Shown here piece by piece: positions 1 through 64,000 of a stretch of DNA of 64,000 nt. The notes beneath the pieces were generated by a model. It was not told where the DNA came from and did not search any database. It saw only the letters and a program-made list of their open reading frames with translations. A program made the position numbers and the translations under genes. Source of the stretch: an uncultured Paracoccaceae bacterium (GTDB lineage: Bacteria; Pseudomonadota; Alphaproteobacteria; Rhodobacterales; Rhodobacteraceae); assembly GCA_937895435.1 (NCBI GenBank), contig CALAXT010000024.1:62001-126000 (forward strand). The letters are read 5' to 3'. Numbering within the stretch: the first letter of the stretch is position 1; every line of letters starts with the position of its first letter.

Positions 1-1
1 A

Positions 2-454
2 CGGCGCGCGCTGTCGGTGGCCACCCGCGCAGGTTGGCAAGATGGCAGAATGGCCTTTAGCCTTTATGCCATTGGCCGCCTGACGCAAGCAAATGACCCT
101 GAAACTGCCAACCGCGCATTTTTGGCTGCGGGCTTGCTGTATGCCACGCTGCCTGATGCACGGCTACAACGCGCGCATGTTGATCTGCGTTTGGCAGCCT
201 TTGCGCTGGCCTCGGATCGCCCACAACAGGCGTTAGCACTGCTTGAACGGGCTGAACCTGTGATGCAACGGGCCGAAAATGCGGCCATGCTTGCCACGGT
301 TTTAATGTTGAAATCCGAAGCGCTGCGCACGCTGAACCGTGCAGACGCTGCGGCACAAGCGCGCCTCGACAGTTTGGGTTGGGCGCGGTATGGCTTTGCC
401 GACGATGCCGCGGTGCGCCAGCGTATGCAGCGGCTTGACCTGCCATCCCCATAG
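2..454 (+). CDS. Conserved alpha-helical repeat protein, C-terminal part (truncated by window start)
   Basis: The frame is open from the first bases of the window, so this is the last 150 residues of a longer protein whose start is not visible. The sequence is Ala/Leu-rich and helical with regular A-L-L-x-R-A spacing, which looks like tetratricopeptide-type repeats, but no catalytic motif is visible. It is followed 9 bases later by a small membrane protein and then a VWA protein on the same strand, so the three are probably co-transcribed. Function is not recognised. A GTG at base 17 could be read as a start but the open upstream frame argues against it. Confidence 0.6.
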   Translation, partial: RRALSVATRAGWQDGRMAFSLYAIGRLTQANDPETANRAFLAAGLLYATLPDARLQRAHVDLRLAAFALASDRPQQALALLERAEPVMQRAENAAMLATVLMLKSEALRTLNRADAAAQARLDSLGWARYGFADDAAVRQRMQRLDLPSP

Positions 455-463
455 GAGACACTA

Positions 464-631
464 ATGATCTTGATCACCCTCACTTTTGCCCTTGGGGCCT
501 TTTGGGGCGCCCGCCTTGCGAAAAAGCGTGGCGGCAACCGGTCTGATATGGCGCAATACGGCGTAGCCTATGGCATTGTTTTTGGCTTGGTGGGGCTGTT
601 TTTTGTGTTGTTCCTGTCGCATCTGGTATGA
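464..631 (+). CDS. Small membrane protein, 55 aa
   Basis: A 55-codon reading frame starts at an ATG preceded by an AGGAGA ribosome-binding site at 454-459 and ends at a TGA just before the next gene's start. It encodes two hydrophobic segments (about residues 1-17 and 33-53) joined by a basic stretch (AKKRGGNRSD) that should face the cytoplasm. It sits between a helical-repeat protein and a VWA protein in an apparent operon. Good RBS, tight spacing and a clear two-helix topology support a real gene. No function can be assigned from the sequence. Confidence 0.7.
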   Translation: MILITLTFALGAFWGARLAKKRGGNRSDMAQYGVAYGIVFGLVGLFFVLFLSHLV

Positions 632-634
632 TTG

Positions 635-1819
635 ATGCTGCTGCCCTTTTTTGAATCCCTGCGCCGTAGCAATATCCCGGTATCACTGCGCGAATTCTTG
701 GGATTTTTAGAGGGAATGCGTGCAGGTCTTGTGACCTATGATTTAGACGGTTTTTATTTTTTAGCCCGCACTTGTTTGGTAAAAGACGAACGACACTTTG
801 ACCGATTTGACAGGGCATTTTCTTATTCATTCCAAGGTGTTGAGGGCATTTCTGAACAAGACGTCTTAAACGCGCTGGATCTGCCCCCAGATTGGCTGAC
901 CAAAATGGCCGAACGCCATCTGACCCCCGAAGAGCGCGCAGAAATTGATGCGTTGGGTGCGTTTGAGGCACTGATGGAAACCCTGCGCAAACGGTTGGCG
1001 GAACAACAGGGCCGTCACCAAGGCGGATCAAAATGGGTAGGCACTGCGGGCACCAGCCCCTTTGGCGCCTATGGCTATAACCCCGAGGGCGTGCGCATCG
1101 GCCAAAGCGAAAGCCGCCACCAACGGGCAGTGAAAGTATGGGATCGCCGGGAATTTCGTGACTTTGATGACCGGGCCGACTTGGGCAGCCGCGCGATGAA
1201 ATTGGCGCTGCGCCGCCTGCGCAAATGGGCACGCGATGGTGCAACCGATGAAATCGATCTGGAACAAACAATTCGCGCCACTGCGGATCATGGTTATCTT
1301 GATGTGCAAACCCGCCCCGAACGGCGCAACGCGGTCAAGGTGTTGTTGTTTTTAGATGTGGGTGGGTCGATGGATGCGCATGTTGCCCAAGCGCAATCCT
1401 TGTTTTCGGCAGCAAGAGATTCGTTCAAACACTTGGAATACTTTTATTTTCACAATTGTCTGTATGAAGGCGTTTGGCGTGAGAACGCGCGCCGTTGGGG
1501 CGATCAGTTGCAGACGCATGATATTTTGTGCACCTATGGCAGCGATTATAAATGCCTGTTTTTGGGCGATGCCAGCATGTCCCCCTATGAGATTTCGCAC
1601 AGCGGCGGTGCCTCTGAGCATTGGAACCAAGAACCAGGCCAAATTTGGCTTCAGCGTGCCCGGACACAATGGCCAGCAAGTGTCTGGCTAAACCCGGTTC
1701 CACAGCCCTATTGGGATATGACGGCATCAATCAGAATGATCCAGAATATTTTTGAAAATCAAATGTTTCCAATGACCTTACAAGGTTTGGAACAGGCAAT
1801 CAAAGCACTGGGGCGATAA
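635..1819 (+). CDS. VWA-domain (CoxE-like) protein
   Basis: The 394-aa protein has a C-terminal von Willebrand factor A fold beginning with VLLFLDVGGSMD (about residues 235-246). This is the metal-ion-dependent adhesion site in the form DxGxS instead of the usual DxSxS. The N-terminal half is a helical region of the CoxE/VWA type (LRRSNIPVSLREFLGFLE near residue 10). Such proteins normally work with a MoxR-type AAA+ ATPase to mature metalloenzymes; no MoxR gene is beside it, although a different AAA+ ATPase follows on the opposite strand. Start taken as ATG 635; a TTG three bases earlier is possible. Confidence 0.8.
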   Translation: MLLPFFESLRRSNIPVSLREFLGFLEGMRAGLVTYDLDGFYFLARTCLVKDERHFDRFDRAFSYSFQGVEGISEQDVLNALDLPPDWLTKMAERHLTPEERAEIDALGAFEALMETLRKRLAEQQGRHQGGSKWVGTAGTSPFGAYGYNPEGVRIGQSESRHQRAVKVWDRREFRDFDDRADLGSRAMKLALRRLRKWARDGATDEIDLEQTIRATADHGYLDVQTRPERRNAVKVLLFLDVGGSMDAHVAQAQSLFSAARDSFKHLEYFYFHNCLYEGVWRENARRWGDQLQTHDILCTYGSDYKCLFLGDASMSPYEISHSGGASEHWNQEPGQIWLQRARTQWPASVWLNPVPQPYWDMTASIRMIQNIFENQMFPMTLQGLEQAIKALGR

Positions 1820-1826
1820 GTTTCGC

Positions 1827-2696
1827 TTAGCCAGCGCGCAACGAAAGCCCGTGCCGGCCTGCCAGATCCGTGAAGAACTGCCACGCCACACGCCCCGACC
1901 GACTGCCACGGGTGGCTTGCCATTCAATCGCCTGCGCGCGCAAAACATCTGGCTCAATAGTCAGATCATAAGCAGCACAATAGCCATCTATCATCGCCAA
2001 ATATTCGTCTTGGGTGCAGGGGTGGAAGCCAAGCCACAGACCAAACCGGTCTGATAGCGACACTTTTTCTTCGACGGCCTCACCGGGTGTTATCGCGGTT
2101 GCACGTTCATTTTCAATCATATCACGTGGCATCAGATGGCGGCGATTTGATGTGGCGTAGAAGATCACATTGTCGGGCCGCCCCTCAATCCCACCATCCA
2201 AGACCGCTTTGAGCGATTTGTAGTGCTGGTCATCGTGGCTGAATGACAAATCATCACAATACAGCACTATTCTTGCCTGTGATCCGCGCAATTGGGCCAG
2301 CAAACGCCCAATGCTGGGTAAATCTTCACGGTGCAATTCCACCAAAACCAGGGGCAAGCCTTCGGCCACAATTGCCGCATGCACAGCTTTGACAAGGCTG
2401 GATTTCCCCATGCCTCGCGCCCCCCAGAGCAGCGCGTTATTGGCCGCCATGCCACGCGCAAATTGCCGGGTATTTTCCAAAAGCGTATCGCGCGATCGAT
2501 TGATGCCAACCAACAGATCAAGCGCCACACGATTGACAGATGGCACGGCTTCCAGCCGATCAGGTTGCGTGTGCCAGACAAAAGCGCTGGCTTGGCCCAA
2601 ATCAGGGGCAGCGGCGGGCGGTGGGCTGAGCCGTTCCAAAGCCTCGGCGATCCGTATCATTGGGTCCTGTGGGCCACATTGGTCGCTATGGCTCAT
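1827..2696 (-). CDS. AAA+ ATPase, DUF815-type
   Basis: A 289-aa P-loop ATPase with Walker [10 protein letters not shown] (about residues 93-101), Walker B-like VLYCDDLSF and a sensor-like ATSNRRH segment. The family is common in proteobacteria and is annotated as an ATP-binding protein of unknown role. Its ATG overlaps the tatC stop by four bases (ATGA), so it is translationally coupled to tatC and is the last gene of the tat operon here. No domain beyond the ATPase core is visible. Confidence 0.85.
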
Positions 2697-3568
2697 GTCC
2701 GGGCGTCCTCATCCTCATCTTCGGGGTCCAGCAGGCCCTCGGCACGCAGTTGATCATCCCGCTTCTTTTCGGCCCGTCGGACCAAAAAAATCGAGATTTC
2801 ATAGAGGCCATAGACCGCAGAAAAAAGGACAATCTGCGAAACGACATCAGGTGGGGTGGCGACAGCTGCCAGCGCCAAAATACCAATCACGGCGTATTTA
2901 CGCGTGCTGGCAAGCCCTTTGGCACTGACAAGCCCCGCCTTACCCATCAGTGTCAGCAAGACAGGCAGCTGAAAACAAAGCCCAAAGGCAATAATAAACT
3001 TAGCCGTCAGATCCAGATATTCTGCCACAGAGCCCTGAAAGGTCACGCCCAGATCTTTTGCCGGATCTAGGACAGCACCCTCTGCCCCCGTATCTGCCAG
3101 GTCGGCCAGGTGGGGTGCAATTTGCTGAAAGCCCAGGAAAAACTGATAGGCCATTGGAATAACAATATAAAACGCAAACGCTGCACCAACCAAAAACATA
3201 AAGGGCGATGCGATCAGAAAAGGCAGAAAAGCGTTTTTTTCGGCTTTATAAAGACCCGGCGCCACAAAGCGCCACAGTTGCGACGCGATATAGGGGAACG
3301 ATAGCATAAACCCGCCCAAAACAGAAATTCGCACAGCGACGAAAAAACCCTCTTGCAGCTTTACCATGATCAGGTCGCAGCCCTGACCACGGCTGCTAAG
3401 CGCCGAGCAGATCGGTTGGGTCAAAAAATTAAAAATCGGCTGATAAAGCACAAACGCGATACACATACCAACAATAAAAGCGATCAACGAGCGCACGATA
3501 CGCGTCCGCAGTTCAATCAGGTGCTCAATCAGCGGGGCCGAGCTGTCTTCGATATCTTCAGCGTTCAT
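2693..3568 (-). CDS. tatC: Sec-independent protein translocase TatC
   Basis: The 291-aa integral membrane subunit of the twin-arginine translocase, which recognises the RR signal of folded proteins with TatB. The N-terminus carries the family signature ([20 protein letters not shown]), followed by six hydrophobic segments and a conserved Pro-rich periplasmic stretch ([17 protein letters not shown]). The charged C-terminal tail ends in an acidic EDEDEDA run. It overlaps tatB upstream and the AAA+ ATPase downstream by four bases each. About 40 residues longer than E. coli TatC, mainly because of an insert in the second periplasmic loop, as is usual in alphaproteobacteria. Confidence 0.95.
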
Positions 3569-4209
3569 GCGTCACCGGGCTTGGTGCTGCGCTTCTTGGG
3601 CGCGGCAGCTTTGGGTTTGGCGGCAGGCTTTGCAGCGGCGCCAGATTCTACCGCCGTAACCGCAGCCGCAGCTGGGGCCTTTTTGCGCGGGGCCGCTTTT
3701 GGCTTTGTGGCAGTGTCGGCTTTGACGGGGGGCGTGGCGACTGTGGCACTCTCTGGCGCCGTGCGTACTGCCGCACGTTGGGCTGCGCCCGCTTTCAGTG
3801 CCGCTGATTCTGCCGCGCGCTTTTGTGCCAGCTCGGCTGTAGCAGGGCCAAGTGGCGGTTTCCCAGCCGATTCAGAAGCAGGCGCCGGTGTCATCACCGG
3901 GGTCGCCGGTTTGGCCGGGGCTGCCGATTTCATCGGATCCCACGCTTCAAACTTTTTGGCGGCATCTTGCAGCCCACCCAAGCCCATTTCTTTGGCAGAT
4001 GTCGCAGTTTTCAGATCACGCGCCACGTCTTTGACGCCGGTTTGATCTGCGGCATTGTCCATGGCACGTTGAAAATCACGCGCCATGCTGCGCGCCTTGC
4101 CCGTGAATCGCCCAACAGTGCGAAACATCTGCGGCAAGTCCTTGGGGCCAATGACAACCAGTGCCACGACCCCAATCACAAATAGTTCAGACATTCCGAT
4201 GTCGAGCAT
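3565..4209 (-). CDS. tatB: Sec-independent protein translocase TatB
   Basis: The 214-aa TatB starts with the diagnostic [17 protein letters not shown] membrane anchor, then the [16 protein letters not shown] hinge and an amphipathic helix ([17 protein letters not shown]). The C-terminal half is a low-complexity Ala/Pro/Lys tail (about residues 110-214, ending [17 protein letters not shown]), longer than in E. coli and probably disordered. TatB forms the signal-peptide receptor with TatC, whose ATG overlaps the tatB stop. The N-terminal acidic residue of E. coli TatB (Glu8) is kept as Glu in MSEL. Confidence 0.95.
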
Positions 4210-4265
4210 CTCAGGTCATCCTCAGGTTCAACCCGCACATCACCCCGCAGGCGCGCGGTCGAAGC

Positions 4266-4475
4266 TTAGACCTTGTCATTGCTGTTGGGCGTAACGTCCT
4301 TGGCTGCTTCAAGATTGGTTTCAGCTTCTTCGCTGCTGTCCTTGACGCCTCTTTTGAAAGCGGTGATGCCCTTGCCCACTTCCCCCATCAATGCGCTGAC
4401 CTTGCCGCGTCCAAACATAACCAGAACGACAACTGCAATCAGCAAAAGGCCAGGTAGCCCGATATTGTTCAACAT
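4266..4475 (-). CDS. tatA: Sec-independent protein translocase TatA
   Basis: The 69-aa TatA has one transmembrane helix (LPGLLLIAVVVLVMFGRGK) followed by the FGRGKVSALMGEVGKGITAFKRG amphipathic region typical of TatA/E. It oligomerises to form the passage for folded proteins. It is first in the tatA-tatB-tatC order, with a 56-base gap to tatB, so the promoter should lie in the 198-base space between this gene and the divergent cupin gene. An AGGAGTG ribosome-binding site precedes the ATG. Confidence 0.95.
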   Translation of the reverse strand: MLNNIGLPGLLLIAVVVLVMFGRGKVSALMGEVGKGITAFKRGVKDSSEEAETNLEAAKDVTPNSNDKV

Positions 4476-4673
4476 GGTGCACTCCTCTCAGGCCAAAACG
4501 GCCTACTGCCTGTAGCGATTTCATCGTTTTATTGTTTTGTCCACGCAGTTCAAAGCCCCAATCGACCAATGCTGCGCATTTTCATCACACATGCCCACAC
4601 AATCGGCCGCTTGCAGCCGATTGTGTGCCGCACTAGGCTTGATCACAATATCAAATTACACAGGAAAAACACC

Positions 4674-5027
4674 ATGCAAAGCGTTACAAAACTGGGCGGT
4701 TTAGACGATAGTACACCCGACACCAACGATCTGGACGGATGGGTGGTGCGCGCGGGCTCACCCGCTATGAAAACATGGGTTTTGCACACCAATGCGGATG
4801 GCACGATGGTTTCGGGCTATTGGGAATGCACGCCCGGCACCTATCACGCCACGTATAAGGCCTATGAGTTCGTACATCTGATCGAAGGGCGGATTGTGAT
4901 CACCCCGGATGGCGGCACGCCTGTCACGGTGCAAGCAGGCGACGCTTTTGTGATAGAGGCTGATTTTAAAGGAACTTGGAAGATTGAAGAAACGGTGCGC
5001 AAACATTTTGATTTCAAGGTAAGCTAG
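4674..5027 (+). CDS. Small cupin protein (EutQ/DUF861-like)
   Basis: A 117-aa single-domain cupin. The conserved fold is seen in GYWECTPGTYHATYKAYEFVHLIEGR and GGTPVTVQAGDAFVIEADFKGTWKI, a pattern of the (S)-ureidoglycine/EutQ-like cupins. The usual HxH metal ligands are mostly replaced (only one His in the first motif), so metal binding is doubtful. Start chosen at ATG 4674, behind CAGGAAA; an upstream in-frame ATG at 4569 would add 35 residues with no cupin character. Diverges from tatA; substrate unknown. Confidence 0.75.
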   Translation: MQSVTKLGGLDDSTPDTNDLDGWVVRAGSPAMKTWVLHTNADGTMVSGYWECTPGTYHATYKAYEFVHLIEGRIVITPDGGTPVTVQAGDAFVIEADFKGTWKIEETVRKHFDFKVS

Positions 5028-5039
5028 GCCCCTGCTCTG

Positions 5040-6152
5040 TTAAGCTTCGGCGTGCACCGGAAAGACAAAACATCGGTCACGCCGAAGCATCAGCCACATT
5101 GGCGTGCCCTGAGCGGGCAAAAATACCCCCGGCACCGTAGCGCGCAGCGCGGTATCATCCGCTTCCATAACGAATTCAATCAGGCTTTCTTTGCCCATGA
5201 ACCGCGCACGTGACACCCGCGCGCGCGCCGGTGCCCCATCTTGTGAGGTTTCATTGGGCCCGCGCCCGGCACGATCAAAATCGATCTTGATATGCTGCGG
5301 ACGGATGACAATTTCGACTGCAGTGCCATCGGCCAAGCCAGGGGTCAGAAATTTACCAAAGGGTGTTTGGGTCAGCGCCCCCTGCACCCGCCCCGGCAAA
5401 ACGTTGACATCAGAAAAGAAACCAGCTGCGGCACGATCAACGGGGCTGTTGTAAAGGTTATAGGGTGCGCCCTGCTGTACAATACGCCCGTCGCGCATCA
5501 GCGCGATCTGATCGGCCATCCGCATAGCCTCATCGGGTTCATGCGTGACCAAAAGAACCGCGCAGCCCTCGCCCTTTAACACCTCTAGCGTAGCATCACG
5601 GATGCCGTCACGCAGGCGGTTATCAAGCCCAGAAAACGGCTCATCCATCAACAAAACACGGGGGCGCGGGGCCAAGGCACGGGCAAGTGCCACGCGCTGC
5701 TGCTCTCCGCCCGATAGTTCATGGGGAAATTTTTCGCCGAATCGGGCCAAATCAACCCTGTCGAGCAATTCGGCAACCCGGTCCGCCACATTTTCGCCCC
5801 GCCCACGCAGACCAAAGGCCACGTTTTGCGCAACGCTCAGATGGGGAAACAGCGCAAAATCTTGGAACATCAACCCAATTTCACGGGCTTCGGGCGGCAA
5901 ATGCAACGCGCCGTGTGACAGCACCTGACCATCGACCCGGATCACACCGCCAGTCGGATGTTCCACGCCCGCAATCAACCGCAATGTGGTCGATTTGCCA
6001 CAGCCAGACGGGCCAAGCAAACAGGCAACTTGGCCCGGAAAAACACGCAAATTTACGCCGCGCACCACTTCGGTTGCACCAAAGCGGTGGGTCAGGCCCT
6101 CAACCTCAAGACGTGGGCGCGAGGCGGGCGGGCGGTTAATATCTTGCGCCAA
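5040..6152 (-). CDS. ABC transporter ATP-binding protein (Fe3+/polyamine type)
   Basis: A 370-aa ATPase with Walker A GPSGCGKST (about residue 47), signature LSGGEQQR, Walker B VLLMDEPFSGLD, H-loop VTHEP and a C-terminal TOBE-like region (about 250-370), the layout of FbpC/PotA importers. It begins at a TTG codon; no ATG or GTG lies near the N-terminus. No permease or binding-protein gene is adjacent, so it is an orphan that must energise a permease encoded elsewhere. Iron(III) or spermidine/putrescine are the common substrates of this subfamily; the sequence alone does not decide. Confidence 0.85.
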   Translation of the reverse strand: MAQDINRPPASRPRLEVEGLTHRFGATEVVRGVNLRVFPGQVACLLGPSGCGKSTTLRLIAGVEHPTGGVIRVDGQVLSHGALHLPPEAREIGLMFQDFALFPHLSVAQNVAFGLRGRGENVADRVAELLDRVDLARFGEKFPHELSGGEQQRVALARALAPRPRVLLMDEPFSGLDNRLRDGIRDATLEVLKGEGCAVLLVTHEPDEAMRMADQIALMRDGRIVQQGAPYNLYNSPVDRAAAGFFSDVNVLPGRVQGALTQTPFGKFLTPGLADGTAVEIVIRPQHIKIDFDRAGRGPNETSQDGAPARARVSRARFMGKESLIEFVMEADDTALRATVPGVFLPAQGTPMWLMLRRDRCFVFPVHAEA

Positions 6153-6226
6153 GCCAAATTCCGATCAATTCCATCAGGTAAAGCGGCCTAACAGCCCACG
6201 CACGCCTGTGCAAGCCTGATGCGCGA

Positions 6227-7849
6227 TCAGTTATGATCTTGTAAAACGATCTCGGCGCCCTTCCAGCCCATTAACATGCTGGGGGCATTGGTGTTTCCAC
6301 CAATCAACGTCGGAAAGGCCGAGGCATCACAGACCCGCAGACCGTCCAGCCCATGCACCCGCAACCGCGGATCAATCACAGAAGCACTTGGGTCTCGGCC
6401 CATGCGGGCGGTGCATGACGGATGATAAACCGTGCCCGAGCGTGCACGGAAATCATCAATTAACGCAGCATCGCTTTGAACCTCGGGCCCAGGGCGCAAT
6501 TCTTCTGCCATCACCGATTTCAAAGCGGGTTGAGCGGCCAGATGGCGCAGAAATTTCACGGCTGCCAGCATTTCTTGCACGTCGTGATCGGTCGAATATG
6601 CATTGGCGGTGATGCGTGGCGCCTGCGCCGGATTGGCGGACAAAATATGCACATGACCCCGGCTGGTTGGGCGACAATTGGAAAGCCCAAGCGACATGCC
6701 CCAAAACGGATCGGGCGTCAGCAACGGGCGTTCGCCCTCGCGCGGGATCAGGGTTGAAAACGCCTGCATGTAAAGCTGCATGTTGGGCCGAGGCAGGCTG
6801 GGATCTGTGCGGAAAAAACCACCACCATGGTTGATTGAAAGGGCCAACGGCCCTCTCCCACTGAGCAAATATTTTGCCCCCACCAATGCCTTGCCCCACC
6901 AAGGCCGCAAGATCTGGTTGAGCGTTGGCACCGTCATCCGCCATGTATAGTTCAGGCCCTGATGGTCATTCAGATGTGCGCCAACATTCGGATTGGCATG
7001 ATGCACGGCGATCCCTGCGGCCTGCAAAATCTGCGGGTCGCCCACGCCAGACAGCTCTAGCAGCTGCGGCGTGTTGATGGCGCCCCCTGATAAGATCACC
7101 TCGCGCGTGGCCCGCGCGGTTATACGCTGGCCTTTGTGGCTGTATTCCACACCAACGGCACGCGTCCCTTCAAAAATCACACGGCTGGCCAGCGCGCGGG
7201 TCACCACCCGCAGGTTTGCCCGCCGCATGGCGGGGCGCAAAAACGCCCGTGCGGCCGAATTGCGCCGCCCGCCCTTAACGGTCAACTGATAGCTGCCAAT
7301 GCCCTCTTGTTCGGGGCCGTTGAAATCTACCACATGGTTTAAGCCAGCCGACACGCCAGCCTGCACAAAATTTTTGACCAACGGATGCAGGTCGCGCGTA
7401 TTTTTCGAAATGAAAAGCGGCCCCCCTGCCCCACGCCATTCGTCGGCGCCGGCCTCGGTGTCTTCGATCGCCCGATAGGCGCGCAGAACTTGATCCCAGC
7501 CCCAATCTGCGCCCCCAATATCGCCCCAATCGTCATAGTCCGATTTGTGGCCACGAATATAAACCATCGCATTGATCGAACTTGATCCGCCAAGCACCTT
7601 GCCGCGCGGCCAGAAATCACGCTGCCCGTTCAAGCCCGGATCAGGTTCGGTTTGGTAAAGCCAGTTAACGGCAGGGTTATAGAACAGCTTGCCATAGCCA
7701 AGGGGCATATGGATAAAAAAGCGCGAATCGCTGCCGCCAGCCTCTAATACCAAAACCGAAAAACGCCCGTTTTCGCTTAGGCGGTTGGCCAACACACAGC
7801 CCGCAGACCCTGCGCCAACGATTATAAAGTCATAAGAATTTTCGGCCAT
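6227..7849 (-). CDS. GMC-family FAD oxidoreductase (choline dehydrogenase-like)
   Basis: A 540-aa flavoprotein with the N-terminal dinucleotide fold IIVGAGSAGCVLANRL, the GMC signature 1 region (WPRGKVLGGSSSINAMVYIRG) and the C-terminal catalytic segment with SGTVYHPSCTARMG (His in the active site) and GGNTNAPSMLMG. These enzymes oxidise alcohols such as choline to aldehydes. It is not beside betB or betI, so a general alcohol dehydrogenase role is as likely as choline oxidation. The C-terminus is complete and the start is ATG behind AAAAGGCG. Confidence 0.9.
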   Translation of the reverse strand: MAENSYDFIIVGAGSAGCVLANRLSENGRFSVLVLEAGGSDSRFFIHMPLGYGKLFYNPAVNWLYQTEPDPGLNGQRDFWPRGKVLGGSSSINAMVYIRGHKSDYDDWGDIGGADWGWDQVLRAYRAIEDTEAGADEWRGAGGPLFISKNTRDLHPLVKNFVQAGVSAGLNHVVDFNGPEQEGIGSYQLTVKGGRRNSAARAFLRPAMRRANLRVVTRALASRVIFEGTRAVGVEYSHKGQRITARATREVILSGGAINTPQLLELSGVGDPQILQAAGIAVHHANPNVGAHLNDHQGLNYTWRMTVPTLNQILRPWWGKALVGAKYLLSGRGPLALSINHGGGFFRTDPSLPRPNMQLYMQAFSTLIPREGERPLLTPDPFWGMSLGLSNCRPTSRGHVHILSANPAQAPRITANAYSTDHDVQEMLAAVKFLRHLAAQPALKSVMAEELRPGPEVQSDAALIDDFRARSGTVYHPSCTARMGRDPSASVIDPRLRVHGLDGLRVCDASAFPTLIGGNTNAPSMLMGWKGAEIVLQDHN

Positions 7850-7947
7850 GCTGGCGCCTTTTAGATCTAAGCTCTTTGGCAGGGATTAAGCGCAGCCACG
7901 CCATGCAGCAATCATCTTTGCGACCATGCTGGGGTGAAATTGGCCAA

Positions 7948-8373
7948 TTATCGGGGCGCAGGTGGGATGGAATAGGTCATATTGGCGCGCGCGACGGGAT
8001 CGGGCAGGCCTTGGGAATAGATCAGCGCATCGCCAACAGCCAAAACCCGGCCCAATTTCAACAGCCGTGCGCTGGCAATTACATCACGATCTTGTGCCGG
8101 TTTGCGCAGAAAATCTATGCTTGCATTGGTGGTCACCGCTAAGGCCTGCGGTCCGATCCGTGACAGAAGACACAGATAAAGTGCCACATCCGCCAGCCCA
8201 AACATCGCCGGGCCAGACACTGTGCCGCCGGGGCGCAAATGCGCAGCACTGACGCGCAGACGCAAAACCAACCCCTGCGCGGAAACCTCATCAACCACCA
8301 TTTCTTGCGCAACCTGCGGGAACTCGGTTTGCAAGAACCGCCCCAGATCGTCTTTTGACATTGCCAGTTCCAT
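7948..8373 (-). CDS. PaaI-family thioesterase
   Basis: A 141-aa hotdog-fold protein of the PaaI/4HBT type, with the family core HLRPGGTVSGPAMFGLADVALYL. In active PaaI enzymes the helix residue is Asp or Glu; here an Asp (LADVA) occupies that place. It probably hydrolyses acyl- or aryl-CoA esters. Start taken at the ATG preceded by GAGGGA; a further 20 residues upstream lack a ribosome-binding site. It diverges from the enoyl-CoA hydratase gene with about 60 bases between, so the pair share a promoter region and perhaps a CoA-ester pathway. Confidence 0.8.
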   Translation of the reverse strand: MELAMSKDDLGRFLQTEFPQVAQEMVVDEVSAQGLVLRLRVSAAHLRPGGTVSGPAMFGLADVALYLCLLSRIGPQALAVTTNASIDFLRKPAQDRDVIASARLLKLGRVLAVGDALIYSQGLPDPVARANMTYSIPPAPR

Positions 8374-8434
8374 GGTCTTCCCTCTGTCCACTGGGGCGGT
8401 TAGTCTTTTCGCGAAACCAAAGGGATTTGACAAG

Positions 8435-9226
8435 ATGACCGAAGCACTTGTGTTGCGCGAAGATCAGGGGCGCATTGCCATTTTAACTTTGAACCGTCCG
8501 CAGGCTCTGAATGCGCTGTCTGATGCGCTGATGGCGCAGTTACAGGCAACGCTAGACGATCTGGCCCAAGACAGCGCCATTCGCGTGGTTATTTTGCGCG
8601 GCGCGGGCAAAGCGTTTTGTGCGGGCCACGATTTGCGTGAGATGCAGGCAGGCCGCGCGGCACCTGATGGCGGGCAGGCCTATTTTGCAGATCTCTTTAG
8701 GCGTTGCAGCACACTGATGCTGACAATCCGCGCCATGCCACAGCCCGTGATAGCCCAGGTTCATGGGATCGCCACCGCCGCCGGATGCCAATTGGTGGCC
8801 AGCTGCGACTTGGCCATAGCTGCCGATGACACCAAATTTGGTGTGAATGGGGTCAATATTGGGCTGTTTTGTTCGACACCAATGGTTGCACTGACCCGCG
8901 CGGTGCCAGCCAAAGCCGCGTTTGAAATGCTGACGACAGGCCATTTCATTACAGCCTCCAAGGCCGAAAGCATCGGTTTGATCAACCGCCATACCGAACA
9001 GGGCGACCTTGATCGTGAAACTTTGGAATTTGCCGAAACGATTGCCGCGAAATTGGGGGCAGTGGTTCGAATCGGCAAACGCGCATTTTATGACCAAGCT
9101 GAAATCGGGATAGAGCAAGCATATGCTCTGACTGCTGATGTCATGGTCGGCAATATGATGCGCGATGATACCAATGAGGGCATCACGGCCTTTCTTGAAA
9201 AACGCAAACCTGATTGGCAGTCCTGA
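8435..9226 (+). CDS. Enoyl-CoA hydratase/isomerase family protein (ECHDC3-like)
   Basis: A 263-aa crotonase-fold protein. The CoA oxyanion-hole motif AFCAGHDLREM is intact, but the two catalytic Glu of hydratases are absent: the first falls at Gln in TAAGCQLVASCDLA and the second at Gly in FGVNGVNIGLFCSTP. The GLFCSTP segment is characteristic of the ECHDC3-type branch, which is not a classical beta-oxidation hydratase. The start at 8435 was chosen because the crotonase fold begins there; the frame is open upstream over the divergent thioesterase gene. Role unknown. Confidence 0.85.
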   Translation: MTEALVLREDQGRIAILTLNRPQALNALSDALMAQLQATLDDLAQDSAIRVVILRGAGKAFCAGHDLREMQAGRAAPDGGQAYFADLFRRCSTLMLTIRAMPQPVIAQVHGIATAAGCQLVASCDLAIAADDTKFGVNGVNIGLFCSTPMVALTRAVPAKAAFEMLTTGHFITASKAESIGLINRHTEQGDLDRETLEFAETIAAKLGAVVRIGKRAFYDQAEIGIEQAYALTADVMVGNMMRDDTNEGITAFLEKRKPDWQS

Positions 9227-9232
9227 TCGGAC

Positions 9233-10480
9233 TCAGATCATTTCAACCCGGCGGCGCAGAATCAGCGCCGCCCCTAAGGCCAACAACGCCAGCAAAAACG
9301 CCATCGCCAACAAACCATCAATACCGCTGGCCGCAATCAGCACCGCCCCAAGAAATGGCGCACAAGCGGTGGCCAACGTGGGCGCCATCGCCAAAACGCC
9401 CGAAATCGCCCCAAACGCCTGACGCCCAAGAACTTCGGCGGTCAAAACCGGGCGCAAAATACTGCTCATGCCCATCGCGCTGCCCTGCAGCAGGGCAAAC
9501 AGAAAAATAAGTCCCGGCGCTGCAGCCGCCGCCACCAAGATAGGCGCCCCCATCGCCAGCCAAATCACACTGATCCGAACCGCGCGGCCGGTGCCAATGC
9601 GTGATTCGTTTAACATCAGCACCAAACGCCCCGCGACCTGCGCCGGCCCGATACAAGATGCCGCCAACACCGCCATTGCGGGCGACGCCCCACGATCGTC
9701 GAAGATCGGCAGAAAATAGGTGACAATCATCGCGTGATTCAGGGCCATCGCGCCAAAGATTGCCGCCACCAACCAAAATTCGACACGACGCAAAGCCTGC
9801 GCCAAAACAGATTTGGCGTTGGAAACTGCGCCGTGATCATGGGGTGGTTCGTTTGGCACATGTGCAGCCTCGCGTGCTTGCAAAGTGCGCACCGCCAGCC
9901 AATTGACAGGCACGGTGACGCAGGCCTGCACAACGGCAAACCCCAAGACCGCCCCACGCCAGCCCCATTCCCCTGCCATCAATGCCCCAGCCGGAAACGC
10001 AAGGCTTGAGGCAAAACCCGCCACCAGTGTCACCCGCGTAATCGCCGGACGCGCGGATGGGGTTTGAACCACGGTTAAAAAGGAAAAACAGACCTCATAA
10101 AGGCTGGCACTGTGCGCCAGCCCCAACACAGCCCAAACCACCAAATAGGTGCCAAGCCCCTCAACCAAAGAAAGTGCGGCCAGCGCGCAGGCGCCCAAAG
10201 CCGCCCCCCAAATCAACAGCCCGCCACCATAGCCCCGGTCAATCAACCGCCCCGCCAGCGGGGCCGAAAGCGCCGAAATCACAATCGACAGTGTTGGCCC
10301 CAAAGACAAAAGTGTTTTGGACCACCCAAACCCTGTTTCCAAACTGGGCAGCAACGCAGCAAAGAAATAATACAGCGTGCCATAACCTGCTGTTTGACCA
10401 ATAGCCAACAGCCAGATTGGCCCCTGCCCCGATCGCCAGTGCCGCGCAGAACCCGCATCTGACACAGCGCGCATCGACAT
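9233..10480 (-). CDS. MFS transporter
   Basis: A 415-aa protein with about twelve hydrophobic segments. The loop after the second segment (LAGRLIDRGYGGGLLIWG) matches the MFS A-motif position, and a second-half equivalent (VAGRLVLMLNESRIGTGR) is present. The subfamily resembles monocarboxylate/oxalate-formate type carriers, but the substrate cannot be told. The ATG lies two bases after the stop of the M32 carboxypeptidase, so it is the last gene of a four-gene operon starting at the RNA methyltransferase. Confidence 0.85.
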   Translation of the reverse strand: MSMRAVSDAGSARHWRSGQGPIWLLAIGQTAGYGTLYYFFAALLPSLETGFGWSKTLLSLGPTLSIVISALSAPLAGRLIDRGYGGGLLIWGAALGACALAALSLVEGLGTYLVVWAVLGLAHSASLYEVCFSFLTVVQTPSARPAITRVTLVAGFASSLAFPAGALMAGEWGWRGAVLGFAVVQACVTVPVNWLAVRTLQAREAAHVPNEPPHDHGAVSNAKSVLAQALRRVEFWLVAAIFGAMALNHAMIVTYFLPIFDDRGASPAMAVLAASCIGPAQVAGRLVLMLNESRIGTGRAVRISVIWLAMGAPILVAAAAAPGLIFLFALLQGSAMGMSSILRPVLTAEVLGRQAFGAISGVLAMAPTLATACAPFLGAVLIAASGIDGLLAMAFLLALLALGAALILRRRVEMI

Positions 10481-10482
10481 AA

Positions 10483-11955
10483 TCAGACCGCGTAGATTTC
10501 AGAAAACTTTGTCTCAAGATAATCCAAAAGCGGCGTTTCATCGGGCACGAAACCGCAGGCTTTTGCGATAACATCACGCGGTTGGTAAAGCCCGCCATGG
10601 CGCTGCACATGCTGGCCCAGCCATGCGGTGGCAGCCCTTGGGTCACCTTGCGCCAAATCTTTATCCAAATCCGGACATGCTGCGCGCATGGCTTGGTGCA
10701 GCGCACCGGCATAAACATTTCCCAACGCATAGGTCGGAAAATAACCAAACAGCCCCACCGACCAATGCACATCTTGCAAAACGCCATCAGATGGTCGCCC
10801 AACCGAAACGCCAAAATCATGGGCAAACCGCGTGTTCCATGCCTCGGTCAGATCGGCCACATCCAACCGACCCGCAATCAAATCCCGCTCCAGATCAAAG
10901 CGCAGCATAATGTGCAGATTATACTGCACCTCGTCTGATTCTGTGCGGATAAAGCCTTGTTGCACCCGGTTGACGGCACCGTGAAATGCGGCCGCATCGC
11001 CACAGCCAAAATCGCCAAATCGCGCGCGCATCTCGCCGTAAAGCCAACCCGTAAAGGCCGCAGACCGACCCAACTGGTTTTCGTAAATCCGGCTTTGGCT
11101 TTCATGCACCCCCATTGATACCCCTTGGCCCAACGGCGTCAGCGCATAAGATGGGTCAATCTGCTGTTCATAGCAGGCGTGGCCAACCTCATGGATGGTG
11201 GAATACAGGCAATTAAAGGGATCAATCTCGCTGATCCTTGTTGTGATCCGAACATCAGCCCCAGACCCAGAGCTGAAGGGATGCACCGCCTGATCAATCC
11301 GGCCTCGGTTGAAATCATAGCCAAAGACGCCTGCCACCTGATGCGACAAAGCCAGCTGCCCGGCCGCATCGAACCGCGCCGTGATTGGCGCGGGCGGATT
11401 GGCCGCACCCAATACCTTGTCTCGCAATGCAACCAGCCGGGGGCGCATCCGGTCAAACATCGCCGCAATTGCCGCGCTGTCGGTGCCGGGTTCATAATCT
11501 TCAAGCAGCGCATCATAAAGATCACCCCCCTGGGCCAGCGCTGCTGCCTCTTCGCGGCGTAGGGCCACCACTTGGGACAATGTGGGCAGAAAAGCCGCAA
11601 CATCTTCAGCGGCGCGTGCACGCGCCCAAATTCCTTGTGACAGGCTAGTCACCCGCGCCAGCTCAGCCGCCAGACGGGCCGGGACGCGGGTGTTGCGGGC
11701 AAAGCTGCGGGCAATCAACCGCAGTGCTGCTGCCCCAGCCGCATCAGGGGCCTTGGCCGTGGCCAACCATTCACCCAAACGCGGATCGGTACGGCGGGCA
11801 TGCAAAACCCCCTCAATCGCAGCCATTTCATCGCTGCGCTGCGCTGCGGCCCCCTCGGGCATCATGGTTTCTTGATCCCAGCCCAATCGGCCCGAAATTT
11901 GGGCCAGCGCCTCAGTATCGCGCTGAAAGGCCATCAAATCGGCAAACGCGTTCAT
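10483..11955 (-). CDS. Carboxypeptidase Taq (M32 metallopeptidase)
   Basis: A 490-aa protein of the usual M32 length with the zinc motif TIHEVGHACYEQQ (HExxH, with a downstream ESQSRIYEN segment providing the third ligand) and the family motifs DVRITTRI and GVHESQSRIYENQLGRS. It removes C-terminal residues from peptides in the cytoplasm. The ATG overlaps the ctaA stop by one base (TGATG), so ctaA and this gene are coupled. A much longer frame upstream is only an extension inside ctaA. Confidence 0.92.
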   Translation of the reverse strand: MNAFADLMAFQRDTEALAQISGRLGWDQETMMPEGAAAQRSDEMAAIEGVLHARRTDPRLGEWLATAKAPDAAGAAALRLIARSFARNTRVPARLAAELARVTSLSQGIWARARAAEDVAAFLPTLSQVVALRREEAAALAQGGDLYDALLEDYEPGTDSAAIAAMFDRMRPRLVALRDKVLGAANPPAPITARFDAAGQLALSHQVAGVFGYDFNRGRIDQAVHPFSSGSGADVRITTRISEIDPFNCLYSTIHEVGHACYEQQIDPSYALTPLGQGVSMGVHESQSRIYENQLGRSAAFTGWLYGEMRARFGDFGCGDAAAFHGAVNRVQQGFIRTESDEVQYNLHIMLRFDLERDLIAGRLDVADLTEAWNTRFAHDFGVSVGRPSDGVLQDVHWSVGLFGYFPTYALGNVYAGALHQAMRAACPDLDKDLAQGDPRAATAWLGQHVQRHGGLYQPRDVIAKACGFVPDETPLLDYLETKFSEIYAV

Positions 11956-13100
11956 CACACAGCCCCGCGCAGCGATGTTGCCTGAGGGTAGCCGGCCAAA
12001 TGCCGCGCGCGGGCAATCAACACCCACAACAAAACCGCGCCCACCTGATGGGTGATTGCAAGCGACAAAGGTGCAGCATGCATCACGGTCGCAATCCCCA
12101 GCGCCATCTGCGCCAGCACCATCACCGCCAACATATGAAAGGCCCGCCGCGTGGCCAAATGCACACTGGCCCGCCCCCGCAACCACACCACCACGCCAAA
12201 GGCCAATAACAGATAGCCCGCCACGCGATGCACAAATTGCACAAGGCCTGGATTTTCAAAAAAGTTCCGCCACAGCGGCTCAATCACGAAGGCCTCGGGC
12301 GGAAACACCTGGCCCGCCATCAGCGGCCAATCGGTAAACCCACGCCCCGCGTCAATGCCTGCCACCAACGCCCCCAACAAAATTTGCACAAAGGCCAGAT
12401 GCATAAATCCGGTTGTCATTGAAAACAGCTTGGCCTCGCGCGCGCGGCGGGCCTGCAAAAGCGCCGCCTCGCTGCGGCCCAAAAGCAGAATATACCACGC
12501 CAAAAAGCCCAAAATGACAAAGGCCAACCCCAGATGTGTGGCCAACCGATAGGATGCCACGCTGGTCATCGTGCCCCCAAGGCCCGAGGCCACCATCCAC
12601 CAACCAATCGCCCCCTGCAGCCCCCCCAAAGCCCCAACCAAGGCCAAGCGCCCCGTCCAGCCCACAGGAATTCGCCGCGCCAACAAAAAGCCAAAAAAAC
12701 CAACGGCCCACACCAAACCGATCATCCGCCCCAGCTGCCGGTGGCCCCATTCCCACCAATAGATTTCCTGAAACTCAGACAACGACATGCCTTTGTTTAC
12801 CAACTGATACTGCGGGATCAGGCGATATTTATCGAATTCGCTTTGCCATGCCTCAGCCGACATCGGCGGCAAAGCGCCCGTCACAGGCCGCCATTCGGTG
12901 ATCGACAGTCCCGAATCGGTCAAGCGTGTCAGCCCACCCACGGCGATCATCGCTGCCACCATGACAAACAACACCATCAGCCACGCCCGGACCGCGCCGC
13001 GCGCGCCGCGCTTTGGTGCATCAATCATCCCACCACCCGATGGTGCTTGGTGTGCTGTGGTATCCATTTCCTGAAAAAGCGCCCGCTTCTGTGCCATCAT
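11955..13100 (-). CDS. ctaA: Heme A synthase CtaA
   Basis: A roughly 380-aa membrane protein that converts heme O to heme A for cytochrome aa3. Eight hydrophobic segments are visible, with the CtaA signatures VGGLTRLTDSGLSITEWRPV, WWEWGHRQLGRMIG (His ligand), THLGLAFVI, VQFVHRVAGYLLL and ITHQVGAVLL, which supply the conserved His residues. This is the long (type 2) alphaproteobacterial/mitochondrial form. Two adjacent ATG codons (13100 and 13097) are possible starts. Lies in an operon with a tRNA/rRNA methyltransferase upstream and an M32 peptidase downstream. Confidence 0.93.
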   Translation of the reverse strand: MMAQKRALFQEMDTTAHQAPSGGGMIDAPKRGARGAVRAWLMVLFVMVAAMIAVGGLTRLTDSGLSITEWRPVTGALPPMSAEAWQSEFDKYRLIPQYQLVNKGMSLSEFQEIYWWEWGHRQLGRMIGLVWAVGFFGFLLARRIPVGWTGRLALVGALGGLQGAIGWWMVASGLGGTMTSVASYRLATHLGLAFVILGFLAWYILLLGRSEAALLQARRAREAKLFSMTTGFMHLAFVQILLGALVAGIDAGRGFTDWPLMAGQVFPPEAFVIEPLWRNFFENPGLVQFVHRVAGYLLLAFGVVVWLRGRASVHLATRRAFHMLAVMVLAQMALGIATVMHAAPLSLAITHQVGAVLLWVLIARARHLAGYPQATSLRGAV

Positions 13101-13159
13101 CCGCCCCGCTTGTGCTCTGTTTCGCGTCGCGCGCACCCTAGGCCCGGTGGGCCGCCGCT

Positions 13160-13915
13160 TCAAGCGTCGCCATCACGACGAGCGCGGGCCAGTTGTCGCA
13201 GCATACCATGAAAGGTCTGCACATCGGCCCGCGTCAACGGCAACCGGCCAAACATGTTGCGCAAGTTACGTTTCATCCCCACCACTTTCGTGGGCGGAAA
13301 GAAAAACCCCGCTGCCTCTAGCTGGTCTTCAAAATGATCGCCCAACTTTTCAATCTCAATCCGTTCGGCAAATTCGGTGCCCGCCAAAGCCATTACCTCG
13401 GGGGGTTGATCGCTGTCCAAGCGCCCCCACTCATATCCCAACAGCAACACACACTGCGCAAGGTTCAGCGAAGGAAACAGCGGATTGACCGGAACCGATA
13501 TGATGGCATTTGCCTGCACAATGTCAGAGTTTTCCAACCCTGTGCGTTCAGGGCCAAAAAGAATCGCCACCTTTTGGCCCGCGTTACACAACGCCCTTGC
13601 ATGTTGCATCGCACGTTCGGGTGTCATGACAGGCTTTGTCAGCTCGCGTCCACGCGCCGTGGTGGCAAACACATAATTTACATCCGCAAGCGCCGCCGCC
13701 GTGGTCGGGAACATCCCGGCATTGTCCAACACGCGCCCGGCGCCACTGGCCATCGCCACCGCCTTTGGATTTGGCCAACCATCGCGCGGCGCAACAATGC
13801 GCAGGCGTTGCAGGCCAAAATTCCACATCGCACGCGCTGCCGCCCCGATATTCTCACCCATTTGCGGCTGCACCAGCACCAAGGCAGGCTCGGTCTGAGT
13901 TGGCAAGTCGTGCAT
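13160..13915 (-). CDS. SpoU-class RNA methyltransferase (TrmJ-like)
   Basis: A 251-aa SPOUT methyltransferase that 2'-O-methylates RNA with SAM. The knot motifs are clear: ALVLVQPQMGENIGAAARAMWNFG (motif 1), VAILFGPERTGLENSDI (motif 2) and ISVPVNPLFPSLNLAQCVLLLGYEW (motif 3). The protein matches the TrmJ/TrmH group 1 family, which modifies position 32 of some tRNAs. Start at the ATG behind GCAGGGG; 18 extra in-frame residues upstream look unlike the family. First gene of the ctaA operon and divergent from the thiE-like gene. Confidence 0.87.
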   Translation of the reverse strand: MHDLPTQTEPALVLVQPQMGENIGAAARAMWNFGLQRLRIVAPRDGWPNPKAVAMASGAGRVLDNAGMFPTTAAALADVNYVFATTARGRELTKPVMTPERAMQHARALCNAGQKVAILFGPERTGLENSDIVQANAIISVPVNPLFPSLNLAQCVLLLGYEWGRLDSDQPPEVMALAGTEFAERIEIEKLGDHFEDQLEAAGFFFPPTKVVGMKRNLRNMFGRLPLTRADVQTFHGMLRQLARARRDGDA

Positions 13916-14046
13916 GATTTGGCCCCTGCGTAACATTGCGCTCTGATAACGCCCACCGCCCCGGCACACAACCGCTGCTGCGCGACAGCCGCTGGCCCCT
14001 GCCTGAAAACCAGTCTATAGATTATGCCTGACCGCAGGAGATGCCC

Positions 14047-14667
14047 ATGTCTGATCAAGACCGCCCACAACTGACCCTGATCACGCCCCCCGCCTTTGAA
14101 ACTGACCTGTTTGGTGAAATTTTGGCGCGGGTCATGGATGATGTCCCCATCGCCTGCGTGCGGTTGGCAATGGCCACCAAAGACCAAGACACCATTCGCC
14201 GTGCGGCTGACGGTTTGCGCGAAATTTCGCATGCCCGTGACGTGCCATTGGTGATTGAAACCCATTGGAAACTGGTTGAGCCACATGGGTTGGATGGTGT
14301 GCATTTGCCCGATGGCCCGCGTCAGGTGCGGTTTTTGCGCAAAGAATTGGGTGCTGATCCGATTATTGGGGCCTATTGCGGATCAAGCCGTCATGACGCG
14401 ATGAGCGCGGGCGAGGCCGGTGCCGATTATGTGGCATTTGGCCCGGTTGGCCAAAGCGCGCTGGGCGACGGCAGTCAGGCTGATCATGACCTCTTTCAAT
14501 GGTGGTCGGAAATCTTTGAAATTCCGGTCATAGCCGAGGGCGCGCTGAGCGCCGCTGATATCACCCAAATCACGCCCGTGACCGATTTCTTTGGCATCGG
14601 CGAAGAAATCTGGACAAACGATGACCCCGGCGCCCAGCTGCGCGCCATGATTGCGGCAATGGGATAA
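14047..14667 (+). CDS. Thiamine phosphate synthase-like (ThiE/TenI) protein
   Basis: A 206-aa TIM-barrel protein with the TenI/ThiE pattern: ETHWKLVEPHGLDGVHLPDG, GAYCGSSRHDAMSAGEAGADYVAFGPV and IPVIAEGAL. ThiE joins the thiazole and pyrimidine phosphates of vitamin B1. No other thiamine gene is beside it, and the diphosphate-site residues are not all identifiable, so it may be a ThiE paralogue rather than the main enzyme. AGGAG at 14035-14039 supports the second ATG (14047) as the start. Confidence 0.7.
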   Translation: MSDQDRPQLTLITPPAFETDLFGEILARVMDDVPIACVRLAMATKDQDTIRRAADGLREISHARDVPLVIETHWKLVEPHGLDGVHLPDGPRQVRFLRKELGADPIIGAYCGSSRHDAMSAGEAGADYVAFGPVGQSALGDGSQADHDLFQWWSEIFEIPVIAEGALSAADITQITPVTDFFGIGEEIWTNDDPGAQLRAMIAAMG

Positions 14668-14698
14668 AACGGGGTGGGTGCGCTGCACCCATCCTGAG

Positions 14699-15532
14699 CT
14701 ATTGTCCGAAATTGGCGGGCATTCCCGCACGTACCATCGCCTCGCATTGCGCGGCCAGCTGTTTGCGGCTGTCAAAATCGCCAGCCCGCAACGGGCTGTG
14801 CAACACGACCGTCACCCCGCCATGGCTGGGCCGTGCTAAAACCGCCAAAAAATGCGGGCCAAACCCCATATCGCCCCACCAGCCATACACCCGTGCATCT
14901 GCGCCCCGTGGCGCATGATAGACCAGGGTTGCGGCCTGCAGGGCCAGCCTGTCTTGCAAAGCGGAATCGAAAAAGGCCGCAAAAAGCGTCGGTTTGAACG
15001 GCAAAACCTGCAGCCCGTCCGAACTTGTTCCCTCGGGGAAAAACAAAAGCCGCGCACCATCCGACAACCGTGCCACCAACTGCGCCTTTTGCCGTACAGC
15101 ATCTGCGCCACGCCGGGTGATAAATTCAGTGCCGGTGATCCGCGCCAAAAAACCGATACCCGGCCAATGGGCCACTTCGGATTTTGACACAAAAAACACC
15201 CGCTGTGCGGCATTCAGCACCAAAATGTCCAGCCAAGATACGTGATTGGCCACCACCGCGCCGGGCCCTGACAGGGGCACGCCTTCTACCCGGATCGAAA
15301 GGCCGATAATGCGCAACGCTGCCCGGCTGACCTGTTGGCTAACCAGCGGGCTTAGAACCCGACGGCGACGCAGAGCCGCAACCTCGATCACACGCAGGAC
15401 TGCAAGGGCCCCTACCCCGGCCCCCAGAACCACTGCCAGCCCAGCACCACGCCCAAGCACACGCCCCCAGCCGGCAAGCCCAATCGGCGGCGGTGCGGGT
15501 GCGGGATCAGTGGAATGCCACGTTGGGCCCAT
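14699..15532 (-). CDS. olsA: Lyso-ornithine-lipid O-acyltransferase OlsA
   Basis: A 277-aa membrane-bound acyltransferase of the PlsC family with the catalytic NHVSWLD (HxxxxD) and FPEGTSS motifs. It adds the second fatty acyl chain to lyso-ornithine lipid; because it follows olsB by four bases, that role is more likely than phosphatidate synthesis. An N-terminal hydrophobic helix (VVLGAGVGALAVL) anchors it. Start chosen at 15532, just after the olsB stop; an overlapping upstream start would add 16 residues. Confidence 0.85.
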   Translation of the reverse strand: MGPTWHSTDPAPAPPPIGLAGWGRVLGRGAGLAVVLGAGVGALAVLRVIEVAALRRRRVLSPLVSQQVSRAALRIIGLSIRVEGVPLSGPGAVVANHVSWLDILVLNAAQRVFFVSKSEVAHWPGIGFLARITGTEFITRRGADAVRQKAQLVARLSDGARLLFFPEGTSSDGLQVLPFKPTLFAAFFDSALQDRLALQAATLVYHAPRGADARVYGWWGDMGFGPHFLAVLARPSHGGVTVVLHSPLRAGDFDSRKQLAAQCEAMVRAGMPANFGQ

Positions 15533-15536
15533 CGCG

Positions 15537-16328
15537 CTAAGATCCACCTGCGTCTTCAGATTTGCGGGTGTAAAACGCACGGTGGCGTTCTGACATCTGT
15601 GCGGTATCCATCACCAAGCAGACATCAGTGGTGTTGAACGCACGATCAACAAACGCACCATTTCCAACAAATCCGCCCAAGCGCAAATACGCCTTGATCA
15701 GTGCGGGCATGGCACGCAAGGCCGCAGGCCGGTCAATTTGATCTGCCAGTATCGTATCCAGAGCATGCGCCTGCGGCCCACGGGCCGTTACCCGCAGCCC
15801 TTCGGGTGCCAGATGCATCTGATGCAAATACGAAAGCGCGGGGGCAAGTTTCCCCAAATCGGTTCCATGGAAACTGGCCACGCCAAAAAGCACCTCAATC
15901 CCACGTTCCAACACATAATCGGCCAGCCCCGCCCACAGATGCACCATGCCAGCCCCACCGCGATAATGCGGATGCACACAAGAGCGCCCCAGTTCCAAAA
16001 GCGGCCGACCACTTTGGCGCAACACCGTCAGGTCATATTCAGATTCTGAATAAAACCCCCCTGCCTGATCGGCGCGCGCGCCCGGCATTAGACGATAAAC
16101 CCCCACGACATGTTCGCCCAACTTTGGATCTTTGTTGGTGTCAATCAGCAAAAGGTGATCAAAAAACGGGTCAAACCGGTCCCGTTCAAGCTGGGCCACA
16201 TGGTCAACCAATGGGCCATTAGCGCCCAGTTCCTGAACGAAAACACGATAGCGCAGCCGCTGGGCTGCCATCAGATCCAGATCATCTGCGGCCAAGCGCA
16301 CCTGAAAACTTGGGTCGGGCACAGCCAT
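15537..16328 (-). CDS. olsB: L-ornithine N-acyltransferase OlsB
   Basis: A 263-aa GNAT-like protein that transfers a 3-hydroxyacyl chain from ACP to the alpha-amino group of ornithine, the first step of ornithine (phosphorus-free) membrane lipid synthesis. Family segments are AAQRLRYRVFVQELGA, GRPLLELGRSCVHPHYR and GAFVDRAFNTTDVCLVMD. Coupled to olsA directly downstream. In marine alphaproteobacteria such lipids can replace phospholipids under phosphate limitation; no PhoB box was recognised upstream. Confidence 0.9.
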   Translation of the reverse strand: MAVPDPSFQVRLAADDLDLMAAQRLRYRVFVQELGANGPLVDHVAQLERDRFDPFFDHLLLIDTNKDPKLGEHVVGVYRLMPGARADQAGGFYSESEYDLTVLRQSGRPLLELGRSCVHPHYRGGAGMVHLWAGLADYVLERGIEVLFGVASFHGTDLGKLAPALSYLHQMHLAPEGLRVTARGPQAHALDTILADQIDRPAALRAMPALIKAYLRLGGFVGNGAFVDRAFNTTDVCLVMDTAQMSERHRAFYTRKSEDAGGS

Positions 16329-16471
16329 GCGCACCGTTCTTTCCGTTTGGCCAGTCGGGCCAGATTGCCGATTAATCTTTGAAAATGATTAGGGCGGCCC
16401 CGCCCATTGCGCAACCCCGAACCCGAGACACCCGCCCTGATTGAAGACTCGACACCATGGTATATCAATCG

Positions 16472-16666
16472 TTAATACTTATGCGCGATGCTCAACTCAA
16501 CCTTGGAGCCGTCGATGACTTGCTTTCCTGCATCTTGGAAATTCACCGTGATCCGTGTGCCAATGCGCGATTGCACCTGACCTATTCCCCAATCCGGCTG
16601 GGATACCAACCGCACGATCGTGCCCGGCTCTAGCACAGCGTTCAACCCCAACAGCGCCCCGCTCAT
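16472..16666 (-). CDS. DUF3553 protein, 64 aa
   Basis: A 64-residue beta-rich protein with VLEPGTIVRLVSQPDWGIGQVQSRIG, the signature of the DUF3553 family (a small SH3/UvrD-tail-like domain: P-x-W-G-x-G-x-V). Its start lies only 29 bases from the start of the divergent chpT gene. Known members have no proven function; the fold resembles nucleic-acid-associated tails of helicases, so a nucleic-acid role is only a guess. Confidence 0.85.
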   Translation of the reverse strand: MSGALLGLNAVLEPGTIVRLVSQPDWGIGQVQSRIGTRITVNFQDAGKQVIDGSKVELSIAHKY

Positions 16667-16695
16667 ATCTTACATCCCCGTGTTGAAAGCATAAA

Positions 16696-17292
16696 ATGAC
16701 CAAGACTACAGACATCAGCCACATTCTTGCGGCCCGCATTTGCCATGACATTGTCAGCCCATTGGGGGCAATTGGCAATGGGGTTGAGCTTTTGGAAATG
16801 ACCGAAATGCGGGCGTCGCCCGAAATCGCGCTGCTGTCTGACAGCGTCGAAAGTCTTGTGGCGCGACTGCGGTTCTTTCGTGTGGCGTTTGGCACTGCCG
16901 CACTTGATCAGCGCATGGGCCGCCCCGAGGTGATATCGACGGCTGAATTGCCGCTGAAAGAGGCGCGGTTGCGCCTTGATTGGACCGTTCCATCAGATCT
17001 GCCACGAAATGAGGTTCGTCTGGCGTATCTGCTATTACTTTGCCTTGGGTCGGCGCTGCCATTGGGGGGCGTCATCTCATTGGAACGGGGAGAAAAGCAG
17101 TGGCTGATCACCGCCACAGGTGGTCGAATAAAACCAGAACCAGACCTGTGGGATATGCTTGTGGGGGGCGGTGGTGGGCAAGATATTGGGCCAAACCAAA
17201 TTCAGTTTCCACTTGCGCGCAACGTTATGACACAGATGCGCCGCAAGCTGTCAGCGCAATGGGGTGAGAACTCAATTAGCTTGCAGTATTAA
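16696..17292 (+). CDS. chpT: Histidine phosphotransferase ChpT
   Basis: A 198-aa protein that relays phosphate from the kinase CckA to the response regulators CtrA and CpdR in the alphaproteobacterial cell-cycle/motility circuit. The phosphorylated His is in ARICHDIVSPLGAIGNGVELLE (about residues 13-34), the DHp helix shared with histidine kinases. The C-terminal part resembles a degenerate HATPase domain without ATP-binding motifs, as expected. Ends four bases inside the converging flavoprotein gene. Confidence 0.9.
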   Translation: MTKTTDISHILAARICHDIVSPLGAIGNGVELLEMTEMRASPEIALLSDSVESLVARLRFFRVAFGTAALDQRMGRPEVISTAELPLKEARLRLDWTVPSDLPRNEVRLAYLLLLCLGSALPLGGVISLERGEKQWLITATGGRIKPEPDLWDMLVGGGGGQDIGPNQIQFPLARNVMTQMRRKLSAQWGENSISLQY

Positions 17293-18467
17293 GCAACCTG
17301 CCCGGCGGCCCATCCTGATGACCAGGCCCATTGAAAATTATATCCACCCAGCCAGCCGGTGACATCGACCACTTCACCAATAAAAAACAGCCCCCGATGC
17401 GCCCTGGCCGCAAGCGTCCGAGAGTCAAGCGCATCTGTATCTACGCCACCCAACGTCACTTCTGCGGTGCGGTACCCCTCACTGCCTGTGGGCGTAACGG
17501 GCCACGCCTGCACCAAAGCGCCCAGCTGGGTCAGTTTTGCATTTGATTGGTCAGCCAAGTTTCCCACCAAACCGCTTTGTTCTGCCAACAAGCGTGCAAG
17601 CTTTTCGGGCAAAAACTGCGCCAGCGCATTTTTCAAAGAGATCCGCCCTGCAGCAGATTTCTGCGCAATCAGCGCAGCGGCGATGTCTTGGCCCGCGGCC
17701 AGATTAATCACCAGACGATCACCTTCGCGCCAATAGCTTGAGATTTGCAACACCGATGGGCCCGACAGGCCACGATGCGTGAACAAAAGCCCCTCTTGAA
17801 AATGGGTTCGGCCAAGGCCAACCTGTGCAGCCACCGACAGCCCGGCCATTTCCTGCATCTGCACCAAGGCCGTGCCCCCAAAGGTCAGCGGCACCAACCC
17901 CGGCCGGGTTTCCACAAGCCCCAGCCCAAATTGCTGCGCCAAACGATAGCCCAAATCGCTTGCCCCCATCTTTGGGATCGATTTGCCACCACAAGCCACC
18001 ACAAGGCTCTGGCTGGTAAAAACCCCAGCCGAGCTATCCACCACATAAGAACCCGCCGCTTGACGCACCGTGGCGATCTCAGTGCTGAGCCGCAGCGCCA
18101 CCCCGGCCGCCGCCATATCCTGCGTCAGCATCGCCACGATCTCTTTGGCTGAGCCATCACAAAACAGCTGCCCCAGCGTCTTTTCATGCCAAGAAATCCC
18201 CGCACGATCGACGCGGGCAATAAAATCATGGGCGCTGTATCGACGCAGCGCTGACAAAGCGAACCTTGGGTTTTGTGACAGGAACCGTTCTGGCCGGATA
18301 TTGAGATTGGTGAAATTGCACCGTCCCCCGCCTGAAATGCGGATCTTTTCCCCCGGGGCTGCGGCGTGATCCAGAACAACAACACGCCGCCCGCGGCGCG
18401 CAGCTTCAATGGCGCAAAACATGCCCGCCGCGCCTGCCCCCAGAATGATCACATCATAGCGTTCCAT
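17289..18467 (-). CDS. HI0933/YhiN-family flavoprotein
   Basis: A 392-aa FAD protein with the N-terminal Rossmann motif VIILGAGAAGMFCAIEAARRG and the family hallmark GEKIRISGGGRCNFTN, plus a C-terminal LGGVDTDALDSRT and FFIGEVVDVTGWLGGYNFQWAWSSG. The family is annotated as an aminoacetone-oxidase-like or BaiN-type NAD(P)/FAD oxidoreductase; the cellular substrate is unknown. Start at ATG 18467 behind GGCGGAG; a GTG directly before it is possible. Confidence 0.88.
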   Translation of the reverse strand: MERYDVIILGAGAAGMFCAIEAARRGRRVVVLDHAAAPGEKIRISGGGRCNFTNLNIRPERFLSQNPRFALSALRRYSAHDFIARVDRAGISWHEKTLGQLFCDGSAKEIVAMLTQDMAAAGVALRLSTEIATVRQAAGSYVVDSSAGVFTSQSLVVACGGKSIPKMGASDLGYRLAQQFGLGLVETRPGLVPLTFGGTALVQMQEMAGLSVAAQVGLGRTHFQEGLLFTHRGLSGPSVLQISSYWREGDRLVINLAAGQDIAAALIAQKSAAGRISLKNALAQFLPEKLARLLAEQSGLVGNLADQSNAKLTQLGALVQAWPVTPTGSEGYRTAEVTLGGVDTDALDSRTLAARAHRGLFFIGEVVDVTGWLGGYNFQWAWSSGWAAGQVA

Positions 18468-18579
18468 CACTCCGCCATACCTGCCAGATCACCCAAATGA
18501 CAAGCCATTCGATTTGCGCCGATTTTGTCACGTTTTTGTCTTGCGGCTGACCAAGCCCTTGGGTAAACACCGCCGCAGT

Positions 18580-18654
18580 TGGGGCGTGGCCAAGTGGTAA
18601 GGCATCGGTTTTTGGTACCGTGTACCGTAGGTTCGAATCCTACCGCCCCAGCCA
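18580..18654 (+). tRNA. trnQ: tRNA-Gln (TTG anticodon)
   Basis: A 75-base cloverleaf. The acceptor stem TGGGGCG pairs perfectly with CGCCCCA, the D-arm contains GGTAA, the anticodon loop TTTTGGT presents TTG, and the T-arm has the GTTCGAATC loop closed by a GTAGG/CCTAC stem. The 3' CCA is encoded. The outermost anticodon-stem pair is a T-T mismatch. Confidence 0.95.
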
Positions 18655-18738
18655 ACTTATAAAAAATACGACAGATCAAACGCTTGCTTTGTGTATTGTC
18701 TGTCTACTGCCCATGTGCCGTCGACTGCGCGATCCCGA

Positions 18739-18767
18739 TTTGGGGGCCACACATGGCAGCCCCCAAA
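18739..18767. terminator. Stem-loop between converging tRNA-Gln and enolase-superfamily gene
   Basis: A perfect 9-bp inverted repeat (TTTGGGGGC / GCCCCCAAA) with an 11-base loop lies between the 3' ends of the tRNA and the enolase-superfamily gene. The A/T-bearing ends of the stem would give short U runs on either strand, so a bidirectional terminator is likely. Confidence 0.6.
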
Positions 18768-18781
18768 CACATTGTTTCGCA

Positions 18782-20017
18782 TTAGGTTCCTGTGGGCGCG
18801 CCACCCACAAAGGCATTTCCATTGCGCCAGTCACAGGGGGCCTCTTGCATTTCAAGATGCAGTCGATCACCGTGATATGGATGGGCGCGGGCCAGATCTT
18901 CGTTGAAATTAATCCCCAGCCCAGGCGCCTCCGGCGCCGTGATGAACCCATCCGCCCATTTTAATGTGTGGCCAATCAGATCCAGATGAAACGCGCCGCC
19001 CGTTTGAATGGTTTCAGCCATCAAAATATTCGGGATCGAAACCGCCAGATGAATATTGGCCGCCCATTCCACCGGGCCTGCATAAAGATGCGGCGCCATT
19101 TCGGCGTTATAGCTTTCTGCCATAATGGCAATCTTCTTTGCCTCCCACAGCCCGCCAACGCGGCCCAAGGCGGGTTGCAATATCTTGGCACCGCCGCTGC
19201 GCAGCAGCGTGGCAAATTCTGCCTTGGTGGCAAAGCGCTCACCAGTTGCCAAGGGAATGCGCACCGCGCGGGCAACCTCGGCGAATTCCAAAATGTTATC
19301 GGGTGGAATAGGCTCTTCATACCAAAGGGGTGAATATGGCTCTAACGCTTGGCCCAGCCGGATCGCGCCGGGGGTGGAAAACTGGCCATGCGTCCCAAAG
19401 AGCAAATCAGCCCGGTCACCCACCGCCTCGCGGATACGGGCACAAAACGCAACAGAGCGCGTGATATCTGACATAGCAGGCATATGCCCGCCCCGGATGG
19501 TATAGGGGCCAGCCGGGTCAAATTTCACAGCCGTAAAGCCCAAATCAACCATCCGCGCGGCTTCTTGTGCCTGTAAATCAGGATCAATCCAGAACCGGTT
19601 GGCATCAACATCGGGCTCTGGGTAGAGGTAAGTGTAAGACCGCACCCGCGCGTTCATCCGCCCGCCCAACAGCGCCCACACCGGCCGGTTGCGGGCCTTG
19701 CCCAGAATATCCCAACAGGCAATTTCCAGCCCCGAAAACGCCCCAATCACCGTTGGATCAGGGCGCTGTGTAAACCCAGATGAATAGACGCGGCGATACA
19801 TCAATTCGATATTTTCAGGCGATTCGCCCTGCATATGGCGGGCAAACACATCCTCAATCACGGCCTGCATGGCTTTGGGGCCCACCGTCGAGACATAGCA
19901 TTCGCCGTATCCCACGATCCCATCGTCGGTCGTCAGTTTGACAAATGTCCAATAGCGCCCCCCCCAACCGGGGGCTGGGGGCGCCACGCAGAAAATTTCA
20001 AGATCCTTTAGTTTCAC
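18782..20017 (-). CDS. Mandelate racemase/muconate lactonizing enzyme family protein
   Basis: A 411-aa enolase-superfamily protein: N-terminal cap (KLKDLEIFCVAPPAPGWGGRYWTFVKL) and a (beta/alpha)7 barrel. Visible barrel motifs are AVKFDPAGPY, LLFGTHGQFSTPGA, WYEEPIPPDN, IPLATGERF and ILQPALGRVGG. Family members are sugar-acid dehydratases or cycloisomerases. Where the first metal ligand (usually Asp or Glu) is expected the sequence reads GTHG, so the ligand set is unusual. Starts at GTG behind AAAGGG; its start lies 20 bases inside the upstream hydrolase gene. Last gene of a catabolic-looking operon. Confidence 0.85.
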   Translation of the reverse strand: MKLKDLEIFCVAPPAPGWGGRYWTFVKLTTDDGIVGYGECYVSTVGPKAMQAVIEDVFARHMQGESPENIELMYRRVYSSGFTQRPDPTVIGAFSGLEIACWDILGKARNRPVWALLGGRMNARVRSYTYLYPEPDVDANRFWIDPDLQAQEAARMVDLGFTAVKFDPAGPYTIRGGHMPAMSDITRSVAFCARIREAVGDRADLLFGTHGQFSTPGAIRLGQALEPYSPLWYEEPIPPDNILEFAEVARAVRIPLATGERFATKAEFATLLRSGGAKILQPALGRVGGLWEAKKIAIMAESYNAEMAPHLYAGPVEWAANIHLAVSIPNILMAETIQTGGAFHLDLIGHTLKWADGFITAPEAPGLGINFNEDLARAHPYHGDRLHLEMQEAPCDWRNGNAFVGGAPTGT

Positions 20018-20912
20018 AGCACACCCTTTCTTGACACGCAGATGGCCCCTGCCCCGCATGCGGCCCATCGATGGGGGAACAGACATGCGGCTGGCCCCCA
20101 GCATGCCCAATGCGGCGCAAAAAGCCAGAGATCTGTTCAGAAAATTCAATCGGAGATTCTAGGGGCGGCACATGGCCCACGCGACGCAACACTGTAAAAT
20201 CGGCCCCCTTGATCAGCGCCGTGGTTTCTTGTGCCAAATCAGGGGGCACCAGCCTGTCTTCGCTGCCAACGATCCCCAAAGTGGGCAGTGTCAACGTGGC
20301 GGTGCTGGCATAAAAATCGCTGCCTGAAATTGCCGCCATAGTTGCCAAATAACTGACCAAGGGGGTCGCACAAAACATGGCACGCAGATCGGCAGCAGCC
20401 GAACTTTGCGCAAAGCGGCGCGCGCAGATCCGCGCCAACCAAGCCTCAACGACCCCGTCCATGCCACCGGCCTGAACCGCCGCCATTTCACGCGCCCAAA
20501 CAGCCGGGGTGGCCCATTTACTGGGTGTGCCCACCAACACCAGCCCCCGCACCAGATCAAACCGTTTGACCGCAAGCGCCTGTGCCAACATGCCGCCCAG
20601 CCCCAACCCCACCACGACCACATCGCGCAGCGCCAAATGATCTAAAAGCTGCTCAACATCGCGCACCAAAGCGCCCATCGACCACGGTGCCCGGGGCCCA
20701 CCCGATTGGCCATGCCCCCGCAGGTCGGGGCAAATTATCAAGGTATTGGGGGGCAGATGCGCCAAAGTTGGCTGCCAAATCCGATGATCCATGCTCATAT
20801 CATGCAACATCAGTAAAACAGGCCCTGCAAAATCCCCAAAATCCGCCACAGGCGCGACCGGGTCAATTTTCTGATAGGCCAGCATAAACCCAGTTACATC
20901 ACAAAATTCCAT
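19998..20912 (-). CDS. Alpha/beta hydrolase fold protein lacking the usual nucleophile
   Basis: A 304-aa protein resembling 3-oxoadipate enol-lactonase (PcaD): oxyanion loop LLMLHDMSMDHRIW, CPDLRGHGQSGG, the acid site GSEDRLVPP and a His in RRVGHVPPLE. The nucleophile elbow reads VVGLGLGGMLAQ, with Gly where active PcaD-type enzymes have Ser (G-x-S-x-G). The codon is GGG, so this is not a single silent ambiguity. The C-terminal tail after about residue 270 is Cys/Gly-rich and unlike the family. Start 20912 follows the stop of the PLP dehydratase. Confidence 0.8.
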   Translation of the reverse strand: MEFCDVTGFMLAYQKIDPVAPVADFGDFAGPVLLMLHDMSMDHRIWQPTLAHLPPNTLIICPDLRGHGQSGGPRAPWSMGALVRDVEQLLDHLALRDVVVVGLGLGGMLAQALAVKRFDLVRGLVLVGTPSKWATPAVWAREMAAVQAGGMDGVVEAWLARICARRFAQSSAAADLRAMFCATPLVSYLATMAAISGSDFYASTATLTLPTLGIVGSEDRLVPPDLAQETTALIKGADFTVLRRVGHVPPLESPIEFSEQISGFLRRIGHAGGQPHVCSPIDGPHAGQGPSACQERVCCETKGS

Positions 20913-20916
20913 CGCG

Positions 20917-21924
20917 TCAGCCCAAGCTGCGGGCAACAGCGGTCTCTGTCATGGCCAGGTTCAAGGCTTGCGCAAATATGGCAGCATCGACATTGCCGCC
21001 CGAGGCAACGGCAATGACCGTATCACCGCGCAACTGATTGCCATGAAAAAGTGCGGCCGCCAGGGCCACCGCACCGCCAGGCTCAACCACAATGCGCAAC
21101 CGCGCCCAAGCCAACGCCATCGCGCGCAGACAATCGTGGTCACTGACCACCAGCCCAGGCCCACAATGGGCACGCATAATGGGCAGGGTGATCTGACCGG
21201 GGCTTGGCGTCAGAATCGCGTCACAAAGTGATTGAGCATCGGGCGCATTGCGTTCAAACTGGCCAGAAACCAAACTGCGCGCCGTGTCATCAAAGCCTAC
21301 AGGCTCAACCGGGCGCGGGCGCAGATGGGGCGCATTTTCCGCCAGCGCAAGTGCAATGCCCGCCGTCAAACCACCACCGCCGCAGCACACCAGCACATCT
21401 GCCTGCCCCACCCCAAGCACCGCCGCATCTTGGGCAATTTCCAGGCCAACCGTGCCTTGTCCGGCAATCACCTCGGGGTCATCAAAAGGTTTGATCAGCG
21501 CCAAACCGCGCACCGCAGCCAAACGTGCGCCAATTGCATCGCGATCCTCATTCACACGGTCATAAAGCACCACCTCGGCACCAAGCGCGCAGGTATTGGC
21601 AATTTTAACCGCAGGCGCATCGCCTGGCATGATGATGACCGCTGGCACGCCATGCATCTGCGCAGCCAAGGCCACCCCCTGCGCATGATTGCCCGAGGAA
21701 TATGCGATCACCCCATTGGACAACGCGCCTTTTGCCGCCAGCGCCGACACCGCCGACCAACCACCACGAAATTTAAACGATCCCGTTTTTTGCAGACACT
21801 CAGGCTTAACAAACACCCGACGCCCAGCCAATTCATCCAAAAAAGGCGACGATAACAGCGGCGTGCGGATAGCGTGCCCAGACAGCCGCGCGGCGGCGGC
21901 GGTGATCATTGCGGCGGTGGCCAT
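20917..21924 (-). CDS. PLP-dependent threonine/serine dehydratase family
   Basis: A 335-aa fold-type II PLP enzyme with the lysine in LQKTGSFKFRGGW (about residue 52), the asparagine/glycine loops SSGNHAQGVALAA and the phosphate-binding CCGGGGLTAGIAL. The C-terminal ACT domain of biosynthetic IlvA is missing, so it is of the catabolic threonine dehydratase, serine racemase or hydroxyaspartate dehydratase type. It overlaps the upstream hydrolase by 19 bases and precedes the next hydrolase closely, all in one operon. Confidence 0.87.
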   Translation of the reverse strand: MATAAMITAAAARLSGHAIRTPLLSSPFLDELAGRRVFVKPECLQKTGSFKFRGGWSAVSALAAKGALSNGVIAYSSGNHAQGVALAAQMHGVPAVIIMPGDAPAVKIANTCALGAEVVLYDRVNEDRDAIGARLAAVRGLALIKPFDDPEVIAGQGTVGLEIAQDAAVLGVGQADVLVCCGGGGLTAGIALALAENAPHLRPRPVEPVGFDDTARSLVSGQFERNAPDAQSLCDAILTPSPGQITLPIMRAHCGPGLVVSDHDCLRAMALAWARLRIVVEPGGAVALAAALFHGNQLRGDTVIAVASGGNVDAAIFAQALNLAMTETAVARSLG

Positions 21925-22757
21925 GCGATTTGCTCCAAAAACCGATGCAGGGTGAAAAGCGCGTCAGGTTCATCCAAAAACGGTACATGCGCCCGTCCAG
22001 GCAGGTCGCACCACAACATGTCTGGGCGGCGCGCACGCATTGCCAAGAGTGTTTGATACGACAAAATATCAGAATTCACACCCCGAATTGTGGCCAGTGG
22101 CCGCCCTGCCAACGCGTCAAAAAACGGCCACAAATCAACCGCTGGCGCACTGACAGCCGCTAAAAATGCCTGCCGCAATTCTGGGTCATAGCGGTTGACC
22201 AGCCCCGGCCCATCGGGGTTTTGCGCATAATGGTGGCGGGCCTCTTGGTGCCAACGCGCCAGCGGCACCCCACTGACGCCGCGCGCATTGCGCGCCAGCA
22301 TGTATGCCGCCGCTTCATAATCTTGGGCAACAGGGGGGCGACCGACATAGGTACCAATCCGGGCCAGCGCATCTTGTTCCATCACCGGGCCAATGTCGTT
22401 CAAACAAACCCCCATAAGCCGCTCAGGCGCCATGACCGCCAACGCCATAGCGATCAACCCGCCCCGCGATGTGCCAAGTATTGCAACCTGCTTCAGCCCC
22501 AAATGATCAAGCAACGCCAAAACATCTGCAGCCTCTTGCGCAATGGTATAGGTATCAGCCCCGGTCCATTCCGATTGGCCTCGGCCCCGGTAATCCATGG
22601 TTATTAGCCTGACATGCGCCATATGCGGGGCCAGCGCGTCAAAATCGCGGCTGTTGCGGGTCAGGCCCGCCAAACACAGCAACGCCACCCCTGCCCCAGC
22701 CACACCGCTATCACTGAAATAAAGCTTTGCGCCGTCAGATGCTGCAAAAAATCCCAT
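21906..22757 (-). CDS. Alpha/beta hydrolase
   Basis: A 283-aa hydrolase with an intact nucleophile elbow ILGTSRGGLIAM (Ser), acid-region RGVNSDILS and C-terminal His in PGRAHVPFLDEP. The N-terminal FFAASDGAKLYFSDSG start is usual for small-molecule esterases of this fold. The ATG overlaps the dehalogenase stop by one base (TGATG). Substrate unknown; the neighbours suggest a role in a small-acid catabolic operon. Confidence 0.85.
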   Translation of the reverse strand: MGFFAASDGAKLYFSDSGVAGAGVALLCLAGLTRNSRDFDALAPHMAHVRLITMDYRGRGQSEWTGADTYTIAQEAADVLALLDHLGLKQVAILGTSRGGLIAMALAVMAPERLMGVCLNDIGPVMEQDALARIGTYVGRPPVAQDYEAAAYMLARNARGVSGVPLARWHQEARHHYAQNPDGPGLVNRYDPELRQAFLAAVSAPAVDLWPFFDALAGRPLATIRGVNSDILSYQTLLAMRARRPDMLWCDLPGRAHVPFLDEPDALFTLHRFLEQIAWPPPQ

Positions 22758-23443
22758 CAGATCCCTGAAACGATTTGGGGAACCGCACGCAGATCGTCCA
22801 AGATATGTTCTGGCCCGTGCGGCAGCCGTTCGGGGGGGTGTGCGCCGCGGTTTACCCACAAACAGCGAAAGCCAAAGGCTGCCGCCCCCGCGACATCCCA
22901 ACCGTTCGACGACACAAACACAATCTGATCGGCCGGGCAGTCAAACCGCTCCGTGGCCAACGCGTAAACACGGGGATCAGGCTTATAAACCCCCACACTT
23001 TCCACTGACAAAACCGCATCAAACAGCCCATCAAGCCCAGCGGTTGTGACAGCGGTTTGAAGCAAATCTGGCGTGCCATTTGACAAAATCGCACATTTCA
23101 CCCCAGATGCCCGCAGCGATTGCAAGGTGGTGGCCGCTTCCGGATAGGCTGGCAAATGCCGGTAAAGCGCCAACAGAGCCGCGCGCAGTTCTGGATCGCT
23201 GCGCCCGGCCGCGGCCAACGCCCAATCCAACGCATCGCAGGTGACCTGCCAGAAATCGGCATGATCACGCATCAAAGAGCGCAGCCAGGTATATTCCAGC
23301 TGCCGCACTCGCCAATTTTGGCCCAACTCTGGCCAGATCGGCTTAAGATCAGAGAATTGCGGCTGTTCAGCCAAAATTCGCGCCGGCCCCATTACATCAA
23401 ACAGTGTTCCATAGGCGTCAAAAACAACAGCTGAAATGGCCAT
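22757..23443 (-). CDS. (S)-2-haloacid dehalogenase-like HAD hydrolase (type II)
   Basis: A 228-aa HAD-superfamily protein closely following the L-2-haloacid dehalogenase pattern: nucleophile Asp in VVFDAYGTLFDV (about residue 9), Arg of WRVRQLEYTWLRSLM, SNGTPD, Lys in VYKPDPRVY and the SSNGWD motif. All residues of the dehalogenase active site appear present, so hydrolysis of 2-haloalkanoic acids to 2-hydroxy acids is plausible. It is the first gene of the operon and lies 26 bases after fabI, with no clear terminator between. Confidence 0.88.
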   Translation of the reverse strand: MAISAVVFDAYGTLFDVMGPARILAEQPQFSDLKPIWPELGQNWRVRQLEYTWLRSLMRDHADFWQVTCDALDWALAAAGRSDPELRAALLALYRHLPAYPEAATTLQSLRASGVKCAILSNGTPDLLQTAVTTAGLDGLFDAVLSVESVGVYKPDPRVYALATERFDCPADQIVFVSSNGWDVAGAAAFGFRCLWVNRGAHPPERLPHGPEHILDDLRAVPQIVSGI

Positions 23444-23469
23444 GGCAGGGCAGACCTTTGAACAAGAGG

Positions 23470-24258
23470 CTATAGATTTTCGGGCTGCGGCATTCCCAGA
23501 ACATGATAGCCGCCGTCAACCCGTACGATTTCACCAGTGGTGCAGGCACCATAGTCGGACGCCAGATAGACAGCCGTGCCCCCAACCGCCTCTAGTGTCG
23601 CGTTGCTGCGCAGGGGGGCGTTGGCCTCAGTCTGGCGATAGGTGTTGCGTGCACCAGCAATGGCCGCGCCTGCCAATGTTTTCATCGGACCTGGGGAAAT
23701 TGCATTAACCCGAATTTTTTGGGGCCCAAGATCATTGGCAAGATAACGCACCGATGCCTCTAACGCTGCCTTGGCCACACCCATCACGTTATAAAACGGC
23801 GTTACCCGGTTTGATCCCTGATAGGTCAGCGTCAAAAGTGTGCCCCCATCGGGCATCAGATCGGCCGCCCGCCGCGCGATGTCGATGAATGAATAGCAAG
23901 AAATCGTCAGCGAATTACGAAAATTCTCGCGCGAGGTGTTGATAAACCGCCCCGCCAACTCTGATTTGTCAGAAAAAGCGATGGCGTGCACCACGAAATC
24001 AATCGTGCCCCATTTAGATTTCAACTGAGCAAATGTGGCATCAAGCGATGCCTCATCGGTCACATCGCAGTCAATCAGCGTGTCAGACCCAACCGATGCG
24101 GCCAACGGTGCAACGCGGCGCCCAAACGCTTCACCTTGATAGGTGAACGCCAGATCAGCACCCTCAGATGCCAGCGCGCTGGCGATCCCCCACGCGATGG
24201 ACCGCTCATTGGCAACCCCCATCACCAGGCCCCGCTTGCCCTTCATCAGATCCGCCAT
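23470..24258 (-). CDS. fabI: Enoyl-ACP reductase FabI
   Basis: A 262-aa short-chain-dehydrogenase-type enzyme that reduces enoyl-ACP with NADH in fatty acid synthesis. Seen are the FabI-type nucleotide loop GLVMGVANERSIAWGIA, the AIAFSDKSEL segment and the catalytic YNVMGVAK (Tyr-x6-Lys). AAGGAG precedes the start. It ends the fabA-fabB-fabI transcript, although the haloacid-dehalogenase operon may continue from it. Confidence 0.96.
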   Translation of the reverse strand: MADLMKGKRGLVMGVANERSIAWGIASALASEGADLAFTYQGEAFGRRVAPLAASVGSDTLIDCDVTDEASLDATFAQLKSKWGTIDFVVHAIAFSDKSELAGRFINTSRENFRNSLTISCYSFIDIARRAADLMPDGGTLLTLTYQGSNRVTPFYNVMGVAKAALEASVRYLANDLGPQKIRVNAISPGPMKTLAGAAIAGARNTYRQTEANAPLRSNATLEAVGGTAVYLASDYGACTTGEIVRVDGGYHVLGMPQPENL

Positions 24259-24299
24259 ACCAACACTCCTTAAAAAACGATCGGACGCTTCACAGCCGA

Positions 24300-25529
24300 T
24301 CAGTCGCGATAGGCGCTCATAACCAAGGTCGCATTGGTGCCCCCAAAACCAAAGCTGTTGGAAAGAACCGAGTCAAGCTCGACGCCTTCGCGCAATTCGG
24401 TAACGATTTCGCCTGTGTTTAGTGCCGGATCAAGCTCGGTCACATTGGCAGAAGCCGCAATAAATTTTCCTTGCATCATCAGCAGGCTATAGATTGCTTC
24501 ATGCACACCGGTCGCACCCAGCGAATGTCCTGTCAGCGATTTGGTGGAAGACACCGGCGGTGTCGTGCCTTCGCCAAACACCCGACGCACCGCCATCATT
24601 TCGGTCACATCGCCCGCAGGCGTCGACGTCCCGTGAGCATTGATATAATCCACCTTGCGGCCTTCGGGCAGCGTGGCCAGCGCCAGCTTCATAGACCGCT
24701 CACCACCCTCACCTGATGGTGCGACCATGTCATAGCCATCTGATGTCGCCCCATAGCCAGTAACTTCGGCATAGATTTTTGCACCACGCGCCAAGGCATG
24801 CGACAGCTCCTCAAGCACCAAAACCCCGCCGCCACCAGCAATCACGAATCCATCACGCGTCGCATCAAAGGCGCGGCTGGCCGTTGCGGGGGTGTCGTTA
24901 TACTTGCTGCTCATGGCGCCCATGGCATCAAAAAGGCACGACAGCGTCCAATGCAGTTCTTCTCCGCCACCCGCAAACACGATATCTTGTTTGCCCATCT
25001 GAATTTGTTCCACCCCATTGCCGATGCAATGCGCGCTGGTAGAACAAGCCGACGTGATCGAATAGTTCACACCCTTGATTGCAAAAGGCGTGGCCAGACA
25101 GGCCGAATTGGTTGATGACATGCACCGCGTCACCATAAAGGGCCCCATCCGCTTTGGTGCCCCTTTTTCAATCACGATTTGATGCGCCTGAAAGAAATTT
25201 GACGTCGACGGGCCACCAGACCCCATGATCAATCCGGTGCGCTCATTCGACACATCAGACGGTTCAAGCCCACTGTCGGCAATCGCTTGTTCCATCGCCA
25301 AAAAGTTATAGGCCGCCCCCGGGCCCATGAAGCGAAGATTGCGCTTGTCGATATGATCTTCCAGCACGATTTGGGGCATGCCATGCACTTGGCTGCGAAA
25401 GCCATGTTCCGCATATTCCGGCGAAAACACGATGCCAGAGCGGCCCGCCCGCAATGACGCGCTGACCTCGGTTGCAGAGTTTCCAATGGGCGAGATGATG
25501 CCAAGCCCGGTAATGACAACGCGGCGCAT
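24300..25529 (-). CDS. fabB: 3-oxoacyl-ACP synthase I FabB
   Basis: A 409-aa condensing enzyme with the catalytic triad in [14 protein letters not shown] (Cys), [13 protein letters not shown] (His) and [14 protein letters not shown] (His). Together with FabA it makes the unsaturated fatty acids of the anaerobic pathway. It has AAGGAG before its start, sits between fabA and fabI, and has the usual length. Confidence 0.96.
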
Positions 25530-25553
25530 GGGCGCACTCCTTTTTTTTAGACC

Positions 25554-26063
25554 TTAGCTCTCAGACAGAGCGACCTTCATATCTTTAACCATATAAATCA
25601 CCTCACCATCGGCCTCGACCCGGCCATCGGCCACCCCCATCGTCAAGCGACGGGTTTGAATGGCTTTGGTGAAATCAACATAATATGTCAGCATTTTACG
25701 ATCGGGGCGCACCATACCGGTCAGTTTGACCTCGCCCACGCCCAAGGCATATCCACGCCCCTGCCAGCCGCGCCAACCAAGATTAAAACCCGTCAACTGC
25801 CACAATCCATCTAAACCAAGACAGCCAGGCATGATCGGATTTCCAGGAAAATGGCACCCAAAAAACCACAAATCAGGCGTAATATCGAATTCAGCGACCA
25901 CATGGCCTTTGCCAAATGCCCCACCCTCGCTCGAAATATCGGTGATGCGATCCATCATCAACATCGGAGGCTCTGGCAACTGCGCATTGCCGGGGCCAAA
26001 CAACTCACCGCGAGCACACTGCAAAAGCGCTTTCTTATCAAAGCTAGTCGGGTATTCTGGCAT
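25554..26063 (-). CDS. fabA: 3-hydroxydecanoyl-ACP dehydratase/isomerase FabA
   Basis: A 169-aa hotdog-fold enzyme that dehydrates 3-hydroxydecanoyl-ACP and isomerises the trans-2 to cis-3 product. The active-site His and Asp are in [22 protein letters not shown]. First gene of the fabA-fabB-fabI operon, transcribed away from irr across a 186-base intergenic region. Confidence 0.96.
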
Positions 26064-26190
26064 CCAAATTTCTTTCTATGCTATCATCGCCAAACTTTTC
26101 CTTTCTCTAGCATTGTGAAGGAATAAGAGGCAAGGGCGGCTAAAATGCGGCACCTGGATAGCTGCCAAAACACGCATTTGGGGATTTCCA

Positions 26191-26232
26191 TTGAAAATGA
26201 CGTCAGCACACGTTTATATACGAGAACGTGTG
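26191..26232 (+). promoter_or_regulatory. Putative irr promoter with palindromic operator
   Basis: A sigma70-like promoter TTGAAA (26191-26196) and TATATA (26215-26220) has an 18-base spacer and should start transcription near 26227. The -10 element lies inside an inverted repeat, CACACGTT (26207-26214) and AACGTGTG (26225-26232), with perfect 8-bp arms and a 10-base spacer. A repressor bound here would block RNA polymerase, so autoregulation is a natural hypothesis. Confidence 0.6.
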
Positions 26233-26249
26233 ACAAGGATTTTCGTAAG

Positions 26250-26672
26250 ATGACGCCACAAGTGCTTGAACGTGGAACCCGCTGGCTGGCGCGGGCCGGG
26301 CTGCGGCCAACACGCCAGCGGCTGTCACTGGCCGGGTTGTTGGTGGGTGATGGCTGCAATCGGCATGTGACAGCAGAAAGCCTTTTTGCTGCAACGCGGG
26401 CCAATGACGAAAAGGTATCTCTTGCCACCGTTTACAATACTTTGCGCGCATTTTGTCAGGCTGGCCTGATGCAAGAGGTCGTCGTCGATGGCTCAAAAAG
26501 CTATTTTGACACTCGGGTGGATGATCACCCCCATTTTTACTGGGAAGACAGCGCCGAATTGACTGATGCGCCTGCCGATGAACTTGAAATCACACAATTG
26601 CCCAAGCCCCCTGCCGGCACAGAAATAGCGCGGGTGGATGTGGTGATCCGCATTCGGCGCAGCGCCGTTTAG
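26250..26672 (+). CDS. irr: Iron response regulator Irr (Fur family)
   Basis: A 140-aa Fur-family regulator. The winged helix is seen in RPTRQRLSLAGLL and VSLATVYNTLRAFCQAGLMQE, followed by the DDHPHFYWED segment that in Irr replaces the HHH heme site. In alphaproteobacteria Irr represses or activates iron and heme genes and is degraded when heme binds. Start chosen at ATG 26250 behind AAGGA; an upstream frame to 26145 lacks family residues. Beside fabA on the opposite strand, an arrangement conserved in Rhizobiales and Rhodobacterales. Confidence 0.88.
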   Translation: MTPQVLERGTRWLARAGLRPTRQRLSLAGLLVGDGCNRHVTAESLFAATRANDEKVSLATVYNTLRAFCQAGLMQEVVVDGSKSYFDTRVDDHPHFYWEDSAELTDAPADELEITQLPKPPAGTEIARVDVVIRIRRSAV

Positions 26673-26702
26673 GCCAAAGCCCTCAGCCGCCGCAGGGATG
26701 GG

Positions 26703-27578
26703 TTAAAACCACTGCCCAGGCTCAATAATACCATGATCCAAAAGCTGCTGAGCGTGCCAATCGAACCTTTCCGACTGCGGCCAGACAAAACTTGAAACTT
26801 GCACGCGGGCATCTGGCAGCGAGCGCAGCGCTTTTGCCGCGCGAAACGATCCGATCGCAGCTGTGGCGCTGTGGTGCCATTTGCATTGAAACGTGTTCCG
26901 CTCAGGATCTGACAACGTGAAATCAGGGCGCAGACGCAGCCCCCGCTGCGCTTTGAAAACGGCAATTCGGTCGATGCGGCGCTGTTCAAATGGCACAAAA
27001 TCTTCAAACCGCCAACGCAATCCGCCGTAAAGATCAATCTGACGCTCTAACGGGGTGCCGCTTTGATCAAACCGCTGATGGCCAAAATAAGCTGCCCTGT
27101 CAAAATACGCAGCCCCAAGATCGACACCATTTGGCGCGGCGTGCAAATCTGGCGCATAAAGATCAACCACGGTGGTAAAAACTGCACCCCGCCGCTCATT
27201 TTCTTGAAAATCAATAAAATCGGCAATGCAGCGTGTGTCAGAAAACGGAAAAAACAGATATTCCGCATTGAAAAGGCAACACATCCATTGCCCAGCCACC
27301 GCATCCATCAGCGCATTCACCGCCGCGACCGCCACGCCCGGCGTGGCCGGATGTGCAATGATGTGACAAACCTGATCGCGAGGCACGCCGGCCTGGGGGG
27401 GATACCCTGGCCATTCCTGCGGCGCAAAAACCAAAACCCGCGCAAATCCTTGGTTCAGCGCCCGGGCAATTGTGCTGTCAATCTCAACATCATCCTCAAC
27501 AAAAATCAGGCAAAACGGCCCCCTGCGCATCGTCCGCAAGCCTGTCGTGAGGAATTCAGAAACGGAATGAAAAATCAT
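26703..27578 (-). CDS. Glycosyltransferase-like conserved protein
   Basis: A 291-aa protein with an N-terminal LIFVEDDVEIDSTIARALNQGF, a segment of the nucleotide-sugar transferase (GT2-like) kind, then Asp-containing VVDLYAPDLH and a C-terminal W-rich region (RFDWHAQQLLDHGIIEPGQWF). It is probably a glycosyltransferase family 2-like enzyme conserved next to irr/miaB in related bacteria, but the catalytic motif is not unambiguous. It converges with irr (30 bases between) and diverges from miaB. A later ATG (27530) is an alternative start. Confidence 0.6.
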   Translation of the reverse strand: MIFHSVSEFLTTGLRTMRRGPFCLIFVEDDVEIDSTIARALNQGFARVLVFAPQEWPGYPPQAGVPRDQVCHIIAHPATPGVAVAAVNALMDAVAGQWMCCLFNAEYLFFPFSDTRCIADFIDFQENERRGAVFTTVVDLYAPDLHAAPNGVDLGAAYFDRAAYFGHQRFDQSGTPLERQIDLYGGLRWRFEDFVPFEQRRIDRIAVFKAQRGLRLRPDFTLSDPERNTFQCKWHHSATAAIGSFRAAKALRSLPDARVQVSSFVWPQSERFDWHAQQLLDHGIIEPGQWF

Positions 27579-27748
27579 GGGGCAGAATCTGACGCGATTT
27601 GGTTAATTTGCGATAAAGGATTGAGCATGCACCTGCGGAATGCAAGGTCAATTGGCCACATGCCATGGTTCATCCCGCAGCGCCCCAGGCGTTGCGATGC
27701 GAGCCAACCCGTTGTAGAAGGCACATCTTACCAGACAGGAACACCCGA

Positions 27749-29080
27749 ATGACCGCGCCGCGCAAACTTTTCATCAAGACCTATGGCTGTCAGATGAATG
27801 TCTATGACAGTGAGCGTATGGCAGAATCACTGGGCGGTGCAGGTTACACGCTAAGCGATCACGTCGAAGGCGCTGATATGGTGTTGCTCAACACCTGCCA
27901 CATCCGCGAAAAAGCCGCTGAAAAGCTTTATTCCGATCTGGGGCGGATAAAAAAGATCAAAGCCGATCACCCAAACATGAAAGTGGCCGTTGCCGGTTGC
28001 GTCGCCCAAGCCGAAGGTGGCGAGATCATGCGACGTGCACCGGTTGTTGATCTGGTGGTGGGCCCGCAAAGCTATCACCGCCTGCCCGCGCTTGAGGCGG
28101 AAATTCGCACCGGTAAGCGCGCGCTTGATACCGAATTCCCACCCGAGGATAAATTTGACCATCTGCCCAAGCGCAGCACCCTGGGCCGCGCCACAGCATT
28201 TTTAACCGTGCAAGAGGGCTGCGACAAATTCTGTGCTTTTTGTGTTGTGCCTTATACACGTGGAGCTGAGGTATCGCGCGCGCCCCAACGCATTTTGGCC
28301 GAAGCCACGGCTTTGGTCGAAAAGGGTGTTCGTGAAATCACGCTGCTTGGGCAAAATGTAAACGGCTATCACGGGTCGGATGGCAGCAAAGATTGGGGGT
28401 TGGCGCAGCTGATCCGGGCGTTGTGTGACATGAAAGGGCTCGAGCGTGTGCGCTATACGACCTCGCATCCCAATGACATGGAAGATGATCTGATCCGCGC
28501 GCATGGTGATTGTGAAAAGTTGATGCCCTATTTGCATTTGCCCGTGCAAAGCGGCTCAGACCCAATCTTGAAAGCCATGAACCGCAAACACACCGCCCAA
28601 GATTATTTGCGCCTGATTGAACGCATTCGTGCAGCCCGCCCAGATTTGTTGTTGTCGTCGGATTTTATCGTAGGATTTCCCGGCGAAACCGATGCAGATT
28701 TCGCGGCAACCTTGGCCTTGGTGGAAACCGTGGGCTTTGCCAGCGCCTATTCATTTAAGTATTCCGCCCGCCCCGGAACGCCTGCCGCCGAACGGCCAAA
28801 TGTGCCCAAAGACGTGTCAGATGAACGGCTGCAAACGTTACAACAGTTGATTTCGCGCCAGCAAAAAGCTGCGCAAGATAGTATGGTTGGCCGCGAGCTG
28901 ACTGTGTTGTTTGAAAAACCTGGCCGCGAGCCGGGCCAAATGGTGGGCAAATCAGAATATCTGCACGCCGTTCATGTGCCCGCCCCCAATGTGCGCGCAG
29001 GCGATCTGCGGCGCGTACGCATTGTCAAAAGCATGCAAAACTCGCTTACCGGTGCTTTGATCGATGATAAGACAGGCTGA
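27749..29080 (+). CDS. miaB: tRNA-2-methylthio-N6-dimethylallyladenosine synthase MiaB
   Basis: A 443-aa radical-SAM methylthiotransferase acting on i6A37 of tRNAs. The N-terminal UPF0004 domain has Cys in [19 protein letters not shown] and [10 protein letters not shown] (second 4Fe-4S cluster). The radical SAM motif is CDKFCAFC, followed by [10 protein letters not shown]-like and GQNVNGYHG segments, and a C-terminal TRAM domain. Start set at ATG 27749 behind CAGGAAC, giving a normal length. It heads the miaB-phoH-ybeY-corC-lnt series. Confidence 0.96.
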
Positions 29081-29186
29081 CAGTTGACCGTTTTGTGAAA
29101 TTTTGGCCACAAAGACATCTATTGCTTGCGTTGCCGACCAAGTGATTGCACCATCCATAGTATAACTTTTGCCAGAGGAGCCTTTA

Positions 29187-30200
29187 TTGGGCATCAGCGC
29201 GTTGACCCCCCCGCCCCTGCCAGACAACGTTCAAGAAACGCTGCTGGTTCTGGAAGACAACCGTTTGTTGATTGAGCTTTGCGGCCAATATGACCGCAAT
29301 CTTGCGCAGCTCGAAAACGCATTGGGTGTCAGCATTTTGCGCCGTGGCAACCAATTGGCCCTGCTGGGCGACCCCACCGCCCGGCTACAGGGATTAGAAA
29401 TATTGCAGGCACTCTATGCCCGGCTGGAAACAGGAAAGCCTGTCGACAGCGGCGAAATTGATGCGATGATTCGTATGGGGGCAGCGACCGGCGCGCCCGC
29501 CGCTTTAGAGCAAATGGATATGTTTGGCGGTGCACCTGTTGAATTGCGCACGCGTCGAAAATCAGTTGAGCCACGCACAGCGGTGCAAAAAGCCTATGTC
29601 CAATCGCTTTTTACCAATGATTTGTGCTTTGGCATCGGGCCTGCCGGCACCGGAAAAACCTATCTGGCTGTTGCCGCCGCAGTCACCATGTTTATCGGTG
29701 GGCATGTCGACAAAATCATCCTATCCCGTCCCGCGGTTGAGGCTGGCGAACGGTTGGGCTTTTTGCCCGGCGACTTGAAAGAAAAGGTCGATCCGTTCAT
29801 GCAGCCGCTTTATGACGCGCTGAACGATTTTTTGCCCGCAAAGCAGGTGCAAAAGATGATGGAAGAAAAGCTGATAGAAATCGCACCCTTGGCCTTTATG
29901 CGCGGACGGACGCTGGCCAACGCCTTTGTCGTGTTGGATGAGGCGCAAAACGCTACATCCATGCAAATGAAAATGTTCTTGACCCGTTTGGGTGAGGGCA
30001 GCCGAATGGCCATCACTGGGGATCGCACCCAAATCGACCTGCCGCGCGGTGTTCCCAGTGGCCTGATTGAGGCAGAACGTATTTTGGCTGGGGTGCAGGG
30101 CGTGGGCTTTAACTATTTCACCAGCAAAGACGTGGTGCGCCACCCACTGGTTGCCAGAATCATCGAAGCTTACGAACGCGACGACCATGCCGCTGGTTGA
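29187..30200 (+). CDS. phoH: PhoH-family ATPase
   Basis: A 337-aa protein with Walker A FGIGPAGTGKTYLA (about residues 150-163) and Walker B VVLDEAQNATSMQM, typical of PhoH/YbeZ. These proteins form a complex with YbeY and act in RNA/ribosome quality control. The most likely start is TTG 29187, spaced six bases from GAGGAG at 29175-29180. The 3' end overlaps ybeY by 14 bases, supporting coupled translation. Confidence 0.92.
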   Translation: MGISALTPPPLPDNVQETLLVLEDNRLLIELCGQYDRNLAQLENALGVSILRRGNQLALLGDPTARLQGLEILQALYARLETGKPVDSGEIDAMIRMGAATGAPAALEQMDMFGGAPVELRTRRKSVEPRTAVQKAYVQSLFTNDLCFGIGPAGTGKTYLAVAAAVTMFIGGHVDKIILSRPAVEAGERLGFLPGDLKEKVDPFMQPLYDALNDFLPAKQVQKMMEEKLIEIAPLAFMRGRTLANAFVVLDEAQNATSMQMKMFLTRLGEGSRMAITGDRTQIDLPRGVPSGLIEAERILAGVQGVGFNYFTSKDVVRHPLVARIIEAYERDDHAAG

Positions 30201-30696
30201 GCTGTGTGTTGAAGATCCGCGTTGGGACGGGCTGGGATTGGCCGCTTGGGCCGAAACCGCAGCCACAGCCACCTTGCGCCATCTGAACCTGCCAGAAGAT
30301 CATTTTTCCATAAGCGCGATGGGTTGCAATGCTGCGCGGATCAGCGCGCTAAACGCCGACTTTCGGGGTAAGCCCAGCCCGACCAATGTTCTGTCTTGGC
30401 CATCTGAAGATCGCGCTGCCGAAATCATTGGCGCACATCCAGACAGGCCTGAGGGCTGCGCAGATGACCCGGCTGAATTGGGCGATATTGCGATTTGCTA
30501 TGACACCTGCATGCAAGAAGCCGCCGATCAGCACAAAACACCCGGCGATCATGTCACGCATCTTATGGTGCACGCCACGCTGCATCTATTGGGATATGAC
30601 CACATCGAAGACGAAGATGCCGCCCTGATGGAAGCGCTTGAGACCGAGATTCTTGCAAAACTGGGGATTGCCGATCCCTATCTGTGCGACGTATAG
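30187..30696 (+). CDS. ybeY: Endoribonuclease YbeY
   Basis: A 169-aa metal-dependent single-strand RNase needed for 16S rRNA 3' maturation and 70S quality control. The zinc motif is HLMVHATLHLLGYDH (HxxxHxxxxxH). The family motif NADFRGKPSPTNVLSWP is also clear. Start at ATG 30187 inside the phoH end. Forms the classical phoH-ybeY-corC block. Confidence 0.94.
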   Translation: MPLVELCVEDPRWDGLGLAAWAETAATATLRHLNLPEDHFSISAMGCNAARISALNADFRGKPSPTNVLSWPSEDRAAEIIGAHPDRPEGCADDPAELGDIAICYDTCMQEAADQHKTPGDHVTHLMVHATLHLLGYDHIEDEDAALMEALETEILAKLGIADPYLCDV

Positions 30697-30740
30697 AAAA
30701 TTTGCGGCCATGGTGCCGTGACAAGCTGGATAAAGGAACG

Positions 30741-31655
30741 ATGGGCGAACAATCAGACGGGTCTAGTGCAGCGCGGAGCGCGCAAGATCCAGACACAGGC
30801 GGACAACAGGGACTGTTCAGCCGCCTTATTTCCGCTCTGTCACCAACGTCAGAGCAAAACCCCGATGATGGTTATGGGGCTGGCCAAGCCAGCGGTGGGG
30901 GCGCGCCCTCAGGCGCGCGGCCCAATATGGGCAATTTGCGGCGGCTGCGCGTTGATGACGTGGCCGTTCCCAAAGCGGATATCATCGCTGTTTCTGTTGA
31001 TATTTCCAAGGATGATTTGGTGCAGGTGTTCCGCGACAGCGGCATTTCACGGCTGCCGGTCTATGAGGGCTCGTTGGATCGGCCTTTGGGCTTGGTGTTG
31101 TTTAAGGATCTGGCGCTGCAATTTGGCTTTGGTGGCCCGCGGGCACAGTTTAATCTGCGTGCCATGTTGCGCCCACTGATCTATGCGCCAGCATCCATGA
31201 CACTGGCGGTGATGCTGCAACGGATGCAGACCGAACGCACGCATATGGCCCTTGTCATTGATGAATACGGCGGCGTTGATGGGTTGGTGACAATCGAAGA
31301 TTTGATTGAAACCGTAATTGGTGAAATTGAAGACGAACATGACACCGATGATGGCGCCTATTGGGTGGTGGAAAAACCAGGTGTGTTGCTGGCGCAGGCC
31401 CGCACGCCTCTGGACGAGTTTGAAGCCGCTATGGGCCTGACCCTATTGCGACCTGAAGAGGAAGAAGAAATCGATACCTTGGGCGGTCTGGTCTTCGTGC
31501 TGTGTGGCCATGTTCCGGCAAAGGGCGAAGTTGTCAGCCATGACAGTGGCTTGGTGTTTGAGGTTCTCGATGCTGACCCCCGGCGCATCAAACGGCTGCG
31601 CATCCGTCTGCCAGAACATCTCAACACTGAGGTGAGCAAGGTGCAACAGGGGTGA
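30741..31655 (+). CDS. corC: CorC/HlyC-type CBS-domain protein
   Basis: A 304-aa cytoplasmic protein with two CBS domains (about residues 70-190, VPKADIIAVSVD and MQTERTHMALVIDEYGGVDGLVTIEDLIE) and a C-terminal CorC_HlyC domain (GLTLLRPEEEEEIDTLGGLVF). In E. coli the homologue supports Mg/Co efflux and lipid/membrane homeostasis. AAAGGAACG precedes the start. Its stop overlaps the GTG of lnt. Confidence 0.9.
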   Translation: MGEQSDGSSAARSAQDPDTGGQQGLFSRLISALSPTSEQNPDDGYGAGQASGGGAPSGARPNMGNLRRLRVDDVAVPKADIIAVSVDISKDDLVQVFRDSGISRLPVYEGSLDRPLGLVLFKDLALQFGFGGPRAQFNLRAMLRPLIYAPASMTLAVMLQRMQTERTHMALVIDEYGGVDGLVTIEDLIETVIGEIEDEHDTDDGAYWVVEKPGVLLAQARTPLDEFEAAMGLTLLRPEEEEEIDTLGGLVFVLCGHVPAKGEVVSHDSGLVFEVLDADPRRIKRLRIRLPEHLNTEVSKVQQG

Positions 31656-33247
31656 GGCTGCCCCCCCCGACAGCCCCCTACGGGGCCCCCTCACCCACCC
31701 AAAGGCCCCTGTCTCATCGGCCACCAGTTCTGGCACTGGCACTGGCGTTTGGATCTGGCGTGATGATTGCCAGCGGCCAAGCACCACTGGGTCTTTGGCC
31801 CCTATCTTTGGCCGCTTTGTCGGTTCTTTTGGCACAGATAACGGCGGCCGCACATTGGCGCGCGGCGGCTTGGTTGGGTGCTCTGGGGGGAGCGGGGCAT
31901 TTCGCCACAGCGATGTTTTGGATCGTTGATCCGTTCTTGATTGATCTGCCCCGGCATGGCTGGATGGCCCCCTTTGCCTTGGTTTTGATGGCGCAGGGGC
32001 TTGGGCTTTTTTGGGCTGCGGCGGCTGCAAGCGCTTTTGTTCTGTGCCCACAAGGTGCGGCGGCTTCCTCTTGGCGCGTGGCCTGTCTGGTGCTGTGCCT
32101 GACGGGGTTTGAACTGCTGCGCGGTTATCTCTTTACCGGCCTGCCTTGGGCCGCACTGGGCCATATCTGGGCAGATACCGCGCTGATCGGTTGGGCGGCG
32201 GTCATTGGGGCATCAGGGTTGAGCGCGCTCACCGCGACCTTGGCAGGATTGCCGGTGGCATTTGCACAATTTTCCGCCCTCAGGTCAGTTGGCCTGGCAA
32301 CGTTTCTGGGGATCTGTCTGGGCCTGTGGGGGCTTTTTGTGGTGTTGGACGCGCGCGCGCCCATAGCGGGGGGTATGCCGCAGGGCCAGCCTATCCATCT
32401 GCGGTTGGTGCAGCCCAACACGCCGCAATCAGACAAATGGAACCCCGATCTGGCGATGGCGCATCTTGATCGCGCGATGGCACTTTCAGGCACCGCATCC
32501 ACCAAGGGGCCACCCCCCGATCTGATCGTATGGCCCGAGGCATCATTGCCTTGGCTGCTGGACGATTCCGACCCATTGTTGGCTGAGATTGCCCGACAAG
32601 CGCATGGCATTCCAACGCTCTTGGGGGCAACACACCGCAAGGGCGCGCGCTATTATAACGCGCTGGTGGTGCTTGATGGTCAGGGCCGCCAAATTGCGCT
32701 TTATGATAAGCACCACTTGGTGCCCTTTGGCGAATATATTCCCTTTGGCGATCAGCTGTCGTTTTTGGGCCTGCGCGGCTTGGCTGCCCGAGACGGTGCA
32801 GGCTACAGCCCCGGCCCGGGGCCGCAGATTTTGGATTTGGGCGCATTGGGTCAGATCTTACCACTGATCTGTTATGAGGCCGTCTTTGCCCAAGATCTGT
32901 TCCGCGCCAAAGGCCGGGCAGATTGGATCGTGCAGATCACCAATGATGCATGGTTTGGTAATCGGACGGGCCCCTATCAACACCTGGCACAGGCCAGATT
33001 TCGTGCTGCCGAACAAGGTTTGCCACTGGTTCGTGTGGCCAACACGGGTGTATCGGCGCTGATTGACCCAACTGGGAAAATTGTGGCGCAAATTCCGCTA
33101 AACACCACTGGATATCTTGATGTCAAACTGCCGCCCCCCCTGCCCGAGCCCTTTTATGCACGGCATGGCGACATGCCACTTGTGATACTGCTTGCCGCGC
33201 TTTTTTCTGGCTTTGCAGCTGCGCGGATCGGGCGCAAGCGCGGCTGA
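31652..33247 (+). CDS. lnt: Apolipoprotein N-acyltransferase Lnt
   Basis: A 531-aa membrane enzyme that adds the third acyl chain to lipoproteins. About six to seven hydrophobic helices precede a nitrilase domain whose Glu-Lys-Cys triad is in WPEASLPWLLD, YDKHHLVPFGEYIPF and LICYEAVF. It starts at GTG 31652, overlapping the corC stop by four bases. The N-terminal Pro-rich stretch before the first helix is longer than usual. Confidence 0.93.
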   Translation: MRLPPPTAPYGAPSPTQRPLSHRPPVLALALAFGSGVMIASGQAPLGLWPLSLAALSVLLAQITAAAHWRAAAWLGALGGAGHFATAMFWIVDPFLIDLPRHGWMAPFALVLMAQGLGLFWAAAAASAFVLCPQGAAASSWRVACLVLCLTGFELLRGYLFTGLPWAALGHIWADTALIGWAAVIGASGLSALTATLAGLPVAFAQFSALRSVGLATFLGICLGLWGLFVVLDARAPIAGGMPQGQPIHLRLVQPNTPQSDKWNPDLAMAHLDRAMALSGTASTKGPPPDLIVWPEASLPWLLDDSDPLLAEIARQAHGIPTLLGATHRKGARYYNALVVLDGQGRQIALYDKHHLVPFGEYIPFGDQLSFLGLRGLAARDGAGYSPGPGPQILDLGALGQILPLICYEAVFAQDLFRAKGRADWIVQITNDAWFGNRTGPYQHLAQARFRAAEQGLPLVRVANTGVSALIDPTGKIVAQIPLNTTGYLDVKLPPPLPEPFYARHGDMPLVILLAALFSGFAAARIGRKRG

Positions 33248-33797
33248 ATAACCCCTTTATCGGCGGGTGCCACAGCGCCGCTGCACCACCAAGAATTGCC
33301 ACCCGATCAAAAGAAAACCATCACGCAAACGTCATGGTTGCTGACGATGCTGCAAGTTGACGGACCCGCTGCCACTGAGTTGGGGCGCGCATCACCACAA
33401 CCTGTAGAAAACGATGAAATTTCACAAACGGCTCTTGCGCTCTTGTCGACCGCTGCGGTCATGATAGGCAGCACCGCTTTTGGTGACGCTGTTGCCGACA
33501 GCCGCAAGTTCTGTGCAGGGGCTCCCAACACATGGAGGACGCATTTGGGCGGCGAAGAATACCCAACCCATGCGCGGATCTTTGCAGAAAATGGCCAGAT
33601 CGACAAATCGTTTGACCGGTATATGAAATTCTTTGGCTCTAACCCCAAGGCCCAATACCAATCTGGGGTGGTCCAACAAACGCCCCGCCCCCGCACAGAC
33701 GGGCGGGGGGTGGGACAATTCTTGTTCTGCAAGCCCATCAGTTTCTCTTGAACTTGGCCTGCGCAGGCTCTACCACTGCGCGAATAATAACCAAAAC
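33248..33797 (+). other. Leader/intergenic region before metK; possible decayed secreted-protein ORF
   Basis: This 550-base stretch has no confident gene. An ATG at 33414 opens MKFHKRL, and one base out of phase the sequence continues as a hydrophobic, signal-peptide-like segment ALLSTAAVMIGSTAFGDA followed by about 90 residues to a TGA at 33749-33751. Joining the two needs one frameshift near the repeat CTCTTGCGCTCTTG (33434-33447), so this could be a broken small exported protein, but rare codons and no clear ribosome-binding site argue for caution. A 12-bp perfect palindrome GCCTGCGCAGGC sits at 33757-33768, upstream of the riboswitch. Confidence 0.3.
33683..33708 (+). repeat. GC-rich inverted repeat
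   Basis: Perfect 8-bp arms CCCCGCCC and GGGCGGGG enclose a 10-base loop. No T run follows on the plus strand, so it is either an inefficient terminator of the lnt transcript or an mRNA hairpin ahead of the metK promoter. Confidence 0.5.
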
Positions 33798-33842
33798 CTG
33801 TCACAACGGCTTCCTGGCGTGACAGAAACCCCCAATGGAGCA
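33798..33842 (+). promoter_or_regulatory. SAM/SAH riboswitch of metK
   Basis: The element matches the Rhodobacterales SAM/SAH aptamer: a stem CTGTCAC (33798-33804) and GTGACAG (33819-33825), the conserved loop AACGGCTTCCTGGC, a short linker and AATGGAGCA at 33834-33842. The downstream strand pairs with the loop to form a pseudoknot and contains the GGAG ribosome-binding site of metK, eight bases before its ATG. SAM (or SAH) binding would hide the site and reduce MetK synthesis, a translational feedback loop. The family is described upstream of metK in this order. Confidence 0.93.
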
Positions 33843-33848
33843 CGCCCC

Positions 33849-35015
33849 ATGAAAATGTCTGACTATGTTTTTGCCTCGGAATCTGTTTCCGAAGGCCACC
33901 CTGACAAAGTGTGTGACCGAGTGTCAGACGCCATTTTGGATGCGCTGTTGACGCAAGAACCCACCGCCCGCGTTGGCTGTGAAACCTTTGCCACCACCAA
34001 CCGCGTGATCGTGGGGGGTGAGGTCGGGTTGAGCGACAAAGATCGCTTGGACGATTTCATGGGCAAGGTCGACCAAATCGTGCGCGATTGTGTACGCGAT
34101 ATTGGCTATGAACAGGATAAGTTCCATTGGAACACGATTGAGGTGCAAAATTATTTGCACGCCCAATCAGCCCATATCAGCCAAGGCGTTGATCGCGATG
34201 GAGCAGGTGATCAGGGCATCATGTTCGGCTATGCGGTGCGCGAAACGCCCGAGCTGATGCCCGCACCCATTCAGTATGCCCATGCAATTTTACGCCGGTT
34301 GGCCGATGCGCGTAAATCTGGAGGTGAGCCGACACTTGGCCCTGATGCCAAATCGCAGCTTTCCGTGCGTTATGCTGATGGAAAACCCGTTGAGGTCACC
34401 TCTATTGTTCTGTCGACCCAGCACAGCTCAGAGACCCAGTCATCTGATGACATCCGTGCGATTGTCGAACCCTATATCCGTGAGGTTCTGCCTGAGGGTT
34501 GGATTACGCCTAAAACAGAATGGCACGTGAACCCCACCGGTATTTTTGTAATTGGCGGACCAGATGGTGATGCGGGGCTAACCGGGCGCAAGATTATCGT
34601 TGACACCTATGGTGGGGCAGCCCCGCATGGTGGCGGCGCATTTTCCGGTAAAGACCCCTCAAAGGTTGACCGCTCTGCCGCCTATGCCGCGCGCTATCTG
34701 GCGAAAAACGTGGTGGCTGCCGGTTTGGCTGATCGCTGCGCCATCCAGATTTCTTATGCGATTGGCGTGGCCAAACCGCTGTCAATTTATGTGGATACCT
34801 ATGGTACCGGCCAAGTTGACAGTGCCGAGATTGAGCGCGCGCTGAACCAAGTCATGGATCTGACGCCACGCGGCATCCGCACGCATCTGAAACTTGACCG
34901 CCCGATTTATGCGCGCACCTCGGCTTATGGCCATTTTGGCCGTACACCCGAAGCCGATGGTGGGTTTAGTTGGGAACAGACCGATTTGATTGACGCTATC
35001 AAAAAGGCGCTTTGA
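33849..35015 (+). CDS. metK: S-adenosylmethionine synthetase MetK
   Basis: A 388-aa enzyme making SAM from methionine and ATP. Diagnostic motifs are [32 protein letters not shown] (methionine binding) and [19 protein letters not shown] (P-loop-like). The ATG is placed eight bases after the GGAG sequestered by the SAM/SAH riboswitch; the open frame upstream is not coding. A strong terminator follows. Confidence 0.97.
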
Positions 35016-35039
35016 TCGGTTCTGCCAATCTGGTGCTAT

Positions 35040-35073
35040 GGCCCTGCCCTCAATTTGCGGTGGGGCCTTTTTT
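35040..35073 (+). terminator. Rho-independent terminator of metK
   Basis: A stem formed by GGCCCTGCC (35040-35048) and GGTGGGGCC (35059-35067) with two G-T pairs and a 10-base loop is followed by a six-T run (35068-35073). Confidence 0.85.
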
Positions 35074-35125
35074 ATGTTTCTCTTGGCCTGTTGCCCCTTG
35101 GGATACAGGCTGTTAAGGCGCGGAT

Positions 35126-35842
35126 ATGACCGAACCCACAGACCCCACCGCCGCGCCATGGCGCAATCTTTATGGACGCCGCCGCGGCAAAACGCTGCGC
35201 AGCGCCCAAAAGACCTATCTGGCCGAAGATCTTACAGAGCTTACGCCCAAAGGCTTTGCACCCGATCAAAACCCTGACCGCGCACAGATATCACCCAGCC
35301 AACATTTTGGCGAACGGCGCGAAATTTGGTTGGAAATCGGCTTTGGTGGTGGCGAACATCTGGTGCATATGGCCGCACGCAACCCTGATATTGGCCTGAT
35401 TGGGTGCGAACCCTACATGAACGGCGTGGCAATGCTGTTGGGTAAAATTCGGGCGGCCGGCGTTGCGCAAAACCTTGGCGTTTACCCCGGTGATGTACGC
35501 GACGTGCTGGATGTTTTGCCCGATTGCTGCATCACCAAAGCCTTTTTAAATTACCCCGATCCATGGCCAAAACGCCGCCATCATGATCGCCGCTTTGTCA
35601 CCCAAGATTATCTGCGTGGTCTGGCCCGTGTGATGCGCCAAGGGGGTGAGTTTCGCGTGGCAACTGACATACCCGATTATGTCCGCCAAACACTGGAAGA
35701 AGTGCCAAGCGCTGGTTTTCAGCGCGCAAATTTACCGCTGCACAGTCCTTGGGATGATTGGCTGTCAACGCGCTATGAACAAAAAGCGCTGCGCGAGGGC
35801 CGCATGCCACATTACCTGACGTTTCACCGCAGCGCGGACTGA
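35126..35842 (+). CDS. trmB: tRNA (guanine-N7-)-methyltransferase TrmB
   Basis: A 238-aa SAM-dependent enzyme that makes m7G46 in tRNA. Seen are the SAM-site LEIGFGGGEHLVHMA, YPGDVRDVLDVLP and the family motif LNYPDPWPKRRHHDRRFV. The N-terminal 40 residues with an Arg-rich YGRRRGK stretch are normal for alphaproteobacterial TrmB. Uses SAM made by the preceding metK. Confidence 0.95.
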   Translation: MTEPTDPTAAPWRNLYGRRRGKTLRSAQKTYLAEDLTELTPKGFAPDQNPDRAQISPSQHFGERREIWLEIGFGGGEHLVHMAARNPDIGLIGCEPYMNGVAMLLGKIRAAGVAQNLGVYPGDVRDVLDVLPDCCITKAFLNYPDPWPKRRHHDRRFVTQDYLRGLARVMRQGGEFRVATDIPDYVRQTLEEVPSAGFQRANLPLHSPWDDWLSTRYEQKALREGRMPHYLTFHRSAD

Positions 35843-35914
35843 TCGCGCGGCTTTCGGGCTGGACCGATGCGCGGGGTTTGGATATGCCTTGGGCGCGTTA
35901 CAAATGAGGGCTTC

Positions 35915-37264
35915 ATGTCTGGCCACGGGACAAACCAACCGATGATTGCGCGCAAAGGCGGGCCACTTTCAGGCACAGCCAATGTGCCGGGCGATAAATC
36001 TATCAGCCATCGCGCATTGATCCTGGGTGCGCTGAGCGTGGGCGAAACCCGCGTAAGCGGCCTGTTGGAAGGCCAAGACGTGTTGGATACGGCCCAGGCC
36101 ATGCGCGCCTTTGGGGCGCAGGTCGCGCAAACCGGCCCCGGCGCATGGACGGTGCAGGGCCTTGGCGTTGGCGGATTTGCCGAACCAAGCGATGTCATTG
36201 ATTGTGGCAATTCTGGCACGGGCGTGCGGCTGATCATGGGGGCAATGGCCACAACACCGATCACTGCGACGTTTACTGGGGATGCAAGCCTGCGCAAACG
36301 CCCCATGGGCCGCGTGACCGACCCGCTGGCGCTTTTTGGCGCGCGGGCCTTTGGCCGAAATGGTGGGCGTTTGCCAATGACCGTTATCGGCGCCCCCAAC
36401 CCGTTGCCAGTGCGCTATCATACCCCAATGCCAAGTGCCCAAGTAAAATCGGCGGTGTTGCTGGCTGGGTTGAATGCACCCGGCGAAACGGTCTTGATTG
36501 AGCGTGAAGCCACCCGTGACCATTCCGAGCGAATGCTGGCAGGCTTTGGCGCGCAGATCACAACACAAGATACGCGTGAGGGTCGCATCATCACCCTGAC
36601 AGGCCAACCAGAACTGCGCGCCCAAACCGTGGCTGTGCCCCGCGATCCGTCCAGTGCAGCCTTTCCCGTTTGTGCAGCGCTTTTGGTGCCGGGGTCAGAC
36701 ATTTTGGTGCCGGGCGTCAGCCAAAACCCAACCCGTAACGGGCTGGTGGTAACGCTTTTGGAAATGGGCGCTGATATCACCCCCGAAAACCCACGGCTTG
36801 AAGGCGGCGAACCGGTTGCCGATTTGCGTGTGCGCTTTGGCCCCCTGACCGGGGTTGACGTGCCCCCCGAACGTGCGCCCTCTATGATCGATGAATACCC
36901 GATTTTGGCGGTTGTGGCAGCCTGCGCGCATGGCACGACGGTGATGCGCGGCGTGCGCGAATTGCGCGTGAAAGAGAGTGATCGCATTGATGCGATGGCC
37001 CGCGGGCTTGAGGCTTGCGGTGTCAAGATCGAAGAAGACGAAGACACGTTGATCGTACACGGCATGGGCCCAGACGGCGTGCCAGGTGGTGCCACCTGCG
37101 CCACCCATCTGGATCACCGTATCGCAATGAGTTTTTTGTGTTTAGGGCTGGCCGCCAAATCTCCGGTCCGCATTGACGATGGCGCACCAATCGAAACATC
37201 ATTCCCAATTTTTGTCGGTTTAATGCGGGACTTAGGTGCAGATATCGGCGCAAGCGCCGCTTAG
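35915..37264 (+). CDS. aroA: 5-enolpyruvylshikimate-3-phosphate synthase AroA
   Basis: A 449-aa enzyme of the shikimate pathway joining PEP and shikimate-3-phosphate. The sequence is closer to the class II (CP4-like) branch: [54 protein letters not shown] and [13 protein letters not shown]. At the PEP site it reads GNSGTG, with Gly where CP4 EPSPS has the Ala that confers glyphosate tolerance. Start at ATG 35915 behind GAGGG; the stop overlaps the converging DUF2177 gene by four bases. Confidence 0.94.
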
Positions 37265-37665
37265 CGCCGGATCAGCGCGCGGGTGATTTGCACGCCCGCC
37301 CATGCGGTGGACCCGGTTAAAACCGTACCCCATGCCCAGTCGACCACAACCATGCTTGGGTGCCAATTGGCCATGATCGTCATGCTGGTCAATTCAAAAC
37401 AGCCATAGGCGACAGCCCCCAGAACAGCCCCGTTTAAAGCAGCCTGCCCCGGCCGCCCAGCCTTCAGCGCGGGCCATGCAGCAAACCACAACACGCCGCC
37501 AACATAGCTGACATAAAACAAAAGTGCCGGTATCAGGCGGAACCCATCCAGCAGTTGCGCGCCTAAATGTTGCTGAAACAGGGGCTGCAGCACCAGATTA
37601 AGCATAACAGCATCAGCCAGCAAAAACACCAATGACGTCGAAATGAACAAAACCACAATCTGCAT
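37261..37665 (-). CDS. DUF2177 membrane protein
   Basis: A 134-aa protein with four hydrophobic segments; [29 protein letters not shown] and MIVDWAWGT-like ([13 protein letters not shown]) fit the DUF2177 family. Function unknown. Start at ATG 37665, preceded by GGGA; 21 additional in-frame residues upstream are unlikely. It converges on aroA. Confidence 0.75.
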
Positions 37666-37746
37666 CAGCGATCCCAATCCGATTAAATACGATAGTGCAA
37701 AACATGTGACGCCAAGCGCTGCTGTCAAGCGCTCATCAAGCAGTTC

Positions 37747-38664
37747 TTAAGTGTCAGATGTCGCCAGAACTGCCTGAAATTCGCGCCATTCGCCCCGGCT
37801 CATGCCAGAGCTTTCTTGCGTAACCGCTTGGCCTGCCAACATTTTACGCAGGCATTCCAGCGCCTTGGCCGACAGTGTTGCCCCCCCCATTCGGTAATCT
37901 TCAAACGCGCCAAACGCCAGCGGCACCCAATCGGCCACCAGTTTGCAGATAACATCGGCATAAACGCGAATTTCATATTGTGCATGCGCATCTGCCCGTA
38001 AGCGCAGGAAATGAAACAGATTATGCAGATCGACCTTCCAATACCACTGGGTATAGATGTTCGTGGGCAGGTTCATTCGCGCCAGTTCGCGCGCCAGCCC
38101 CTGCTGGCCGTCTTGTGACAGCATATCGTGATAATGGTCATAACAACGTGCTGCATCGGTTTTCAGCCATTCCAGCACCCGCGCGGCCTCCTCGCCCGTC
38201 AAAACCGCCCCCCGGCCCTGATTATTAATGGTTGATTGCGCTGCCAGATGTTCGGGTGCAGGAATGTAAAATTCCCGATCCATCACTGAATAGCGGGCGG
38301 AATATTCGTTCACATTCGCAGTGCGATGCCGGATCCATTGCCGTGCAACAAAGATGGGCAATTTGACATGCAGCTTGACCTCACACATTTCAAACGGCGT
38401 CGAATGCCAGTGCCGCATCAAGTAACGGATCAACCCGGCATCATCTTGGACATGTTTGGTGCCCGCACCATAGGAAACCCGTGCAGCCTGAACAATGGCG
38501 CTGTCATCGCCCATATAGTCAATCACCCGCACAAAGCCATGATCAAGCACCGTGTGCGCACGATAAAGATGCGATTCCATTCCCTCAGACACGGCGCGCA
38601 ACGTCGGGCGCGGGGTGGCGCGCTGCGCCTCAATCTCGGCAAGCTGTTCGGGTGTTAAAGCCAT
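37747..38664 (-). CDS. thyX: Flavin-dependent thymidylate synthase ThyX
   Basis: A 305-aa FAD-dependent enzyme making dTMP from dUMP, methylenetetrahydrofolate and NADPH. The signature RHRTANVNEYSARYSVMD (RHRx7S) lies near residue 115. No thyA is visible nearby. Start at ATG 38664 behind AAAGGA; the upstream extension to 38724 is not conserved. Confidence 0.95.
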   Translation of the reverse strand: MALTPEQLAEIEAQRATPRPTLRAVSEGMESHLYRAHTVLDHGFVRVIDYMGDDSAIVQAARVSYGAGTKHVQDDAGLIRYLMRHWHSTPFEMCEVKLHVKLPIFVARQWIRHRTANVNEYSARYSVMDREFYIPAPEHLAAQSTINNQGRGAVLTGEEAARVLEWLKTDAARCYDHYHDMLSQDGQQGLARELARMNLPTNIYTQWYWKVDLHNLFHFLRLRADAHAQYEIRVYADVICKLVADWVPLAFGAFEDYRMGGATLSAKALECLRKMLAGQAVTQESSGMSRGEWREFQAVLATSDT

Positions 38665-38936
38665 CTGCGGGGTCCTTTGGCAACAAGAGGGGCCAAGCCT
38701 GCGGCCCGGCGTTGCCCATGTCATAGATTATTGTGCCCGCCCGGGGAAGTGCCCCCGGCCGCGTTGATGACGCAGCCCATGATAATCGTCAAAATCATAA
38801 CCCCATTGGCTCTTGGGACAAACGGATATCGTCGCAGTTCACCCACACCACACCGGCAGCCGTGAATTTGGGCTTGCGCTTGGCTTTCAATCCCGGTTCT
38901 GAATGGGGGGCATTTCCGCCACAAAAGGAGCCCATA

Positions 38937-39365
38937 ATGACGATCCGCTATTTGCACACCATGGTCCGCGTCAAGGATTTGGAAAAATCCATGGCTTTTT
39001 ATCGGCTGTTGGGGCTTGAAGAAACCCGCCGTATGGACAGTGAACAGGGTCGGTTCACCCTGATTTTCATGTGCCCCCCCGGCCAACATGATGCACCGGT
39101 TGAACTGACCTATAATTGGGACGGCGATGATGGTTTGCCCAACGACAGCAGGCATTTTGGGCATCTGGCCTATGAAGTTGATGACATTTATGCCGTTTGT
39201 CAGCATCTGATGGATAATGGTGTGATTTTAAACAGACCGCCCCGCGATGGACGCATGGCGTTTGTCCGCTCACCCGACAATATTTCAATTGAGCTGCTGC
39301 AAAAGGGGGGCGCACGCCCATTGGCCGAGCCATGGACCAGCCTGCCCAATATTGGCCATTGGTAA
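38937..39365 (+). CDS. gloA: Lactoylglutathione lyase (glyoxalase I) GloA
   Basis: A 142-aa vicinal-oxygen-chelate protein with two beta-alpha-beta-beta-beta units and the four glyoxalase metal ligands: His in RYLHTMVRV, Glu in VELTYNW, His in FGHLAYEV and Glu in ISIELLQKG. It converts the methylglyoxal-glutathione hemithioacetal to lactoylglutathione. Preceded by AAAGGAG. The 272-base gap upstream to thyX contains a short CCGGGG/CCCCGG hairpin (38741-38758) and no recognised gene. Confidence 0.9.
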   Translation: MTIRYLHTMVRVKDLEKSMAFYRLLGLEETRRMDSEQGRFTLIFMCPPGQHDAPVELTYNWDGDDGLPNDSRHFGHLAYEVDDIYAVCQHLMDNGVILNRPPRDGRMAFVRSPDNISIELLQKGGARPLAEPWTSLPNIGHW

Positions 39366-39374
39366 ACTGAAGAC

Positions 39375-39397
39375 GCGCAGGCGGCCCCCGCCTGCGC
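39375..39397. terminator. Strong GC stem-loop between converging genes
   Basis: A perfect 10-bp stem GCGCAGGCGG / CCGCCTGCGC with a CCC loop lies between the 3' ends of gloA and the permease operon. There is no T tract, so its termination strength is uncertain. Confidence 0.55.
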
Positions 39398-39417
39398 CCA
39401 GACCGGACCAGACCAGC

Positions 39418-39933
39418 CTAATTCGGCACAGCCGTTCCGTAAGAAATAACCAAACCAACCAAAGTGGCAATACCGCCCGCCACCAAGGGCAACACCGCCC
39501 CAGACACCAGCCGCAGCCGCGTAAACGACGCCCCCAACAGCGGCACTTCGTAAACAAACACCCGGTGCAGCCCAAAAATAGCCCATGAGGTGATAAACGT
39601 CACAAGCGCTGCAGTTGTGGCACCAGATTTCGCAAAGAGAGCCGCAATGGCAAACGAAATCACAGGCCCCGCTGGCACGATCACACCCGTCAGCGCGGCA
39701 ATTGGCAATGCAATCAGCCCAGCATCTTCGCCTAAAAGTGCCGCAATAGCCTGTTGTGGGATCAATTGCGCCAAGAAACCGGCGCCAAGCAGGGCGCAAA
39801 GCATCCGCGGCACCAATTTTGCGAACTGTTCAACCATCCGCTTTAGCACCGGCCCCGCAGGCTCACGGCGGCGCAGCGCCACGATCACAAGGCCCGTGAG
39901 ACAAATCGACAGCAGGATCAGGCCGATGTTCAT
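39418..39933 (-). CDS. Half-size permease (second of pair, ArsP/DUF318-like)
   Basis: A 171-aa membrane protein with about five hydrophobic segments. The motif VTFITSWAIFGLHRVFVYEVPLLGASF is repeated in the upstream partner (see next entry) as AYITSWAILGMQRVLIWDVPFLGAEF. Members of the ArsP/YraQ-type permease family usually carry two such halves in one polypeptide; here they are in two genes that overlap by four bases. Last gene of the bicupin/Rieske-oxygenase operon. Substrate unknown. Confidence 0.65.
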   Translation of the reverse strand: MNIGLILLSICLTGLVIVALRRREPAGPVLKRMVEQFAKLVPRMLCALLGAGFLAQLIPQQAIAALLGEDAGLIALPIAALTGVIVPAGPVISFAIAALFAKSGATTAALVTFITSWAIFGLHRVFVYEVPLLGASFTRLRLVSGAVLPLVAGGIATLVGLVISYGTAVPN

Positions 39934-40604
39934 GCCCCCTGCCCCTTTTCAGCCACCCCTGCGCCACTCGATGAATTGGCCGCATCGCTCGCACCTGTGA
40001 TCGGTCTTAGCGTCAAGGTCAGCGGGATGTTGCGCGCGATCAGACCGGCCAATATTGGCAAAGGCAGGCTGACCAGGGTCCGCAGAATGGCAAATTCAGC
40101 GCCCAAAAACGGAACATCCCAAATCAGCACGCGCTGCATGCCCAATATTGCCCATGAGGTGATATAGGCCACCATCGCCCCACGATCGGCCCCCGATGCC
40201 CCAAGTACCGCCAGCAACGGATAGGCCGATGATGGGCCACCGGGCGTCAAGGCCCCAGCCACGGTCGCAACAACCAACCCAGCCCATCCGGCCTCAGACC
40301 CGACCAACCCTGAAATCCAGCGTCGTGGCAGCATGACCCAGATCAGGGCGGCAATCGACAGCGCCACCAAAAGGCGCGGCAACAACTTCAGCAACATATC
40401 CAAATCAGATTGCAACGCAGCCCACATGACGTCGGCCCCCCGCACCAAATAGCACGCCACCCCAAACCCAGCTGCCACCAGAAAAAAAATCCAAAACTCC
40501 CACCCAAAAGCATCCGCCAATAAATCAGCCGCCCACGATTTTTCACCCGTGGGGGCAGGATTGACCCGTTTTTTTTGCTGCGAAGGATCAAAGTTGGTTG
40601 GCAT
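39930..40604 (-). CDS. Half-size permease (first of pair, ArsP/DUF318-like)
   Basis: A 224-aa membrane protein with roughly five hydrophobic segments and a polar, Lys-rich N-terminus (MPTNFDPSQQKKRVNP). It shares TSWAILGMQRV and a GALTPGGPSSAYPLLAVLG segment with its shorter partner, which has the parallel GVIVPAGPVISFAIAAL. The two probably form a heterodimer equivalent to one full permease. Metals, arsenicals or small acids are possible substrates; the neighbours favour metal or catabolite transport. Confidence 0.65.
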   Translation of the reverse strand: MPTNFDPSQQKKRVNPAPTGEKSWAADLLADAFGWEFWIFFLVAAGFGVACYLVRGADVMWAALQSDLDMLLKLLPRLLVALSIAALIWVMLPRRWISGLVGSEAGWAGLVVATVAGALTPGGPSSAYPLLAVLGASGADRGAMVAYITSWAILGMQRVLIWDVPFLGAEFAILRTLVSLPLPILAGLIARNIPLTLTLRPITGASDAANSSSGAGVAEKGQGA

Positions 40605-40615
40605 CAGGCAGCGCC

Positions 40616-41107
40616 CTAATGGGAATGACCGTGATGGTGATGATCATGGCTGTGGGAATGATCGTGCTCATGCTCGTGATCCTCATGCGAATGGCCATGC
40701 GCCTCATCCTGATCCCGACGATATTGGGCAGTCAGGCGACCGGTTTCGGCGTGACCTGCCATGAAAGCTTCCATGGCGGCACGAAAAAGATCTGCCTCAG
40801 GCGGCAATTGTCCGGCCAAAAAACCAGCCAAACGGGCAAAGGCGATGGTTTGACTGGCCAAGGCATCAATCGTTTCTTCGGGATCAGCCGCAGCACTGTC
40901 AGCCAATGCGCGGGTCAATCCGGCGTTAAAAAGCTGATCCATGTATCGGGCGCGACCGGCTGCACTGGCCAACGCTTTTGGGCCAGATGTTGGGGATACA
41001 GCGGCCTTTTCTTGCGGATCAGACAGCCCCATCATTCGTGACATGACTTTGAAACGGTCTAGCAGATCTTGACCGATTTGAACGTTGTCATCCAATTCGC
41101 CGCACAT
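40616..41107 (-). CDS. Protein with a His-rich C-terminal tail
   Basis: A 163-aa soluble protein. Residues 1-130 are helical with no recognised domain; the last 27 residues hold about 15 His interspersed with Glu/Asp/Ser (starting HGHSHEDHEHEH), a sink for Ni, Co or Zn. It lies directly after a NicO/UreH-like permease in the operon. A metal store or metallochaperone is likely, but the metal is not determined by the sequence. Confidence 0.6.
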   Translation of the reverse strand: MCGELDDNVQIGQDLLDRFKVMSRMMGLSDPQEKAAVSPTSGPKALASAAGRARYMDQLFNAGLTRALADSAAADPEETIDALASQTIAFARLAGFLAGQLPPEADLFRAAMEAFMAGHAETGRLTAQYRRDQDEAHGHSHEDHEHEHDHSHSHDHHHHGHSH

Positions 41108-41162
41108 ATTGCCACCTTTTTTCTAAAAACCCAAACCGTGCGGCCCAAAGCCTGTGCGCGCG

Positions 41163-41882
41163 CTATTGCGCCAAAGATTGCAGAACCTGACCGTTTTCAA
41201 ACATCACCATGGCCCCGACCCAAAGGGCCGCGCAGCCAATGCTAAGCCCCGTTGCCCGGCGCACCCAAAGCGTGCTGCGCTGCGCGAGGGACAGGGGAAA
41301 ACTGGCCACCATTGAGACCGCCGCCATGCCCGCCATTGACCCCAAACCAAAAACCGCAAAATAGGCCAGCGCTTGACCCAAGGTTTCCGTTGCACTGATT
41401 GTCAGCGCCAGCAGGGCCCCTGAACCGGCAGCCCCATGCACCAATCCAACCACCAAAGCCCGTAGATTGGTGGCACGGTGGGTGTGATCATGCACGCTTT
41501 CGCGGTGCGTGACAGTGTCGGCCGCATGTGAATGCAGATGCAAATGCGCAGCGCCATCATGTTCGTGCACATGGACATGTACGCGATCACGATACATTTG
41601 CCACAATGTTTGGGCACCCAGAAAGACGATCATCACGCCAACCGCAAATTCCAGCCCCGCCTGAACCCGCCCACTGATCGTTAACCCCAAAGCCACCACC
41701 GCCGAACACAGCACAAAAAGCGCCAGCGTGTGCCCCAAGCCCCAAAAGGCACCACGCGCAATCAATGCGCGCCGCCCCCCCTTTTTTGTCAGCATATTTG
41801 AGACGGCCGCTAAATGGTCGGTTTCCAGCGCATGGCCCATACCAATTACAAAGGCCAAGGGCATGATGGCAAACAGGGTCAT
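41163..41882 (-). CDS. NicO/UreH-type nickel-cobalt permease
   Basis: A 239-aa membrane protein with about six helices. The first helix carries GMGHALETDHLAAVSNM, the HxxxxDH signature of nickel/cobalt and urease-accessory UreH permeases. A cytoplasmic loop is strongly His-rich (VHVHVHEHDG...HLHLHSH, about residues 101-135). These carriers move Ni2+, Co2+ or related metal ions. It is followed by the His-tailed protein and preceded by a protein of unknown family. AGGAGAGG precedes its start. Confidence 0.8.
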   Translation of the reverse strand: MTLFAIMPLAFVIGMGHALETDHLAAVSNMLTKKGGRRALIARGAFWGLGHTLALFVLCSAVVALGLTISGRVQAGLEFAVGVMIVFLGAQTLWQMYRDRVHVHVHEHDGAAHLHLHSHAADTVTHRESVHDHTHRATNLRALVVGLVHGAAGSGALLALTISATETLGQALAYFAVFGLGSMAGMAAVSMVASFPLSLAQRSTLWVRRATGLSIGCAALWVGAMVMFENGQVLQSLAQ

Positions 41883-41892
41883 AAACCTCTCC

Positions 41893-42420
41893 TCAGGCGC
41901 GCAGCGCCGTCAGCATTGCGGGGATAAAATCGTTTTCTGACGCGACAACCAAAACCGACGCATAGGGCCGCAGGGCAGCCACGATCCGGTCAACCGAACT
42001 TTTGGACAGACCGTCGGCCAAAACCAGCCCTGCCAGCATGATCTTGCGCTCATAGGCTTCGCGGGCAATCACCTCGGCCGCACCAATGCGGGTATCTGAA
42101 CTGGCCAGCATGACCACAACATCTGCGCCCTTGATCTCGGCCGACAAAAGAACAGCCCGACCATCAGGTGCGCTCAGCGGCAGATCATCAACGCCAGTCG
42201 CATCGGGATCAATTTGCGACGCACCCCCAACAGTCAGAAAATGCGCACCATTCCAAGGATCTTCGGTGATGGCAAACATTGCCTCGGCGGCGCCCGCGTC
42301 CAACGCGAAAATGCGCGACGCGCGGGTCAGTGCATTGGGATAGGGCACCCGAAACCGTGCCTCGGCCGCAGTTGCGGCTTTGGCACAGCTTGAGAGTAAC
42401 GTAGGGCGAACGGTTTCCAT
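41893..42420 (-). CDS. Unknown protein, 175 aa, in the oxygenase operon
   Basis: A soluble 175-aa protein of a kind I do not recognise. It has an alternating beta/alpha pattern, including GADVVVMLASSDTRIGAAEVIAREAYERKI and a C-terminal VIPAMLTALRA-like ending (DFIPAMLTALRA), which gives a Rossmann-like impression but no full GxGxxG motif. It starts eight bases after the Rieske oxygenase and ends ten bases before the NicO-type permease, so it should act in the same process. Confidence 0.55.
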   Translation of the reverse strand: METVRPTLLSSCAKAATAAEARFRVPYPNALTRASRIFALDAGAAEAMFAITEDPWNGAHFLTVGGASQIDPDATGVDDLPLSAPDGRAVLLSAEIKGADVVVMLASSDTRIGAAEVIAREAYERKIMLAGLVLADGLSKSSVDRIVAALRPYASVLVVASENDFIPAMLTALRA

Positions 42421-42427
42421 CTTGGCC

Positions 42428-43714
42428 TCAGACCGACGTTTGCTTGACGCCCGTGCGCACGCGCAGATCGTCTTTCATGGCATCAGCAAAGTTTTCCTCG
42501 GGCGGAAGAACCCGCGCGGCCGACCGGACTAATTGATGCTCGGGCACGCGGCCTGGGGGCATTTCACCCTTATCACGCAACGCAACAGCGGCTTTGCGTA
42601 AGCGATGGCGTGCCATGATGATACCGTTATCTGTCGACACCAGATTTTCTTTGGTGCGATCAACAATCGGGCCCATGCTTTCTTGCAAAGACGCATCCTG
42701 CATCGCGATGCCCCAGATACCTGAATAGGTATCGCCACGGCGCTGCGCGTCACGGTCCATCAAGTAATCATTGTCTTTGTTCTGCAATGGCCGGAACGAA
42801 CCGGGGACGTATTTGTTGTGCACACCATAGCCATCCACCATCGCTTGACGCTCTTCCGTGGTCAGCGCACGCGTGGGATGATAATCAAATGACCACGCCC
42901 AGCAGTTTTCATCATCAATTGGCACCCAGAAATGCCCATGCATCGGGTGATCACCGCGCGGTGGCACCATGGTGAAAGACGGCATGATCCAAGGCGTGAT
43001 GCGCCAATAGTAATGACCCTCTTCAGCCATGCGGCGTGCACCGATATAAAGCCCGCCGTCTGACTCTGAAACTTCAAACACCGGCTTTTTGTCAGCTTGA
43101 TTGTATTTGTTGCCCTTGGCGCCTTTAAACAGCGGATCACTGTTCAGGCTGCCCGAGTGCAGAAACGACACATGGCTGGAATCAATGCCACCTTCCATCG
43201 CTTGCAGCCAATTGCATTCCTGCCAACGCTTTGAGGTAAATGTCTGCTCGGCCGGAACGGTTGCAAATTCCCATGTCGGCTCTGGTGGGCGTGTTTCCTT
43301 GTCGCCCATATGGGTCCAAAGCACATCACCAACCTTGATCAGCGGATAGCCCTTCAGCTTGATCTTTCCGCAAAAGCCTGATTCCTCAGGCTCGGATGGC
43401 ACCTCGACGCATTGGCCGGTATGGTCATATTTCCACCCGTGATAGGGGCAGCGCAAACCGCCCTCTTCATTGCGGCCAAACCACAGTGACACGCCTCGGT
43501 GGGCACAGAACTCATCCATCAACCCATAGCGGCCTTTACTGTCACGAAACGCAATTAGACGCTCGCCCAGCAGTTTCACCCGCACGGGAGGGCAGTCGTC
43601 TTCAGGCAGTTCGCTGGCCAACAGCGCCGGAATCCAATAGCTGCGAAACATCGCGCCCATGGCGGTGCCATTGTCTGTTTGGGTCAGAAGATCATTCACC
43701 TCTTTACGAAGCAT
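42428..43714 (-). CDS. Rieske non-heme iron oxygenase, phthalate 4,5-dioxygenase-like
   Basis: A 428-aa oxygenase large subunit. The Rieske 2Fe-2S ligands are in FCAHRGVSLWFGRN and LRCPYHGWKYD (CxHx16CxxH, near residues 70-90). The mononuclear iron site is expected in the segment SHVSFLHSG and the later Asp-rich region. The sequence follows the phthalate/vanillate O-demethylase branch (single-component alpha subunit), so the substrate is likely an aromatic carboxylate. Its reductase is encoded at 47749-48738 on the other strand. A strong AAGGAGGA precedes the ATG. Confidence 0.88.
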   Translation of the reverse strand: MLRKEVNDLLTQTDNGTAMGAMFRSYWIPALLASELPEDDCPPVRVKLLGERLIAFRDSKGRYGLMDEFCAHRGVSLWFGRNEEGGLRCPYHGWKYDHTGQCVEVPSEPEESGFCGKIKLKGYPLIKVGDVLWTHMGDKETRPPEPTWEFATVPAEQTFTSKRWQECNWLQAMEGGIDSSHVSFLHSGSLNSDPLFKGAKGNKYNQADKKPVFEVSESDGGLYIGARRMAEEGHYYWRITPWIMPSFTMVPPRGDHPMHGHFWVPIDDENCWAWSFDYHPTRALTTEERQAMVDGYGVHNKYVPGSFRPLQNKDNDYLMDRDAQRRGDTYSGIWGIAMQDASLQESMGPIVDRTKENLVSTDNGIIMARHRLRKAAVALRDKGEMPPGRVPEHQLVRSAARVLPPEENFADAMKDDLRVRTGVKQTSV

Positions 43715-43774
43715 CTCAATTCCTCCTTATTCCGGCGCGCATCTGGCGCGACTGGTTCCGAAACTCTGCCGACC

Positions 43775-44890
43775 TTATGACAGCGGCGGCAAGTCTGCTT
43801 TTTCTGCCTCATAGGCGGCATCCATGCGCGGTGCCAATCCGTTTTTGGCCAGCGCATCCGAAAACATTGTTCGGACATCGGCGCTTTCATCGGCATAGTC
43901 AATCTGATCGCCACCAATACGGCTTGAAATCCAGGCCTTTGGTACGCCCTGAGCGTTACGGATCGCGACGCCCTCATATTTGAACGCCAGATAACGCGCA
44001 GGCGTTGTGCCGGTGTTGAAGTGCTGGTGATACCACATGTTTGGCGGCACAATCATTGAGCCAACTTTCCATTCATACCGGGTTGGCGCCTCACCCTCGG
44101 GGTTCATCAGGCTGTAGCCCTCACCCGACAAAATGATCACATGCGCGCCGGGACCGTGGCGGTGACACTTTTTATAGGTGCCAATCGGGAACTGGCTGAT
44201 ATGGCTGTTCATTGAACTTTTGGCCAATTGGAAACGGATATGCCCGCCGCCTGCCCCACGTTCTTTAGCCTCAATCAAGGGCAGGTTAACCGCATCGGCA
44301 ACAAAGTTTGTTTCCATCAACAGACCTTTTTGCTCACCCTGATCGGCAAAGTAATCCGGCTCGCCCGAAAAACGGCCTTTGAAATCATAGGGAGTGTTGA
44401 ACAAAAATTCCGGCTCTTCAAACACATTCAAAAGGGGTGGCATGTTGGTTACGGACACAAAACGTGCAGGCGCACTGCCGGACCCGTTAAAGTGCTGATG
44501 ATGTGCGTTCAGCGGAATACCAAAGATCGCACCGGGGCCCCACTCAAAGCTGGCGCGATCGCCATTGTCATTCCAAACGGTCGTTGACCCACGACCCGAC
44601 AGGATCAAAATCGTTTCCTCATAAAGCTGGCGCTGCGGTGCCAACTTGCTGCCAGCCGGAATTTCCATGACATAGCAGTCATTCGATGTGCGCGATGCAT
44701 CATGGTTGATGAACACGGCATTACCACCCCGCCGCGCCCAAGGCTTCAGCTCGACATCATGCAGGCTGGGAACATAAAGCCCATTGATGATGTCCAGCCC
44801 TTCAGCCGCAATAAAACGCGTGTAGGGCGTTTCTTTCTCAGTTCTGAATTTATCGGCCAGTTTATCGGACACGATGGCGCTCTTAACCAT
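43775..44890 (-). CDS. Bicupin protein (gentisate dioxygenase-like)
   Basis: A 371-aa protein with two cupin domains. The N-terminal one has YEETILILSGRG and NAHHQHFNGSG; the C-terminal one has YKKCHRHGPGAHVIILSGEG and MWYHQHFNTG. The double-cupin layout and length fit gentisate 1,2-dioxygenase and related ring-cleaving or isomerising enzymes. The C-terminal domain keeps the HxH (CHRH) pair; in the N-terminal domain the corresponding residues are Tyr/Glu, so it may bind metal only in one half. Start at ATG 44890 behind AAGGAG. First gene of the leftward operon. Confidence 0.8.
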   Translation of the reverse strand: MVKSAIVSDKLADKFRTEKETPYTRFIAAEGLDIINGLYVPSLHDVELKPWARRGGNAVFINHDASRTSNDCYVMEIPAGSKLAPQRQLYEETILILSGRGSTTVWNDNGDRASFEWGPGAIFGIPLNAHHQHFNGSGSAPARFVSVTNMPPLLNVFEEPEFLFNTPYDFKGRFSGEPDYFADQGEQKGLLMETNFVADAVNLPLIEAKERGAGGGHIRFQLAKSSMNSHISQFPIGTYKKCHRHGPGAHVIILSGEGYSLMNPEGEAPTRYEWKVGSMIVPPNMWYHQHFNTGTTPARYLAFKYEGVAIRNAQGVPKAWISSRIGGDQIDYADESADVRTMFSDALAKNGLAPRMDAAYEAEKADLPPLS

Positions 44891-44984
44891 GACAGCTCCT
44901 TGGGTTTGCCAGCCCGAACCAATCTTTGCGCCGGGCAATTATTTTCGTTGCGTTGACGTTATGCCACAGCTACTGTTCCGTCAA

Positions 44985-44999
44985 TGGACCGGTGGTCCG
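44985..44999. promoter_or_regulatory. Palindromic operator, TGGACCGGTGGTCCG
   Basis: A 5-bp inverted repeat GGACC/GGTCC with a 3-base spacer lies in the bicupin/EutA divergent promoter region, with a half-site GTTCCG at 44975-44980. It shares its layout and ten of fifteen bases with the palindrome at 60609-60623. The IclR protein encoded in the rightward operon is a likely binder. Confidence 0.5.
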
Positions 45000-45019
45000 C
45001 ATAGAGGAACGCACATCCC

Positions 45020-46864
45020 ATGTCAGATAACCGCACCGCACCCGGCAAAAACGCGCCCACCTTAACACAAAGCGCCAACCCCACAGCAGCCACACCCCAC
45101 ACGGTTGATGACCATATGTTTGGCGAATTTTATGCCCATGATCATGACGGTGACGCCGATCATGACCATGACGATATCGATCCCGGCCCCCTAGAAGACA
45201 ACCCGATTTGGCAAAGGGATAACGTCTCACTGACATCTGTCGGCATTGATATCGGCTCGGCAGGAACACAAATTCTCTTTTCCAACATCCATTTGCAACG
45301 GGTGGGTGACAGCCTTGCCAGCCGGTATGTGATTGTTGATCGAAAAACTGTTTATGAATCACCTGTCAGCTTTACGCCCTATGCCGATGCACAAAATATC
45401 GATGGTGCCGCCCTTGGCGCAATTATTGACGCAGCCTATGCATCGGCCGCCGTTCGCCCCAGCGATATTGATACCGGCGTGGTCATTCTGACCGGTGAGG
45501 CGCTGCGGCGCGAAAATGCCCAAGCCGTTGCCGAAATCGTGGCCCGCAAGGGGGGTGATTTTGTCACAGCGACCGCGGGCAATCACATGGAAGCAATGCT
45601 GGCGGCCTATGGTTCGGGGGCTGCCAAGGCCAGTCATGACAAAGCGATGCGCATTCTAAACGTCGATATTGGCGGCGGCACATCCAAGCTGGCATTGTGC
45701 GATAATGGCAAAATCGTCTGGACGGCAGCGTTGCATATTGGTGGGCGTTTGATTGCAACCGACAATGGCCACGTGAGCCGGATCGATCCGGCAGGCCAAC
45801 ACCACGCGCACGCGGCAGGCCACGATCTGACACTGGGCAGCCCTGCAAGCCCCACCATTATGGCCGAAGTTGCCAAACATATGGCCACGCTGCTGACCCG
45901 AGCGATTTCGGGTGGCCCGCTGGACCCCGAGGTTGCAGGGCTGTTTCTTACCGATATTCCAGATGATTTCAGCGATATCGGCGGGGTTATGTTTTCAGGC
46001 GGCGTTGGCGAATATGTGTCTGACCGGGAAACCCGCGACTTTGGGGATTTGGGCCTGCATTTGGGCCGGGCACTGCGGGTATGGGCAGAGGCTGGTGGTT
46101 TTGGGGCAACCCATATGCCAGCCGTGGCTTGTATTCGTGCAACCGCCCTTGGCGCGTCGGAATATTCTGTGCAACTGAGCGGGCAGACCAGCACGATCAC
46201 TGCACCGGGGCGGCTGCTGCCCCGGCGCAGTGTGCAGGTTTTGAAAGCTGACATCGACATGCAGACCCTGCCCGATGCCACCGCCATTGCAAACGCAATC
46301 ATCCGGCATTTTCAAGCCTTTGATCTGTCCGTGGCCGATGATGAGGTCGCGTTGATGTTTGATTACACCCTGCCACCCGATTATGCCTATATTCGGGCGC
46401 TGGCCGATGGCATCGCCACGGCCATGGCGCCACGTCTGTCGCAGGGGCATCCACTTTATGTGATGATCAACGGCGATATCGCGCAGACCATTGGCGGGAT
46501 ATTCCGCGAAGAAATTGGCCTGACGAATGATCTGTTGGTGCTTGATGGCATTGCGCTGCGCGATTTCGACTATATCGATTTGGGCAAGATTCGGCTGCCA
46601 TCGTTCACTGTACCAGTCACTGTGAAATCGCTGCTCTTTTCCGAAGACCCACGCAACCCCGGCCGGGCCGAGCGCATCCATTTCGCCGATCCAACCGAAG
46701 TCGCCAAACGCGGCCATTCACATGGCCACAGTCACGACACTGGCCACCATCACAATCATGGGCACAGCCATGGGCATAGTCATGATCATGGGCACAGCCA
46801 CGAACATGGGCACCACCACGATCACCCCGCCTCTGCCTCCAACCCTTCAGAAAATGGAGGCTGA
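45020..46864 (+). CDS. EutA-like protein with His-rich N- and C-terminal regions
   Basis: A 614-aa ASKHA-fold ATPase homologous to EutA, the reactivase of B12-dependent ethanolamine ammonia-lyase. Core motifs are VGIDIGSAGTQILFSN, ILTGEALRRENA, ILNVDIGGGTSKLAL (phosphate loop) and MFSGGVGEY, and the DYIDLGK...VPVTVKSLLF ending matches EutA. Residues 31-53 are Asp/His-rich and residues about 565-605 hold about 20 His, absent from EutA of enterobacteria. No eutB or eutC is in the window. It may reactivate or metal-load another enzyme; this is inference. Confidence 0.85.
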   Translation: MSDNRTAPGKNAPTLTQSANPTAATPHTVDDHMFGEFYAHDHDGDADHDHDDIDPGPLEDNPIWQRDNVSLTSVGIDIGSAGTQILFSNIHLQRVGDSLASRYVIVDRKTVYESPVSFTPYADAQNIDGAALGAIIDAAYASAAVRPSDIDTGVVILTGEALRRENAQAVAEIVARKGGDFVTATAGNHMEAMLAAYGSGAAKASHDKAMRILNVDIGGGTSKLALCDNGKIVWTAALHIGGRLIATDNGHVSRIDPAGQHHAHAAGHDLTLGSPASPTIMAEVAKHMATLLTRAISGGPLDPEVAGLFLTDIPDDFSDIGGVMFSGGVGEYVSDRETRDFGDLGLHLGRALRVWAEAGGFGATHMPAVACIRATALGASEYSVQLSGQTSTITAPGRLLPRRSVQVLKADIDMQTLPDATAIANAIIRHFQAFDLSVADDEVALMFDYTLPPDYAYIRALADGIATAMAPRLSQGHPLYVMINGDIAQTIGGIFREEIGLTNDLLVLDGIALRDFDYIDLGKIRLPSFTVPVTVKSLLFSEDPRNPGRAERIHFADPTEVAKRGHSHGHSHDTGHHHNHGHSHGHSHDHGHSHEHGHHHDHPASASNPSENGG

Positions 46865-46867
46865 GAG

Positions 46868-47719
46868 ATGGAAACCCAGATCCTTCCGCATGACCCCGCC
46901 GCATCCGAGGCCAAAAAACAGCCAAACCGCAATCCACGGCGCGATTCCGCACGGCTGTCATCCGTGACAACCGCCATCCACCTGATGAAAACCTTTAGCG
47001 CACGCGACGAAGATCTGGGGATCAGCGAATTGGCCAAGCGCCTGGGTGTCGCCAAAAGCACAGTGCACCGCCTGGCCAGCGCCCTGCTGGATGAAGGGTT
47101 GCTGCAACAAAACCCTGAGACGGGCCGCTATTGTCTGGGTGTGGGGCTGTTTACGCTGGGCTCGCTGGTGCGGGCGCGGCTGGATGTTGCCGCGGAATCG
47201 CGCAATATTTTAAACGAATTGCGGGAAAAAACGGGTGAAAATGTCCGTTTGGCTGTGCTGGAACGGCAAAGTGCGGTTCTGCTGCATGATCTGGAAAGCC
47301 CACAGACGTTGCGCTTGCGTTCAGCCACAGGGCAACTGCGCCCCGCCTTTTGTTCGGCCGAAGGGCTTTGCCTGTTGTCAGGCCTGCGTGAGCCTGAATT
47401 GAAAAAGTTTCTAACCCTGCCCCGCGTGGCCCGCATGCCCAACTCTCCTGTAGAGGAAGAGGCACTGCGGCTGCATCTGCGCAAGGTCAAGCGCCAAGGC
47501 TATGCGGTCGAAGACGAAATTTGCGACGAAGGCACGCGTGGAATCGCGGCGCCGATTTATAACGGTGACGGCAGGGTCTTGGCCGCAGTGGGCGTGGCAG
47601 GCCCGCGCGTGCGCATCCGCAAAAGCCAGTTTCCCAAAATGGCGCAAGTTGTCATTGCAGCAGCCGACCAAATCTCTGAGCGGTTGGGCTACAGCCGCCG
47701 TCAAAAAATCTATCTTTAA
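46868..47719 (+). CDS. IclR-family transcriptional regulator
   Basis: A 283-aa regulator. The winged helix is in LGISELAKRLGVAKSTVHRLASALLDEGLL (about residues 54-84) and the effector domain has the AEGLCLLSGL and EEICDEGTRGIAAPIYNGDG segments normal for IclR proteins that sense aromatic acids or their breakdown products (PcaR, PobR). It is preceded by GGAGG and translated just after the EutA-like gene. Likely controls the divergent operons through the GGAAC palindromes, a family trait (IclR sites are of the TGGAA-N-TTCCA type). Confidence 0.9.
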   Translation: METQILPHDPAASEAKKQPNRNPRRDSARLSSVTTAIHLMKTFSARDEDLGISELAKRLGVAKSTVHRLASALLDEGLLQQNPETGRYCLGVGLFTLGSLVRARLDVAAESRNILNELREKTGENVRLAVLERQSAVLLHDLESPQTLRLRSATGQLRPAFCSAEGLCLLSGLREPELKKFLTLPRVARMPNSPVEEEALRLHLRKVKRQGYAVEDEICDEGTRGIAAPIYNGDGRVLAAVGVAGPRVRIRKSQFPKMAQVVIAAADQISERLGYSRRQKIYL

Positions 47720-47748
47720 GTCAGCACACCCAAAAAGGATCCCCGGCA

Positions 47749-48738
47749 ATGGCCAAGATCACCATCGCGCCCGACGGGCAAAGTTTCGACTGTGCCCCCG
47801 GCGACACTATCTTGCGGGCTGCCCTGCGGGCGGGCTTTGGCATGAATTATTCCTGTAATGTCGGGTCTTGCGGCAATTGCCGCTTTGAATTGCTAGAGGG
47901 CGCTGTCACGCATCAGCGGGCAGATTCCCCAGCTTGGTCTGAGAGAGATCTGAAACGCAACCGCTGGCTTGGCTGTCAGGCCGAACCGGTCGGGGATTGC
48001 ACCATCAAATTTCGCGCAGACCCAAGTTTTGTGGCAAACCCCCGCCCGATGGGCCGGTCAGCCACTTTGTTGGCCAAAACCCAACTGACGCGCGACATCA
48101 CTGAATTCACGTTGGAAATTCAAGGTGATGACCGCTTTCATCCCGGACAATATGCGCTTATCGGTGCCAATGGCATATCTGGGGGGCGCGCCTATTCGAT
48201 GGCCAATCTGCCCGGCACCGGACAATGGCATTTTCAGATCAAACGCGTGCCGGGCGGCGCATTGACCGGGTGGCTGTTTGACAGCGCTGAAATTGGCGCA
48301 ACTCTGTCGCTTGATGGCCCATATGGCACAGCGTTTTTGCAAACAGAAATTACCCGCGATATCGTGTTGATGGCTGGTGGTTCTGGCCTGTCCCCGATGG
48401 TGTCGATTGCGCGCGGCGCGGCCAAGGCAGGTATGCTGGACACCCGGAAGCTGCATTTTTATTACGGTGCGCGCACGCAGGCCGATTTATTTGACCCCAA
48501 GCTTTTGGCCGATCTGGGCCCCAACGTCACATTCACCGCTGCCCTCTCTGAACCAGAGCCCGGATGGGATGGCCCGCGCGGATTTTTGCATGACGTGGTT
48601 GCCGCCGATTTAGGCGACCGGCTGCCGGCGCATGAAATCTATTTTGCTGGCCCGGCTGCGATGTCTGCTGCCATTCAGAAAATGGCACATGAATTGGGCA
48701 CCCCGATGGGGCAATTGCATTTTGACGAATTTTATTGA
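47749..48738 (+). CDS. Ferredoxin-NAD(P) reductase of the oxygenase (2Fe-2S/FAD)
   Basis: A 329-aa electron-transfer protein. The N-terminal plant-type ferredoxin has CNVGSCGNCRFEL with a fourth Cys in LGCQAEP; the FAD domain has RAYSMANLP (RxYS) and the NAD domain has VLMAGGSGLSPMVSIA. This order (ferredoxin first) matches phenol hydroxylase, benzoate dioxygenase and naphthalene dioxygenase reductases. It should reduce the Rieske oxygenase at 42428-43714. A second electron carrier (Rieske ferredoxin, 60659-60979) is also encoded. Confidence 0.9.
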   Translation: MAKITIAPDGQSFDCAPGDTILRAALRAGFGMNYSCNVGSCGNCRFELLEGAVTHQRADSPAWSERDLKRNRWLGCQAEPVGDCTIKFRADPSFVANPRPMGRSATLLAKTQLTRDITEFTLEIQGDDRFHPGQYALIGANGISGGRAYSMANLPGTGQWHFQIKRVPGGALTGWLFDSAEIGATLSLDGPYGTAFLQTEITRDIVLMAGGSGLSPMVSIARGAAKAGMLDTRKLHFYYGARTQADLFDPKLLADLGPNVTFTAALSEPEPGWDGPRGFLHDVVAADLGDRLPAHEIYFAGPAAMSAAIQKMAHELGTPMGQLHFDEFY

Positions 48739-48759
48739 TTGGCGCGAAGGAGCCACACC

Positions 48760-49746
48760 ATGGCTAATCTAAATCTGACAATTGGGTGTTGGGATTATGA
48801 CCGCGTTCTGGGCCTGATGGATGGCCGCGTCCGGCCAACGGGTATCGACGTCACATTTCTTAACATGATTGTCGAAGAAACATTTTTCCGCATGCTGCGC
48901 GCGCAGGAATTTGATGTCTCTGAACTGTCGATGTCATCCTATGTCGTGTCGTTATTCAAACCAAACCGGCCTTTTGTGGCGATTCCTGTCTTTCCCAGCC
49001 GGTTTTTTCGCCACTCCTGCATCTATGTGAATGCCGATGCTGGCATCACCAAGCCTGCCGATTTGATTGGCAAGCGGATTGGCACACCTGAATATCAGAT
49101 GACAGCACCAGTTTGGATTCGGGGAATTTTAGATGAACATTATGGCGTGCCGGTGGACAGCGTCACCTATGTTACCGGCGGCGAAGAAGCCCCCAACCGT
49201 GATGAAAAGCTGAAATTGGATCTGCCCGACAACATCAAAGTGGAACGGATCGGCCCCAACCAAACGCTTGCTCAGATGCTGGCCAACGGCGAGATTGACG
49301 CGTTGCACACGGCGCGCAAGCCCTCTAGCTTTGATGGGGTGCGGGTTAAGCGGCTTTTTCCTGACTTTGTACCCGTGGAACAGGCGTATTGGCGTCAGAC
49401 TGGCATTTTCCCGATCATGCATGTGATCGCCATTCGCCGTGAAATTTATGACTCCAACCGCTGGATTGCCATGAACCTTTATCAAGCGTTCAAAGAGGCG
49501 CAGCAGCTGTGCTATGAAGGCCTGCGCGAAACGGCCGCCCTAAAGGGCATGCTGCCGTGGTTTAACGCCCATGTCGAAGAAACATTCGCCATGATGGGCG
49601 AAGATTTTTGGCCATATGGCGTCGAAAAGAACCGCAAAACACTGGAAACATTCCTGCGCTATCATCATCAAAGTGGGCTGTCGCCGCGCCTTTTGGGCGT
49701 TGACGAAATGTTTGCCCCCGAAACCATGGAAGAATTCGTGATATGA
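48760..49746 (+). CDS. 4,5-Dihydroxyphthalate decarboxylase-like protein
   Basis: A 328-aa protein with the length and sequence pattern of Pht5-type 4,5-dihydroxyphthalate decarboxylase, including the ELSMSSYVVSLF and IPVFPSRFFRHSCIYVN segments. The fold is related to periplasmic binding proteins of the NMT1/THI5 type, but there is no signal peptide. The known reaction converts 4,5-dihydroxyphthalate to protocatechuate. Start at ATG 48760 behind GAAGGAG. Its stop overlaps the next gene (ATGA). Confidence 0.85.
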   Translation: MANLNLTIGCWDYDRVLGLMDGRVRPTGIDVTFLNMIVEETFFRMLRAQEFDVSELSMSSYVVSLFKPNRPFVAIPVFPSRFFRHSCIYVNADAGITKPADLIGKRIGTPEYQMTAPVWIRGILDEHYGVPVDSVTYVTGGEEAPNRDEKLKLDLPDNIKVERIGPNQTLAQMLANGEIDALHTARKPSSFDGVRVKRLFPDFVPVEQAYWRQTGIFPIMHVIAIRREIYDSNRWIAMNLYQAFKEAQQLCYEGLRETAALKGMLPWFNAHVEETFAMMGEDFWPYGVEKNRKTLETFLRYHHQSGLSPRLLGVDEMFAPETMEEFVI

Positions 49747-50564
49747 CCCAAATCACCCTGCCCCTTTTGTATGAGAAAAAGCGCAACGGCGAAAAGATCT
49801 TTGGCGTGGTGGCTTGGGATACCCATATGGCCGCGATTGCTGACCGCGTGGGTGTTGATATTGTGTCGGTCGGCGATACGGTCGGCAAAAACATGTGGGG
49901 CCATGACAACCCGCTAGAAGTCACAATGGATGAGATGATCGTGGTCACCAAAGCGGTGCGGCGGGGCGTGAAACATGCGCTGGTCAGCGCTGACTTTCCC
50001 TATGGTCCACTGCAACAAGGCGTTGATGCCGCTGTGCGTGCGGCTATCCGCTTTGTCAAAGAAGCCGGGGTTGATATGATCAAACTTGACGGTGCAGCCG
50101 ATTACCCCGAAGCGGTCACCGCGCTGACCCGCGCCGGCGTTCCGGTTTGGGCACAGTTTGGCCTGACCCCGCAAACCGCACTGTCACTGGGCCTGCCTTA
50201 TGAAAATCAGGCCGGTGGCGCGGCACAACTGCCCGCCGAAATGACCGATCGGATGATCAAAGAGGCGCAGATGTTAGAAGCCGCTGGGGCGGCACTGCTT
50301 GATTTCACCAACTCGGGGCCCGTGGTTGGCCCTGCCGTGGTGGCATCGGTAAAAATTCCTGTGATTGGCGGCTTTGGTGGCGGGCCATGGCTGGATGGCC
50401 GCGTGCGGCTGGCACAAGCGGCGGTGGGCTATAGTGTGGGCGCACTGGACAAAGCCCCCGATACCTACGCCAACGTGGCCCGCGTGATCCATGACGCGCT
50501 CACAGAATGTGCAAGCGACGTGCGCGCCGCGCGTCAAATCAAGGGCCAACCGGGGAGAGTGTGA
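49743..50564 (+). CDS. PanB-like protein with altered active site
   Basis: A 273-aa TIM-barrel protein similar to 3-methyl-2-oxobutanoate hydroxymethyltransferase over its whole length. By alignment with E. coli PanB the two metal Asp are kept (residues 45 and 84) and the Lys of VKIEGG is kept (114), but Glu114 becomes Asp (116), His136 becomes Gln (138) and the general base Glu181 becomes Thr (189). It is therefore unlikely to make ketopantoate and more likely works on another 2-oxo acid as an aldolase or lyase. It lies between a decarboxylase and a hydrolase, coupled to both. Confidence 0.82.
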   Translation: MTQITLPLLYEKKRNGEKIFGVVAWDTHMAAIADRVGVDIVSVGDTVGKNMWGHDNPLEVTMDEMIVVTKAVRRGVKHALVSADFPYGPLQQGVDAAVRAAIRFVKEAGVDMIKLDGAADYPEAVTALTRAGVPVWAQFGLTPQTALSLGLPYENQAGGAAQLPAEMTDRMIKEAQMLEAAGAALLDFTNSGPVVGPAVVASVKIPVIGGFGGGPWLDGRVRLAQAAVGYSVGALDKAPDTYANVARVIHDALTECASDVRAARQIKGQPGRV

Positions 50565-51418
50565 TGCCATTTGCAACCATCGACGGATTGGATACGCATT
50601 ACCAAGATCTGGGCCAAGGCCCGGCGTTGCTGATGTATTCACCCGGTGGGTTTGATGCACAAATCAGCAAATGGTCTGATCTTGGTGTCTACAAGCGGAT
50701 CAAGCTGCTGGACCACCTGCCAAAACATTTCCGCTGCATCGTCTTTGATCGGCGCGAAAATGGCCTGTCGCAGGGCCGGGTGGAGCGGATCACCTGGCAA
50801 AGCTATGTGCGCCAAGGCGTGGGCTTGCTGGATCATTTGGGAATTGACCGCGCGCATGTGATGGGCGGCTGCATGGGGTGCAGCCCCGTCGCGGCGTTTG
50901 GCGTGGCCCACCCGAACCGCACCCGATCAATGGTGCATTTTTGGCCCGTGGGTGGGCCCAGCTATCGCATTTCCAGCCACCAGCGCTTTGCCCGCCATCT
51001 GGCCTTTGTCGAAGAAAATGGCCTGCAGGCCGTGGTTGATCTGGTGCGCAGCCATGACAAGAATTTTTCTGCAGATCCTCGGGGGGGGCCTTGGGGCCAG
51101 CCGATCCGCAACAGTCAAGACTTTGCCACCGCATATGCAGACCAAGACAAAGCACGGTATTTGTTAACCGTCACCGCCATGTATCGTGGCCTGATGGATC
51201 GCGACACCGCCCCCGGTGCCGAACCTGAAGACCTGATGACACTGAATATCCCCAGCCTGATCGTGCCCGGTGCCGACGGGTTTCACTCAACCTCGGCGGC
51301 GCGCTACATGCAAGAATGTCTGGCCGGATCAGAGTATTGGGATATCACCCCAGATGATCTGACCGAAGAAAACGCCCCAGCCCGGATCACGGCATTTCTG
51401 AAAGCTCTGAGGGACTGA
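50564..51418 (+). CDS. Alpha/beta hydrolase with Cys nucleophile elbow
   Basis: A 284-aa alpha/beta-hydrolase with the nucleophile motif VMGGCMGCSPVAA, i.e. G-x-C-x-G with Cys rather than Ser, as in dienelactone hydrolase. The acid region GADGFHST follows. A C-C or lactone-cleaving role in the aromatic pathway is plausible, since lactones such as 2-pyrone-4,6-dicarboxylate arise on the 4,5-cleavage route. The ATG overlaps the PanB-like stop by one base. GGGGAGAG precedes it. Confidence 0.8.
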   Translation: MPFATIDGLDTHYQDLGQGPALLMYSPGGFDAQISKWSDLGVYKRIKLLDHLPKHFRCIVFDRRENGLSQGRVERITWQSYVRQGVGLLDHLGIDRAHVMGGCMGCSPVAAFGVAHPNRTRSMVHFWPVGGPSYRISSHQRFARHLAFVEENGLQAVVDLVRSHDKNFSADPRGGPWGQPIRNSQDFATAYADQDKARYLLTVTAMYRGLMDRDTAPGAEPEDLMTLNIPSLIVPGADGFHSTSAARYMQECLAGSEYWDITPDDLTEENAPARITAFLKALRD

Positions 51419-51467
51419 CCCCCAGAGCACTTGGCCCAAAGCGCAAAGTCACAAGCCTAACCGCAGC

Positions 51468-52412
51468 CTAGCCCACCAATTCGCGGGTCTCAGGCGCAAA
51501 GAGATCAGCAATCGCCATCGGTTGGGCAATCACACCCTGCCCAACCACCTGATCCATCAGCATTTCAAGCACATGCTGATTTGGCGCAATGCCATAAGGC
51601 AGGGGATCATCCATCACCTCAAGGGCGGCCTGATGCACGCGGTCGGCGGCGGTCAAGTCTGATATCCGCCCAGCCTTTAAATCATTGACATAGAGTGCTT
51701 TTGACGCGGCAAAGCTTTCGAAAAGCTGGGTAGCAAGACCCGGGTTTGCAGCAAGAACCTCATCCTTGACCACAACCAAATGGTTGATCGGATAAAGCCC
51801 CCGCTCCCGCAGGGCGGTGCGCGCGGCATTAAACGCATCAGGGATCATTGGGCCGATATCGGCATGGTCAAGTTTGGTCCCAACAACCCCCGCAAGTTGA
51901 CCCGACACCAGCGCATCTGTCAGATCTTCGTCGGGGCCCAAGTTCTGTACATTGGCCGGGTTCACAAAGCTTGCAACATGTTCATCACCCGACGGTGCCC
52001 AGTGCACCTGCGTTAGGTCAACATCATGTTCTTGCTGCAAAATTGTGCGCGCCCATACGCCTGTGGTTACCGTGTAGCCCCGGTTTACCCCAACCCGCTT
52101 CCCCTCAAGATCTTTCAACCCCGACAGCGGCGTGCGCGTGTTCCAGACCATATTGGCGTGATGAAAATCGCGCACCAAAAAGATTGGCAGCGCTGTGAAT
52201 TTTACCCCATGTGCCCGCGCCGTGATATAGGTTGTCAGCGCCATCTCTGACACGTCATAGGCCAATTCGCGCACCATCCGGCGAAAGCCCTTGACCAACA
52301 CCGGCACCTCTTCAAAAGCCAAATCAAAATCAGCCGGACAAATTTCACCTGCTTTCAATGCGCGGTTGTTGCCCTGAAGCCGGGTGACAGTCTTTAGCGT
52401 GGGTCGGGTCAT
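51468..52412 (-). CDS. Second 4,5-dihydroxyphthalate decarboxylase-like protein
   Basis: A 314-aa paralogue of the protein at 48760-49746. The segments YDVSEMALTTYITARAHG and LPIFLVRDFHHANMVWN correspond to DVSELSMSSYVVSL and IPVFPSRFFRHSC. Overall identity looks modest, so the two may act on different aromatic acids. It is on the opposite strand from the main catabolic genes, converging with the Cys hydrolase. Start at ATG 52412 behind AAGAGGC. Confidence 0.78.
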   Translation of the reverse strand: MTRPTLKTVTRLQGNNRALKAGEICPADFDLAFEEVPVLVKGFRRMVRELAYDVSEMALTTYITARAHGVKFTALPIFLVRDFHHANMVWNTRTPLSGLKDLEGKRVGVNRGYTVTTGVWARTILQQEHDVDLTQVHWAPSGDEHVASFVNPANVQNLGPDEDLTDALVSGQLAGVVGTKLDHADIGPMIPDAFNAARTALRERGLYPINHLVVVKDEVLAANPGLATQLFESFAASKALYVNDLKAGRISDLTAADRVHQAALEVMDDPLPYGIAPNQHVLEMLMDQVVGQGVIAQPMAIADLFAPETRELVG

Positions 52413-52434
52413 ATCTGTGCCTCTTGGGTGAAAT

Positions 52435-52722
52435 TTAGCAACACTCATCTCCAAAATCGCGCAGGGCCGGGCGCATCCAAGCCAGCGGCATGTCTGCCAC
52501 CTGTACCTCGGCCACCGGTTTGAAAAACACGATCTTGAAACGTTCTTCTTCATGCCAGAACAAAACCGTGGTTTGCAAGGGCGGGAAACCGGGCCATCGG
52601 CCAGGGTCTTGACTGACCATCACCAAATCATGCGAGGTCAGATCAAATATAGATCTGGTCCAGCCCTCAACCCGTTCAAGACACGCCAAATTTTCTTGCG
52701 ACGGCACCACGCGGCCAAACAT
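52435..52722 (-). CDS. Small conserved protein, about 95 aa
   Basis: A short protein beginning MFGRVVPSQENL with a WPGFPPLQTTVLFWHEEERFKIVFFKPVAEV core and an ending of two Cys (DFGDECC). I recall, from memory only, that proteins of this general pattern can sit beside CobW GTPases, and a CobW gene lies about 1.2 kb away on the other strand. The start is uncertain: ATG 52722 is spaced six bases from AAGGGG, and ATG 52728 is also possible. A much longer in-frame extension to 53010 is not credible. Function unknown. Confidence 0.55.
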   Translation of the reverse strand: MFGRVVPSQENLACLERVEGWTRSIFDLTSHDLVMVSQDPGRWPGFPPLQTTVLFWHEEERFKIVFFKPVAEVQVADMPLAWMRPALRDFGDECC

Positions 52723-52782
52723 TTTCATCCCCTTGCGGTCGCCCCACCCTGTGGGCCAGATTCTGACCGACGTTCTGATATG

Positions 52783-52797
52783 CGGAACATTGTTCTT
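52783..52797. promoter_or_regulatory. Operator-like palindrome, CGGAACATTGTTCTT
   Basis: A near-palindrome GGAAC-ATT-GTTCT lies between the small protein and the divergent alcohol dehydrogenase gene, matching the 60609-60623 palindrome at thirteen of fifteen positions. It is placed to control the dehydrogenase-cobW-ligK-ligJ operon. Confidence 0.5.
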
Positions 52798-52853
52798 GCC
52801 TGCAGTCTGCCCATTTGTTAGCCAAAGATCAACGCAGATTTGGAGGTTTCGGC

Positions 52854-53957
52854 ATGCGCGAGAAAGTTTTAGCCGCGGTTCGCACGGGGCCGCAACGCAC
52901 CGAATTTCGTGAATATGATATGCCCGAAATCGAGGACGATGCGGCGCTCTTACGGGTGGAAGTGGCCGGGATCTGTGGCACAGATGTGAAATTTTATGCC
53001 AAGCCGCCAATCGATGATCCCGTCATCATGGGGCATGAAAATATTGGTGTCATCGCAAAGGCGGGCGCCACATTCAAAAAGCGCCGTGGTCTTAAAGAAG
53101 GTGATCGGGTGTTTGCCGAACATTACGTCGGCTGTATGAATTGCGAACACTGCCATCGCGGCGATTATCGCCTGTGCATTGCGACTGATTGGCGTAAAAA
53201 TCCTGACGGTATCCGCTTTGGCTATACCTCGGCGCTGCGCGCCCCGCACCTTTGGGGGGGCTTTGCGCAATATATGTATCTGCCGTGGAACTCGGTCATT
53301 CACAAAGTGCCCGATGGGCTGTCAGCCGAACTGGCAGGCGTGGTGACGCCAATGGCCAACGGTATTCAGTGGGCACTGTTTGATTGTGGTGTGGGCTATA
53401 ACAGCCGCGTTTTGATCCAAGGGCCAGGCCAACAGGGTTTGAGCCAGGTTGTGGCCTGCAAACAGGCGGGCGCGTCGTTGATTATCGTCACCGGCACCTC
53501 CAAAGATATCAAACGCATGGATGTCGCCCTGAAATTGGGCGCAGATTATGTGATCAATGTCCAAACCGAAGACCCGATTGCCCGCATTGCCGAAATCACT
53601 GGCGGCGAGGGTGTCGATGTGGCGCTTGATTGCACCGCAGGTGCTGGCACCATCCCTACCCTTTTGGGGATCGAGGCGCTGAAACGCAAAGGTGGTACGC
53701 TGCTTATTCAGGGTGAAATGGGCGACTTCCCCAATTTCCCGCTGGCCAAAGTGGCCAACAAATATATCACCATCAAAGCCGCGCGTGGGCACAATTACCA
53801 ATCATGTGAGTTGGCGCTGCAACAGTTGAATTCGGATCGGTTCCCCCTCGATCTGATCACCACGCATCGCTTCGGCCTGAAAGACACCGATGCCGCGATC
53901 AAGGCGGTTGGCAACAGCGGCGATGTGATCCATGTCTCGCTGATGCCTTGGGACTAA
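52854..53957 (+). CDS. Zinc-binding alcohol dehydrogenase (MDR)
   Basis: A 367-aa medium-chain dehydrogenase. Catalytic zinc ligands are Cys in VAGICGTDVKFY and GHEN; the structural zinc site is CMNCEHCHRGDYRLC (C-x2-C-x2-C-x7-C). The Rossmann motif is QGPGQQGLSQVVACK. It probably oxidises a hydroxy or aldehyde intermediate, for example a 4-carboxy-2-hydroxymuconate-semialdehyde-like product, although LigC itself belongs to a different family. First gene of the operon to cobW, ligK and ligJ. RBS TGGAGGT precedes ATG 52854. Confidence 0.88.
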   Translation: MREKVLAAVRTGPQRTEFREYDMPEIEDDAALLRVEVAGICGTDVKFYAKPPIDDPVIMGHENIGVIAKAGATFKKRRGLKEGDRVFAEHYVGCMNCEHCHRGDYRLCIATDWRKNPDGIRFGYTSALRAPHLWGGFAQYMYLPWNSVIHKVPDGLSAELAGVVTPMANGIQWALFDCGVGYNSRVLIQGPGQQGLSQVVACKQAGASLIIVTGTSKDIKRMDVALKLGADYVINVQTEDPIARIAEITGGEGVDVALDCTAGAGTIPTLLGIEALKRKGGTLLIQGEMGDFPNFPLAKVANKYITIKAARGHNYQSCELALQQLNSDRFPLDLITTHRFGLKDTDAAIKAVGNSGDVIHVSLMPWD

Positions 53958-53960
53958 CGC

Positions 53961-54947
53961 ATGGGCGATGCCGCAGCCCCAACTGATATGCGCCTGCCCG
54001 TCACGGTTTTGACGGGGGCGCTTGGGGCGGGCAAAACCACGCTGCTCAATCACCTGTTGCACCAGAGCGACCTTAAGCTTGCCGTAATTGTAAACGAATT
54101 TGGCGACGCCGGGATTGATGGGGCGCTGATTGACAGTGGTGCCGAAGATTTGGTGGAACTGTCCAGTGGCTGCATCTGTTGTGTGGTGCGCGCCGATCTT
54201 ATCCGCACCTTGCGCGGCTTGCGTCAGCGGGTGGCAGGGCTGGACGGCGTGGTGATTGAAACCACAGGCCTGGCCAACCCAGCACCGGTTATTCAGACAT
54301 TTTTGGCCGATCAAATGCTGGCGGCCGCTTTTCGGATTGATACTGTGGTAACGGTGGTTGATGCCTTGCATATCACCACGCAACTGCAGCACAGCGAAGA
54401 CGCCGCAGCCCAAGTTGCGCTGGCCGATCTGTTGGTTTTAAATAAATTTTCAGAGGCGGGCGATTGCGCAGCCATAACCGACATATTGCGCCAATTAAAC
54501 CCGCTGGCCCCGATTGAGCGGGCCGATAGGGGACAAGTGCGCGCCGAGGCCATTTTTGGCAAAGCCCTGCACGAAAGTGCACCGGCCACCGACGCCCCTG
54601 CCCCATCATCCATTCACGACCATGATCACCATCATGACCATATCACGCGGCATGGTATCACCTCGGTCACAGTCAACAGCGACCAGCCCTTGCAGATGGC
54701 AGCCCTGGAAAGTTGGATGCGCACCCTGCTCGATGCGCAGGGTGCCGATATTTTGCGCAGCAAGGGAATTATCTGCTGCGCTGACGATCCGCGCCAGCTG
54801 GTCTTGCAGTCGGTTCACATGATGCTTGAGGGACAGCTGACTGCCCCTTGGCCCAAAAATACCCCACCGCAGAGCAGGTTGGTTTTTATTGGGCGTAATC
54901 TTGATGCCCACAAACTTCAGGCGGGGTTTTCCGCCTGTGCCGCATAA
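53961..54947 (+). CDS. CobW/COG0523-family GTPase with His-rich stretch
   Basis: A 328-aa G3E GTPase. Motifs are GALGAGKTTLLNHLL (P-loop), SSGCICCVVRADL (the CxCC metal site) and VVIETTGLANP; a His-rich loop (IHDHDHHHDH) near residue 216 adds metal ligands. COG0523 GTPases deliver Zn or other metals to client enzymes. Here it is in an operon with the Zn alcohol dehydrogenase and two metalloenzymes (LigK, LigJ), so one of these is a natural client. Confidence 0.87.
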   Translation: MGDAAAPTDMRLPVTVLTGALGAGKTTLLNHLLHQSDLKLAVIVNEFGDAGIDGALIDSGAEDLVELSSGCICCVVRADLIRTLRGLRQRVAGLDGVVIETTGLANPAPVIQTFLADQMLAAAFRIDTVVTVVDALHITTQLQHSEDAAAQVALADLLVLNKFSEAGDCAAITDILRQLNPLAPIERADRGQVRAEAIFGKALHESAPATDAPAPSSIHDHDHHHDHITRHGITSVTVNSDQPLQMAALESWMRTLLDAQGADILRSKGIICCADDPRQLVLQSVHMMLEGQLTAPWPKNTPPQSRLVFIGRNLDAHKLQAGFSACAA

Positions 54948-54968
54948 CTCTGATTGAAAGGATTTGCG

Positions 54969-55667
54969 ATGCCGATGGTTGTGACAGATATCAAACGGGC
55001 CGATCCGGCTGCAGTTGAGGCACTTGCCCGCTTTGGTGTGGCCACAGTGCACGAAGCCATGGGACGCGTTGGACTGATGTCACCACGTCTGCGTCCAATT
55101 TGGAAAGGCGCTCGGATCGCGGGCAGCGCTGTGACCGTATCAGCACCGCCGGGCGACAACTGGATGATCCATATCGCAGCTGAGCAGTGTCAACCGGGTG
55201 ATATTATGGTGGTCAGCCCGATCTCAGTCTCAGACTCTGGGTATTTTGGCGATTTGCTGGGCACACTCCTGCAATCGCGGGGCGTGTGTGGGTTGGTGAT
55301 TGATGCAGGCTGCCGCGATATTGCCGATTTAGAAGAAATGGGCTTTCCGGTCTGGTCCAAGGTGGTCTGCGCCCACGGCACGGTCAAAGAAACACTGGGT
55401 GATGTGAACACGGTGATTTCCTGTGCTGAACAGGTTGTCTGCCCTGGTGATGTTATCGTGGCCGATGATGATGGCGTTGTGGTTGTGCCACGCGCCAAAG
55501 CGGCCGAGGTTGCCGCCGCCGCCCAAGCCCGCGAAACCCGAGAGGCGGGTGTGCGCAAGCGCTATGCTGCGGGTGAACTGGGTTTAGATTTGAACAACAT
55601 GCGCCCCCGGATGGCCGAAAAAGGTCTGATCTATGTGGCGCAGTCTGATCTTGCCAAAGACGCATAG
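54969..55667 (+). CDS. 4-Carboxy-4-hydroxy-2-oxoadipate aldolase (LigK/ProA-like)
   Basis: A 232-aa RraA-type aldolase that splits 4-carboxy-4-hydroxy-2-oxoadipate to oxaloacetate and pyruvate, and may decarboxylate oxaloacetate. The motif VIDAGCRDIADLEE supplies the R-D-x2-D metal site of this family. Start at 54969 behind GAAAGGA; five extra residues upstream are possible. It immediately precedes LigJ, in the reverse order of the pathway. Confidence 0.87.
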   Translation: MPMVVTDIKRADPAAVEALARFGVATVHEAMGRVGLMSPRLRPIWKGARIAGSAVTVSAPPGDNWMIHIAAEQCQPGDIMVVSPISVSDSGYFGDLLGTLLQSRGVCGLVIDAGCRDIADLEEMGFPVWSKVVCAHGTVKETLGDVNTVISCAEQVVCPGDVIVADDDGVVVVPRAKAAEVAAAAQARETREAGVRKRYAAGELGLDLNNMRPRMAEKGLIYVAQSDLAKDA

Positions 55668-55677
55668 GAGAGCGGAC

Positions 55678-56700
55678 ATGATTATTGATTGCCACGGCCA
55701 TTACACCACCGCCCCCGGTCAACTGCAGACCTTTCGCGACGCGCAGATTGCCCGCCTGTCTGACCCAACGCTGCCAGCCCCTGTTCTTGAAAAAATCTCA
55801 GATGATGAGATCCGCGAAAGTATTGAGAACAATCAGCTGCGTGCTTTGAAAGAACGCGGCGCAGATATGACGATCTTTTCGCCCAAGGCCTCGGCGATGG
55901 CGCATCATATTGGCGACGAGGCAACATCACAGGTCTGGACAGCGATCAACAACGACCTGATTCACCGCGTTGTGACGCTGTTTCCGGAAAATTTCTTTGG
56001 CGTGTGCCAATTGCCACAATCGGTTGGCGTGCCAATTGAAAACTCAATCGCTGAATTGGAACGCTGCGTGACGCAATTAGGGTTTGTTGGTTGCAACCTG
56101 AACCCCGATCCCTCAGGCGGCATGTGGTCGGGCCGCCCCCTCACCGATAAAAGCTGGTATCCATTCTTTGAAAAACTGGTTGAGCTTGATGTTCCGGCGA
56201 TGATCCATGTCTCGGGGTCATGCAATGAGAATTTCCACGCCACAGGCGCACATTACATAAATGCGGATACCACCGCGTTTATGCAGTTTATTCAGGGCGA
56301 TTTGTTTCGCGATTTCCCCGATCTGCGTCTGATCATCCCACATGGTGGCGGGGCTGTGCCCTATCATTGGGGGCGCTATCGTGGACTGGCTGACATGCTG
56401 GGCAAGCCCAAGTTGACCGATCACATTATGCGCAATGTTTATTTCGACACATGCGTCTATCACCTGCCCGGCATCAAACTGCTGTTTGAAGTGATCGATG
56501 TCGACAATATCCTGTTTGCTTCTGAAATGTTTGGCGCCGTCAAAGGGATCGACCCAGAGACCGGGCATTATTTCGATGATACAAAGCGCTATGTCGACGC
56601 TTTAGAGATCAGCGCCGCAGCCAAGGCAAAGGTCTATGAAGGCAACGCCCGCCGGGTATACCCCCGGCTCGATGCCATGCTCAGCGCCCGCGGTCTGTGA
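55678..56700 (+). CDS. 4-Oxalomesaconate hydratase (LigJ-like amidohydrolase)
   Basis: A 340-aa amidohydrolase-superfamily enzyme. The N-terminal MIIDCHGHYTTAP is the LigJ signature (HxH metal ligands) and HVSGS and IPHGGGAVPYHWGR provide further His residues. It hydrates 4-oxalomesaconate to 4-carboxy-4-hydroxy-2-oxoadipate, the substrate of the LigK-like aldolase just upstream. Start at ATG 55678 behind AGGAGAG. Last gene of the operon; a 9-bp hairpin follows. Confidence 0.88.
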   Translation: MIIDCHGHYTTAPGQLQTFRDAQIARLSDPTLPAPVLEKISDDEIRESIENNQLRALKERGADMTIFSPKASAMAHHIGDEATSQVWTAINNDLIHRVVTLFPENFFGVCQLPQSVGVPIENSIAELERCVTQLGFVGCNLNPDPSGGMWSGRPLTDKSWYPFFEKLVELDVPAMIHVSGSCNENFHATGAHYINADTTAFMQFIQGDLFRDFPDLRLIIPHGGGAVPYHWGRYRGLADMLGKPKLTDHIMRNVYFDTCVYHLPGIKLLFEVIDVDNILFASEMFGAVKGIDPETGHYFDDTKRYVDALEISAAAKAKVYEGNARRVYPRLDAMLSARGL

Positions 56701-56714
56701 CACACAAAAACTTT

Positions 56715-56745
56715 GCAGGCGCAGCATTTCTAGCTATGCGCCTGC
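56715..56745 (+). terminator. Stem-loop after ligJ-like gene
   Basis: Perfect 9-bp stem GCAGGCGCA / TGCGCCTGC with a 13-base loop 15 bases after the stop. No T run follows, so it may only stabilise the 3' end. Confidence 0.5.
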
Positions 56746-56841
56746 GGAAACCCTGATATGAAAACCCTTTAAAAACAACCAATCTCGTTGTAAGCATCGC
56801 ATGTCAGCCCTATGTTGCAATGCAGCATAAGGAGAAACATC

Positions 56842-57060
56842 ATGGCATATGCCTTTTCACACCAACCGATCCCGTCACCAAAAGCTATCTTGACCGCACC
56901 GCTGAACGCACTGCGCAACGTTTTGGCTGGCATTGCATGGGGCTATCGCGCCCATGAGATTTATTTTCAACTGTCCAGCATGTCTGACAACGAACTGCGC
57001 AAAGCAGGATTGAACCGTCAAGACCTGGCCCAAGAAACGCTGAAGCGCACCAACGCCTAA
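56842..57060 (+). CDS. DUF1127 small protein, 72 aa
   Basis: A 72-residue protein with the DUF1127 core RAHEIYFQLSSMSDNELRKAGLNRQDL (about residues 40-66). Members are small Arg-rich or helical proteins, some linked to small RNA and phosphate or carbon metabolism in alphaproteobacteria. Behind AAGGAG at 56829-56834. It is monocistronic, flanked by its own hairpin and converging with a LysR gene. The exact role is not known. Confidence 0.8.
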   Translation: MAYAFSHQPIPSPKAILTAPLNALRNVLAGIAWGYRAHEIYFQLSSMSDNELRKAGLNRQDLAQETLKRTNA

Positions 57061-57072
57061 TTTGCGCGCAAA

Positions 57073-57108
57073 CGGTCGGTCGCAATGGGTTTCCAATGCG
57101 ACTGACCG
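57073..57108. terminator. Long imperfect stem-loop between DUF1127 gene and LysR gene
   Basis: Arms CGGTCGGTCGCAATGG and CCAATGCGACTGACCG form a 16-position stem with one A-A mismatch and one G-T pair over a 4-base loop. It lies between converging genes and should terminate the DUF1127 transcript. Confidence 0.65.
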
Positions 57109-57125
57109 CGCAAAATCGCGTGTGA

Positions 57126-58046
57126 TTAAAGAAGACGCGTGACTGGGCCGGGGGCTGCGTGAAGCCGCTCGACGATTGTGTGTACAAAGGCGCGAAACTC
57201 GGGTGTTTCGGTCACAGCCGCCATGTCTTTTGGATAAACAAAAGACAGCGTGCGCGTGACACTTGGGGTCGTGATAAGGCGCGCTTGCAGAACGCCCGCG
57301 CGCAATTCCCCCTCGGCCGCACCGTAGGGCATCACAGTCGCCGCAATCCCTTTGGCAACCAAGTTCTTGACTGCCCGGATTGATTGCACCTCATAGGCAA
57401 TATTGACCTTTAGCCCCATGCGCTGTGCGTTTTCATCAATCAAGCGCACCACCGCATCCAAACGCCCCGTCAGCGCCAAATCGGCTTTCAAGACATCGCG
57501 AAATGCGATTGTGTCGCCGGGTGGTGCTTGATCGGGGGATGTTAGGTAAAACAGATCCTCTTCCATTAAGCGCCATTGCGCCAATCGTGGATCGTGATCT
57601 GATGAAAAGGTCAGCGCGCAGGAAATTTCGCCCTTTTCCAACAAGCGCATAAGAATAAAACTGAATTCTTCAACCAAATGCAACGTGACGTTCGGGATCA
57701 TCCGCGCCAGATCAACCAAAATATCATCGCCCACCAACCGCATCGAGCTGGGCGTTAACCCCAGCGTCAAATCAGTCGCTGCAAGACCACTGAATTTGCG
57801 CATGGATTGACGCGCTTCAGACAAAAGCCCCAGCACCTGCACAGCATAAGCATCCAATTCTGCACCCGCAGGCGTTGGTGTCACGCCGCGCGAATGGCGA
57901 TCCAACAGCTCAACCCCCAATTCTTCTTCAAGATTGCGAATCTGGATTCCAAGTGCAGTCTGCGCAACATTCAACGCTTTTGCAGCCTGGGTGATATTCC
58001 CAACCTCAATCGCTTTTCGCAGATATACCAGTTGCTTAAGGTTAAT
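57126..58046 (-). CDS. LysR-family regulator with probable ATT start
   Basis: A 306-aa LysR protein. No ATG, GTG or TTG precedes the first helix: the N-terminal residues INLKQLVYLRKAIEVGNITQ, which match the LysR helix-turn-helix, are read from an ATT codon at 58046. AGGAG lies nine bases upstream and an in-frame TAG seven codons upstream excludes an earlier start. The HTH is completed by AAKALNVAQTALGIQIRNLEEELG. The effector domain is complete. It probably regulates the cupin/DMT transporter genes or the TTT transporter. Confidence 0.85.
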   Translation of the reverse strand: MNLKQLVYLRKAIEVGNITQAAKALNVAQTALGIQIRNLEEELGVELLDRHSRGVTPTPAGAELDAYAVQVLGLLSEARQSMRKFSGLAATDLTLGLTPSSMRLVGDDILVDLARMIPNVTLHLVEEFSFILMRLLEKGEISCALTFSSDHDPRLAQWRLMEEDLFYLTSPDQAPPGDTIAFRDVLKADLALTGRLDAVVRLIDENAQRMGLKVNIAYEVQSIRAVKNLVAKGIAATVMPYGAAEGELRAGVLQARLITTPSVTRTLSFVYPKDMAAVTETPEFRAFVHTIVERLHAAPGPVTRLL

Positions 58047-58119
58047 CTTGCCGTACTCCTGCGCCTAATGTTGTTTTATAACTAACGCGATGACCTTAAA
58101 AAGCAATCAACCCGCATCC

Positions 58120-59097
58120 CTAGAACAGAGGCTGAGACAGCGCGATTACCCAAGCATTCGGCACGCCCAGCCAAGTCAAGGTTGCCTCCGTCTGCAAGCT
58201 AAGCGCCATAACGCCCAACAGCGCCAACCCGATTGATGTGATCACCCATTTGTCCATCACCTCATGATCTCTGTTGATCATGCCGTTAAACAAAATGCGA
58301 AAGACCACTGACAAGCGCTGCACGGGTACCACCACCGAAATTGGCGCAACCGCGAGTGCCAAATAACGAAAGAGCTGCGACAAAGCCACCAAAACCGTTG
58401 AAATCATGAACCACTTGCCCGAGCTTTTATCCATGCCGCGCATGTAGGTCGGACCACCATTGGCAATCACCAAGGCCAGCACAACCAGGCTTGCCGCGAC
58501 ATAAGACACCAAAACCCCGCCCACGCTGTCGGCCAAGCCACCCGTGGCCCCAAGCCCCAGAGAAATCAGGATTGGGCTGCTGCCATAGCCAACCGCACAG
58601 ACCAATCCCCAAAAGAAACCGGGCAAATATTCAGGGGTAAAGCCTTTGGCTTTGGCTGCTGCTGTATTGGCCTTACGCTGTTTCATAACGACAGCGGGCC
58701 CCAATAAAACAAGCAAAATCCCGAAAACATTGACTGAATTTACGGTTTCCCCCAACACAAAATATGCCATCACAAGCGCGATCAGAATACTGAGCTGTTG
58801 CACCGGCGTTGACAGCGTGGCACCAAGCGCCTGCGTAGTGCGATAGTTGCCATAGCGGCCCACCACAAAATGCACCACTCCGGCCAGTGACATCCACCCC
58901 CACGCGGCCAGCGACCAATTGGCGATCGCGGCATAGCCCCCCATCAGGGCCGCAAAAAGCGCAAAGAACGGCACCCCAAGCGGCACTGTGATGGCCATGC
59001 CTTGCAGCACGGTTGATTTCAAAACCCCCCTGCGCACAGTCGCATTGTTCAGCCCAAAAAATGCGGCAGAGGCAAAGGCCAACACTGCTCCAAACAT
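58120..59097 (-). CDS. EamA-type drug/metabolite transporter
   Basis: A 325-aa membrane protein with ten hydrophobic segments in two EamA repeats (AWGWMSLAGVVHFVVGRYGNYRTTQALGAT, LSILIALVMAYFVLGETVN in the first). Members export or import small metabolites. It is on the same strand as the two small cupins and the LysR gene and may be co-transcribed. Substrate unknown. Confidence 0.75.
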   Translation of the reverse strand: MFGAVLAFASAAFFGLNNATVRRGVLKSTVLQGMAITVPLGVPFFALFAALMGGYAAIANWSLAAWGWMSLAGVVHFVVGRYGNYRTTQALGATLSTPVQQLSILIALVMAYFVLGETVNSVNVFGILLVLLGPAVVMKQRKANTAAAKAKGFTPEYLPGFFWGLVCAVGYGSSPILISLGLGATGGLADSVGGVLVSYVAASLVVLALVIANGGPTYMRGMDKSSGKWFMISTVLVALSQLFRYLALAVAPISVVVPVQRLSVVFRILFNGMINRDHEVMDKWVITSIGLALLGVMALSLQTEATLTWLGVPNAWVIALSQPLF

Positions 59098-59202
59098 TTG
59101 AAAATTCCGTTCAGGCTATGAGAAAAGGGACAAGGCAATCACGACAAAGGGCCGGGTGCGCATCAAAGATAACACCACCCAGCCCTGAAAAAAGGCGGCC
59201 GA

Positions 59203-59805
59203 TCAGCCCTTTTTATTCAAGAAATCACGAATGATTTCTGGCGTCAGCTCCAGACCAGCCTGGTATTCCGGCGCATCTTCAATCTGTTCCAGATCATTCA
59301 AACCACATTGTTTGAAAATGCGATTGATTGTTGAAATCAGACGCAATGGACGATCAGGATCGGCGTTGAAATGCTGGTGGATCGTGTTGGGTGGCACATA
59401 GATCACATCACCCGCTTCGTAATCAAACCGTTGAATCAAATCTTGGGGGCGCCAATGATAATCATCGGTGATTTCAACATCGCAATCTTGATGCAGATCA
59501 TACCCGCGCCCCTCAAGCACATAAAGACATTCCTCGGCCAAATGCCGATGTTTGCCCGATTTAGAGCCCGGCGGCACGATCTGCATATAGGCATCGACCG
59601 TTTCCATGCGGGTATTCATCCCCTCATTGATCAGGTGCTTCAACAAACCTTGGCGCGACATTTCCCATGGCATTTCCTGCGGCCGAACAACCTTTTTGCG
59701 TTCTGCATTGCGGGCTGGTGCGGTTTCTGCGTCATCAAGCAATTGCTGATACAGATTGTCATTAACTGTGCCATCAAGCCATGCTTTGGTTTCACCCCAT
59801 GCCAT
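59203..59805 (-). CDS. Single-domain cupin, 200 aa
   Basis: A soluble cupin with GSKSGKHRHLAEECLYVLEGRG (HxH with Glu four residues on) and PPNTIHQHFNADPD. The motif HQHFN recurs in the neighbouring cupin and in both halves of the bicupin at 43775-44890. Start at ATG 59805, nine bases after AGGGGG and two bases after the upstream cupin's stop. Probably forms a pair with the upstream cupin. Confidence 0.75.
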   Translation of the reverse strand: MAWGETKAWLDGTVNDNLYQQLLDDAETAPARNAERKKVVRPQEMPWEMSRQGLLKHLINEGMNTRMETVDAYMQIVPPGSKSGKHRHLAEECLYVLEGRGYDLHQDCDVEITDDYHWRPQDLIQRFDYEAGDVIYVPPNTIHQHFNADPDRPLRLISTINRIFKQCGLNDLEQIEDAPEYQAGLELTPEIIRDFLNKKG

Positions 59806-59807
59806 AA

Positions 59808-60395
59808 TCAATATCCCCCTTCTGGGTGGTTCAGGTCTTCATCTTCCTCGCGCACAACAAAGCCCTCACCACCGGGGGCTGCATGTGTATCACGGGGCTC
59901 GACCGTCTTTTGGAACAGCATGTTCATGAACACAAACATCGGCTTGGTTTTCAGCACCAAGGCCCGAGCAGGCTTGGTGTCCGATGCGTTGAAATGCTGA
60001 TGCACACAGTTGTTGTGCACAATTGCCACATCGCCTGCCTGCCAGTCATAGCGGATACCATCATGGACCTCATAGCCCTCACCATCGAGGATATAGAAAG
60101 CCGCTTCATTGACGTGGCCATGTTTTTGGCTTTTGCCGCCGGGGCCATATTCTTCCAGATGCAGGTGAAACAGCTGGCTGATACCGTCTTTGGGTTCAAC
60201 ATAATGCCGGCTGTAGGCCTGTGGGCCATCAACAAACTTGATCTCACTGGCTTTACGCACGCGCGGCATGGCACGCAGGCGCTTGAGTTCCCAATCAAGG
60301 TTATATTCGCCTTGAATAGCCCGCACAAAAATACGGTCTTTCTGGCTGTGGTAATAGCCTGCTGGCTGGGCGTCTTTGGGTGTGGAATTGTCCAT
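59808..60395 (-). CDS. Single-domain cupin, 195 aa
   Basis: A soluble cupin with GKSQKHGHVNEAAFYILDGEG (HxH plus Glu), HDGIRYDWQAGDVAIVHNNCVHQHFNASD and a Gly/Glu-rich C-terminal tail (GGEGFVVREEDEDLNHPEGGY). The metal ligands look complete. It is translated from GGAGG and directly precedes the second cupin; the two may form a heteromeric dioxygenase or isomerase, but the substrate is unknown. Confidence 0.75.
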   Translation of the reverse strand: MDNSTPKDAQPAGYYHSQKDRIFVRAIQGEYNLDWELKRLRAMPRVRKASEIKFVDGPQAYSRHYVEPKDGISQLFHLHLEEYGPGGKSQKHGHVNEAAFYILDGEGYEVHDGIRYDWQAGDVAIVHNNCVHQHFNASDTKPARALVLKTKPMFVFMNMLFQKTVEPRDTHAAPGGEGFVVREEDEDLNHPEGGY

Positions 60396-60460
60396 GCGAT
60401 CCTCCGCTTTATGTTTGATGTTTTAGCGCAGCTTTCGTTCAAGAACAACTTTCCTTCATA

Positions 60461-60623
60461 CGGAACAACCATGCCCCCTGCCCCGCTTGCAACCACGGAA
60501 CATGCCGCTAAATAAGGAAAAATGGAACATCGCCCCCAAAATCACGATATCAACAGTGCCTTAGCGCACAGGGTTATCAGGGTGGATTATGTCACAAATT
60601 CTTGCATACGGAACATGGTTCCG
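60461..60623. promoter_or_regulatory. Operator-rich divergent region with GGAAC sites
   Basis: The 263-base gap between the cupins and the Rieske ferredoxin contains four GGAAC half-sites: CGGAAC at 60461, CGGAAC at 60496, TGGAAC at 60523 and the complete palindrome CGGAACATGGTTCCG at 60609-60623. The last is centred about 43 bases upstream of the ferredoxin start. A regulator of the IclR type encoded nearby is the natural binder. Confidence 0.6.
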
Positions 60624-60658
60624 CTAGCAGAACCCCAAAAACCGAAGGAACAGACCCA

Positions 60659-60979
60659 ATGACCGAAGCCAGCGATACCCTTGAACTTTGCGCCCGCGCC
60701 GATGTTGCCGAAGGCAGTATCCTAAAGGTTGAAACCGATGGGCTGGTGCTGGCCGTCTATCATGCTGAGGGGGCGTTTTATGTCACCGATGATACATGCA
60801 CGCATGGGCCCGGCTCACTGTCCGAGGGCTATCTGGACGGCCATGTCATTGAATGCGATTTTCACAACGGGTCGTTTGACATTCGTGACGGTGAGGTTGT
60901 GGCCCCGCCCTGCGTGGTTAAACTGAAAACCTACAAGGTGATACCACATGAAACCATGGTTGTGATTGCACGCGCCTAA
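60659..60979 (+). CDS. Rieske ferredoxin
   Basis: A 106-aa 2Fe-2S Rieske protein with ligands in TCTHGPGSLSEG and IECDFHNGSFD (CxHx16CxxH). It is of the soluble electron-carrier type that links reductase and oxygenase in ring-hydroxylating systems. GAAGGA precedes the start. It may carry electrons to the Rieske oxygenase at 42428, or serve another oxygenase encoded elsewhere. Confidence 0.9.
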   Translation: MTEASDTLELCARADVAEGSILKVETDGLVLAVYHAEGAFYVTDDTCTHGPGSLSEGYLDGHVIECDFHNGSFDIRDGEVVAPPCVVKLKTYKVIPHETMVVIARA

Positions 60980-61009
60980 GCACACGCCCAAACCGATTTT
61001 ACAGAAAAG

Positions 61010-61040
61010 AAAACGCCGCGATTAAGACTCGCGGCGTTTT
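61010..61040. terminator. Bidirectional terminator overlapping the tctA stop region
   Basis: Perfect 11-bp arms AAAACGCCGCG (61010-61020) and CGCGGCGTTTT (61030-61040) with a 9-base loop give T runs on both strands. The right arm lies inside the last codons of tctA. Confidence 0.8.
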
Positions 61041-62530
61041 GCTGTAATTTTGCGCGCAATAGGCAAGAAAAATGTGATGATCGTAGCAAGGATCAACATC
61101 ACCGAAATTGGGCGCGCCAACATAAAGTCCAGCGCATGCCCGCCTGAGATCATCTGGATTTGGTGAAACGACTGTTCAGCCGTTTCTCCCAAGACCAGCG
61201 CAATCACCAGCGTCAGGCGCGGATAATCGAACCGGATCATCAAATAGCCCAACACACCCATCACCACCGTCAATGCCACATCCGCCATCCGGCCATCCAG
61301 CACATAGACCCCCGTCAGCGAAATCGCGACCACAACCGGCACCACAACCCCAACATCAACACGGGTGATCAGCACCAACCAGCGCGCGATCAAAATGCCA
61401 ATCAGCGACGCACCTACAGCAGAGGCGGTCAGTGCCACGATCAGGCCATAGACCTCGCGTTCGTTGTTCAGCAGAATGCTTGGCCCCGGATCCATGCCGT
61501 GCAGCACCAAGATGGCCAAAAACAGGGCGGTCTCGGCGCTGCCCGGAATACCAAAAGCCACAGTCGGAATCAGCGAGCCGCCATCTTTGGCGTTGTTGGC
61601 GGCCTCAGGCGCGATGACACCTTTGATATTGCCCTTGCCGAAGCTTTCAGGGTGGCGATCTGTTTGCACGGTTGAGCTATAGGCCAGAAAAGATGCCACC
61701 GTGCCACCAAGCCCAGGAATGGCGCCAATAATCGTGCCAATGGCCGAGCCCCGCAGCAGTGTCGGCCAATGGGTAAAGACCGACATCACACCGGCACCCA
61801 CGCCCGTAATCTTCATATTGTCGTCCATCTTGGGCGCCTTATCAGAGACTGATCCCCCCTTAAGGGCCAACTCTATCATTTGGCTGATCGCAAACATGCC
61901 GGTCAGGGTTGGCACAAGCGGCACCCCATCCCACAAATAGCCGATGCCGCCAGTAAAGCGGATATCACCTGTAATCGAGTCTGCGCCCACAAAGGCAAAA
62001 ATCAAACCGATACAGCCAGCAATCAAACCACGCAGCAACTTGCCACGCACAGAAACCGCAATCGCAGCTAAACCCAGAACGGTCAGCAGAAAGAACTCTG
62101 ATGGGCCAAAAGACAACACCACCTGTTTTGCAATTGGGATCACCATCAAAAGGGTCACCAAGCCAATCAGCCCACCAAGCGCCGACGCGGCAGCAGATGC
62201 GCCAATGGCAAGTCCCGCCTTGCCCTGTTGCGCAAGGGGATAGCCATCAAATGTCGTCGCCGCATTCGGCGCAGTGCCCGGGGTATTAAGCAAAATCGCC
62301 GTGATTGACCCACCAAAAGAGGTGGCCCCCATCACGCCCCCAGCCAGATACATCGCATCAAGCGGCTGCATGCCATAGGTCACCGGGATCAACAGCGCCA
62401 AGGCCGTCGTGCCACCCAAGCCCGGGATGACCCCAAAGCACAGGCCCAAAAAGACCCCTGCCACCAAAAAGAGAATGCTGCCGCCGGTCAACATGTCAAA
62501 GACCGCACCAAACAAAGCCTCAATCCCCAT
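61022..62530 (-). CDS. tctA: Tripartite tricarboxylate transporter permease TctA
   Basis: A membrane protein of about 502 residues with roughly ten to twelve helices. The N-terminal family motif FGVIPGLGGTTALALLIPVTY and the second-half PGLGGTVASFLAYSSTVQTDRHPESFGKG are typical of TctA. It works with the binding protein TctC and the small subunit TctB to import carboxylates, here probably an aromatic or tricarboxylic acid. Start at ATG 62530 behind GAGGG; another in-frame ATG lies at 62542. Confidence 0.9.
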   Translation of the reverse strand: MGIEALFGAVFDMLTGGSILFLVAGVFLGLCFGVIPGLGGTTALALLIPVTYGMQPLDAMYLAGGVMGATSFGGSITAILLNTPGTAPNAATTFDGYPLAQQGKAGLAIGASAAASALGGLIGLVTLLMVIPIAKQVVLSFGPSEFFLLTVLGLAAIAVSVRGKLLRGLIAGCIGLIFAFVGADSITGDIRFTGGIGYLWDGVPLVPTLTGMFAISQMIELALKGGSVSDKAPKMDDNMKITGVGAGVMSVFTHWPTLLRGSAIGTIIGAIPGLGGTVASFLAYSSTVQTDRHPESFGKGNIKGVIAPEAANNAKDGGSLIPTVAFGIPGSAETALFLAILVLHGMDPGPSILLNNEREVYGLIVALTASAVGASLIGILIARWLVLITRVDVGVVVPVVVAISLTGVYVLDGRMADVALTVVMGVLGYLMIRFDYPRLTLVIALVLGETAEQSFHQIQMISGGHALDFMLARPISVMLILATIITFFLPIARKITAKRRES

Positions 62531-62557
62531 GGGAGCCCTCATATATTCTTGAAAAGA

Positions 62558-62583
62558 CGTGCCGCAGCTTTTGCTGCGGCACG
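62558..62583 (-). repeat. Intercistronic hairpin between tctC and tctA
   Basis: A perfect 10-bp stem CGTGCCGCAG / CTGCGGCACG with a 6-base loop lies between the binding-protein and permease genes, followed on the transcribed strand by TCTTTT. Such hairpins can protect the upstream mRNA or weaken read-through, giving more binding protein than permease. Confidence 0.65.
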
Positions 62584-62590
62584 CATCATT

Positions 62591-63535
62591 TTACTTCGAC
62601 AACAGATCTTTATACTGCGCGTAAAAGCTCGACAGATCGCTCATCATCGCACCGGTTTCGTCCGCAGGCATAAAAGTCAACTGGGTGCCACTGCCGCTTG
62701 CCCATTCCTGAACGGGCGCGCTTTTGCTGGCTGCCTCCAAAGCGGCTGAGAGTTTGGCCACCACATCTGCAGGCGTACCCGGAGGGGCGCCGACCACACG
62801 GTTGATCGTGAATTTCGCAATTTCGGGATGGCCGATTTCAGTCGCGTTTTGCACACCCTCAAGCACAGTGTTCTTGGTCAGCGTAAAGATCATCCGCATA
62901 TCGCCAGATGCCACATATTTCGCCAAAGACCCAATTGGCTTCAGCGTTGCATCAACCTCGCCGCGCATCACGGCGATCATGGTATCGTTCGACCCACCAT
63001 AGCCTGTGACGTTCACGATTGGGCAATTCAGAATATTGAACGAAATCACAGCCGTGATGCTTGATGTCGAATCAACACCAGTATCTGACATTTTGGCAGG
63101 ACGGCCCAAGGCACAAAGATCGGCCACGCTTTGGATTGGCGAATCTGATTTCACGGCGATGCCGTACTGTTCCTCACCAAGGTTCGCCACCCAAGTGATT
63201 TCGCTCAGAGGAAAGCCGATATCGCGGTTGGTGGCCTCGGATACAGTCAGACCGGGGATGTTAAAAATACCAATGGTATAGCCGTCGGGCTCTGCGCGAT
63301 AAACCGCTTGGCCACCACGAGTGCCCGAGGCACCAGGGATGTTGTCGGGCACAACCGTTGTGCCAAGCACCTCTTCGAGGGCAGGCGCAAAGGTGCGCAC
63401 GATCGTGTCAAAGCCACCGCCCGGCTTATAAGGAATGACAAAGCTAATCTTGCCATCGCCCGGATATTCAGCATGCGCCGCCCCAGCCGCAAGGGCTGCC
63501 AAAGCGAAAACCGCTGGTTTAATAAAGTTTTTCAC
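62591..63535 (-). CDS. tctC: Tripartite tricarboxylate transporter binding protein TctC
   Basis: A 314-aa periplasmic binding protein with signal peptide (MKNFIKPAVFALAALAAGAAHA, cleaved after AHA). The mature start YPGDGKISFVIPYKPGGGFDTIVR is the TctC (Bug) ligand-binding region, and GASGTRGGQAVYRAEPDGYTIG is typical. The ligand is presumably the catabolised acid. It is between tctB and tctA. Confidence 0.93.
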   Translation of the reverse strand: MKNFIKPAVFALAALAAGAAHAEYPGDGKISFVIPYKPGGGFDTIVRTFAPALEEVLGTTVVPDNIPGASGTRGGQAVYRAEPDGYTIGIFNIPGLTVSEATNRDIGFPLSEITWVANLGEEQYGIAVKSDSPIQSVADLCALGRPAKMSDTGVDSTSSITAVISFNILNCPIVNVTGYGGSNDTMIAVMRGEVDATLKPIGSLAKYVASGDMRMIFTLTKNTVLEGVQNATEIGHPEIAKFTINRVVGAPPGTPADVVAKLSAALEAASKSAPVQEWASGSGTQLTFMPADETGAMMSDLSSFYAQYKDLLSK

Positions 63536-63567
63536 AGGTTTCTCCTCCCACGTTCAGTTTAAACGGA

Positions 63568-64000
63568 CTACCACCGGGCCAGCCCACCCTTCGAGAACAG
63601 CAGCCCACGATAAAGTTCGTAATCAAGCAGCCATTCGAAGACCAGATATTCAAATACCAACAAAACAAGCGCAACCTGAACGGCCTGCCAAACAGAGCGC
63701 CCGGCACGCAGCCACACAAACAAAAAACAAAAAGTTGGCAGGGCTGGCAAAATGCCCACCACCGCCATGCCCCCAAACGCCAACAACACCCACGCCAGCA
63801 GCCGCAGTTCTGCCACCAAAGGTGGCACCACCATCATTTCGCGACGATCAAAAGATGTCCCCCAAAATGCTGAAATGAACCGCTGCCCGGGCAAAGGCAG
63901 ACGGCTCCAAAGATCAATCATTGCCAGCGCCGCCAAAAGCACAGCAACCACAGTTGGAAAGCGCCGGGCGACATCACTATAGGCTTGGGCCCAAACCCCA
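63568..64000 (-). CDS. tctB: Tripartite tricarboxylate transporter small subunit TctB (partial, window end)
   Basis: The frame stays open to the end of the window, so the N-terminal part of this gene is missing. The visible 143 residues have four hydrophobic segments (VVAVLLAALAMIDLW, LLAWVLLAFGGMAVVG, FCFLFVWL, VALVLLVFEYLVFEWLL), the size and topology of TctB. Directly upstream of tctC on the same strand. Confidence 0.75.
   Translation of the reverse strand, partial: GVWAQAYSDVARRFPTVVAVLLAALAMIDLWSRLPLPGQRFISAFWGTSFDRREMMVVPPLVAELRLLAWVLLAFGGMAVVGILPALPTFCFLFVWLRAGRSVWQAVQVALVLLVFEYLVFEWLLDYELYRGLLFSKGGLARW

Follow-up and report, generated by a model that had tools for sequence, protein, structure and literature searches.

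The window, by which we mean the whole stretch of 64,000 nucleotides analyzed here, contains a gene for a EutA-type protein with histidine-rich ends, whose immediate neighbours are a divergently oriented bicupin gene and a gene for an IclR-type regulator. The start of the bicupin gene lies 129 bp from the EutA-type gene, across a divergent promoter region. The features of this part of the window are as follows:

40616-41107, minus strand: poly-His-tailed protein of 163 residues without a match in Pfam or NCBIfam, seen at 11 of 80 related loci
41163-41882, minus strand: NicO-type nickel/cobalt permease with a His-rich loop (PF03824)
41893-42420, minus strand: protein of 175 residues, no Pfam or NCBIfam match, recurring in related clusters
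42428-43714, minus strand: Rieske oxygenase of the LigXa_C type (Pfam)
43775-44890, minus strand: bicupin, the inferred partner enzyme, 371 residues from the ATG at 44890, with two Cupin_2 stretches
44021-44164, minus strand: His site of the C-terminal cupin (H242, H244, H249, H287 and H289; from the alignment)
45020-46864, plus strand: EutA-type ASKHA ATPase with His-rich ends, 614 residues (PF06277, 371 bits, residues 71-540)
45158-45172, plus strand: N-terminal DHDHD motif (residues 47-51; from the alignment)
46712-46825, plus strand: poly-His tail (20 His in 38 residues; from the residue count)
46868-47719, plus strand: IclR-type regulator, 3 bp downstream of the EutA-type gene (profile match)
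47749-48738, plus strand: ferredoxin-NAD reductase (profile match)
53961-54947, plus strand: CobW-family GTPase of the metallochaperone type with a short His run (profile match)

The cluster also encodes an RraA-type protein and an Amidohydro_2 protein, labelled LigJ-like (both by Pfam), and two proteins labelled NMT1-like (48739-49746, with Pfam matches below the cut-off, and 51468-52553, with no Pfam match). The presence of the Rieske oxygenase, the reductase, the RraA-type and the Amidohydro_2 proteins suggests, as far as sequence can tell, that the cluster serves the breakdown of an aromatic acid, and the reductase is likely the electron donor of the Rieske oxygenase. An earlier note, made from the letters of this DNA only, had placed the NicO permease, the His-tailed protein and the CobW GTPase beside the EutA-type gene. 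All three are present and carry His runs, but with distances of ~3.1, 3.9 and 7.1 kb the word is a loose one, and the His excess in the CobW GTPase is slight (P 0.014). Genome-wide, PF03824 matches nothing but this NicO gene.

Several further genes of the window recur elsewhere. Relatives of the 175-residue protein were found in 26 of 80 loci, including Streptomyces ones. Two half-size ArsP_1-type permeases (39418-39933, below the Pfam cut-off, and 39930-40604) overlap by 4 bp, both recur (each at 9 of the 80 loci) and are possibly another metal transporter. Two small single cupins (59203-59811 and 59808-60395) likewise overlap by 4 bp; 27 of 110 loci contain relatives of them, often two or more. 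A protein of the Glyoxalase/dioxygenase superfamily (38733-39365) has no known role.

The comparisons below rest on three overlapping sets of sequences. The first consists of genomes of the same class, where 48 of 385 exceeded the Pfam cut-off for EutA; we counted only the 11 that carry EutA-type genes of >300 bits, up to four per genome, as the others are short stretches of at most 37.5 bits. The second comprises 80 relatives, one of them from an Acidobacteriota genome and the others from Proteobacteria and Actinomycetota, and as these are the best 80 of at least 574 stretches, the set is biased towards close kin of the window protein. The third is a set of 110 orphan EutA loci (L004, L034-L060, L061-L140, L153 and L154), with several loci per genome; the relatives and the class set overlap in it, since L119 and L045, whose contigs are equally long (224,754), look like one locus. 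ORF starts were not refined, which leaves some EutA frames over-long (L064, L066, L118, L133 and L138), and neighbour searches with a single sequence undercount distant members.

The window protein covers positions 3-474 of the 475 positions of the EutA profile, and in alignments of 22 and 44 rows its ATPase motif residues are invariant or nearly so. DIGSAGT, DIGGGTSK and FSGGVGEY, which we take to be nucleotide-binding motifs, fall mostly in invariant columns. This agrees with the earlier note, which had ascribed to the protein a full set of EutA ATPase motifs, a tail of about half histidine and an N-terminus rich in Asp and His; the tail counted above spans residues 565-602, and 12 Asp and 6 His fall within residues 1-63. 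With a mean His content of 2.2% in the 25 other ORFs of the window, the His excess of the whole protein has a P of ~6e-10. At the N-terminus D47, H48, H50 and D51 are kept in at least 90% of 44 rows, and a motif of the D-H-D-H type precedes the core in 80 of the 110 orphan EutAs. A tail with six or more His after the core was found in 59 of the 80 relatives (the best 80 of at least 574 stretches) and in 64 of the 110 orphan EutAs, the other 46 having no His tail. The 21 relatives without it are all Actinomycetota, as titled, and several of these have N-terminal His runs instead. In the predicted structure (mean pLDDT 75.6) the ATPase core is fairly confident, and residues 1-43 and most of 564-614 have a pLDDT <50. 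Structure comparison gave PPX/GppA exopolyphosphatases, dehydratase activators, MreB and EutJ among the nearest solved structures, and both the fold and the phosphate-binding motifs fit membership of the ASKHA (actin/Hsp70/hexokinase) superfamily. When solved structures were searched by sequence, only short ASKHA stretches were matched.

EutA is reported to remove damaged cobalamin from its enzyme in a reaction that needs ATP, letting fresh cofactor bind (PMC5821096). Relatives of the window protein are named accordingly in deposited annotation, and it may be argued that the protein acts as a true EutA, with ethanolamine ammonia-lyase or some other B12 eliminase as its client. We give this explanation almost no weight. 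The earlier note had seen no ethanolamine ammonia-lyase genes in the window, and this absence extends to EutB in the whole source genome (99.7% complete), where no match was found; nor was EutB found in any of the 11 class genomes with EutA-type genes of >300 bits. EutB is absent from the genomes of 71 of the 80 relatives and present in nine (5 of 50 and 4 of 30), in one of them (G421) as a weak split match only, and none was seen in the flanks examined around the 80 relatives' loci (up to 9 kb, many shorter). The two observations named beforehand as refuting a new role, a dependent eutBC in the source genome and the His-tailed form being always beside eutBC, both fail so far. Four of the EutB loci (L142-L145, ~4 kb each) contain EutC and no EutA, so that an unlinked orphan EutA could serve EutB there; L191-L194 lay outside this check. 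Since EutB is missing from most EutA-bearing genomes, such service cannot be the general role of the orphan EutAs, and for the source genome we reject it.

The loci of the other kind behave differently, with EutB in all eight (L148-L152 and L155-L157), for three of them also by annotation. In a tree of 69 rows, 60 orphan rows and nine EutBC-linked rows fall on the two sides of one branch with an SH-aLRT support of 97. This tree used 69 of 120 rows and includes one EutBC-linked row (L152) on a very long branch; a first FastTree of all 120 rows also kept 111 orphan rows together, with a printed support of only 0.08 after re-rooting. The separate side of the tree speaks against a genuine EutA, as does the best NCBIfam EutA equivalog model, of which the window protein reaches 299 of the 598 bits required. 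A diol dehydratase was also considered as client and rejected, as its large subunit was not found in 10 of the 11 EutA-bearing class genomes; the remaining one (G306) has a partial match of 43 positions in a frame of 134 residues.

What does accompany the EutA-type gene is the bicupin. The source genome has two bicupins (E 1e-10) and two EutA-type genes, each EutA beside one bicupin. The second EutA-type gene, at 126073-127659 of the contig and 73 bp outside the window, has no His tail, overlaps the second bicupin gene by 4 bp (L004:14073-15659 and L004:15656-16870) and is set with it between two groups of tripartite tricarboxylate transporter genes. A bicupin was present in all 11 EutA-bearing class genomes, two of which, G381 (two bicupins and two EutAs) and G122 (one of each), resemble the source genome, while the other eight have more bicupin matches than EutA-type genes. 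In a sample of 372 class genomes, nine had a bicupin and eight of these also had EutA-type genes of >300 bits; in the ninth (G226) the EutA match is a 26-bit fragment of the N-terminus at a contig end, ~100 bp from the bicupin. The co-occurrence gives a Fisher value of ~3e-18, or 1e-15 without the fragment, with shared ancestry ignored. Three bicupin-bearing genomes (G378, G381 and G382) are not among the matches of this sample and were evidently not drawn into it, since bicupins are known in them and none was matched.

Outside the class set the picture is the same. A bicupin match of >100 bits lay in the stretch at 63 of the relatives' 80 loci (three of them only edge fragments), and the remaining 17 loci come from genomes that likewise have a bicupin, with best matches 68-77% identical to that of the window, so that all 80 relatives, being the best 80 of at least 574 stretches, come from genomes with a bicupin. 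In a plasmid collection, the four records with a bicupin (E 1e-20) are exactly the four alphaproteobacterial (Sinorhizobium/Phyllobacterium) ones among the 23 EutA records (E 1e-40); of the other 19, three were examined, all of them haloarchaeal and all with eutBC. The two genes are also close, as a bicupin lies within 250 bp of EutA at 23 of the 29 class-set loci, two of these (L043 and L056) being contig-edge fragments, and the bicupin cluster (85 ORFs from 70 of 110 loci) has a median distance of 131 bp from EutA. At four loci (L036, L039, L048 and L050) UbiD and small single cupins lie near EutA and no bicupin does, and these single cupins may stand in for it. Their shared row consists of the UbiD decarboxylase, EutA, NicO (in three of the four) and the small single cupins. 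At L041, a contig edge, and at L049 neither a bicupin nor UbiD and single cupins were seen.

The two families also match at the level of subfamilies. In each of the six genomes that have a His-tailed pair and another, the bicupin of the His-tailed EutA is 72-100% identical to that of the window, versus only 29-41% for the bicupins of the other EutAs. Over 69 pairs, EutA and bicupin distances correlate with a Mantel r of 0.63 (best of 999 permutations 0.19), a correlation that could be obtained from joint inheritance alone. Bicupins without EutA nearby are many, as illustrated by 31 stretches from the same genomes and by one genome (G113) with 15 bicupins and two EutAs. Near EutA-bicupin pairs of several lineages (L129, L154, L107 and L195) we also observed chromate-transporter genes, identified by PF02417 or by annotation.

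Taken together, these observations document the pairing of EutA-type and bicupin genes well. The earlier note had proposed asking what co-occurs with EutA homologues of this type in the absence of eutBC, with a Rieske oxygenase and the bicupin among the candidates. The bicupin came up to this, present in all EutA-bearing genomes tested and usually near by, and EutB was mostly absent, but a Rieske oxygenase was found at only 33 of the 80 loci. It is for this reason that we regard the bicupin as the likely client. That the EutA-type protein instead repairs or matures the Rieske oxygenase, or some other enzyme of the aromatic pathway, appears very unlikely to us. The Rieske oxygenase gene is close in the window as at those 33 loci, and a small Rieske-type ferredoxin gene (60602-60979) lies ~3.1 kb from the second EutA-type gene. 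Still, 47 of the 80 loci have no Rieske oxygenase, with the reservation that a single-sequence search may undercount, and the second EutA-type gene overlaps a bicupin gene amid TctABC genes, where none of the ORFs of at least 150 residues is a Rieske oxygenase.

The chemistry of the bicupin can only be approached through its predicted structure and its conserved residues. The model (pLDDT 89.8) was nearest by VIA-align to salicylate/gentisate 1,2-dioxygenases (Z ~20.9 over ~266 residues), with the manganese cupin MncA and oxalate decarboxylases at Z 18-20, MncA being ~1.2 Z below the best, whereas Foldseek ranked MncA and oxalate decarboxylases first. Because of this preference and of the small gap in Z, the kinship to the ring-opening dioxygenases is loose. 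A search of solved structures by sequence gave weak cupin and chance matches only, and the NCBIfam scores stayed far below the cut-offs (gentisate model, 18.7 of 442 bits; 5-aminosalicylate model, 30.6 of 650). In residue numbers counted from the Val codon at 44887 (alignment A2), H242, H244, H287 and H289 are present in 51 of 51 aligned bicupins and H249 in 41 of these; H242 and H244 are missing from 4 of 62 EutA-adjacent bicupins of a wider set. The alignment thus makes a His-only metal site in the C-terminal cupin likely. The metal-site histidines are the same in EutA-free and EutA-adjacent bicupins, and no metal-site signature that parts the two groups was found. A residue that does differ is W105, present in 60 of 62 EutA-adjacent versus 9 of 41 EutA-free bicupins, where Glu is the commonest; the meaning of this is unknown.

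No match to models of other ring-opening dioxygenases was found among the genes scanned (39418-56700), yet the dioxygenase-superfamily protein at 38733-39365 exists, and the bicupin is therefore merely a candidate for the ring-opening enzyme, no more. Most likely it acts as an oxygenase in the pathway fed by the Rieske oxygenase, on a substrate that is unknown. The EutA-type protein could itself be an enzyme of the pathway, not a helper, namely a kinase of the ASKHA type or an ATP-dependent activating enzyme that acts on the substrate or product of the bicupin. Successive steps of a pathway would also give the co-occurrence of the two genes, the ASKHA fold is a general one with exopolyphosphatases and dehydratase activators among the nearest structures, and 46 of the 110 orphan EutAs have no His tail. 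A kinase, on the other hand, leaves the His-rich ends and the nickel genes described below unexplained. Nearly the whole EutA profile is matched, the known member of which is a reactivase (PMC5821096). Furthermore, the Rieske, TctABC and UbiD genes vary from locus to locus, and EutA and a cupin stay in most of them. We therefore consider such an enzyme unlikely, and we cannot exclude it.

Genes of nickel metabolism occur at a minority of the orphan EutA loci, with NicO in 21 and NikR in 6 of the 110 and neither in 88. The profiles for NicO, NikR and CobW in this count were built from matches in the same loci; Pfam confirmed NicO in L048, L096, L125 and L129 and NikR_C in L125 and L153. By comparison, 31 bicupin stretches without EutA from the same genomes, chosen by hand from the list of bicupin matches, contain no NicO and no NikR, and one has a CobW gene. 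The nickel genes thus seem to go with EutA, and the contrast is small (NicO in 4 of 28 EutA loci vs. 0 of 31 EutA-free stretches, P 0.045). Of 50 loci with genome-wide NicO counts, 12 have NicO vs. 0.32 expected from the number of NicO genes per genome; these chance figures are too small, since the relatives share ancestry. Clear gene orders were found in several lineages. The Phyllobacterium zundukense cluster runs from a Rieske oxygenase through ferredoxin, class II aldolase, cupin and EutA to a HoxN/HupN/NixA nickel/cobalt transporter and nikR. Its plasmid carries a further bicupin-EutA pair, with neither NicO nor NikR in the annotated stretch, and a putative metal transporter of the YjbE type lies ~1.1 kb on. 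At the betaproteobacterial L121, L125, L127 and L131, EutA is followed after 24-132 bp by NicO and then by NikR and CobW, and at L039, L048 and L050 (three genomes of one genus) NicO overlaps a tailless EutA or lies 10 bp from it.

We also scanned for NikR operators (GTATGA-N16-TCATAC, at most two mismatches) and found none in the window. The only site with one mismatch lies upstream of nikR in Phyllobacterium (L153), and as shuffling predicts more sites (2.0 and 30.4) than the totals of 1 and 16 that were found, the scan gives no support and a NikR operator in the window was rejected. For the family, nickel is inferred from the minority of loci that have NicO or NikR. With that limitation, nickel or cobalt is the metal suggested by the linked genes, a point that goes beyond what the earlier note had read from the window.

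The nickel genes are commoner by tailed EutAs (18 of 64) than by tailless ones (4 of 46, P 0.015). This fits the idea that the EutA-type protein chiefly stores or buffers metal for the cluster, its ATPase domain serving assembly only, and so does the presence of a poly-His tail, a His-tailed 163-residue protein, a permease with a His-rich loop and a CobW GTPase in one cluster. It is the ATPase core that is conserved, while the tail varies and is missing from 46 of 110 members, and a mere store is in our opinion improbable. The nickel-linked EutAs of L039, L048, L050 and L153 have no His tail.

The reading we favour, as somewhat more probable than all else, is that the window protein belongs to a EutA branch that works with another client, as a reactivase or maturase of the adjacent bicupin. 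The earlier note had seen in it a factor that reactivates, or inserts metal into, some other enzyme of the aromatic pathway; our results support this as to the placement and the kind of role, the activity remaining an inference, and they suggest the bicupin as the enzyme that the note had left unnamed. By analogy with EutA and ethanolamine ammonia-lyase, the EutA-type ATPase would open the bicupin at the expense of ATP and would remove a damaged or wrong metal, load the right one, or both. The D/H-rich N-terminus and the poly-His tail may hold the metal for transfer to the bicupin. The metal would most likely be nickel (cobalt is possible) delivered by the linked NicO/HoxN permease, and CobW and the His-tailed 163-residue protein may be helpers in some lineages. 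Contact between the two proteins, ATP-driven opening, metal transfer, nickel and the substrate are all inferred, without any biochemistry. In its most specific form, an ASKHA ATPase descended from EutA would insert nickel into a nickel-dependent bicupin oxygenase and rescue it, with its own supply (NicO/HoxN, NikR) and a GTPase helper (CobW) in some lineages, as a widespread and apparently undescribed system. This form we put forward only tentatively, as a possibility that may well prove wrong.

A search of the open-licence literature gave no paper that links EutA to a cupin; in PMC4996985 and PMC5924519, "EutA" denotes an ectoine enzyme. With at least 574 stretches found as relatives of this EutA branch in one scan, labels such as "ethanolamine ammonia-lyase reactivating factor" may often be wrong in environmental Proteobacteria and Actinomycetota. 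If our reading is true, the principle of the EutA reactivase is not tied to vitamin B12 and has found a second use with a metal-dependent cupin, and cupins too can be served by dedicated helpers driven by ATP. To our knowledge, cupins are usually thought to load their metal unaided, and we know of no earlier dedicated NTP-driven metallation factor for a cupin. It would also provide a candidate nickel enzyme in the aerobic breakdown of aromatic acids.

Four known systems invite comparison. With EutA, the reactivase of ethanolamine ammonia-lyase, the window protein shares PF06277 nearly end to end and the same ATPase motifs, at an identity of ~34% to the E. coli protein, but it differs by its bicupin partner, its D/H-rich N-terminus and its poly-His tail, by a genome without EutB and by its place on the other side of the tree. 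The bicupin has the fold of gentisate/salicylate 1,2-dioxygenases, yet it is only ~12% identical to them and its invariant His set lies in the C-terminal cupin, whereas the known enzymes use the metal-site His of the N-terminal cupin. Nickel-dependent acireductone dioxygenase and the nickel quercetinase QueD are cupins that use nickel, as the bicupin may; these are single-cupin subunits, and no dedicated ATPase partner of either is known to us. HypB, UreE and CooJ, finally, are His-rich nickel chaperones with a poly-His segment and, in some, an NTPase domain. The window protein likewise combines a poly-His segment with an NTPase domain, nickel genes lie near some EutA loci, and the linked nickel transport (or NikR) expected of such a chaperone is present in the window as NicO. 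In contrast to the EutA-type protein, these chaperones lie outside the ASKHA ATPases, and they serve hydrogenase, urease and CO dehydrogenase, none of which is a cupin.
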